Below, piece by piece: positions 1-35,881 of a stretch of DNA of 35,881 nt. A model generated the notes under the pieces. It saw only the letters and a program-made list of their open reading frames with translations, did no database searches and had not been told where the DNA came from. How positions within the stretch are numbered: the first letter of the stretch is position 1; every line of letters starts with the position of its first letter. This stretch comes from an uncultured Bacteroidales bacterium (GTDB lineage: Bacteria; Bacteroidota; Bacteroidia; Bacteroidales; Muribaculaceae), in NCBI GenBank assembly GCA_902776435.1, contig CACYQB010000024.1, positions 1-35,881 on the forward strand, in the 5' to 3' direction. A program made the position numbers and the translations under genes.

Positions 1-231
1 CACACTCCGTTCCACAACCACTATCGTCCCCAGTTCTACATCCGTACCCTGGATGTAACCGGTGAGATCATGCTCCCCGCTGGTGTCGAGATGGTAATGC
101 CTGGTGACAACGTCGAGATCGACGTCAAGCTGATCACTCCGGTTGCTTGCAGCGAAGGTCTGCGTTTCGCTATCCGTGAGGGTGGCCGCACCGTAGGTTC
201 TGGTCAGATCACTGGCATCATCGAGGACTAA
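1..231 (+). CDS. tuf: Elongation factor Tu, C-terminal fragment (5' end outside window)
   Basis: The open frame enters from the left edge and gives 76 residues before a TAA stop. The sequence is the third (beta-barrel) domain of EF-Tu, with the recognisable segments [22 protein letters not shown] and the closing block [19 protein letters not shown]-Tu is the GTPase that delivers aminoacyl-tRNA to the ribosome. Domain 3 contacts the tRNA acceptor and T arms. The order tuf, tRNA-Trp, secE, nusG, rplKAJL, rpoBC downstream is the arrangement common in many bacteria and supports the call. The N-terminal GTPase domain lies outside the window. Confidence 0.97.
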
Positions 232-286
232 TCAACAGTCTTCAACACCTGTCGAGGTCACTCGTGACCGAGACAAAAAATAAATG

Positions 287-322
287 AAAGGGTCTGGCTC
301 ATGCCAGCCGGACCCTTTTAAA
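287..322 (+). terminator. Rho-independent terminator after tuf
   Basis: AAAGGGTC and GGCT on the left arm pair with AGCC and GACCCTTT on the right arm around a short loop, followed by a short T run. It lies 55 bases after the tuf stop and directly before tRNA-Trp. It may end tuf transcripts or act as a processing structure between tuf and the tRNA. A second small palindrome, GGTCAC-TC-GTGACC, lies at 256-269. Confidence 0.7.
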
Positions 323-324
323 AT

Positions 325-397
325 ACGGGAATAGCTCAGTTGGTAGAGCGACGGTCTCCAAAACCGTAGGTCGTGAGTTCGAGCCTTACTTCCCGTG
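325..397 (+). tRNA. trnW: tRNA-Trp (anticodon CCA)
   Basis: The 73-base cloverleaf has acceptor arm ACGGGAA (325-331) pairing with TTCCCGT (390-396) and discriminator G at 397. The D loop contains AGCTCAGTTGGTAGAGC. The anticodon loop CTCCAAA gives anticodon CCA (Trp), and the T arm carries GTTCGAGCC. The 3' CCA is not encoded, so it must be added after transcription. The gene sits between tuf and secE, with only 21 bases to the secE start, so the tRNA and the secE mRNA are probably cut from one transcript. Confidence 0.97.
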
Positions 398-418
398 CTA
401 AATAAAGAGAATAAACAA

Positions 419-625
419 ATGAAGAAGTTTTTTGCTAACAGGCTTACGGATATCAAGGAATCTTATAACGAACTCGTTAATAAGGTTTCTTGGCCTACTA
501 AGAGTGAACTGGCCAATAGTACCATTGTCGTGATGGTTGCTTCCATCATCGCGTCGCTGGTCATTTGGGTTATCGACCTCTGCATCAATGAAGTGATGCA
601 CCTCGTTTACGGCGTGGCCGCTTGA
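419..625 (+). CDS. secE: Preprotein translocase subunit SecE
   Basis: A 68-residue single-span membrane protein that clamps SecY in the Sec translocon. The conserved cytoplasmic motif V23-S24-W25-P26 with following T/K is followed by one hydrophobic segment at about residues 35-56. Length and layout match the short one-span SecE of most non-enteric bacteria. The frame stays open further upstream, to an ATG at 395, but that codon lies inside the tRNA-Trp 3' end. The start is therefore ATG 419, whose product begins MKKFFANRL. It is followed after 90 bases by nusG. Confidence 0.95.
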   Translation: MKKFFANRLTDIKESYNELVNKVSWPTKSELANSTIVVMVASIIASLVIWVIDLCINEVMHLVYGVAA

Positions 626-715
626 TAAAGCAAGCTATCGCCAACCGGTCCGCTCTGCGGGCGGAAGTTTCATAACAAGCACTTTTTACAAACTGTCACA
701 GCACAAGTCACAACT

Positions 716-1270
716 ATGTCTCAGGGTAAGCATCAGTGGTACATTCTGCGTACTATCTCGGGCAAAGAGATGAAGGTCAAGGAGATGATCGAGGGTTACA
801 GGAAGAACAATCCTGTGTACGCCGAGAACATCTCTCAGATTCTTGTCCCCACCGAGAAGGTTTACACTACGCGTGCCGGAAAGAAGGTCTTGAAAGAAAA
901 GGTCATGTTTTCGGGCTACGTGTTTGTGAAGCTGGAGCTGATCCCGGACATCGAAGTGACGCTGCAGGACACCACCAACGTGGTGAACTTTGTGCGCTCC
1001 CGTGAGGGAGAACGTCGTCCCGAGCCCGTCCCCGAGCATCAGATTCTGACGATGCTGGGCCAGGCCGAGGCACGTGAGGCAGAGGCCGCCGACGCCGTCA
1101 ACGACTATGTCGTTGGCGAGTCGGTCAAGGTCAACTTTGGCCCCTTCAGCGGCTTCATCGGTGAGATCAAGGAGATCAACCACGAGAAGCGTGAGCTGAC
1201 GGTGATGGTTAAGGTGTTTGGCCGTGAGACGCCGCTCAAGTTGGATCATTCGCAAGTCGAACGTGAGTAA
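716..1270 (+). CDS. nusG: Transcription termination/antitermination protein NusG
   Basis: A 184-residue protein with an N-terminal NGN domain (about 1-120, starting with the typical QWYILRT strand) that binds the RNA polymerase clamp. A C-terminal KOW domain (about 130-184, core GPFSGFIGEIKEI) contacts Rho or ribosomal protein S10. NusG promotes processive elongation and couples transcription to Rho and the ribosome. Length matches standard NusG. The position after secE and before rplK is the classical one. No insertion or missing segment is visible. Confidence 0.97.
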   Translation: MSQGKHQWYILRTISGKEMKVKEMIEGYRKNNPVYAENISQILVPTEKVYTTRAGKKVLKEKVMFSGYVFVKLELIPDIEVTLQDTTNVVNFVRSREGERRPEPVPEHQILTMLGQAEAREAEAADAVNDYVVGESVKVNFGPFSGFIGEIKEINHEKRELTVMVKVFGRETPLKLDHSQVERE

Positions 1271-1349
1271 CGACATTGTCGATGTTACGCAACTGTGTCG
1301 TTTACTTACTCTGTTTTTTTAACACCATATTTTAAATTGAATTTGTACA

Positions 1350-1793
1350 ATGGCTAAAGAAATTGCTGGACAGATCAAATTGCAGATTAAGGGTGGGGCT
1401 GCAAACCCCTCGCCTCCCGTAGGTCCCGCGCTGGGTTCTAAGGGTATCAATATCATGGATTTTTGCAAGCAATTCAACGCCCGCACCCAGGGTAAGGCTG
1501 GCAAGGTGTTGCCCGTAGTCATCAGCTACTACGCCGACAAGAGTTTTGACTTCATCGTCAAGACTTCTCCCGTGCCCGTACAGCTGCTCGAGGCCGCTAA
1601 GGTTAAGAGTGGTTCCGGTGAGCCCAACCGCAAGAAGGTCGCATCGGTTACTTGGGATCAGGTGAAGGAAATTGCCGAAGACAAGATGCCTGATTTGAAC
1701 TGTTTTACATTAGCCTCGGCTATGCGTATGGTGGCCGGAACAGCAAGAAGTATGGGTATCACTGTAAAGGGTCAATTCCCTGAGAACGTTTAA
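1350..1793 (+). CDS. rplK: 50S ribosomal protein L11
   Basis: 147 residues, the normal length for L11. The N-terminal segment [23 protein letters not shown] is diagnostic; it contains the proline-rich stretch contacted by thiopeptide antibiotics. The C-terminal RNA-binding domain ends in GTARSMGI. L11 forms the GTPase-associated centre with 23S rRNA at the base of the L10-L7/L12 stalk. It starts the rplK-rplA pair and is 14 bases upstream of rplA, so the two are almost certainly cotranscribed. Confidence 0.97.
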
Positions 1794-1807
1794 AAACTTT
1801 ATTGATT

Positions 1808-2503
1808 ATGAGTAAATTAACGAAAAATCAGAAGTTGTACAACGCGAAGGTTGAAACGGGGAAGGCTTACACCCTTGAGGAAGCTGCAGCATTGGTTAAG
1901 GAAATCACTTTCACCAAGTTTGACGCTTCTACCGATATTGACGTACGTCTTGGTGTAGATCCTCGTAAGGCCAACCAAATGGTTCGTGGCGTTGTGTCTC
2001 TGCCTCATGGCACTGGCAAGCAGGTTCGCGTCCTGGTTCTTTGTGGACCGGAGGCTGAAGCCGCTGCTAAGGAAGCCGGAGCAGAATATGTCGGTCTTGA
2101 CGAGTACATCGACAAGATTAAGGGCGGATGGACTGACATTGATGTGATTATCACTCAGCCCCAGATCATGGGCAAGGTAGGTCCTCTCGGACGCATTCTC
2201 GGCCCCCGTGGCTTGATGCCTAACCCCAAGAGCGGCACCGTTACTCCTGACGTTGCAAAGGCTGTAAAAGAAGTGAAACAAGGTAAGATCGACTTTAAGG
2301 TCGATAAGGGTGGTATTGTACACACCTCCATCGGTAAGGTATCGTTCAGCCCCGAGCAGATCCGTGATAACGCCGCTGCGTTCATCAACACGCTCATCAA
2401 GCTGAAACCTGCCGCTGCTAAGGGTACGTACATCAAGAGCATTTATCTTTCGAGCACCATGAGCAAGGGCATCAAGGTAGATCCCAAGTCGATTGAGGCT
2501 TAA
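1808..2503 (+). CDS. rplA: 50S ribosomal protein L1
   Basis: 231 residues, typical for L1, the mobile stalk protein that helps release deacylated tRNA from the E site. Recognisable blocks are [34 protein letters not shown] and the C-terminal [15 protein letters not shown] 1808 is chosen as start because the product then begins MSKLTKNQK, as in the family; a TTG two codons upstream adds nothing recognisable. L1 often represses its own operon by binding the mRNA, but no L1 target was identified here by eye. Confidence 0.97.
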
Positions 2504-2527
2504 ACATTTTAAAGTAGATTATCAGAA

Positions 2528-3052
2528 ATGAAGAAGGAAGATAAGACCTTAATGATCGATAAGATCAAAGAGACTCTTGACAAGTATAGTGTAGTTTATC
2601 TGGCTAATACCACATCGTTGAACGCCGAGAAGACCGTGGACCTGCGCCGCGCTGCTTTCAAGGCTGGTATCAAGATGATGGTTGTCAAGAACACCCTGTT
2701 GAAGAAGGCCATGGATGCTTGTGACATCGACTACAGTGGCCTCTATGACTCCCTGGCTGGCCCCACTACCCTGTTGCTTAGCGACACTGGTAACGCGCCT
2801 GCTAAACTCATCAAGGAATTCCGCGGTAAGAAGGAGACCATTCCCGCATTCAAGGCTGCTTATGTCGAGGAGACCGTCTATGTTGGCGAGCAGAATCTCG
2901 ACGCCCTCGTAGCCATCAAGAGCAAGAACGAGCTCATCGCCGATGTTGTGGCATTGCTGCAGTCGCCGGCCAAGAACGTTATCAGTGCTCTCCAGTCGGG
3001 TGGCAATAAGCTCCACGGAGTCCTGGAAACCTTATCCAAAAAAGAAAATTAA
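2528..3052 (+). CDS. rplJ: 50S ribosomal protein L10
   Basis: 174 residues, the usual size. It starts MKKEDKTLMIDKIKETLDKY and has the core VDLRRAAFKAGIKMMVVKNTL typical of L10. L10 anchors the L7/L12 dimers to the ribosome through its C-terminal helix, here about residues 140-174. It begins 24 bases after rplA, so there is no room for the long structured L10 leader seen between rplA and rplJ in enteric bacteria. Regulation must therefore differ or be placed elsewhere. Confidence 0.96.
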   Translation: MKKEDKTLMIDKIKETLDKYSVVYLANTTSLNAEKTVDLRRAAFKAGIKMMVVKNTLLKKAMDACDIDYSGLYDSLAGPTTLLLSDTGNAPAKLIKEFRGKKETIPAFKAAYVEETVYVGEQNLDALVAIKSKNELIADVVALLQSPAKNVISALQSGGNKLHGVLETLSKKEN

Positions 3053-3089
3053 TCAAAAAATAAAAACAAACAATTAAATCCATACTATT

Positions 3090-3467
3090 ATGGCAGATTT
3101 GAAAGCTTTTGCAGAACAGTTAGTGAACCTTACCGTAAAGGAAGTTAACGAACTCGCTCAGATTTTGAAAGATGAATATGGCATCGAGCCCGCTGCTGCA
3201 GCTGTTGCTGTTGCTGCTGGTCCCGCTGCTGGTGGTGCCGCTGAGGCCGAAGAGAAGACCTCTTTTGATGTTGTCCTCAAGGCCGCTGGTGCACAGAAGC
3301 TCCAGGTGATCAAGAAGGTGAAAGAGCTCCTCAGCTTGGGTCTGAAGGACGCTAAGGACCTTGTTGACAAGGCTCCCGCAACCCTCAAGGAGGGTGCATC
3401 CAAGGACGAGGCCGAGGCTCTGAAGGCAGAGATCGAGGGCCTGGGTGCCGAGGTTGAATTGAAATAA
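3090..3467 (+). CDS. rplL: 50S ribosomal protein L7/L12
   Basis: 125 residues. An N-terminal dimerisation domain (about 1-33) is followed by an alanine/glycine-rich hinge (about 35-52) and the C-terminal domain. The latter carries [22 protein letters not shown] and the factor-binding helix [15 protein letters not shown]7/L12 forms the flexible stalk that recruits EF-Tu, EF-G and IF2. It starts 37 bases after rplJ. A large structured gap separates it from rpoB, consistent with the need for much more L7/L12 than RNA polymerase. Confidence 0.97.
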
Positions 3468-3470
3468 TAG

Positions 3471-3530
3471 CACCTGTTAACAGGTGTGTAGGTTAAGAAC
3501 CACCACCACGAGTGGGTTCTTAACCTTTTT
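3471..3530 (+). terminator. Palindrome plus terminator/attenuator after rplL
   Basis: A perfect 16-base palindrome, CACCTGTTAACAGGTG, spans 3471-3486 just after the rplL stop. It is followed by a 12-pair stem, AGGTTAAGAACC (3490-3501) with GGTTCTTAACCT (3515-3526), ending in a T run (3526-3530). This is a good intrinsic terminator or partial attenuator between the ribosomal protein genes and rpoBC. Confidence 0.8.
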
Positions 3531-3576
3531 GTGTCAAAATTATCTAAATTTGACCTACACTACAAGATTCATCGGC

Positions 3577-3614
3577 ATTGTCCCCGGCACGGGCAATTCC
3601 GAGCCGGGGACAAT
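3577..3614 (+). other. Strong RNA hairpin in the rplL-rpoB gap
   Basis: ATTGTCCCCGGC (3577-3588) and GCCGGGGACAAT (3603-3614) form a perfect 12-pair, GC-rich stem around a 14-base loop. No T run follows, so it is not a standard terminator. A processing site or a protein-binding regulatory stem is possible. E. coli has an RNase III site in the equivalent gap, but the sequence does not show which role applies here. Confidence 0.7.
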
Positions 3615-3743
3615 CCGCCCGATGATGACTGTACTTCAAGCGTTTGCGCGCTCATCACGCTACTGAAAAGAAGCGGTGCATAAACGGACTATTATTTCGC
3701 ATTTCCACAATCTCACTTTTGAGTTCACATAACTTCTTTGTCA

Positions 3744-6700
3744 ATGTCAGTTACCAATAAAGAACGAGTCAATTTCGCGCGAGTAAGAAATCCCTATCCC
3801 TATCCCGATTTCCTCGACGTGCAGTTACAGTCATTCCGTGATTTCCTGCAACTGGATACACCGACTGAAAAAAGAAAAAACGAGGGACTCTATAAAGTTT
3901 TTGCCGAGAATTTCCCCATCGAGGATACCCGCAACAACTTTAAACTCGAATTCCTTGACTATTATATCGACCCACCGCGCTATACCATCGACGAGTGTCT
4001 GGACATCGGCCTCACCTATAGCGTGCCCCTGAAGGCCAAGCTCAAGTTATACTGCACCGACCCTGACCACAACTTCCCGACCGAGATTCAGGACGTCTAT
4101 CTGGGTTCTATCCCTTATATGACTGATAAGGGCACCTTTGTCATCAATGGTGCCGAACGTGTTGTAGTATCACAGCTGCACCGCTCGCCGGGCGTGTTCT
4201 TCGGTCAGAGCCTTCATGCCAACGGTACGAAGTTGTACTCGGCACGCATTATCCCCTTCCGCGGGTCGTGGATCGAGTTCGCAACCGACATCAACAATGT
4301 GATGTTTGCCTACATCGACCGTAAGAAGAAATTACCGGTGACCACCCTGCTGCGTGCCATCGGACTCGAGTCGGACAATGACATCATTCAAGTTTTTGGA
4401 CTTGCCGAGGAGATCAAGGTCAACAAGACCAACCTCAAGAAGGCTGTGGGCCGCAAGCTCGCTGCCCGTGTCCTGCGTTCATGGAGTGAGGACTTTGTCG
4501 ATGAGGATACCGGCGAGGTAGTAAGCATCGAGCGTAACGATGTCATCATCGACCGTGACACTGAACTTCAGGAGGAGAACATCGACGAGATTCTCGAGTC
4601 TGGTGTTGCTACCATCCTGTTGCATCGTGAGGATGTGAACACTGGTGATTACCAGATCATCTTCAACACTCTCAACAAGGATACCTGTAACAGTGGCAAG
4701 GAGGCGGTGAACTTCATCTACCGTCAGCTGCGTAACGCCGAGCCGCCCGATGACAATAGCGCCCGTGAGGTGATTACCAACCTCTTCTTCAGTGAGAAGC
4801 GCTATGACTTGGGCGAGGTGGGCCGTTTCCGTATTAACGCCAAGTTGGGCCTCGATACCGACCCCGAGAAGCGCGTCTTGACCAAGGAGGACATCATCGA
4901 GATCATTAAGTACCTCATCGGCTTGATTAACAGCAAGCAGGATGTGGATGATATCGACCACCTGAGCAACCGTCGTGTGCGCACCGTCGGTGAGCAGTTG
5001 TACAACCAGTTTGGCGTGGGCTTGGCTCGTATGGCCCGTACTATCCGTGAGCGCATGAATGTGCGCGACACCGAGCAGTTTGCACCCATCGACCTGATTA
5101 ATGCCAAGACCATCTCTAGCGTAATCAACACGTTCTTCGGTACCAATGCGCTGTCACAGTTCATGGACCAGACCAACCCCCTGGCCGAGATTACCCACAA
5201 GCGCCGTATGAGCGCCCTCGGTCCTGGTGGTCTGTCGCGTGAGCGTGCCGGCTTCGAGGTGCGTGACGTTCACTACACCCACTATGGTCGTCTGTGTCCC
5301 ATCGAGACCCCTGAGGGTCCCAACATTGGTCTGATCTCATCATTGTGTGTGTATGCCAAGATCAACAACCTCGGCTTCATTGAGACTCCTTACCGCAAGG
5401 TGGAGAACAGCCAGGTTGACCTCAAGAATGAGGACATCGTTTACCTCACTGCCGAGGAGGAGGAAGACCGCATCATCGCTCAGGGTAATGCCCCGTTGAA
5501 CGAGGACGGTACCTTCGTGCGTGACCGTGTCAAGGCTCGCAAGAACGCCGACTTCCCCGTGGTAGCTCCCGAGGATGTGGAACTCATGGACGTTTCACCT
5601 CAACAGATCGCTTCGATTGCTGCTGCTCTGATTCCCTTCCTGGAGCATGACGATGCTAACCGCGCCCTGATGGGTGCGAACATGATGCGCCAGGCTGTGC
5701 CTCTGTTGCGCAGCGAGGCGCCCATCGTGGGTACCGGCATCGAGCAGCGCATGGCCTATGACAGCCGCACTCAGTTGCAGGCCGAGGGCGATGGCGTAGT
5801 AGAGTTTGTTGACGCCAGCGTTATCCGTATCCGCTATGACCGCACCGAGGACGAGGACTTTGTATCGTTCGACAGCGCAGTCAAGGAGTACAAGCTGCCC
5901 AAGTTCCGCAAGACCAACCAGAGCACGACCATCGACTTGCGCCCCCTGTGCAACGCTGGTGACCGTGTGACCAAGGGCCAAATCCTGACTGAGGGTTATT
6001 CCACCCAGAACGGCGAGCTCGCACTGGGCCGCAACCTCAAGGTGGCTTACATGCCCTGGAAGGGTTATAACTATGAGGACGCTATCGTGATCAACGAGCG
6101 CCTCGTGCGTGAGGACATTCTCACCAGCGTGCATGTGGACGAGTACACCCTCGAGGTGCGCGAGACCAAGCGCGGTATGGAGGAACTCACCAACGATATC
6201 CCCAACGTGAGCGAGGACGCCACTAAGGACCTCGACGAGCGTGGCATTATCCGCGTCGGTGCACATGTTATCCCTGGTGACATCCTTATCGGTAAGATCA
6301 CGCCTAAGGGCGAGAGCGATCCCACGCCCGAGGAGAAACTGCTGCGTGCCATCTTTGGTGACAAGGCTGGTGACGTGAAGGACGCTTCGTTGAAGGCCAA
6401 TCCGTCGCTCAAGGGCGTTGTGATCGGTACCCGCTTGTTCGCCCGTGCCATCAAGAAACGCACCCGTGGTGTGGATCCCGAAATCGAAGCTCTGGACGTT
6501 GCCTACAAGGCACGTCAGGAGGAACTGCGCGGTGTCCTGATCGAGAAACTGAACACACTGACCGAGGGTCGCATCTCACAGGGTGTGAAGAATTACATGG
6601 ACGAGGAAGTCGTGCCCAAGGGCGAGAAGTTCACCCGTGAGATCATCATGGGCATCGAGAACTTCGACAGCATCAACTTGAGCCGTTGGACCGCCGACAA

Positions 6701-7547
6701 CCACCGCAATGAGCTCATCCGTGCTACCGTCATGAACTACCTGCACAAGAGCAAGGCCTATGAGGCCGAACTCAAGCGCAAGAAGCTCGATATCAGTATC
6801 GGTGACGAGTTGCCCTCAGGCATCATGCAGCTGGCAAAGGTTTATATCGCCAAGAAGCGTAAAATCAGCGTCGGTGATAAGATGGCAGGTCGCCATGGTA
6901 ACAAGGGTATTGTATCGCGCGTCGTGCGTCAGGAGGATATGCCCTTCCTCGCCGACGGTACTCCCGTTGACCTGGTACTGAACCCGCTGGGTGTGCCCTC
7001 GCGTATGAACCTGGGTCAGATCTTTGAGGCTGTCCTCGGTTGGGCAGGACGTGAACTCGACGTGAAGTTCGCTACCCCCATCTTCGACGGTTGCAGCCTT
7101 GATGACCTCAACGCATGGACCGACAAGGCTGGTCTGCCGCGCGCCGGTACGACCCAGCTCTATGACGGCGCCACTGGCGAGCCCTTCGACCAGAAGGCTA
7201 CCGTGGGTGTGACCTACTTCTTGAAACTCGGTCACATGGTCGAGGACAAGATGCACGCCCGCTCGATTGGCCCGTACAGCCTCATCACCCAGCAGCCCCT
7301 CGGCGGTAAAGCCCAGTTTGGTGGCCAGCGCTTTGGTGAAATGGAGGTTTGGGCACTGGAGGCCTTCGGCGCCAGTCATGTGCTTCAGGAGATCCTCACC
7401 GTCAAGAGTGACGATGTTGTGGGCCGCAGCAAGGCCTACGAGGCCATCGTCAAGGGTGATCCCATGCCCACTCCGGGCATTCCCGAGTCGCTCAACGTGC
7501 TGTTGCACGAGCTGCGTGGACTGTGTCTGAATGTGAAACTCGATTAA
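3744..7547 (+). CDS. rpoB: DNA-directed RNA polymerase subunit beta
   Basis: 1267 residues, close to the usual length in Bacteroidetes. ATG 3744 gives the start [14 protein letters not shown]; a TTG two codons upstream is open but not needed. The rifampicin pocket at about residues 470-492 reads [10 protein letters not shown]...[13 protein letters not shown]. It retains D475, H485 and S490 (E. coli D516, H526, S531), so there is no common resistance substitution. Further conserved blocks are [13 protein letters not shown]-like ([14 protein letters not shown]), [15 protein letters not shown] and the C-terminal [18 protein letters not shown]. RpoB forms the catalytic pincer with RpoC, whose gene begins 16 bases downstream. 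Confidence 0.98.
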
Positions 7548-7563
7548 TAACGCTTTCTCTACT

Positions 7564-10500
7564 ATGGCTTTCAAGAAAGATACAAAGATAAAGAACAATT
7601 TCACCAAGATCACCATCAGTCTGGCTTCGCCCGACGAGATCCTGGAGAATTCACATGGTGAGGTCCTCAAGCCCGAAACCATCAATTACCGTACCTACAA
7701 GCCCGAGCGTGACGGTCTGTTCTGCGAGCGCATCTTCGGTCCCGTGAAGGACTATGAGTGCCATTGCGGTAAGTACAAGCGCATCCGTTACAAGGGTATC
7801 GTCTGTGACCACTGCGGTGTTGAGGTGACCGAGAAGAAGGTTCGCCGCGAGCGCAGCGGACACATCGAGCTCGTCGTGCCTGTGGCTCACATCTGGTACT
7901 TCCGTTCATTGCCCAACAAGATTGGCTACCTGCTGGGAATCCCCACCAAGAAGCTCGACATGATCATCTACTATGAGCGTTATGTCGTGATCAATCCTGC
8001 TGGTGTCAAGTACGAGAACGGTACCGAGAGCCGCGAGTTGCAGAAGTACGACCTCCTGACCGAGGACGAGTACGTTGCCATCATGGAGAAGCTTCCCAAG
8101 GACAACCAGTCCCTGGAAAATGATAATCCCGACAAGTTCATCGCCAAGATGGGCGCCGAGGCCATTTATGATCTCCTTGCCGAACTTGACCTGGACTCGT
8201 TGGCCAACACATTGCGTGACCGCGCCTATAAGGAGAACTCGCAGCAGCGCAAGACCGAGGCCCTCAAGCGCCTGCAGGTTGTGGAGTCATTCCGCGCCAG
8301 CAAGGGCATGAACCGCCCCGAGTGGATGATCCTCAAGGTCATCCCCGTCATCCCGCCCGAGTTGCGTCCCCTTATCCCGCTGGATGGTGGCCGCTTCGCC
8401 ACCAGTGACGTCAACGACCTGTATCGTCGCGTCATCATCCGCAATACCCGCCTGAAACGACTCATCGAGATTAAGGCTCCCGAGGTCATCATGCGCAACG
8501 AGAAGCGTATGCTTCAAGAGGCTGTGGACTCACTGCTGGACAACTCGCGCAAGTCGAGTGCAGTCAAGAGTGATGCCAACCGTCCCCTCAAGTCGCTGAG
8601 CGATAGCCTCAAGGGAAAGCAGGGCCGTTTCCGTCAGAATCTGCTCGGTAAGCGTGTGGACTACTCAGCCCGCTCGGTTATCGTCGTGGGTCCTGAGCTC
8701 AAGATGGGTGAGTGCGGTATCCCCAAGGACATGGCAGCCGAGCTGTACAAGCCCTTCGTGATCCGTAAACTCATCGAGCGCGGCATTGTCAAGACCGTCA
8801 AGAGCGCTAAGAAGATTGTGGACCGCAAGGAACCCGTCGTGTGGGACATTCTCGAGAACGTGATGAAAGGTCATCCCGTGCTCCTGAACCGTGCACCGAC
8901 ACTGCACCGTCTGGGTATCCAGGCGTTCCAGCCCAAGCTCATCGAGGGTAAGGCTATCCAGCTGCACCCCCTGGCTTGTACCGCATTCAACGCCGACTTT
9001 GACGGTGACCAGATGGCAGTCCATCTGCCACTGGGTAACGAGGCCGTTGTTGAGGCCCAGATGCTCATGCTCGAGCCCCACAACATCCTCAACCCCGCCA
9101 ATGGCGACCCCGTTACCGTTCCTTCTCAGGATATGGTACTCGGTCTCTATTATATCACCAAGTTGCGTAAGGGCGACAAGGGTGAGGGACTCAAGTTCTA
9201 CGGTCCCGAAGAGGCGCTCATCGCCTATAACGAGGGCAAGGTCGCTATGCATGCCATCATCAGCGTCATGGCCGACGTTGTCAACGACAAGGGCGAGCAC
9301 GAGCAGAAGCTTATCGAGGAAACCTCGGTTGGCCGCATCATCTTCAACAACACCGTCCCCTACGAGATCGGCTACATCAACGAGCTGATTTCCAAGAAGT
9401 CGCTGCGCAATATCATCACCCGCGTCATCCGCAACTGCGGTGTGCCTCGTTCGGCACAGTTCCTTGACGATGTCAAGAACATGGGTTACTACATGGCATT
9501 CAAGGGTGGCTTGTCGTTCAACCTGAACGATGTGCTCATCCCCGACCGCAAGCGTGAGATTATCGCCGAAGGTGATGCCAAGGCCGAGCAGATCAAGATG
9601 GACTATGACATGGGTGCCATCACCGACAACGAGCGTTACAACCAGGTGATCGATATCTGGACTAACGTCAATACCGAGCTCACCAACGAGCTGATGAAGC
9701 AGATTACCGCCGACAAGCAGGGCTTCAACTCAGTATTCATGATGCTTGACTCTGGCGCCCGTGGTTCTAAGGACCAGATTCGCCAGCTGTCCGGTATGCG
9801 TGGTCTGATGGCTAAACCGCAGAAGTCCGGTGTCGAGGGTGGTCACCAGATCATCGAGAACCCCATTCTTGCAAACTTCAAGGAGGGTCTGTCGGTGCTG
9901 GAGTACTTCATCTCGACCCACGGTGCCCGTAAGGGTCTTGCCGATACCGCGTTGAAGACCGCCGATGCAGGTTACCTGACCCGTCGTCTGGTCGACGTCG
10001 CTCACGACGTGATTATCAACGAGGAGGACTGTGGCACGCTCCGTGGCCTCGTTTGCCGCGAGGTGCGCAATGGTGACCGCGTTGTCGCTACGCTGGGCGA
10101 GCGCATCCTGGGCCGCGTGTCGGTTCACGATGTGGTTGATCCCACGACTGGCGAAGTGATTGTCCAGAGCGGTGAAGAGATTACCGATGCCGCTGCCAAG
10201 CGCATCGACGACTCGCCCATCGAGTCGGTGGAAATCCGTTCCGTCCTCACCTGCGAGGCTAAGCGTGGTGTCTGCGCCAAGTGCTACGGACGTAACCTGG
10301 CATCGCACCGCATGGTGCAGAAGGGCGAGGCTGTCGGCGTGATCGCCGCCCAGTCTATCGGTGAGCCTGGTACACAGCTGACCCTGCGTACCTTCCACGC
10401 CGGTGGTGTGGCCAGCAACGCTTCGGCCGTTTCCAACATCACCTCCAAGTACAATGGTCGCATCGAAATCGAAGACCTGCGTACCGTTCAGGACAAGGAT

Positions 10501-11865
10501 GGCATTAGCATTGTCGTTGGTCGTATGGCCGAGATGCAGATCAAGGATCCCAACACCAACATGGTGCTCACTCATGCTCCCATCGAGTACGGTTCCAAGC
10601 TGTTCTTCAAGCCTGGTGATATGGTTTCGGCAGGTGACAAGATCTGTGAGTGGGACGCATTCAACGCCGTCATCGTCAGTGAGGTCGAGGGTACCCTCAA
10701 CTTCAAGAACTTGATCGAGGGCGTGACCTACCGCGAGGAATATGATGAAATTTCAGGCAATGCCGAAATCTTCATCATCGAGACCAAGGACCACAACCGT
10801 ATTCCCGAGGCCGAGGTTGTTGACGCCGAGGGCAATATCGTGAAGTCCTACTCGCTGCCCGTGCGTGCCCACCTCATGAAGAAAAACGGTGAGCAGATCA
10901 CCGCTGGCGAGGTATTCGTTAAGATTCCGCGCTCATTCTCGGGTGGTGCCGGTGATATCACCGGTGGTCTGCCTCGTGTGACTGAGCTGTTCGAGGCCCG
11001 CAACCCGTCTAACCCCGCTATTGTCAGCGAGATCGACGGTGAGGTTTCCTTCGGTCGCATCAAGCGCGGTAACCGCGAGATCACGGTCAAGAACCGACTG
11101 GGCGAGGAGAAGAAGTACCTCGTGCCCCTGTCCAAGCAGATTCTGGTTCAGGAGAACGACTTCGTGCGTGCCGGCACTCCGTTGTCCGACGGCGCCATCA
11201 CTCCTGCCGACATCCTGCGCATCAAGGGTCCCACGGCCGTTCAGGACTACATCGTTAACGAGGTTCAGGACGTTTACCGCACCCAGGGTGTGAAGATCAA
11301 CGATAAGCACTTTGAGGTTATCGTGCGCCAGATGATGCGCAAGGTACGCATCATCGATCCGGGCGACACCCGATTCCTCGAGGAGCAGACCGTCGACAAG
11401 CGCGACTTCATGGAAGAGAACGACCGCATCTGGGGCAAGAAGATTGTTGTCAACAGTGGCGACAGCGAGGATGTCCAGAACGGACAGATCCTGACCGCAC
11501 GCAAGCTGCGTGACATCAACTCGTCGCTCAAGCGCCGTGACATGAAGCTCGTCGTCGTTCGCGACGCCGTGCCCGCCACCAGCGAGCAGATTCTCTTGGG
11601 TATCACACGTGCCGCGCTGCAGACCAGCAGCTTCATGTCGGCAGCATCGTTCCAGGAGACCACCAAGGTCCTCAACGAAGCCGCTATCAACGGCCGTGTC
11701 GATTACCTCGAGGGTATGAAGGAAAACGTTATCTGTGGTCACCTCATCCCCGCCGGTACAGGTCTGCGTGAATACCAGACTCTCGTGGTCGGCGACAAGA
11801 ACGAGATGGCACTTGCCGAGAAAGCCCGCCAGGAGCGCGAGATGATTGGCAAGGAAGAAGATTAA
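7564..11865 (+). CDS. rpoC: DNA-directed RNA polymerase subunit beta'
   Basis: 1433 residues, full length. The N-terminal zinc ribbon has C66, C68, C81 and C84. The catalytic magnesium motif NADFDGDQM lies at residues 476-484, with D478, D480 and D482. The second zinc site uses C823, C897, C904 and C907. The bridge-helix and trigger-loop region follows near [16 protein letters not shown]. RpoC carries the active-site aspartates and the clamp bound by NusG and sigma. It is translated just after rpoB and followed by a strong terminator, so rpoBC closes the transcription unit. Confidence 0.98.
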
Positions 11866-11915
11866 ATCTTGAAGATAAGATAATCGTATATTTTCCATAG
11901 TTAATTTGTTTATTG

Positions 11916-11954
11916 AAACTCCAGCCCGCAGTGATGCGCACTGGAGTTTTTTTT
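11916..11954 (+). terminator. Rho-independent terminator after rpoC
   Basis: AAACTCCAG (11916-11924) pairs with CTGGAGTTT (11941-11949), followed by an uninterrupted T run. It lies 50 bases after the rpoC stop and marks the end of the rpoBC unit. Confidence 0.88.
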
Positions 11955-12048
11955 ATATCAGCGGTGCTGTCTAGTGGACAGATGTTAGAATCGTGATAAT
12001 CTGTATAATCCGCCGGTGAAGAAAATATGGAAAATGCGGAAATAGTTG

Positions 12049-12056
12049 TATCTTTG
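12049..12056 (+). promoter_or_regulatory. Bacteroidetes -7 promoter element before the B12 riboswitch
   Basis: TATCTTTG matches the TAnnTTTG -7 element used by the Bacteroidetes primary sigma factor. No clear TTTG is seen at the -33 position. Transcription would start near 12063, directly at the 5' edge of the riboswitch, which supports the assignment. Confidence 0.65.
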
Positions 12057-12065
12057 CAGCGAGAT

Positions 12066-12256
12066 TTGGTGCTAGAGGCGTTCTTGCCTCTGGTGAAAAG
12101 GGAACCGGGTGGGAATCCCGGACAGACGGTGCTGCTGTGTGCCCCTTGATCAATACCCGCAGCTGGCCACTGCGCTTGGACCCGACAACACGGGACGGCG
12201 TGGGAAGGACAGTGTGCAAGAATTAGGGTAGGGGCGAGTCAGAAGACCTGCCAAGT
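12066..12256 (+). promoter_or_regulatory. Cobalamin riboswitch 1 (B12 element) upstream of btuB
   Basis: A hairpin, AGAGGC-TTCTT-GCCTCT (about 12074-12091), is followed by AAAGGGAA and stem P5, CCGGG (12105-12109) with CCCGG (12117-12121), whose loop is UGGGAAU. GACAGACGG and the core GCTGCTG follow. The B12 box GAGTCAGAAGACCTGCC lies at 12236-12252. This is the conserved order of the adenosylcobalamin-sensing riboswitch. The btuB start codon is only 27 bases past the box and no terminator intervenes, so control is probably at translation initiation: high B12 would lower receptor synthesis. Confidence 0.95.
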
Positions 12257-12278
12257 CGCGACATAGAAACCCGGAACA

Positions 12279-14363
12279 ATGCGTAAAACGTTAGTGACAT
12301 TCTGCTTGACCATCCTGTGCTTCCTGAGCGCCCATGCCCAGGAGGGCGTGCTTGCGCACCAGGCTGATTCGGTCATGGCCAGCGTGGGACACGGCAGGCT
12401 CGACTCAATGCAGTATATCCAGAATGTCATCATCTATGGCCGCCGCCCCTATGAGGACGTGATTCCTGCCCAGGAACTTACGGGGAAACAGCTGGAGGGC
12501 CTTAATAGCCATTCGGTGGCCGATGCCGTGCGCTACTTCGCGGGCGTTCAACTCAAGGATTATGGCGGTGTGGGAGGCCTCAAGACGGTCGATATCCGCT
12601 CGATGGGCACTAACCACATGGGTGTCTTCTATGACGGAATCCAGATCGGTAATGCCCAGAACGGGCAGGTGGACCTCGGCAAGTTCTCGCTTGACAATAT
12701 CGAGGCCATATCCCTATACAACGGCCAGCGCAGCAACATCTTCCAGAGCGCCAAGGACTATGGCTCGGCAGGCACTATTTACCTGCGTACCCGGCGCCCC
12801 AAGTTCAAGGATGGCAAGCGCGACAACCTTAACGTGTCGTTCAAAACGGGTTCCTTCGGCCTTGTCAATCCCAGCATCCGATGGGAGCACAAGTTGAGCC
12901 GCTCGATGAGCTTGTCGTTTAACAGCGAGTTCACCTATGCCACCGGCAAGTACCGGTTCCGCTACATGCGCCACTATAGCGACGGCTCATTGGCCTGGGA
13001 CACGACGGCAGTGCGGCAGAATGGTGACGTGCGGTCCTATCGCATCGAGGCGGCCGTCTTCGGTGTGATGTCCAGCGGTAAATGGCATGCCAAGGCCTAC
13101 TGGTACGACAGCAATAAGGGCATCCCCGGAGCCATTGTAAATAATGTGTGGAAACATGCCCAGCGGCAGTGGGATAGCAACTTCTTTGTACAGGGGGCTT
13201 ATCAGCGCAAGTTCACTGACCGCTATGAGATGATGTTCAACGCCAAGTATTCGCGTGACTACCTCCACTATCTCAACCCTGACACCACGTTGATGTACAT
13301 CGACAACAAGTTCTGGCAGGATGAGATTTACCTCTCCACAGCCAACAAATACACCATTCTCACCGACTGGGACGTGAACCTCTCGGTGGATTACCAGTGG
13401 AATAGCCTGGACGCCACCCTGACGGGCTTCGGCTACCCCATCCGTCACACGGTGCTCGCGGCATTGGCCTCGGCATGGACGTGGCACGGATTCAAGGCCC
13501 AGGGCAGTCTGCTGTACACGATGGCCAATGACCGCTCGTCGGCCCGCTTCGGCGACGTGGTGGTGGGCAAGCGTAGCGCCTATATGAACAAGGTTACCCC
13601 GGCAGTGTTTCTCAGTTGGCAACCTTGGCACGAGCGTGAGTTCAATCTGAGGGCCTACTACAAGCGCATTTTCCGTCTGCCCACGTTCAACGACCTCTAT
13701 TACACCGACATGGGCAACATCACGCTCAATCCTGAGTATGCCACCCAGTATAATGTGGGCTTCCTCTACCGTCTGCTCACTGACCGTGGCTTGCTTGCCG
13801 GAGTAAAACTCAGCGCCGATGCCTACTACAATTACATCACCGACAAAATCATTGCCGTCCCCAAGGGTACGGGCCAATACCGCTGGATGATGATGAATGT
13901 GGGCATTGTGAAAATTAGGGGTATCGACGTGAGCGCCCGCACGACTTTGCGCTTGCCCGCCGATGTGATCCTCGACATCAACTTGAGTTATACCTACCAG
14001 AAAGCCCAGGATTATACCAATCCCGCCGATAACGGGGACGGCGGCACCTACAAGGGGCAACTGGCCTATATCCCTTGGCACAGCGGCTCTGTCGTCGGCC
14101 ATCTGGGTTGGCGTGACCTGGATGTCAATTACAGTTTTATCTACGTCGGCGAGCGCTACCACACCAGCGCCAACACGCGTGAGAACCACGAGCAGCCCTG
14201 GTACACCCATGACCTCTCGGCAGGTTACCTCTTCCACTTGGGCAAGACGGCGTTGAAAGTCTCGGCCGAGGTCAACAACCTCTTCAACCAGTACTATGAC
14301 GTCATCCTTAACTATCCCATGCCGGGCCGCAACTACAAACTTATTCTCAAATTCGACATCTGA
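12279..14363 (+). CDS. btuB: TonB-dependent outer membrane vitamin B12 receptor, BtuB type
   Basis: 694 residues. The signal peptide ends at about AHA20. A TonB-box-like segment (VIIYG, about residues 50-54) precedes the plug domain (about 60-165), which includes DAVRYFAGVQLKDYGG, VDIRSMG and the typical VFYDGIQIGNAQNG. The remainder is a 22-strand barrel ending in the outer-membrane signature LILKFDI with an aromatic residue near the C-terminus. It lacks the N-terminal STN and carboxypeptidase-like extensions of SusC proteins, which fits a small-molecule receptor. The cobalamin riboswitch upstream and BtuG-like lipoprotein downstream make B12 or another corrinoid the likely substrate. Its TGA stop overlaps the next ATG by one base, suggesting translational coupling. 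Confidence 0.92.
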   Translation: MRKTLVTFCLTILCFLSAHAQEGVLAHQADSVMASVGHGRLDSMQYIQNVIIYGRRPYEDVIPAQELTGKQLEGLNSHSVADAVRYFAGVQLKDYGGVGGLKTVDIRSMGTNHMGVFYDGIQIGNAQNGQVDLGKFSLDNIEAISLYNGQRSNIFQSAKDYGSAGTIYLRTRRPKFKDGKRDNLNVSFKTGSFGLVNPSIRWEHKLSRSMSLSFNSEFTYATGKYRFRYMRHYSDGSLAWDTTAVRQNGDVRSYRIEAAVFGVMSSGKWHAKAYWYDSNKGIPGAIVNNVWKHAQRQWDSNFFVQGAYQRKFTDRYEMMFNAKYSRDYLHYLNPDTTLMYIDNKFWQDEIYLSTANKYTILTDWDVNLSVDYQWNSLDATLTGFGYPIRHTVLAALASAWTWHGFKAQGSLLYTMANDRSSARFGDVVVGKRSAYMNKVTPAVFLSWQPWHEREFNLRAYYKRIFRLPTFNDLYYTDMGNITLNPEYATQYNVGFLYRLLTDRGLLAGVKLSADAYYNYITDKIIAVPKGTGQYRWMMMNVGIVKIRGIDVSARTTLRLPADVILDINLSYTYQKAQDYTNPADNGDGGTYKGQLAYIPWHSGSVVGHLGWRDLDVNYSFIYVGERYHTSANTRENHEQPWYTHDLSAGYLFHLGKTALKVSAEVNNLFNQYYDVILNYPMPGRNYKLILKFDI

Positions 14364-15508
14364 TGAAAAGAGCTCTCTACATATTATTCGTCTTGTTATT
14401 GTCCCTGGTGTCGTGCCGTGAGGAGGTGACCATCTTCCTGCCCGAGCACGTGTCGGTGTCGCAGCCTGAATATACCGACATTGAGGGCTTCTACCTGTTG
14501 TGCGAGGGCAACATGGGGTGGAACAAGGCTACGCTCGACTATTATGACTATGCCGAGGGTGAGTACATCCGCAACATCTTCTCTTACGCCAATCCCACGG
14601 TGCCCAAGGAGATGGGTGATGTGGGCAACGACATCGGCATCTATGGCAGCAACCTGTACTGTGTCATCAATTGCTCTAACAAGGTTGACGTGCTTGACAA
14701 GTACACCTGCCGAAAGAAATATCAGATCGATATCCCCAACTGTCGTTACATCCGTTTCCACGAGGGTTATGCCTACGTCTCCAGCTATGCCGGCCCGGTC
14801 CAGATTAATCCCAATTACGAACAGCGTGGCTATGTGGCAAAGATTGACACTGTTACGATGCAGATTGTGGACACCTGCCTGGTAGGCTTCCAGCCCGACG
14901 AACTCGAGATAGTTGAGGGCAAAATCTATGTCACCAACTCGGGCGGCTACATGGTGCCCAATTACGAAAACACCGTCTCGGTCATTGACGTCGCGACCTT
15001 CAAGGAGGAGCGCCGCATCCCCATCGCCATCAACCTGTCGAGGGTAAAGGGCGACCGTCACGGCATGTTGTGGATTGCCTCGCGCGGTGACTACTATACC
15101 CGTCCGAGCAAGATTTACGCCTACGACACCCGCAAGAACCAACTCGTGGACAGTGTTGACTGTTACGTGAGCAACATGTGGCTGGACGGGGATTCGCTCT
15201 TCGTGGTGAGCGCCCAGTGGAGTTACGTGACGATGGGCAACACCTTTACCTATGCTATCATCAACACGCAGTCGCGACAGGTGGTGAACAACTGCTTCAT
15301 CAGCGACGGCACCGAGAAGGAGATTGTGATCCCCTATGGTATCGCGGTTAATCCGTTCACTAAGGACATTTACGTCACCGACGCCAAAGATTACGTCTCG
15401 CCCGGACGCCTCTATTGTTTCGACCGTTACGGCAACAAGAAGTGGGACGTGCGCACAGGTGATATACCCGCTCATTTCGCATTTTTGGGCCAAACCCATG
15501 ACTTTTAA
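14363..15508 (+). CDS. btuG: BtuG-like surface beta-propeller lipoprotein (corrinoid capture)
   Basis: 381 residues. The signal peptide has lipobox LVSC with the acylated cysteine at residue 18. The following REE is an acidic stretch resembling the Bacteroidetes lipoprotein export signal, so a cell-surface position is likely. The mature part has repeated blade-like units, for example KIYVTNSGGYMVPNYENTVSVIDVATF and GIAVNPFTKDIYVTDAKDY, typical of YncE/DUF5074 seven-bladed propellers. In Bacteroides, BtuG is such a protein: it caps BtuB and binds B12 very tightly. Assignment rests on fold, lipidation and direct overlap with btuB. Alternative: a propeller lipoprotein of other corrinoid-related function. 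Confidence 0.85.
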   Translation: MKRALYILFVLLLSLVSCREEVTIFLPEHVSVSQPEYTDIEGFYLLCEGNMGWNKATLDYYDYAEGEYIRNIFSYANPTVPKEMGDVGNDIGIYGSNLYCVINCSNKVDVLDKYTCRKKYQIDIPNCRYIRFHEGYAYVSSYAGPVQINPNYEQRGYVAKIDTVTMQIVDTCLVGFQPDELEIVEGKIYVTNSGGYMVPNYENTVSVIDVATFKEERRIPIAINLSRVKGDRHGMLWIASRGDYYTRPSKIYAYDTRKNQLVDSVDCYVSNMWLDGDSLFVVSAQWSYVTMGNTFTYAIINTQSRQVVNNCFISDGTEKEIVIPYGIAVNPFTKDIYVTDAKDYVSPGRLYCFDRYGNKKWDVRTGDIPAHFAFLGQTHDF

Positions 15509-15518
15509 TAAATTAAAG

Positions 15519-16733
15519 ATGATGAGAAAACAAGTTTTGATAGCAGTGGTGATGATGCTGACAGCCATCAGCGCCTTTGGAAACCACCCGTGGATTAGTC
15601 GGGTGTTTGAATACCGTCCTGCACCGGGACAGTTCGTCAATACCTTGCCTATCGCCAGGGTAGGGGAACCTGTGGACAGCGTCATGGCCCGTTGCCGGCA
15701 GAGCCTGTGTGGCCGCATCGATACCACGAGTGTGACCTTCCACGGCGAGACCTTCACCCGCATCGACACCGTCTGGGCTGGCGGTATGGTCACATTGGGC
15801 GGATATGGCGGCTATGTGACGTTCGCCTTCGACCATCCGGTGGTCAACATGCACACGTGGGACTTCGATATCCTGGGCAATGCCTTCTATAGCGACCAGA
15901 TGGTCTCTGGAGGCAGTTGTGAGCCAGGCATAGTGATTGTGGGCGTGGATATGGACGGTGACGGTGTGCCCAGCGATGGTGACAAGTGGTATGAGCTCGC
16001 TGGCAGTGAGTATAATCACCCCCAAACCCAACATGATTACCAGATTACCTACTATCGCCCTGACGAGGCTAAGCCCCGCACCCCCAGCACGACCGATCCG
16101 AGTCTGGTGGACACGACTTACATCCGCTGGACCAGTAACGATGTCAACCCTGACAGCGTCAGCGGTTACATGAGCCGCAACAGTTTCCACCCACAGCCCT
16201 ACTGGCCCCTGTGGCTTCAAGGCGAGGAGACCATGACCTTCTCGGGCACCAAGCTGCGTTGCAATGCGGAAGACATCGGCGGCGAGGGCGGCAATGCCTA
16301 TTTTGTGCAGTATTGTTTCCCTTGGGGCTATGCCGACAATCTGCCCAACAACCCCGATCATCTGCCAGCCATTGAGGGTTATAACCCGGGCTTCAAGATC
16401 GACTGGGCCGTGGACGAACTGGGCCGTCACGTCAACCTTACCCACATCGACTTCATCAAGGTCTATAATGCGATAAACCAGTATTGTGGCTGGATTGGCG
16501 AAACCTCGACCGAGGTGGCAGGGGCCGTGGACTTCCATCCCGATGTCGTACTCCCCGTGTTGCTGACGGGCGACGTCAATGGTGACGGCGAGGTCACCAT
16601 CAGCGACGTCAATGCCGTCATCGATGCTATCCTCATGGGAGAGGACACCCCGGCTGCCGACGTGAACTACGACGGCGAGGTCACCATTAGCGACGTCAAC
16701 ACCGTCATCGACCTCATCTTGAGCGGCAATTGA
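15519..16733 (+). CDS. Secreted B12-operon surface protein with dockerin-like tail
   Basis: 404 residues from ATG 15519; ATG 15522 is equally possible. A signal peptide ends near AFG/N, without a lipobox cysteine. The body (about 22-340) carries HPWISRVFEYRPAPGQFVNT, a glycine-rich LGGYGGYVTFAFDHPVVN and the acidic loop DMDGDGVPSDGDKWYE, which looks like a calcium-binding DxDxDG loop. Residues 351-404 are two dockerin-type repeats (GDVNGDGEVTISDVNAVID and a second copy). The same body forms the N-terminal half of the protein at 27509-30088, also under a cobalamin riboswitch, so a role in corrinoid capture is inferred. The biochemical function is unknown. It starts 10 bases after the btuG-like gene and ends the operon. 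Confidence 0.8.
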   Translation: MMRKQVLIAVVMMLTAISAFGNHPWISRVFEYRPAPGQFVNTLPIARVGEPVDSVMARCRQSLCGRIDTTSVTFHGETFTRIDTVWAGGMVTLGGYGGYVTFAFDHPVVNMHTWDFDILGNAFYSDQMVSGGSCEPGIVIVGVDMDGDGVPSDGDKWYELAGSEYNHPQTQHDYQITYYRPDEAKPRTPSTTDPSLVDTTYIRWTSNDVNPDSVSGYMSRNSFHPQPYWPLWLQGEETMTFSGTKLRCNAEDIGGEGGNAYFVQYCFPWGYADNLPNNPDHLPAIEGYNPGFKIDWAVDELGRHVNLTHIDFIKVYNAINQYCGWIGETSTEVAGAVDFHPDVVLPVLLTGDVNGDGEVTISDVNAVIDAILMGEDTPAADVNYDGEVTISDVNTVIDLILSGN

Positions 16734-16770
16734 GTCGTGTTTGGGAAATCATTTATCTGAACATACTTCT

Positions 16771-16803
16771 GGCAGGCTTTCCATCACGGGAAGCCTGCTG
16801 TGT
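16771..16803 (+). terminator. Terminator of the btuB operon (repeat family copy 1)
   Basis: CAGGCTTTCC (16773-16782) pairs with GGGAAGCCTG (16788-16797) around loop ATCAC. The hairpin closely resembles those at 19549 and 21428. Only a weak T-rich stretch follows. Confidence 0.75.
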
Positions 16804-16922
16804 TCTCGTTTATGCATGAATTAGTGGCGCGGAGATTGATTTATGACATCAATAATCGTTTGATTTTTCGCTCATTAGGGCGATTTTATTTTGATGGGAC
16901 TGTCTTTTTTTTTATGAATTAT

Positions 16923-16953
16923 TTTGCAGAAACAAAAAAAAGGAATACTTTTG
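16923..16953 (+). promoter_or_regulatory. Bacteroidetes promoter for the 17061-19510 gene pair
   Basis: TTTG at 16923-16926 and TACTTTTG at 16946-16953, spaced by 19 bases, match the -33/-7 consensus. The predicted start near 16960 leaves a leader of about 100 AT-rich bases before the gene at 17061. The remaining gap sequence shows no other structure. Confidence 0.75.
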
Positions 16954-17060
16954 TCGATGTGAAAATGATGGCGTCCTCAAAAGATTGTCTTCCAAATAGA
17001 TGAAAACCAACAATTGTATTATAAAATTCCAAAAATCCATTAAAAAAGTTTCTTTTTTTT

Positions 17061-17879
17061 ATGAAGAAAGTTAATCGTTTATTTGTTGCAGCGCTGATGG
17101 CGCTTGCTTCGTTATTGCCTGTTCAGGCCGAAGAAGTTGTTGTGGCCGATGGTCATCACTATTCTTCTCAGTTCCCTGTCGTGATGCGCTATTACAATCA
17201 GAACACCACTCACAACTTTGCCCAAATGATTTATCCTGCCTCAATGTTGAACGAACTCAACGGCAAGAAAATCATCAGCCTCAAGTTCTTTGTCAATGAA
17301 CCGTTCCAGAGAATTTATGGTGGTGATATCCAACTCTCTCTCAAGGTCGTAAATGAAGACGTCTTCCCCAATGTTGCTAATCCTTCCTTCACTGGCATGC
17401 AAGTCGTTGCCCATGGATCTCCCGTCAGAGGAGAGACGGAGCTCGTGTTCAATTTCACCGAGCCCTTTGAGTACAATGGCGGTAACCTGGCCGTTGAGGC
17501 ACGCGTGACCGAGAAGGGAGAATCCCATCCTGACGGCATCGAAGAGTTTATTGGGATGTACATCTTAGATGAGTATGGCTATTATGGCCTTGATGTTTGC
17601 TACTGCTTCGTCCAACTCAACAACGTCACGCTTTATAGTGAAAGAGGGTTCATGCTGCCCAAGGCTGCCTTTGGCATCGCCGAGGATGCTCCCCAGTACG
17701 ACCTTGGTGACGTGGACCATGATGGCAAGGTGACCATCGCCGATGTGACCGCCCTGATTGACTATCTGTTGAGTGGTGAAGAAGCACCTGCCGAAGCCAA
17801 CGTTGACGGCGACCAGAATGTTTCTATCTCTGATGTGACTGCCCTCATCGACATGCTCCTGGGTGGCACTAACAACTGA
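17061..17879 (+). CDS. Secreted protein, paralogous domain plus dockerin-like tail
   Basis: 272 residues; I do not recognise a named family for the main domain. The signal peptide ends near VQA/EE. The domain (about 24-210) has the motifs QMIYPASMLNELNGKKIISLKFFV, GGDIQLSLKVV and FEYNGGNLAVEARVTE and looks all-beta. The same motifs recur once or twice in the next two genes. Residues 216-270 form two dockerin-type calcium-binding repeats (GDVDHDGKVTIADVTALID and NVDGDQNVSISDVTALID). No transmembrane anchor or lipobox is present. It is 56 bases from the next gene with no terminator between, so the two are likely cotranscribed. An adhesin or carbohydrate-binding role is possible but not shown. 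Confidence 0.75.
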   Translation: MKKVNRLFVAALMALASLLPVQAEEVVVADGHHYSSQFPVVMRYYNQNTTHNFAQMIYPASMLNELNGKKIISLKFFVNEPFQRIYGGDIQLSLKVVNEDVFPNVANPSFTGMQVVAHGSPVRGETELVFNFTEPFEYNGGNLAVEARVTEKGESHPDGIEEFIGMYILDEYGYYGLDVCYCFVQLNNVTLYSERGFMLPKAAFGIAEDAPQYDLGDVDHDGKVTIADVTALIDYLLSGEEAPAEANVDGDQNVSISDVTALIDMLLGGTNN

Positions 17880-17935
17880 TTCCTTCTAGCATATTATTCG
17901 TTTTATTAATAACCTTTTTTAAACTATTTTTTTTC

Positions 17936-19510
17936 ATGAAAAAAATGTCTAAATTGTTTGCAGCTGCACTGATGTCTCTGGCTGCTTTTGGCTCTGCTCA
18001 GACCATGGATCTGACTGTTTTTGACGGAACCGAAACAAGTAGATTGGAACCCATTAACATTTATTACTATGATTACTCTAATAATCATAGTCAGGTGATT
18101 TTCCCTGAGTCTGCTCTGACTGAAATGGTCGGATGTGAGATTAATTCGCTTAAGTTCTATCTTGACCGTAACATCAGTGTGACTAAGGATGGTGTTCTCC
18201 AGATCTCTTTGGGCGTTACCGAGCAAGACCGTTATACCTCAAGCGCATACCTTACTGAAGGTTTGACCGTGGTTACTAATTATACTATCCCTGATGGCGT
18301 TAGTGAGTTGGAGATCACTTTTGATCAGCCCTTCATGTACAATGGTGGCAATCTGGTCTTTGACTGTAATACGGTGGTTGCAGGTAATGAGATTACGGGT
18401 TATTTCTATGGTGTTAATCCTTACTATAACTCAGCTATTTCTCGTGATGTTCTGCACCAGTTCTTGCCCAAGACCACTTTTGATTACACGCCTCAAGAAT
18501 ATAAGGCCGCAGTAATTCCCAATGAGGTTAACTTTGGCGCCGTAAGTAAGGGTAACGTAGTGAACCAGGAAGTAACGCTCAAGAATGCTGGTCGCAATGC
18601 CTTCACCCCGACCTTTGGCACGATTGCAGCTCCCTTCAGCATCAATGCTCAGCCTGTTGAGTTGGCTTCTGGCGAATCGATGACTTTCTCTGTAACCTTC
18701 GATGCCGCCAATGCCGGAACCTATGCCGAGAGCTTCACCATTGACTGTGGTGCCGCTGGCACGATTACCGTTCCCGTGGCTGCTTCCTGCGTTACCGAGG
18801 TTCTTGTAGCTGATGGTACTGATAAGAACGCCTATGTTCCTGTAATTGTTTTGAGCTATGATGCGACTGGTCTCAATTATACTCAGATGATCTATCCTGC
18901 CAGCATGCTGACTGCCTTGAATGGCAAGAAGATCAATAGCCTTACGTTCTACACTGATGCTCCCATGACCAAGATCTCTGGCGGTAAGATTCAGTTGTCT
19001 CTTAAGGAGGTTGACTTTACCGCATTTGTTGATGATCAGGTGAATGACATGACCGTTGTGGCCGAGGTGACTCCCGCCTTTAATGGTGATGAAATGCTGC
19101 TGACCTTTGACACTCCCTTCGAGTACAATGGTGGCAACCTGGCCGTTGAGGTTAATGTGACCGAGCCTGGTGAATATGACTATTATGGTACTGGTAGCTA
19201 CTTTATGGGTCAGATAATGGACGAATATGTATCGTTCTATTGGGATTCATACTGGGGAAGTGGTTATCAGAGTGATTTCTTGCCCAAGGCTACCTTCGGT
19301 TACGTGGATGAGGTAGCTCCTCAGCCCGAGTGGGAGATTGGTGACGTGAACCACGATGGCAAGGTTGCAATTAATGATGTTACCGCTCTGATCGACTATC
19401 TGTTGGGTGACACTTCAAGTGCTCCCGCCGAGGCCAACGTGAATGGTGACAGCGTTATTACTATCGCTGACGTGACCGCTCTGATCGATAAGTTGCTCGC
19501 TGGCAATTGA
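17936..19510 (+). CDS. Secreted protein with two paralogous domains, Ig-like linker and dockerin-like tail
   Basis: 524 residues. The signal peptide ends near GSAQ. Module 1 (about 25-185) and module 2 (about 286-465) are copies of the domain in the 17061 gene. Module 2 is closest to it, sharing QMIYPASML, LNGKKI and FEYNGGNLAVEVNVTE. They are separated by a beta-sandwich of about 95 residues (192-285, VNFGAVSKGNVVNQEVTLKN...SGESMTFSVTFD), typical of ASH/DUF1573-like Ig folds. Residues 469-523 are two dockerin-type repeats. The second module and tail look like a duplication of the upstream gene. Function unknown; an extracellular binding role is inferred. Confidence 0.75.
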   Translation: MKKMSKLFAAALMSLAAFGSAQTMDLTVFDGTETSRLEPINIYYYDYSNNHSQVIFPESALTEMVGCEINSLKFYLDRNISVTKDGVLQISLGVTEQDRYTSSAYLTEGLTVVTNYTIPDGVSELEITFDQPFMYNGGNLVFDCNTVVAGNEITGYFYGVNPYYNSAISRDVLHQFLPKTTFDYTPQEYKAAVIPNEVNFGAVSKGNVVNQEVTLKNAGRNAFTPTFGTIAAPFSINAQPVELASGESMTFSVTFDAANAGTYAESFTIDCGAAGTITVPVAASCVTEVLVADGTDKNAYVPVIVLSYDATGLNYTQMIYPASMLTALNGKKINSLTFYTDAPMTKISGGKIQLSLKEVDFTAFVDDQVNDMTVVAEVTPAFNGDEMLLTFDTPFEYNGGNLAVEVNVTEPGEYDYYGTGSYFMGQIMDEYVSFYWDSYWGSGYQSDFLPKATFGYVDEVAPQPEWEIGDVNHDGKVAINDVTALIDYLLGDTSSAPAEANVNGDSVITIADVTALIDKLLAGN

Positions 19511-19548
19511 TCCTCGCTTAGTTAATCATTAACTATCGATACACTACT

Positions 19549-19583
19549 GGCAGGCTCCTCAATACGGGGAGCCTGCTGTTATT
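19549..19583 (+). terminator. Terminator after the 17936 gene (repeat family copy 2)
   Basis: CAGGCTCC (19551-19558) pairs with GGAGCCTG (19568-19575). It is preceded by the palindrome GTTAATCATTAAC (19521-19533). The stretch from the end of the CDS through this hairpin is nearly identical to that after the gene ending at 21388. Confidence 0.8.
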
Positions 19584-19592
19584 AACGTGAAC

Positions 19593-19819
19593 TCGATGAA
19601 ATTGTTCACTATGAATCAGTGCGTTAGCCTCTCCCTCTCTAAGATTAGAGGAGAACTCCTCCCCCGCCCAGGGGGGAGGTGGCACGAAGTGCCGGAGGAG
19701 GGGGAGTGGGCAGGGGCGTTGATGCAACCGCTACGATGCATGCCTTAGGTGGTATCGACGCCCCCCAGCCCCCTCTTATCCAAGAGGGGGAGCTGAGTAT
19801 CAGCAGTTCGTTTCATCGA
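19593..19819 (+). repeat. IR-bounded intergenic element, REP/MITE-like
   Basis: A 227-base, C/G-run-rich island lies in AT-rich intergenic DNA. Its ends are TCGATGAAA (19593-19601) and the inverted TTTCATCGA (19811-19819). Inside are mirrored end hairpins, CCTCTCTAAGATTAGAGG and CCCTCTTATCCAAGAGGG, and a central GGTGGCACGAAGTGCCGGAGG palindrome. It encodes no convincing protein. Such GC-rich paired-hairpin units occur as dispersed REP or MITE elements; copy number elsewhere cannot be seen here. Confidence 0.6.
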
Positions 19820-19874
19820 ACACACGTTTATTATGGAAAAGTGGTGATTGCCTTAAATATTAAGGGTGAATTTT

Positions 19875-19904
19875 TTTGCAGATAAATTATTTTGTTTACT
19901 TTTG
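19875..19904 (+). promoter_or_regulatory. Bacteroidetes promoter for the 19982 gene
   Basis: TTTG (19875-19878) and TACTTTTG (19897-19904) are separated by 18 bases. Transcription would begin near 19911, giving a leader of about 70 bases. The gene therefore has its own promoter despite its paralogous neighbours. Confidence 0.75.
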
Positions 19905-19981
19905 CGGAGTAAAGTGAATAAAACAATTCTGTGTAACTGAAAATCTATTTGTATAACTTTTTATTTAACTGTTTAACTTTT

Positions 19982-21388
19982 ATGAAGAAATTATTTACAC
20001 TTATTGCAGGCTTCATGATGCTCTCCGCATCAGCTGCCAATCTTATCGTGTATGATGGAAATGCAACCAGTTCTGCTCTTCCTATTAGCTCAAACTTTAT
20101 GGATTGGGGTCCTTATACTCATCAGGTCATTTATCCTGAAGCTTACCTTGGTGGTCTGATAGGTGAGGACATCACTGCTGTCAAGTATTTTGTCGCCAAT
20201 GAGGCTGGTAGCACATTGAATGGTGGAAAAGTGGAGCTCTACATTGGTACAACTTACCAGTCAGTGTTTTCTGTTGATAGTTGGAACAATACCTCATTCA
20301 TCGAAGATGGTCTTACTAAGGTGGCCGAAATGGCAATGACCGCTGGCTCTAAAGAGATTGAGTTTACCTTTGACGATCCTTGGACCTATGAAGGTGGCAA
20401 TATCGTGATCCAAACGGTAATCGAAGAGGACGGTTCCGTTTTAGGCACTACGGCAACGAACTTTATAGGCCAGACGTCCGATGTTGCTCGTGCTGCAACA
20501 GGCAAATTTTCGGCATCTCCTGCTTATTTCCTTCCTAAGACTGCTTTCATTTACAATGCCAATGTAACGGTTTACACCGTGGTAGGTCCGGATGCTATTT
20601 TCGGTTCTAACTGGAATACTACCGACACTAACAATGATATGGTCGAGAATGACGGTGTTTATACTTGGAGTAAGGAAGGCGTTACCCTCTATGATGACTT
20701 TGGTTTCAAGGTTGTCGGTAACCACAGCTATGATGTTTATGAGTGGCCCATGGGTCCCAATAACTGGAATGCCACTGTCGAGGAGGAAGGTATCTATACC
20801 ATCCTGATTACCTTTGATCCCAACGCTGAGGATGCTGATCGCATCACCTGCACGCTGACCAAAACTGGTGACATAGATCACGTTGACCACACCTATACCG
20901 TCGCTGGTACTGAGAACTTGTGTGGTTCCTTCTGGAACCCTGCTGATGAGGCCAACGACATGGATAAGGGTGAGGATGGCATCTACACCTGGAGCAAGAG
21001 TAGCCTTGAGATGAGTGAGGGCGAAAAGGTTGAGTTCAAGGTCACTCAAGACCACGCTTGGACCTACGCATGGCCTTCTAATAACTGGGAGTACACCTTC
21101 GAGGAGGCTGGCACCTACAATGTTGTCATCACCTTCAATGCTGATACTAAAGAGATCACCTTCACAGCAACCAACGCTGGTGCTCCCACCTATCAGATCG
21201 GTGATGTGAACAAGGATGGTAATGTCAGGATTGACGATGTAACCGCCCTGATCGACGCCCTCCTGAGTGGCAACACCGATGTCGAGACCGAGCACTACAG
21301 CCCTGTTTGCGCCAACGTGAATGGTGACGAGAGCGTTTCCATCTCTGACGTGACTGCTCTTATCGATATTTTGCTCGCTGGCAATTGA
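19982..21388 (+). CDS. Secreted protein with paralogous domain, two starch-binding-like modules and dockerin-like tail
   Basis: 468 residues from ATG 19982. The frame is open from a more upstream ATG at 19949, but only the later start gives a normal signal peptide (MKKLFTLIAGF..., cleavage near ASA/AN). Residues about 20-190 are a divergent copy of the domain in the two preceding genes (QVIYPEAYLGGLIGEDITAVKYFV, WTYEGGNIVI). Two beta-sandwich repeats follow (about 198-290 and 305-400). Motifs such as GSFWNPADEANDM, GIYTWSK and FKVTQDHAW resemble SusE/SusF or X25-type starch-binding modules. Residues 407-467 are two dockerin-type repeats. A glycan-binding surface protein is inferred; no catalytic residues are seen. 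Confidence 0.75.
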   Translation: MKKLFTLIAGFMMLSASAANLIVYDGNATSSALPISSNFMDWGPYTHQVIYPEAYLGGLIGEDITAVKYFVANEAGSTLNGGKVELYIGTTYQSVFSVDSWNNTSFIEDGLTKVAEMAMTAGSKEIEFTFDDPWTYEGGNIVIQTVIEEDGSVLGTTATNFIGQTSDVARAATGKFSASPAYFLPKTAFIYNANVTVYTVVGPDAIFGSNWNTTDTNNDMVENDGVYTWSKEGVTLYDDFGFKVVGNHSYDVYEWPMGPNNWNATVEEEGIYTILITFDPNAEDADRITCTLTKTGDIDHVDHTYTVAGTENLCGSFWNPADEANDMDKGEDGIYTWSKSSLEMSEGEKVEFKVTQDHAWTYAWPSNNWEYTFEEAGTYNVVITFNADTKEITFTATNAGAPTYQIGDVNKDGNVRIDDVTALIDALLSGNTDVETEHYSPVCANVNGDESVSISDVTALIDILLAGN

Positions 21389-21427
21389 TTCCTTGCTTAG
21401 TTAATTATTAACTAACGATAGACTATT

Positions 21428-21457
21428 GGCAGGCTTCCCATCATGGGGAGCCTGCTG
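21428..21457 (+). terminator. Terminator after the 19982 gene (repeat family copy 3)
   Basis: CAGGCTTCCC (21430-21439) pairs with GGGGAGCCTG (21445-21454) around loop ATCAT. The sequence and upstream palindrome GTTAATTATTAAC match copy 2. Confidence 0.8.
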
Positions 21458-21517
21458 TGTTCATGTCAATTGGCTCTGAATCAGCAAAATCGGTCATTTT
21501 CGCCGTGTGTTGCCATG

Positions 21518-21596
21518 AAAAGTTTTCCAAAAAAAATCGTAAATATCTGATTAATAGTTATTTGACTTTTCTTGTAGGCGAAAAAGTTTTCCAAAA
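21518..21596 (+). repeat. Pair of 15-base direct repeats upstream of nrdD
   Basis: AAAAGTTTTCCAAAA occurs at 21518-21532 and again at 21582-21596, 64 bases apart, just upstream of the nrdD promoter. The AAAAGTTTT core is partly self-complementary. Repeated spaced sites of this kind could bind a regulator of anaerobic nucleotide metabolism; the identity of the regulator is unknown. Confidence 0.6.
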
Positions 21597-21629
21597 CGAA
21601 AATTTTTTTGAAAAATTCCTGTAAAATCG

Positions 21630-21660
21630 TTTGCTGTTTCAAAGCGCCATATTAACTTTG
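21630..21660 (+). promoter_or_regulatory. Bacteroidetes promoter for nrdDG
   Basis: TTTG (21630-21633) and TAACTTTG (21653-21660) are spaced by 19 bases, a consensus match. The start would be near 21667, leaving a leader of about 67 bases that contains CCGGCGTAGCCGG (21670-21682), a small hairpin. Confidence 0.75.
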
Positions 21661-21733
21661 TGGTCCCAATCCGGCGTAGCCGGTTTTTTGTCGATAGCAA
21701 TAACTAATAACCCTTTTTTTAGGCACCTATATT

Positions 21734-23941
21734 ATGATTCAGACCGTACTGAAGCGTGATGGCCGCGTCGTCGGCTATAATGAGGAAAAAATTAAGGCCG
21801 CAATACGCAAGGCGATGCTCGCCACCGATGCCGGTGAGGACGAGAGCCTGATTCAGCGCATTGCTGACCGCATTGGCTCGCGTGGTCGCAGCCAGATGAG
21901 CGTCGAGGACATCCAGGACCAGGTGGAACTGGAGCTGATGAAGAGCCCCCGCAAGGAGGTCGCCCGATGCTATATCAATTACCGCCAGAAACGCAGTGTG
22001 GCGCGCAAGGCCAAAACGCGCGACCTGTTTCTGGAAATCATCAATGCCAAGAACAACGATGTCACCCGTGAGAACGCCAATATGAATGCCGACACACCCG
22101 CCGGCATGATGATGAAGTTCGCCAGCGAGACCACCAAGCCCTTTGTCGATGATTACCTCTTGAGCGAGGAGGCGCGCGAAGCCGTGCGCGGTAACTACCT
22201 GCACATCCACGATAAGGACTACTATCCCACCAAGAGCCTCACCTGTGTCCAGCACCCGCTCGACAAGGTGCTCAAGCAGGGATATATGGCAGGCCATGGT
22301 GAGTCCCGTCCCGCCAAGCGCATCGAGACTGCCGGCGTCATCGCCTGCATCACCATGGAGACCGCGCAGAACGAGATGCATGGCGGACAGGCCATCCCTG
22401 CATTTGACTTTTATCTGGCTCCCTATGTGCGCCGAACCTTCATCGAGGAAGTGAAAAACCTGGAGACCTTGATGGGCCAGGATTACAGCCGGCTCTATGA
22501 CGTCAAACTGGAAGATTACAACGAGCGTGAACTGGATTTCCTGCAGGGAGATGAACGTATCCTGCAACACGCCATCAACAAGACTGTGCGTCGTGTCCAT
22601 CAGGCCATGGAAGCTTTTATCCATAACATGAACACCATCCACTCGCGTGGTGGCAACCAGGTGGTATTCAGCTCCATCAACTACGGTACGGACACCAGCG
22701 CCGAGGGACGCTGCATCATCCGTGAGTTACTCAATTCGACCTATCGCGGTGTGGGCAACGGTTCTACCGCTATCTTCCCCATCCAGATCTGGAAGAAGAA
22801 AACGGGCGTGAGCTACAAGCCCGGCGACCCCAACTACGACTTGTATCAGCTCGCTTGCAAGGTGACAGCAAGGCGTTTCTTCCCCAACTTCGTCAACCTC
22901 GACGCCACCTACAATTACCATGAGCAGTGGCGCCCCGATGATCCCGAACGTTATAAACACGAGGTGGCGACGATGGGTTGCCGTACCCGCGTGTTCGAGA
23001 ACCGCTTTGGCGAAAAGACGTCTATCGGCCGTGGTAACCTCTCATTCTCAACCATCAACATTGTGCGTCTGGCTATCGAGTGCATGGACATTAAGAGCCA
23101 GCAGGAGCGCATCGACCGCTTCTTTGCCAAGCTAGACAACATGCTGGAAGTCACGGCCCGTCAGCTTGATGCCCGCTACCAGTACCAGAAGACCGCCATG
23201 GCCAAACAGTTCCCCCTGCTCATGTCGCAGTTGTGGAACGGTGCCAGTGAGCTTTCTCCCGACGACAAGGTCGAGAGCGTCATCAACCAGGGAACGCTTG
23301 GCATCGGGTTCATCGGATTGGCCGAGTGTCTGATTGCCCTCACTGGACATCATCATGGCGAGAGCGACGAGGCGCAGCAACTGGGCTTGAAGATTGTGAC
23401 CTACATGCGTGACCGCGTCAACGAGTTCAGCGAGCGCTATCAGCACAACTACAGCGTCCTGGCAACACCCGCCGAGGGTCTGGCCGGCAAGTTTACCCGT
23501 CGCGACCGCAAGGACTTCGGCGAAATTCCCGGAGTGACCGACAAGATCTATTATACCAATAGCAACCACGTGCCTGTCTATTACAAGTGCTCACCCAAAC
23601 ACAAGGCCGAGGTCGAGGCGCCATATCACGAGCTGACTCGTGGTGGCCACATCTTCTATGTCGAGATTGACGGTGACGCTACCCATAACCCCGAGGCCAT
23701 CTCCTATGTCGTGGACCTCATGGACAAGTACAACATCGGTTACTGCTCGGTGAACCACAACCGCAACCGCTGCATGGACTGCGGCTACGAGGATGCTACC
23801 GAGGACCTGCATGAATGCCCCGAGTGCCACGGACACAACATCGACCGTCTGCAGCGCATTACCGGCTACCTCGTCGGCACCACCGACCGCTGGAACAGCG
23901 GCAAACTTGCAGAACTCAAGGACCGCGTAGTTCACAAGTGA
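21734..23941 (+). CDS. nrdD: Anaerobic (class III) ribonucleoside-triphosphate reductase
   Basis: 735 residues. An N-terminal ATP-cone (about 1-95, VLKRDGRVVGYNEEKIKAAIRKAM) gives allosteric control by ATP/dATP. The catalytic barrel includes THE segments HIHDKDYYPTKSLTC, TMETAQNEMHGGQA and RGGNQVVFSSINYG. The C-terminal zinc site is C680, C683, C695 and C698. The glycyl-radical motif is RITGYLVGTTDRW, with G711 aligning to E. coli G681. The enzyme reduces NTPs to dNTPs without oxygen and needs NrdG to form the radical. nrdG lies downstream across a 79-base repeat. It does not need B12, unlike class II reductases. Confidence 0.97.
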   Translation: MIQTVLKRDGRVVGYNEEKIKAAIRKAMLATDAGEDESLIQRIADRIGSRGRSQMSVEDIQDQVELELMKSPRKEVARCYINYRQKRSVARKAKTRDLFLEIINAKNNDVTRENANMNADTPAGMMMKFASETTKPFVDDYLLSEEAREAVRGNYLHIHDKDYYPTKSLTCVQHPLDKVLKQGYMAGHGESRPAKRIETAGVIACITMETAQNEMHGGQAIPAFDFYLAPYVRRTFIEEVKNLETLMGQDYSRLYDVKLEDYNERELDFLQGDERILQHAINKTVRRVHQAMEAFIHNMNTIHSRGGNQVVFSSINYGTDTSAEGRCIIRELLNSTYRGVGNGSTAIFPIQIWKKKTGVSYKPGDPNYDLYQLACKVTARRFFPNFVNLDATYNYHEQWRPDDPERYKHEVATMGCRTRVFENRFGEKTSIGRGNLSFSTINIVRLAIECMDIKSQQERIDRFFAKLDNMLEVTARQLDARYQYQKTAMAKQFPLLMSQLWNGASELSPDDKVESVINQGTLGIGFIGLAECLIALTGHHHGESDEAQQLGLKIVTYMRDRVNEFSERYQHNYSVLATPAEGLAGKFTRRDRKDFGEIPGVTDKIYYTNSNHVPVYYKCSPKHKAEVEAPYHELTRGGHIFYVEIDGDATHNPEAISYVVDLMDKYNIGYCSVNHNRNRCMDCGYEDATEDLHECPECHGHNIDRLQRITGYLVGTTDRWNSGKLAELKDRVVHK

Positions 23942-24020
23942 TTTTAGGCTTTAGGTGCTAGGTTTTAGGCTTTAGGAGGGCTGACACCTAACACCTAATG
24001 CCTAACACCTAACGCCTAAA
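23942..24020 (+). repeat. TTAGG-type repeats forming a long hairpin between nrdD and nrdG
   Basis: Left arm 23942-23976 consists of tandem TTTTAGGC, TTTAGGTG, CTAGG and TTTTAGGC units. Right arm 23986-24020 has the complementary ACCTAAC, ACCTAATG and CCTAAC units. The arms pair almost fully over about 35 bases around a 9-base loop. The right arm abuts the nrdG ATG, so the structure could limit nrdG translation or act as an RNA processing or partial termination site. Confidence 0.8.
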
Positions 24021-24512
24021 ATGCTCCGCATTTTACACATCGTCGAGGGCACCAGTGTCGATGGACCGGGCCTGCGCACGTCAATTTACATGGCGGGCTG
24101 CAACCATCATTGCCCTGGTTGCCACAATCCCGCCTCGTGGAACCCGCTGGGCGGTGAAGAACGCACCCTCGACGAACTGATGCAGGTCATAGCCTATAAT
24201 GAGGCTCCCGTCACACTGAGTGGCGGGGACCCATTGCAGCAGCCTGCAGGCACACGCGCCCTTATCCAACGCATCAAGCGGGAGCTGGGTTACAACGTGT
24301 GGTGTTATACGGGCTACACCTGGGAGGAAATTGTGGCTAGCCCCGTTTTGCTCGACGTCGTCCGCGAACTCGATGTGCTGGTTGACGGCCCATTTATCAT
24401 GGCCGAGCGCGACATCACCCTTCGGTTCCGCGGCTCACGCAACCAGCGCCTCATCGACGTCCAGCGCACCCTGGATACCGAACAGCTCACCCTCTGGTCA
24501 CCTGCTTTTTGA
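24021..24512 (+). CDS. nrdG: Anaerobic ribonucleotide reductase activating protein (radical SAM)
   Basis: 163 residues. The 4Fe-4S cluster motif CNHHCPGC supplies C27, C31 and C34 (CX3CX2C). The start MLRILHIVEGTSVDGPGLRT and the segments VTLSGGDPLQQP and VWCYTGYTWEE are typical of NrdG and related activases. It uses S-adenosylmethionine to create the glycyl radical on NrdD (G711). Length is normal. ATG 24021 lies immediately after the repeat hairpin and there is no alternative upstream start that leaves the repeat untranslated. Confidence 0.96.
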   Translation: MLRILHIVEGTSVDGPGLRTSIYMAGCNHHCPGCHNPASWNPLGGEERTLDELMQVIAYNEAPVTLSGGDPLQQPAGTRALIQRIKRELGYNVWCYTGYTWEEIVASPVLLDVVRELDVLVDGPFIMAERDITLRFRGSRNQRLIDVQRTLDTEQLTLWSPAF

Positions 24513-24537
24513 TAAATCAAAGCTCCATGTAATTTCT

Positions 24538-24558
24538 CGCCCGTCAGGGCGTTTTTTA
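24538..24558 (+). terminator. Rho-independent terminator after nrdG
   Basis: CGCCC (24538-24542) and GGGCG (24547-24551) form a short GC stem with loop GTCA, followed by TTTTTT. It lies 25 bases after the nrdG stop. Confidence 0.85.
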
Positions 24559-24590
24559 TTGGTGCCCATGCCATAGAACGCCAAGGAGTT

Positions 24591-24621
24591 TTTGAAAATA
24601 GAATTATTGTCACTATCTTTG
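24591..24621 (+). promoter_or_regulatory. Bacteroidetes promoter for the C10 peptidase gene
   Basis: TTTG (24591-24594) and TATCTTTG (24614-24621), spaced 19 bases, are a consensus match. The start would be near 24628, about 40 bases before the first ATG. Confidence 0.8.
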
Positions 24622-24666
24622 CACTTGAGTGTAATCTCAATATTAACAAGACCTTAAAACTTGAAA

Positions 24667-26970
24667 ATGATTGAATCTATGAGAATGAAAGCATTACTGG
24701 CAGTGTTGATGGGATGCATGGCAATGATTGGTCCCATCATGGCGAATCCCATCACCTGGGAGCAGGCGCAGCATAATGCGCAGGCCTTTCTGCAGCAGCG
24801 CGGCATGCGCAGTGCGGCCCCCTTGTTACGTCTTGCCCCGATGCCTTCATCCGCATCCTGCTATATCTTCAACATCGGAGACGATGAGGGCTACGTCATC
24901 ACTGCTTCCGATGACTGTATTTCCCCTATCTTGGGCTATTCCTATGAAGGCTCAATTGACGTAAACAACATTCCGGACAACATGCAATGGTGGCTCGACG
25001 AGTATGCCCGTCAGATTCAGTTCATGCGCGATAATGGCCTGTCAGCGCCCCGCTCACCCAGGAGGTCTCCCGCTCAGTCCGCTGTCGCCCCGATGTTGAC
25101 AACCCACTGGAATCAGACGCGCCCCTATAACCAATCTTGTCCGATTGACACCAATGGAGAGCAATGTATGACAGGCTGTGTGGCAACAGCGATGGCCCAG
25201 GTGCTCTATTACCATCATGCTCGCTCAGTGACACAGACTACTCACGAGATGTCGGCCTATGTTACTAAGCGCGGAGTGAATGTTAGTGCGATTCCCGCTG
25301 GCTCGTTCATTGATTGGGACAACATGGTTGAAAAGTATGGCCGAAACATAGAAACCACCCCTGAACAGGATGCAGCTGTAGCCAATCTGATGAGGTATTG
25401 CGGCTCTTCCATCCACATGAATTATACGTCGGGTTCGTCAGGTGCCGCAACCGCTCACGTGGCTCCTGCCATGATTGCCTATTTCAATTACACTTCCCGG
25501 ACTAAAGCCATGAGCCGAAATGATTGTGGCCTGTCTGATGACGAGTGGGAAGACATGATTTATAATGAACTGAGCAACTCGCGCCCTGTCTTGTATAGCG
25601 GGTTCACTAAAAATAACACCGGTCATGCCTTTGTCTGCGATGGTTATGATGGCGAGGGCTTCTTCCACATCAACATGGGGTGGGGTGACAATGGTACCTA
25701 TTACCGCTTAACAGCCATAGATTCCGCCGGTACGTCACTCATGTCCTTTAGATATTCCCAGGAAGCCATCATTAATGCCGAACCTAGGGCTGTCATGCCG
25801 TCCTATGACGAAGGCATCCAGTTCGCTGACCCCATAACCAGGGCTTTGTGCCTGGCCGCTGCCGATGATGATGACGACGGCATAGTAACGATGGAAGAGG
25901 CCGCGGCTGTCACGGACATGGGACCCTACAGGTGGTTATGGATGTCTTCATTCGATGAGTTCAAGTACTTTACCGGGGTGACCTCCCTCAGTAAGTCGAT
26001 ATTCTATACTTGTGAAGAACTGGAAAGTTTTGTCCTGCACGATGCTGTCACGTCCATTGGGGAAAACGCTTTCAATAACTGCTATAGCCTCAAGGAGATT
26101 TCCATCCCCTGCTCTGTCACCAGTATTGGCCGAAATGCGTTTTTGGGCTGCAGTAGCATGAAAAAGTTCTCCTGGAATGCCAAGAATTGCCTCCCGGCTG
26201 TTGGTGGCATAATTCCCTCAGCGGTAGAGTACTTGTTGATAGGGGATAGCGTCACAGTGATACCCAGCAGTTTTGCCAAGAACACAAGAATACAAAGGCT
26301 GACCCTCGGCAAGAACGTCACCAAGATTGCTTCCTATGCTTTCTATAAATGTAATAGATTGAAGCGGGTGGTGATTCCTGACTCCGTGAGCTCCATCGCT
26401 CAGTGGGCCTTCTTTGAGGATACGGCCTTGGAGGAGGTAATCCTCGGCAACGGCCTCACTGAAATCGGCGACCGGGCCTTCGACATGTGCAGTGGCCTCA
26501 AGTCCATCACCATCCCCAACTCTGTCACAAAAATCGGCATGTATGCGTTTTACAAGTGTACCGAGTTGAGGAGTGTGGTCATCGGTAATTCCGTCGCAAG
26601 CATGAGCAGCAATGTCTTCAATGGGTGCGATAGCCTCAAGATGGTCACGTGCCTTGTCCCTGAGCCTCTTACGATCAATGTCAACGTGTTCAATAACCTT
26701 TATGACCAGGCCGTTCTCCGTGTGCCCGCTCATGCCCTCGAGGCCTATCAGGAGGCCTATCCTTGGAACCGGTTCTCACAGATCATAGCCATCGACCCTG
26801 CCGCGGGCGATGTGAATCTGGACGGCGTGACAGGCATTGACGATGTCACCGCGTTGATCGATCAGATTCTGAAAGACAACACCACCGACTTCGGTGACGT
26901 GAACACCGACGGCAGCGTCAACATCGAGGACGTCACCGCCCTCATCGACAAGTTGCTGAACAATAAATAA
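24667..26970 (+). CDS. Secreted C10-family (streptopain-like) cysteine peptidase with EF-hand, BspA-like LRRs and dockerin-like tail
   Basis: 767 residues from ATG 24667; ATGs at 24679 and 24685 are also possible. A signal peptide (cleavage near IMA/NP) is followed by a C10 propeptide-like region with a YVITASDD motif. The catalytic core has C171 (GCVATAMAQ) as nucleophile and H320 (GHAFVCDGYD), then GWGDNG, which fits streptopain-type proteases. An EF-hand-type loop, DDDDDGIVTMEE, lies at about 400-411. Leucine-rich repeats of the BspA/LRR_5 kind span about 440-690 (SVTSIGRNAFLGCSSMKK and similar). Two dockerin-type repeats occupy 714-765. The order suggests a secreted protease that also binds host or glycan surfaces. 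Its substrate is unknown. Confidence 0.88.
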   Translation: MIESMRMKALLAVLMGCMAMIGPIMANPITWEQAQHNAQAFLQQRGMRSAAPLLRLAPMPSSASCYIFNIGDDEGYVITASDDCISPILGYSYEGSIDVNNIPDNMQWWLDEYARQIQFMRDNGLSAPRSPRRSPAQSAVAPMLTTHWNQTRPYNQSCPIDTNGEQCMTGCVATAMAQVLYYHHARSVTQTTHEMSAYVTKRGVNVSAIPAGSFIDWDNMVEKYGRNIETTPEQDAAVANLMRYCGSSIHMNYTSGSSGAATAHVAPAMIAYFNYTSRTKAMSRNDCGLSDDEWEDMIYNELSNSRPVLYSGFTKNNTGHAFVCDGYDGEGFFHINMGWGDNGTYYRLTAIDSAGTSLMSFRYSQEAIINAEPRAVMPSYDEGIQFADPITRALCLAAADDDDDGIVTMEEAAAVTDMGPYRWLWMSSFDEFKYFTGVTSLSKSIFYTCEELESFVLHDAVTSIGENAFNNCYSLKEISIPCSVTSIGRNAFLGCSSMKKFSWNAKNCLPAVGGIIPSAVEYLLIGDSVTVIPSSFAKNTRIQRLTLGKNVTKIASYAFYKCNRLKRVVIPDSVSSIAQWAFFEDTALEEVILGNGLTEIGDRAFDMCSGLKSITIPNSVTKIGMYAFYKCTELRSVVIGNSVASMSSNVFNGCDSLKMVTCLVPEPLTINVNVFNNLYDQAVLRVPAHALEAYQEAYPWNRFSQIIAIDPAAGDVNLDGVTGIDDVTALIDQILKDNTTDFGDVNTDGSVNIEDVTALIDKLLNNK

Positions 26971-27002
26971 TTGACCGATATTGGTCTTTCGCTACATATA
27001 AT

Positions 27003-27036
27003 GGGCGCTCCGGATATGATGCGGGGCGCCCGTTTT
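27003..27036 (+). terminator. Rho-independent terminator after the C10 peptidase gene
   Basis: GGGCGCTCC (27003-27011) pairs with GGGGCGCCC (27023-27031) with minor mismatches, followed by TTTT. It lies 32 bases after the stop. Confidence 0.8.
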
Positions 27037-27087
27037 AATAGTTGTGGTTTCCATTCTGTAGGACGAATGTGGAAAAAGAGGATTTTT

Positions 27088-27119
27088 CTTGTTGTGTTGT
27101 AAAAAATGATGTAATTTTG
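27088..27119 (+). promoter_or_regulatory. Bacteroidetes promoter before the second B12 riboswitch
   Basis: CTTG (27088-27091, one base from TTTG) and TAATTTTG (27112-27119) are separated by 20 bases. Transcription would start near 27126, at the 5' edge of the riboswitch. Confidence 0.7.
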
Positions 27120-27127
27120 CAATACAA

Positions 27128-27332
27128 ATTGAACGTGTTGAGGTTTCTTCCACTATGATGGTGAGGAATCAAAAGGGAACCAGGTGCAATTCCTGGACAG
27201 TACCCGCTGCTGTAACTCCCTGGCAACACATCGCGCGGCACGCATGCCACTGGTTGCAAACGTTCACCTGTCTGCATCATCACCGGGAAGGCGCCACAGC
27301 GATGGGGGAGAAGTCAGAAGACCTGCCTCCAC
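27128..27332 (+). promoter_or_regulatory. Cobalamin riboswitch 2
   Basis: The elements occur in the canonical order: AAAAGGGAA (27171-27179), stem P5 CCAGG (27180-27184) with CCTGG (27192-27196) and loop UGCAAUU, GACAG, the core CCCGCTGCTGTAA, and the B12 box AAGTCAGAAGACCTGCC at 27311-27327. It is a second adenosylcobalamin-type element, 15 kb from the first, and has a longer variable arm and a longer distance to the start codon (about 180 bases). It controls the gene at 27509 and probably the one at 30123. Confidence 0.95.
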
Positions 27333-27338
27333 ACGGCC

Positions 27339-27381
27339 AATTAGGGGATGTCTTGGACGTCAAGACAACCTCTTAATTGTG
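27339..27381 (+). promoter_or_regulatory. Hairpin and possible kissing partner in the leader of riboswitch 2
   Basis: AATTA-GGGGATGTCTTG (from 27339) pairs with CAAGACAACCTCTTAATT (27361-27378) around loop GACGT. AAUUGUG at 27375-27381 is complementary to loop UGCAAUU of P5 (27185-27191): five Watson-Crick pairs plus two G-U pairs. The two pairings overlap, as expected for a switch. No T run follows the hairpin. The rest of the leader, 27382-27508, shows no other clear element. Confidence 0.55.
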
Positions 27382-27508
27382 GTTCACGCGGCACTTGAAC
27401 CCTGGCAAAGTGAGATGATGCAGAGTATAATCTGCCCATTTTCTGGTAATGGTTAACGACCTCGCGTCGGCTCGTCGTGTCGCCTGATTCACAACAGGAT
27501 GTGAAATA

Positions 27509-30088
27509 ATGAAACGTGACATGAAGAAATTTTTACTACATTCGTTGATAGCTGTGTTGGCGATAACGGCAAGCGCCGCCAACTCGCCCTACATTGCCCG
27601 TGTGTATGACTATCTTCCGGCACCCGGTCAGTTTATCAATACAGTGACATCGGCCTATAAGCCGGGATTTACCCGTGACAGTGTCATGGCTTATCTTGAG
27701 ACCCAGCTGTGTGGAACGACTACCGGCGGTGTGACTTTGGGTAGCTATGGCGGCTATATCATCTTCGGCTTCGACCACCCCGTGGTCAACAAGCACGACT
27801 ATGACGTGAAAATCTATGGTAACGCCATGCAGAGCAATGCCGTTCCCGATGTGCTGGGCGGCAGTTGTGAGCCTGGCATTATCATGGTGGGCGTGGATGA
27901 GGACCATAACGGTATCCCCAGCGCCGGCGACAAGTGGTATGAAATCAAGGGCGCTGACTATGACCGCTGTGTTCATGGTTTTGAGGTGACTTACTATAAA
28001 CCTGATGAAGAAAAAGAACGTGTGCCTCATGCAAGCTGGCGGTTTATCAATGATATCGAGTATGTCCATTGGACGACCAACGACGCTGACCTTGCCGAGG
28101 GCTACGTGTGGCGCAATACCTTCCACAACCAGTCCTACTGGCCCGCATGGATTGAGGATGAGGTGCTTACATTCCGTGGGACGCGTCTGCCCAACGCCTC
28201 GATGGACATGAGCGGAGGAAACGGAAACAATTGGTTCCAGCCGTTCTTTGGCGAGGGCTATGCCGATAACATGCCCAATGCCATGGAGCCGGGCTTCAAG
28301 ATTGACTGGGCCATTGACGAGGAGGGCAACCCTGTCATGCTTGACCATATTGATTTTGTCAAGGTCTATTGCGCTCAACTTGACTACTGCGGATGGCTTG
28401 GCGAGGTATCCACCGAAGTCTGTGGCGCCGAGGACCTGCACCCCGATGCCGAAGGTGATGACCCCGGTCCTGGCCCCGGCGATTACTCTTTTACCAATGG
28501 CATTATCTTTGTCAATGAGGACTTCTACGGTCACAATCAGGGCTCGCTGAATTTCTACAACTATGACTACGGCGAGATGGAATACAATGTTGATGCCGTT
28601 GTCAATCCAGAGTCTCAGCTGGGCGTCACAACCCAGTATGGACAGCTCTTCGGCGGTAAGTTGTTCCTTGTCAGCAAGCAGGCAAACTACAACGAGTCCA
28701 CAGATGCCACCACAGGCTCTCGTTTGGCAGTGATGGATGCCGTGACGCTCAAGCAGCAGGGCAGTTTGATGCGTTTCGATGAATCGACGGGCAACGTCTA
28801 TGACGGTCGCAGCTATTGCGCCGTGAATAACGATAAGGGCTATGTGGCCACCAGTGGCGGCATCTTCGTCTTGGACGTGCCCTCGATGACCATTACAGGC
28901 ATGATTGAAGGCACACAGTCCAGTAGTGCTCAGGGAACACTATACAATGGGCAGTGCGGCGACATGGTGCGCTTCGGCCAGTATGTGTTTGCCGTGCAGC
29001 AAGGTGTTGGTCTTCATGTGATTGACCCTGTTGCCGATCGGGTTGTGACCACGATACCGTTCCCCAACATCGTCACCGTGTTCGTGACGGCAGGGGGCAA
29101 CCTGTATGTGGCCAACAATTCTCGTGAAATATATGATTACAGTACAGGCCCCTATGAGGCAGACTTCACATGCATCGATCCTGTCACGTTCGAGGTGAAG
29201 AATGTCTATCAACTTGGCGATACCGATGGCGCGTTGAGTTCATGGGGTGCATGGAAGGCCCGCATGCTATGTGTCGATCCCGTTGCCGAGAAGGTCTATT
29301 ATTATCACAGCGAGTACCAGAACTATATCAGTTGCTATGATTTTGAAACACAGCGCTTCACTGACCATTTGATCGACTTGCCCGAGGCCGTCGAGATCAA
29401 TTGGGATGGCACCCGCAATCACCAGGGACTCTATGCGTCAGCATTGAGTTTTGACCCCCACACGGGTGACCTCATAGTACAGACCACCGAGGCGGCGCCC
29501 ATGTATGCCTATCAGATTCTTAACCACAACTGGGTGCTTTTCTATGATGCCAATACGCTGGAACTCAAGAAACAGCTGCGTCTGCAGGATGCTTATTGGT
29601 TCCCTGCTATGGCTGTTTATCCTGACGTCTGTGACCCCGAGGTGATTATTGGCGAGCAGGTTATCGCGCAGGGCGAGACTCGTACCATCTCGTTGCTTGA
29701 CGCCGTCCGTGACGCAGACAATATGCCTGCCCTGGCCGTCTCTACTGCGGTGAGTGGCAATGCGTCAGTCGTGCAGGCAAGTGTGAAGGGCCTGATGTTG
29801 GAGCTCACTGGCGTGGCTCTTGGCAGGACGCAAGTCACTGTCACCACCGACAGCAATGGCAAATTGGCGACTACCACTTTCACCGTGACCGTGACGGGGT
29901 CGTCTAAGCCTGGTGACGTGAACATGGACGGAAAGGTGTCGATCGACGACGTGACCGATCTCATCGACATCCTGCTGGGCTCGGTGCTCACGGTATATGA
30001 CATGAACGCGGCCGACGTGGATCGTGACGGCAAAATCACGATTGCGGATGTTACCGCGCTCATTGACATGTTGTTAAGCGGACATTAA
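27509..30088 (+). CDS. Fusion: B12-operon surface domain, BtuG-like propeller, Ig-like domain and dockerin-like tail
   Basis: 859 residues from ATG 27509; ATG 27521 is also possible. The signal peptide ends near ASA/AN with no lipobox. Residues about 26-315 match the body of the 15519 gene (APGQFINT, LGSYGGYIIFGFDHPVVN, EDHNGIPSAGDKWYE, PGFKIDWAIDEEGN). A PGPGPGD linker leads to about 330-710, a YncE/DUF5074-like propeller that resembles the BtuG-like protein (GSLNFYNYD here, ATLDYYDY there). Residues 712-795 are Ig-like and 802-859 carry two dockerin-type repeats. The gene thus joins the products of two separate genes of the btuB operon and is itself under a cobalamin riboswitch. Corrinoid capture is the inferred role; binding is untested. 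Confidence 0.85.
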   Translation: MKRDMKKFLLHSLIAVLAITASAANSPYIARVYDYLPAPGQFINTVTSAYKPGFTRDSVMAYLETQLCGTTTGGVTLGSYGGYIIFGFDHPVVNKHDYDVKIYGNAMQSNAVPDVLGGSCEPGIIMVGVDEDHNGIPSAGDKWYEIKGADYDRCVHGFEVTYYKPDEEKERVPHASWRFINDIEYVHWTTNDADLAEGYVWRNTFHNQSYWPAWIEDEVLTFRGTRLPNASMDMSGGNGNNWFQPFFGEGYADNMPNAMEPGFKIDWAIDEEGNPVMLDHIDFVKVYCAQLDYCGWLGEVSTEVCGAEDLHPDAEGDDPGPGPGDYSFTNGIIFVNEDFYGHNQGSLNFYNYDYGEMEYNVDAVVNPESQLGVTTQYGQLFGGKLFLVSKQANYNESTDATTGSRLAVMDAVTLKQQGSLMRFDESTGNVYDGRSYCAVNNDKGYVATSGGIFVLDVPSMTITGMIEGTQSSSAQGTLYNGQCGDMVRFGQYVFAVQQGVGLHVIDPVADRVVTTIPFPNIVTVFVTAGGNLYVANNSREIYDYSTGPYEADFTCIDPVTFEVKNVYQLGDTDGALSSWGAWKARMLCVDPVAEKVYYYHSEYQNYISCYDFETQRFTDHLIDLPEAVEINWDGTRNHQGLYASALSFDPHTGDLIVQTTEAAPMYAYQILNHNWVLFYDANTLELKKQLRLQDAYWFPAMAVYPDVCDPEVIIGEQVIAQGETRTISLLDAVRDADNMPALAVSTAVSGNASVVQASVKGLMLELTGVALGRTQVTVTTDSNGKLATTTFTVTVTGSSKPGDVNMDGKVSIDDVTDLIDILLGSVLTVYDMNAADVDRDGKITIADVTALIDMLLSGH

Positions 30089-30122
30089 TTCATTGTTTAA
30101 CTATATAAAAACTGTAATGACT

Positions 30123-31100
30123 ATGAAGAAAATCTTTACTTTAGTATCTAGCGCTCTGATGGCTTCGGCCGTATGGGCAGGTGTGATTACGCTCGACATG
30201 AACAGCCCTATCAATCCTGCATCGCTTGAGTTCAACCAGTATGGTGTGTGGACTCAGTGCTACAACGATGTGGACTACACTTGGCTGGAGTTTGGCGACA
30301 ACCATGGTGAATTCTTGCTTTCTCACCTCATCGATGGTGAGGGCGCTTCGTGGGGTGGCTACTATTGGGACGGCTTCTGCCCCGCCATCGGTGGCGACAT
30401 CACTGACTATGGACAACCCGGAGCAGGGGGCACTTGGACTGTCAACTATGGTGGTTGCATGGCCGGCGGTGGTTGTGTCATCGATGCCGACGGTTCGGTT
30501 TCGGCTGATCCCGACCAGCCATACTTTGTGGCTTACTACAGCGACTGGGCAATGGAAGGCCCCAGCAATCAGGTAAGGTTCATGGATAAGGACGGCTACA
30601 TGATTTTCAAGCCTGCTGGTGTGTATGTCAGCAACCATCCCTGGGCTTATTACCACTGCCTGAATGGTGACTATGGTTCAACTCCGTTCGAGGAGGGTGA
30701 CTACTTTGAACTCACTGCTGTGGGCGTTTCGGCCGACCGCACTGAGACTTCGGTAAGCATGAAGCTGGCTGAGTTTGTGAATGGTGAGTTCCATGCTGTT
30801 ACCGATTGGACCTACTTTGACCTGTCCAGCCTGGGCGAGGTTGAGTCGGTTTACTTCACCATGACATCGACCAAGTTCAATGCCTATGGCGTGGCTACCC
30901 CCTTGTATTTCTGCATGGATAAGTTCCAGGTGAAGGTTCAGCCCACTTCGGTAGAGAGCATTGATGCCGATAAGCAGGTGGCTGGCGTGAAGTATGTCAA
31001 CCTGTCGGGTATGACCAGCAACACCCCGTTTGATGGCCTGAACATCGTGGTGACATCCTATACTGACGGCACCACCGCCACCACCAAGGTGATGAAATAA
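30123..31100 (+). CDS. Secreted DUF4465-like protein with type IX-like C-terminal tail
   Basis: 325 residues from ATG 30123; ATG 30117 is also in frame. The signal peptide ends near VWA/G. The body is an aromatic-rich beta-sandwich with WGGYYWDGFCPA, GCMAGGGCV and SVYFTMTSTKFNAYGVATPLYFCMDKF, which I read as the DUF4465 family. The last 40 residues end in FDGLNIVVTSYTDGTTATTKVMK, the short tail common on secreted Bacteroidetes proteins and resembling a type A sorting domain. Only 34 bases separate it from the fusion gene and no terminator intervenes, so it is probably B12-regulated too. DUF4465-like proteins may include BtuH-type B12 binders, but that link is tentative. Confidence 0.7.
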   Translation: MKKIFTLVSSALMASAVWAGVITLDMNSPINPASLEFNQYGVWTQCYNDVDYTWLEFGDNHGEFLLSHLIDGEGASWGGYYWDGFCPAIGGDITDYGQPGAGGTWTVNYGGCMAGGGCVIDADGSVSADPDQPYFVAYYSDWAMEGPSNQVRFMDKDGYMIFKPAGVYVSNHPWAYYHCLNGDYGSTPFEEGDYFELTAVGVSADRTETSVSMKLAEFVNGEFHAVTDWTYFDLSSLGEVESVYFTMTSTKFNAYGVATPLYFCMDKFQVKVQPTSVESIDADKQVAGVKYVNLSGMTSNTPFDGLNIVVTSYTDGTTATTKVMK

Positions 31101-31150
31101 TTCCCTGAGAAGGAAATTTGTATTAGTATATAGTAACCAATGTTTGTGAG

Positions 31151-31195
31151 GGTGCGTCCCAGCGGCACTGCCAGCCGTCAGGACGCACCTTTTTT
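31151..31195 (+). terminator. Rho-independent terminator after the DUF4465-like gene
   Basis: GGTGCGTCC (31151-31159) pairs perfectly with GGACGCACC (31181-31189), with an inner GGC/GCC pairing possible in the loop, followed by a run of six T. Confidence 0.9.
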
Positions 31196-31305
31196 GTGCC
31201 TACTGGAAACGGTAGTTTTGATTTGACATTAATAATATATTATTAATAGATGTGGAACGCTAAAAAAATGTGATGGTTCCTGGTCGTTATTTCGATTTAT
31301 TGGAT

Positions 31306-31313
31306 TACCTTTG
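31306..31313 (+). promoter_or_regulatory. Bacteroidetes -7 element for topA
   Basis: TACCTTTG matches TAnnTTTG and lies 30 bases before the topA ATG. No clear TTTG is seen upstream at the -33 spacing. Confidence 0.6.
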
Positions 31314-31343
31314 CAGCCGATTTTTAAAGGACTATTGAAAAGT

Positions 31344-33722
31344 ATGGCAAAGAATTTAGTTATCGTCGAGTCTCCTGCCAAGGCAAAGACCATCCAGAAG
31401 TTCCTGGGCAGCGATTATAAAGTGATGTCGAGTTTCGGCCACATCCGTGATTTACACAAGAAGACTTTCAGCATCGACGTTGAGAACGGCTTCAAGCCGC
31501 TATATGAAATCCCCGAAGATAAAGAAGACCAAGTCAAGAAGTTGAAGAGCGAGGCAGACCAAGCAGATGTTGTCTGGCTGGCAAGTGATGAAGACCGCGA
31601 GGGAGAGGCTATTGCCTGGCACTTGTTCGAGGTGCTCGGTCTGTCGCCTGAGAAAACGCGCCGCATCGTCTTCCACGAGATTACCGAGCCTGCCATCCTG
31701 GAGGCTATCAAGAATCCCCGCAGCATCGACTTGAACCTGGTAGATGCCCAGCAGGCACGCCGTGTGCTCGACCGCATCGTGGGCTTCGAACTCTCGCCCG
31801 TGCTGTGGCGCAAGATTATGCCCGGTCTGTCGGCAGGTCGTGTGCAGAGTGTCGCTGTGCGTCTGGTAGCAGAGCGCGAGAAGGAAATCAAGGAGTTCAA
31901 GAGTGAACCCTATTACCGCGTCTCGGCACAGTTTGCCAGTGACGAGGGTGGGGAATTCTCGGCTGAACTCAACCGCCATCTTGCCGATCATGATGCCGCC
32001 GCTGCATTCCTTGAGGACTGCAAGCAGGCCCAGTTCCAGGTGGCAGACGTTACGGTAAAGCCTCTCAAGCGTACTCCCGCTCCTCCTTTCACCACCAGCA
32101 CCCTTCAGCAGGAGGCCGCTCGCAAGTTGGGCCTCTCGGTCAAGCAGACGATGCGCCTGGCTCAGCGTCTGTACGAGGAAGGTCTGATTACCTATATGCG
32201 TACCGACTCGGTCAACCTGAGCAATCTCGCATTAGGCACCATCAGCAAGGAAATCAAGGAGAATATCGGTGAGCGTTACCTCAAGATCCGCCATTACCGC
32301 ACGACCAGTAAGGGCGCTCAAGAGGCTCACGAGGCCATCCGTCCGACCTATATCAGCAATCACACCATTACGGGAACTCCTCAGGAGAAGAAACTGTATG
32401 ACCTTATCTGGAAGCGCACCATCGCATCCCAGATGGCCGATGCCGAGTTGGAGAAAACGACTGCCAACATCACGGTGTCGGGCCGCAACGAGGCCTTTGT
32501 CGCTGAGGGTGAAGTAGTGAAGTTTGACGGTTTTCTCAAGGTCTATTTCGAGAGCACCGACGATAACCAGTCCGATAAGGCCGGTGGCGCAGCAATCAAC
32601 GAGCTGCACACCCTGCCCGTCTTGGCACGTGGCCAGCAACTCAATGCTGTGGCAGTGACTGCAACGCAGCGCTATACCCAGCAGCCCAACCGCTATACCG
32701 AGGCTTCGCTCGTGCGCCGTCTTGAGGAGTTGGGTATCGGCCGTCCTTCAACCTATGCCCCCATCATCTCCACCATTCAGGAGCGCAACTATGTGGAAAA
32801 GGGCGAAGACAAGGGCCAGAAGCGTGAGTGTGAAATCATCACCCTCAAGGGTGGTAAGATCACCAAGTCCAAGAAGAGCGAGCTCTATGGAACCGAGAAG
32901 GGTAAACTCGTCCCCACCGATGTGGGTATGGTGGTCAATGACTTCCTGGTGAAGTATTTCCCCTCGATCATGGACTATAACTTCACGGCCAAGGTCGAGA
33001 ACGAGTTTGATGAGGTGGCCAAGGGCAATGTCATCTGGAACAAGGAAATCGCAGACTTCTACGATGGCTTCCATCCTTCCATCAGCAAGGTGTCTTCATT
33101 GCGTCTGGAGCACAAGGTGGGTGAGCGCACCCTGGGTAATGACCCCAAAACCGGTCTCCCCGTCATGGTCAAGATTGGCCGCTACGGACCCTTGGTGCAG
33201 ATGGGTAGCGCCGATAACGAGACCAAGCCTCGCTTTGCTTCGCTGCAGAAAGGGCAGAGCATCGAGACGCTGACTCTCGAGGAAGCCATCAAGCTGTTTG
33301 ATCTTCCGCGCGACTTGGGTGAGTTCGAGGGCTCTGAGGTCACCATCGGTGTGGGCCATTACGGACCCTACGTGAAGCACAACGGCAAGTATGCCTCTAT
33401 CCCTAAGGAAATCTCTCCCACGGCCATCACCCTCGAAGAGGCAATCGATCTCATCAAGGCACAGCGTGAGGCCGAGGCCAAGAAGGTGCTCAAGACCTTT
33501 GACGAGGATCCTGATCTCAAGGTGATGAATGGCCGTTATGGTCCTTACATCGTCTACAAGAAGCAGAACGTGAAGATTCCTAAGGGAAAGGATGCCGAAT
33601 CGCTCACGCTCGAGGAGTGTCGAGAGATTGTTTCCGATGAGTCCAACATCTCTAAGGGAACCGCGCGCCGTCGCACTGCACGCACCCGTTCAACTGCTAA
33701 AAAAACGACTACTAAGAAGTAA
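31344..33722 (+). CDS. topA: DNA topoisomerase I (type IA)
   Basis: 792 residues from ATG 31344, whose product starts MAKNLVIVESPAKAKTIQKFLG. A longer TTG-started frame would run through the promoter and is rejected. The Toprim domain has the acidic cluster D82-E83-D84-R85-E86 for magnesium. The catalytic tyrosine is Y284 in LITYMRTDS. The C-terminal part lacks the four-cysteine zinc fingers of E. coli TopA. It instead has repeated TOPO-C-like units (DPKTGLPVMVKIGRYGPLVQ, GHYGPYVKHNGKYASI, GRYGPYIVYKKQNVKI) and a basic tail (RRRTARTRSTAKKTTTKK). The enzyme relaxes negative supercoils. Confidence 0.96.
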   Translation: MAKNLVIVESPAKAKTIQKFLGSDYKVMSSFGHIRDLHKKTFSIDVENGFKPLYEIPEDKEDQVKKLKSEADQADVVWLASDEDREGEAIAWHLFEVLGLSPEKTRRIVFHEITEPAILEAIKNPRSIDLNLVDAQQARRVLDRIVGFELSPVLWRKIMPGLSAGRVQSVAVRLVAEREKEIKEFKSEPYYRVSAQFASDEGGEFSAELNRHLADHDAAAAFLEDCKQAQFQVADVTVKPLKRTPAPPFTTSTLQQEAARKLGLSVKQTMRLAQRLYEEGLITYMRTDSVNLSNLALGTISKEIKENIGERYLKIRHYRTTSKGAQEAHEAIRPTYISNHTITGTPQEKKLYDLIWKRTIASQMADAELEKTTANITVSGRNEAFVAEGEVVKFDGFLKVYFESTDDNQSDKAGGAAINELHTLPVLARGQQLNAVAVTATQRYTQQPNRYTEASLVRRLEELGIGRPSTYAPIISTIQERNYVEKGEDKGQKRECEIITLKGGKITKSKKSELYGTEKGKLVPTDVGMVVNDFLVKYFPSIMDYNFTAKVENEFDEVAKGNVIWNKEIADFYDGFHPSISKVSSLRLEHKVGERTLGNDPKTGLPVMVKIGRYGPLVQMGSADNETKPRFASLQKGQSIETLTLEEAIKLFDLPRDLGEFEGSEVTIGVGHYGPYVKHNGKYASIPKEISPTAITLEEAIDLIKAQREAEAKKVLKTFDEDPDLKVMNGRYGPYIVYKKQNVKIPKGKDAESLTLEECREIVSDESNISKGTARRRTARTRSTAKKTTTKK

Positions 33723-33741
33723 TTCTTTTAAAGCATGACTT

Positions 33742-33783
33742 GAGACTGCGTGTTGCAATTAGTTGTAACGCAGTCTCTTTTTG
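33742..33783 (+). terminator. Rho-independent terminator after topA
   Basis: GAGACTGCGT (33742-33751) pairs perfectly with ACGCAGTCTC (33768-33777), with further TTGCAA/TTGTAA pairing in the loop, followed by TTTTT. Confidence 0.88.
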
Positions 33784-34068
33784 TGTAAATAGGGTTAAAG
33801 CCCTAAAGTGTAATCAGTCTAAATAAGGAATTTTTTTCTTTTTTAGGACCTCTATTAGAAAAAATCGTCGTAATTTTACCGACTGGAGAGTAAACCGATA
33901 GCCTTTTTCGGTATTCGCTCTACAACTGCTCTAGGTGAACTATATTGGTTTCTAGAAAGTTATATACTCAATCTTAAAGTAGATTTGAACTTTTCGGACG
34001 GTTTCTTGAGCGGTTGGTTTCAACTACGAACAACTAAAACAAACCACAAACAAAAAAAGATTAGAATT
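33784..34068 (+). other. AT-rich leader of the coiled-coil gene
   Basis: 285 bases without a convincing gene. A degenerate -7-like TAATTTTA occurs at 33871-33878. A stem follows: AGAG (33887-33890) with CTCT (33918-33921), enclosing ACCGA (33894-33898) with TCGGT (33908-33912). The frame of the next gene is open from ATG 33985, but the product upstream of ATG 34069 does not look conserved. Confidence 0.4.
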
Positions 34069-35487
34069 ATGTCATTTTTCAAATCAATTAAGAGCGCTTT
34101 TGGCGGGTCGGACAGTGACGAGTATGATGTTTTCGGCCAGCCGACAACCTTTGTCAACCCCTTCAGCAAGGATAAGAATGTGCCCGACCACGAGCATGAT
34201 CACGAGAAGGGCGAATTGCACATCGAGGTGAATCAGCAAGAGGAGTATGCCATTGATGCAGAGTTTGCCGACAAGGCTGCGCGCCTCATGAATGAACACA
34301 CCCAGGCTGTGATCGACATGCTCAAGGGCAACTGGAAGAAAGAGCGTGAGAATCTCATGGCTATGTCCGAGGAGGCCAAGAAGGTCGTCGAGGAATATAA
34401 GGAAAAGATGCAGGCCAATGAGGCCAACCGTCGTCAGGCATTGAGCCGTGCTCAGGAGTTGGGCGACAAGTTGACCGAGCTCGAGACCAACTACGAGAAG
34501 CTGGACATTGAGAAGAGGAGTCTCGAAAGTCGTATCAAGGCCATGGAGGCCCGTGGCGACAATTCCGACGAACTGAACGGAAAGATCGAGGAGATGGCTA
34601 AGACCATCGAGGACCTCGAGGGCAAACTCGCCGACCGTGAGGCCGAGATCGAGCGCCGCGACAGTATGCCGTTGCCCGCCAACGATGGTCCCTCGGTTGA
34701 GGAACTCACCCAGCAGGTCGAGCAGCGCGACGAGCTCATTGAGCGCCTGCGTGGCAACATAGCCGAACTCGAGGAGCGTTTGACTGCAGCTGCCGAAGAC
34801 CTGAAGGCAGCCGAGGAACTTCAGAAAGCCGTTGAGCAGGTTGAGGAATTCAAGGATAAGAAGAATGCCGAAATCGCTTCGCTCCGTCAGCAGATCATCG
34901 ACCTCCAGAGGCGTGCTTCTGAGTTGGATGAGGTCCGCAAGGATAAAATCGTCCTCCAGGAGGAGAAAGAGGGTCTGCAGAAGACCATTGAACAGCTTGA
35001 GCAGACAGCCAAGCAGAACGCTGAGGTGCAGAATCGTCGCAGCATCGAGACCGGCAATCTGATTGACGGCCTCAAGCAGCAGCTCTCGACTGTCACCGCA
35101 ATGGCCGAGGATTACAAGCGCAAGTACAATTCGTTGAGTGTGGACGGCAACGAGAAGGCTGCCAACTTCGCCAAGATTACCGCCGAGCGTGACGACGCTA
35201 AGGCTGAGCTCAAGCGCACTCAAGTGACGCTCCAAAAGAAGCAGCATGAGGCACAGGCCATGGCCGATGCCATCGCCGAGAAGGATCGCCGTATCGCCGC
35301 CCTCAATCAGCAGATCGAGGAACTCAGCAAGTCGACTCCCGCCGTTGCCGAGCCCGCTGAGTCTCCCGTGATGGGAAGCCTGCAGGACGATCCTGCCATG
35401 CGCGCTATTGATGATATCGATTGGGAGGATGACGGCTCTATGCCTCCTCATCCCGGAGAGGATCCTCGTCAGCTTTCGCTGTTCTAA
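34069..35487 (+). CDS. Long coiled-coil protein with C-terminal sliding-clamp binding motif
   Basis: 472 residues from ATG 34069; no named family recognised. Residues 1-12 (MSFFKSIKSAFG) could form a short amphipathic helix. Residues about 25-70 are acidic and histidine-rich (DHEHDHEKGE). About 85-445 is continuous charged heptad-rich coiled coil (many E-L, A-E, K-I-E runs). The tail, about 446-472, is acidic and proline-containing and ends exactly in QLSLF (468-472), matching the bacterial beta-clamp binding pentapeptide QL(S/D)LF. There is no transmembrane segment or nuclease motif. It has its own terminator and follows topA. A structural role linked to the replication clamp is inferred; alternatives are a generic filament or scaffold protein. 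Confidence 0.75.
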   Translation: MSFFKSIKSAFGGSDSDEYDVFGQPTTFVNPFSKDKNVPDHEHDHEKGELHIEVNQQEEYAIDAEFADKAARLMNEHTQAVIDMLKGNWKKERENLMAMSEEAKKVVEEYKEKMQANEANRRQALSRAQELGDKLTELETNYEKLDIEKRSLESRIKAMEARGDNSDELNGKIEEMAKTIEDLEGKLADREAEIERRDSMPLPANDGPSVEELTQQVEQRDELIERLRGNIAELEERLTAAAEDLKAAEELQKAVEQVEEFKDKKNAEIASLRQQIIDLQRRASELDEVRKDKIVLQEEKEGLQKTIEQLEQTAKQNAEVQNRRSIETGNLIDGLKQQLSTVTAMAEDYKRKYNSLSVDGNEKAANFAKITAERDDAKAELKRTQVTLQKKQHEAQAMADAIAEKDRRIAALNQQIEELSKSTPAVAEPAESPVMGSLQDDPAMRAIDDIDWEDDGSMPPHPGEDPRQLSLF

Positions 35488-35521
35488 TACATAATAATAT
35501 AGAGGTTATATTATTTGCTTT

Positions 35522-35561
35522 TCAAGTGGCAGTCTTTGAGACTGTCACTTGATGTTTTTTT
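35522..35561 (+). terminator. Rho-independent terminator after the coiled-coil gene
   Basis: A 13-pair stem, TCAAGTGGCAGTC (35522-35534) with GACTGTCACTTGA (35540-35552), contains one G-U pair and a TTTGA loop, then a run of eight T. Confidence 0.92.
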
Positions 35562-35671
35562 TCGAGGGGGATGTGGCAGGCTTTCAAAATAGGCATTTTT
35601 ATTGTTAATCGATAAAACTCCACCTTTAGTTTGTTAAAGGAGGTTATTTTTGTAATTTTCTTTGCGAAATA

Positions 35672-35703
35672 TTTGGCCAGTATCTCGAGCGGCTATAATT
35701 TTG
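35672..35703 (+). promoter_or_regulatory. Strong Bacteroidetes promoter near the right edge
   Basis: TTTG (35672-35675) and TAATTTTG (35696-35703), with a 20-base spacer, follow a T/A-rich upstream stretch (35590-35665) that could act as an UP-like element. Transcription would start near 35710. Confidence 0.7.
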
Positions 35704-35709
35704 CAACGC

Positions 35710-35881
35710 TTTTCGGCTCACGAGATGCATGAATTGAGTGAGCGGTTTTTTTTGACGCCTTTTCGGTAGGGGTCTGGGAACACGGAAAGCGGAGATCATT
35801 GAAATGTTTGCAATGAGGAAATTGACAGTGCAGAGACAAGGAAGGGAACTCCCGAGTCCACGTCAAGATTCCGTTTAGACA
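35710..35881 (+). other. Start of an unidentified transcript, possibly an rRNA operon leader
   Basis: Downstream of the promoter, GCTCAC (35716-35721) and GTGAGC (35738-35743) form a weak hairpin followed by GG and eight T, which looks like an early attenuator. The remaining 128 bases contain AGATCATTGAAATG (35793-35806), reminiscent of pre-16S leader sequence in Bacteroidales, and GGGAACTCCC (35844-35853). No long open frame is seen on either strand. The window ends before any 16S sequence, so this remains a guess; an mRNA leader or small RNA is equally possible. Confidence 0.3.

Follow-up and report, generated by a model that had tools for sequence, protein, structure and literature searches.

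The reading frame at positions 27509–30088 (plus strand, 859 codons) of the window, by which we mean the whole 35,881-nucleotide stretch of Muribaculaceae DNA analyzed here, encodes an 859-residue protein that we take, with a probability of about 0.68, to be a secreted two-domain cobamide catcher, held at the surface by its dockerin and handing its ligand on to BtuB–BtuG. Its modules run in the order signal peptide, BtuH, linker, DUF5074 propeller, Ig-like stretch and dockerin. These domains, the riboswitch, the neighboring separate genes in sister species, the kept ligand contacts and the exchange of tails among relatives are observed directly. The proposed mechanism is as follows. When B12 is low, the protein would be produced and secreted. 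Its N-terminal BtuH domain would grip the corrin ring and nucleotide loop, the C-terminal DUF5074 propeller would supply a second binding or hand-over domain, and the dockerin, in place of a lipid anchor, would retain the protein at the outer surface. The fusion would act alongside BtuJ, the product of the next gene, and cobamides would then pass to the BtuB–BtuG transporter of operon 1. In this scheme we infer B12 binding (that of the propeller above all), surface location and hand-over.

A preliminary description of this DNA had proposed that a homologue of an operon 1 surface domain is joined here to a propeller, behind a second cobalamin riboswitch. A single reading frame does join the two (residues 24–311 matching BtuH and 330–705 matching DUF5074), and the fusion has its own riboswitch at 27124–27344 (plus strand; RF00174, cmscan, 104.1 bits, E 3.2e-25), well above the gathering score of 31.5 bits; that of operon 1 lies at 12050–12269 (plus strand, 87.5 bits). 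The same element stands 5' of the fused gene in all 20 further fusion loci scanned (21 of 21 window-clade loci, counting the window), so the arrangement is conserved, and it is present in the four split loci scanned (4/4). The protein begins with a type-I signal peptide (27509–27577, plus strand; start at 27509 or 27521), read directly as MKKFLLHSLIAVLAITASA. It has no lipobox, since its earliest cysteine is residue 68, and the earlier view that it is not lipidated thus holds. A Pro/Gly-rich linker marks the joint (28445–28495, plus strand), and similar linkers occur in window-clade fusions. Toward the C terminus, the Ig-like stretch at residues 709–795 (29633–29893, plus strand) is present as described and is common to fused and split window-clade relatives; its assignment as a domain is less secure, the Big_2 match being weak (E 0.33). 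The dockerin-like tail is a type I dockerin (residues 801–856; 29909–30076, plus strand; PF00404, Dockerin_1, E 1.4e-7, 32 bits against a cut-off of 22.9, and 37.3 bits in a whole-genome search), with both calcium loops intact, at residues 803 and 836.

The surface domain had been regarded as uncharacterized. We reject this, as the domain is BtuH, for which B12 binding has been published (PMC8941943). The BtuH part of the fusion (residues 24–312; 27578–28444, plus strand) matches residues 391–660 of 8blw_B at E 1.3e-63 and 7biz_A at E 1e-35 in a sequence search (1e-88 and 3e-63, respectively, in a profile search), and it is 57% identical to the protein encoded at 15519. Of the six polar contacts named for BtuH2 in section 8 of PMC8941943, five are identical in the fusion: Gln333, Asn399, His476, Trp511 and Trp577 correspond to Gln41, Asn105, His206, Trp242 and Trp296. 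The sixth, Tyr510, is replaced by Asn241, which counts against the favored explanation. Of the named hydrophobic contacts, Leu578 is retained and Phe401 is replaced by Met. Across 85 sequences compared with BtuH2, a set that includes the fusion and ORF 15519, the Gln and Asn are kept in 85/85, the His in 84/85 and Trp577 in 78/85. Judging from this homology and the kept contacts, the BtuH domain of the fusion most likely binds cobamides, which supports the likely role in corrinoid capture first suggested for the protein.

The propeller calls for a different assignment. It had been taken as BtuG-like and as the counterpart of the operon 1 propeller; we reject that it is BtuG or that counterpart. 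The domain (residues 330–705; 28496–29623, plus strand) belongs to DUF5074 (PF16819, E 2.2e-75). Its nearest solved chain is 9s6c, the only match at E ≤ 10 in a single-sequence search (E 3e-11) and the best in a profile search (3e-36 versus 5e-12 for BtuG chains). We built two propeller profiles, K and G. On profile K the fusion reaches 514 and ORF 14363 reaches 13; on profile G the values are 26 and 627, respectively. Overall, 72 proteins favor G, with K scores of at most 37.9, and 88 favor K, with G scores of at most 29.5. The profile scores and the ranking of solved structures thus place the fused propeller in another family, and its profile similarity to BtuG is detectable but distant; the outcome that would have refuted the earlier view, a failure to align with BtuG/YncE folds, thus did not arise. 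By the same profiles, ORF 14363–15508 (plus strand) is the true BtuG, with a lipobox (LVSC) read directly and a match to the G domain of 8blw at E 1e-35. The identity of 9S6C was sought among 393 genomes at E ≤ 1e-40, with no match. The fused propeller is probably of the BtuK kind. BtuK1 and BtuK2 (BT_1486/1487) adjoin btuH1 in Bacteroides thetaiotaomicron, as the window's propeller family adjoins btuH. The likeness is putative, and BtuK1, BtuK2 and 9S6C are stand-alone propellers, unlike the fused one. DUF4465 genes fall into two genomic clusters, and in the larger one 40% of them have a DUF5074 neighbor (PMC13398666).

B12 binding by the propeller is the least firm part of the proposed function. 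BtuK1 binds B12 and BtuK2 does not (PMC12751083), and BtuL likewise bound no cobalamin in that work; together with the distance from BtuG, this would allow a propeller that binds no B12 and instead serves as a spacer, offers BtuG or BtuJ a docking face, or has a vesicle-related role like that proposed for BtuL. The single paper found for DUF5074 concerns, to judge by its title, another subject. Against such a propeller stand the binding by BtuK1 and the company of riboswitch, BtuH and BtuJ that is kept in the loci scanned, fused and split alike, and we consider it unlikely. BtuJ lies directly 3' of the fusion (30117–31100, plus strand; DUF4465, PF14717, E 6.2e-31; matches to 4jqr, 9qpm and 9fct), as it does in 30 of 30 loci (L008–L037, window counted), and is a published B12 binder of another fold, outside the fusion. 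Its reading frame is listed with a TTG start at 30093. Its C terminus (30942–31097, plus strand) matches our own T9SS-like tail profile only; PF18962, the sorting tail, gave no match on it at E ≤ 1.

The origin of the fusion can be read from sister species. At least 84 genomes of the same genus were compared, of which 20 carry the fusion and 13 carry its halves as neighbors. In the 10 split genomes inspected, the halves are a BtuH–dockerin gene and a propeller–Ig–dockerin gene, spaced by −13 to +16 bases (a range that also includes L065). The fusion therefore arose from two adjacent genes within the genus, and the event lost one dockerin and one signal peptide. A single origin for all BtuH–propeller fusions is rejected (22 fused rows held together, p-AU 1.5e-5), and holding together the 21 window-clade fusions is weakly rejected (p-AU 0.02), both on a quick tree containing several long branches. 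The weak rejection arises because the fused L061 and the split L065 are sisters, and the similar linkers favor one window-clade event plus exchange or recombination. The distant fusion L122, whose branch is long, seems to be a second, separate event.

BtuH homologues end or begin in one of three ways: with a lipobox, a T9SS-like tail (by our own profile, built from BtuJ C termini) or a dockerin. Lipoboxes were called with a sequence expression, start codons being picked by rule. Under the stricter rule, a lipobox and a tail clearly occur together in none of 81 BtuH proteins, with one ambiguous; a looser rule, among the matches listed, gave a lipobox to L074, L077, L078, L114 and L116, which bear a dockerin or tail flag, and also flagged L119, and of these the stricter rule retains L116 alone, as the ambiguous case. 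Six of the 81 are lipidated by the strict rule and five more by eye from another start (L128, L130, L135, L137 and L139); tail scores are marginal in L070, L100 and L129, and three proteins fall in no class (L102 first copy, L126 and L133). The lipobox is absent from most homologues examined and is therefore not counted as family-defining. In operon 1, the stand-alone BtuH (15519–16733, plus strand; 8blw_B, E 1.5e-55) likewise has a dockerin (Dockerin_1, E 6.8e-9) and no lipobox. A T9SS sorting tail was sought on the fusion and not found, its C terminus being the dockerin; L122 ends in a T9SS-like tail. That the fusion has neither a lipobox nor a T9SS-like tail for crossing the outer membrane counts against a surface location. 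The source genome encodes at least the SprA component of the T9SS secretion machinery (SprA_N, 619 bits), with PF18962 matches at 4 places against 26 for our own tail profile. A dockerin peculiar to B12 proteins can be rejected, as this genome has at least 150 dockerin matches (the best 150 of 281 candidates); all 10 dockerin-type genomes tested have 48–144 each. Most likely, the dockerin replaces the lipid anchor or T9SS-like tail of relatives and keeps the fusion on the outer surface. In the titles and abstract openings of the literature on dockerins and type IX secretion, B12 is not named, and the matches listed for vitamin B12 and type IX secretion held nothing usable.

The type I dockerin of cellulosomes is the same C-terminal module with a duplicated calcium loop, and the window's genome has cohesin-like domains too; the differences are the Gram-negative gut host, the predicted B12-binding cargo and the putative status of any cohesin contact. 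The Pfam cohesin model gives 3 matches in the source genome, 2 above cut-off, and our own cohesin-like profile gives 18. That profile (A8) finds such domains in 11 of 11 dockerin-rich genomes versus 2 of 12 others (p 7e-5), although it was built from the source genome and 8 of the 11 positives are the window's genome and L060–L066; leaving these out, the figures are 3/3 versus 2/12 (p 0.02). Judged by name, its best match among solved structures (E 0.2) is something other than a cohesin. Pfam cohesins above cut-off occur in 7/22 dockerin-type versus 5/28 genomes (Fisher p 0.32) and, at E ≤ 1e-3, in 13/22 versus 5/28 (p 0.004). In at least three frames of the genome, a dockerin and a T9SS-like tail accompany cohesin-like domains. 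Cohesin tethering of the fusion is possible. More ambitiously, the B12 catchers of this lineage of rumen and gut Bacteroidales (BtuH, the BtuH–propeller fusion and a 2060-residue BtuJ-domain protein) might form a cohesin–dockerin surface array on T9SS-exported scaffolds, the dockerin having become the general surface tag of more than 100 secreted proteins in place of lipid anchors and T9SS-like tails alike. We hold this doubtful; if true, it would be a cellulosome-like assembly serving a vitamin.

Conversely, the dockerin might have no role in retention, and the fusion might be released to the medium or to vesicles as a diffusible B12 trap. Such release would fit the missing lipobox, the recovery of BtuH2 in membrane and supernatant fractions alike in B. 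thetaiotaomicron (PMC8941943) and the use of vesicle BtuJ as a B12 source (PMC12751083). It would also fit the 20 dockerin proteins sampled from the genome, where the dockerin is the last module in 16 and a convincing lipobox occurs in none, and the 9 of 22 dockerin-type genomes in which the Pfam cohesin model found no match. The cohesin-like domains that our own profile finds in all 11 dockerin-rich genomes compared argue instead for dockerin partners, and relatives bear lipoboxes or T9SS-like tails; release thus appears unlikely. Still less probable is a periplasmic protein that buffers cobamides there, as the type-I signal peptide alone would predict. The terminal dockerin and missing T9SS-like tail agree with that location, and the DUF4465 paper ascribes periplasmic targeting signals to non-lipidated members (PMC13398666), but in other lineages BtuH and propeller homologues have lipoboxes or T9SS-like tails, and the distant fusion L122 has a T9SS-like tail at its C terminus.

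The closest known system to the surface-held catcher that we favor is BtuGH (BtuG1, BT_1490, PDB 8BLW) of B. thetaiotaomicron, likewise a natural fusion of propeller and BtuH at a riboswitch locus, each of whose domains has separately been shown to bind B12 (PMC12751083). BtuGH has the order propeller–BtuH, a true BtuG propeller and a lipid anchor, and it forms a complex with BtuB; the window's fusion has the order BtuH–propeller, a DUF5074 propeller, a dockerin tail and no lipobox. Although the shared domain kinds and the profile similarity to BtuG chains (E about 5e-12) might suggest a lid that caps BtuB as BtuG1 does, the reversed order, the other propeller family, the missing lipobox, the failure to find a btuB from the fusion riboswitch to the end of btuJ and the lipidated BtuG already beside BtuB in operon 1 make this very unlikely indeed. 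The btuB gene (12279–14363, plus strand; a BtuB-like TonB-dependent transporter with a Plug domain; TIGR01779, E 4.9e-32, under its equivalog cut-off) is in operon 1, 13 kb upstream. BtuH2 (BT_1956, PDB 7BIZ) shares the B12-binding domain and most named contacts with the fusion; it differs in being lipid-anchored, in bearing PKD domains at its N terminus and in lacking both propeller and dockerin.

The argument that fusion implies joint action of the two parts had already been made for BtuGH (PMC12751083). Both building blocks come from known families; their pairing, order and docking tail appear to be new. BtuH emerges as a mobile B12-binding module: it is joined to BtuG in B. thetaiotaomicron, to a DUF5074 propeller in the window and, in a relative listed as Candidatus Symbiothrix, to DUF4465. 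Its joining to different partners would point to direct hand-over between catchers, although even in B. thetaiotaomicron robust co-purification of BtuH2 with BtuG2 was not observed (PMC8941943), which counts against it. In the passages of the B. thetaiotaomicron papers used here, these proteins are lipoproteins, and retention free of a lipid anchor is not raised. The fusion offers a testable account of how T9SS-bearing Bacteroidales might retain B12 catchers at the cell exterior with no lipid anchor.

The ORF at 27509-30088 (+) encodes 859 residues and lies behind an RF00174 cobalamin riboswitch at 27124-27344 whose score (104.1 bits) exceeds that of operon 1 (12050-12269; 87.5 bits). The second riboswitch that the preliminary description gave to this gene is therefore well founded. 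The N-terminus, MKKFLLHSLIAVLAITASA, has the look of an ordinary signal peptide, and no cysteine occurs before residue 68; as had been proposed, the protein is thus not a lipoprotein. Among solved chains, residues 24-311 match the BtuH domain (8blw_B, E 1e-63; 7biz_A, E 1e-35); DUF5074 covers residues 330-705 (E 2e-75), and Dockerin_1 covers residues 801-856 (E 1e-7), with both calcium loops intact. The proposed dockerin-like tail is thus borne out, but the Ig-like domain said to accompany it, between propeller and dockerin, is seen weakly (Big_2, E 0.33). The gene directly 3' encodes a BtuJ-like DUF4465 protein. The stretch between the two B12 operons holds two dockerin-tailed secreted proteins of unassigned role (17061-19510; a choice-of-anchor D-like domain is also present in the one at 17936-19510) and an anaerobic ribonucleotide reductase with its radical SAM activase (21734-24512). 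Just upstream of the second riboswitch lies a C10-family peptidase (24661-26970) that carries a Spi-type inhibitor domain as well as BspA-type leucine-rich repeats and ends in a dockerin-like stretch scoring below the Pfam cut-off.

The surface domain, previously called uncharacterised, is BtuH, a published B12 binder. 7BIZ is BtuH2 of Bacteroides thetaiotaomicron, a protein described as binding B12 by way of this domain and as mattering for gut fitness (PMC8941943). Five of the six named polar contacts of BtuH2 are kept in the fusion (Gln333 as Gln41, Asn399 as Asn105, His476 as His206, Trp511 as Trp242, and Trp577 as Trp296), and the sixth, Tyr510, is Asn241. The contact Gln and Asn occur in all 85 sequences compared with BtuH2, including the fusion and the stand-alone BtuH of operon 1 (15519-16733). 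BtuG1, solved as 8BLW, joins a BtuH domain to a BtuG propeller (PMC10404256); it has been renamed BtuGH, and each half is reported to bind cobalamin separately (PMC12751083). A fusion of propeller and BtuH domain is therefore already in print, although its parts stand in the opposite order from those of the window's fusion. One rival reading would make the latter a BtuGH-like lid.

The propeller had been taken as BtuG-like, which holds as distant kinship but not as membership in the family of operon 1's BtuG. ORF 14363-15508 finds the propeller of BtuG1 (E 1e-35) along with other BtuG-like chains. For the fused propeller as a single query, 9s6c is the sole match among solved chains at E≤10; a profile of 26 fused-type propellers reaches 9s6c at 3e-36 and BtuG-like chains at about 5e-12. 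We call the fused type K-type because btuK adjoins btuH1 in B. thetaiotaomicron and the fused-propeller family adjoins btuH here. When our own K and G (BtuG-type) profiles were used to sort the 160 proteins matching either, 72 favored G (K scores at most 37.9) and 88 favored K (G scores at most 29.5). The fusion scores 514 with K and 26 with G, and ORF 14363-15508 scores 627 with G and 13 with K. These scores and the 9s6c ranking rule out the fused propeller as BtuG or as a counterpart of ORF 14363-15508. Because the two families do not mix and 9s6c is nearest, the fused propeller is a distant cousin of BtuG. By analogy, we infer that 9s6c or DUF5074 may be BtuK; a search intended to settle this (E≤1e-40, 393 genomes) gave no match.

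The BtuH-propeller region was matched in 310 of 397 family genomes searched. At least 84 genomes among the matches listed belong to the window's genus. The full fusion is one frame in 20 of these (the window's included), and BtuH and propeller are separate adjoining places in 13; a distant fusion, 37% identical, occurs in one genome (G331), and the remainder listed have weaker matches or none. In ten inspected split loci (L028-L037), the first gene encodes signal peptide-BtuH-dockerin and the second signal peptide-propeller-Ig-dockerin, so, relative to the pair, the fused form has one fewer dockerin and one fewer signal peptide. The gap between the split genes, L065 included, is -13 to +16 bases. 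Pro/Gly-rich linkers are alike across fusions of the window's clade, and BtuJ comes next in 30/30 loci (L008-L037). A riboswitch precedes the fusion in 20/20 further fusion loci, the split pair in 4/4 loci scanned, and also the distant fusion of L122. A tree of 49 rows needs four changes between fused and split. Tree tests reject placing every fused row in a single clade (p-AU 1.5e-5) and, weakly, doing so for the window-genus fusions (p 0.02), the latter because L061 (fused) and L065 (split) are sisters. The fusion is real, well placed, and conserved in part of the window's genus.

Wider relatives were compared at 80 named loci, the best 80 of at least 574 (L111 is truncated), whose record titles include uncultured Bacteroidales from goat, sheep, water-buffalo, deer, and elsewhere. 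The commonest order is btuB-btuG-btuH, often followed by a K-type propeller or BtuJ. BtuH is fused to a propeller in five loci (L060, L061, L063, L066, and L122) and to BtuJ (DUF4465) in one (L107:4401-6926, 841 residues, a Candidatus Symbiothrix record). The L122 fusion (9591-12113; same contig as L040) is distant, at 37% identity. K-type propellers also occur within proteins of ~1700-2100 residues near btuB-btuG-btuH (L123, L130, L131, L135, and L137), and at L128 (8118 onwards; same contig as L059) a second BtuH domain lies in a 1060-residue protein that adjoins btuB-btuG-btuH-K.

The C-terminus is a dockerin in 37 of the 81 complete BtuH proteins of these loci and a T9SS-like tail in 27; the other 17 have neither. 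Six are lipidated by rule, all tail-less; the tailed L116 is ambiguous for the lipobox, and a looser lipobox expression flagged a few more tailed proteins than the strict rule. Among the 17, five more look by eye like lipoproteins if a different start is taken, and tail scores are marginal in three. K-type propellers (n = 42) carry 33 T9SS-like tails, 8 dockerins, and 1 lipobox; BtuJ (n = 29) carries 27 tails and 1 dockerin, with 1 having neither. At L061:12562-14145, BtuJ has a dockerin in the place of its relatives' T9SS-like tail. BtuG (n = 63) has no tails; by the rule, 48 have a lipobox, 3 are ambiguous, and 12 lack one. The T9SS label is based on our own tail profile together with the presence of SprA in the genome; Pfam's tail model did not match the window's BtuJ. 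Because dockerin, T9SS-like tail, and lipobox alternate among relatives, including the L122 fusion (T9SS-like tail) versus the window's (dockerin), the tail is exchangeable. The dockerin occupies the place of an anchor or export tag of other lineages.

A rival reading makes the fusion a trap freely released from the cell. Whether cohesins could hold it bears on this. The window's genome has at least 150 dockerin matches; of 20 such proteins sampled, the dockerin is C-terminal in 16 and the other 4 continue past the fetched stretch, and the two lipobox-expression matches look like ordinary signal peptides. Dockerins at E≤1e-6 were counted in 22 of the 50 genomes used for the Pfam cohesin comparison: 48-144 (with at most 150 scored per genome) in 10/10 with dockerin-type BtuH, none in six of T9SS-like type (including L100, of marginal tail score), and 0, 2, 1, 0, 0, and 0 in six of lipobox type (three called by the rule and three by eye). 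With the Pfam cohesin model, the window's genome gives three matches, two over cut-off, in proteins that combine a dockerin and cohesin-like domains with leucine-rich repeats (the latter by eye); frames on contigs C14 and C16 additionally end in a T9SS-like tail, and one on C4 combines dockerin, cohesin-like domain, and tail. Besides repeat proteins, C14, C16, and C17 (L052, L053, and L054) encode small signal peptide-cohesin-like-dockerin proteins of ~220 residues; the cohesin-like proteins there are possible scaffolds and adaptors. Our profile of ten cohesin-like domains finds 18 places in the genome, with at least two matches in 11/11 dockerin-rich genomes versus any in 2/12 others (p 7e-5). 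The Pfam model at E≤1e-3 gives 13/22 dockerin-type versus 5/28 other genomes (p 0.004), and over cut-off 7/22 versus 5/28 (p 0.32), kinship being ignored in all three p values. Because the Pfam link is weaker than that of our profile and kinship is uncorrected, we regard tethering of the fusion by cohesins as possible.

Two further cobalamin riboswitches lie elsewhere in the genome. At C10:82161-88857 (L045:6162-12858), the third is followed by a protein of 2060 residues that contains three BNR_assoc_N stretches, DUF4465 (BtuJ), and a dockerin and is another dockerin-tailed B12-binding candidate. The fourth (C33:12150-12348, L046) precedes two TonB-dependent receptors with a CbiK-like cobalt chelatase between them.

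The K-type partner, reversed domain order, genus-level record of the fusion, and exchange of anchors appear new. None was found in literature searched at abstract level or in PMC8941943, PMC10404256, PMC12751083, and PMC13398666, supplementary tables such as the published BtuH homologue list lying outside this scope. The window's fusion extends known parts. Judging by the riboswitch family, B12 starvation would permit expression of the operon. The fusion would exit via Sec and reach the cell surface; retention as a periplasmic buffer is a rival. There its BtuH part would capture cobamides, and the propeller would either bind a second cobamide or assist transfer, its rival being a propeller without B12 binding. 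From the surface-exposed fusion, BtuB-BtuG would import the cobamide. In the model described in PMC12751083, BtuJ captures the ligand and hands it to BtuH and then to BtuBG, and the gene set of the window fits this scheme.
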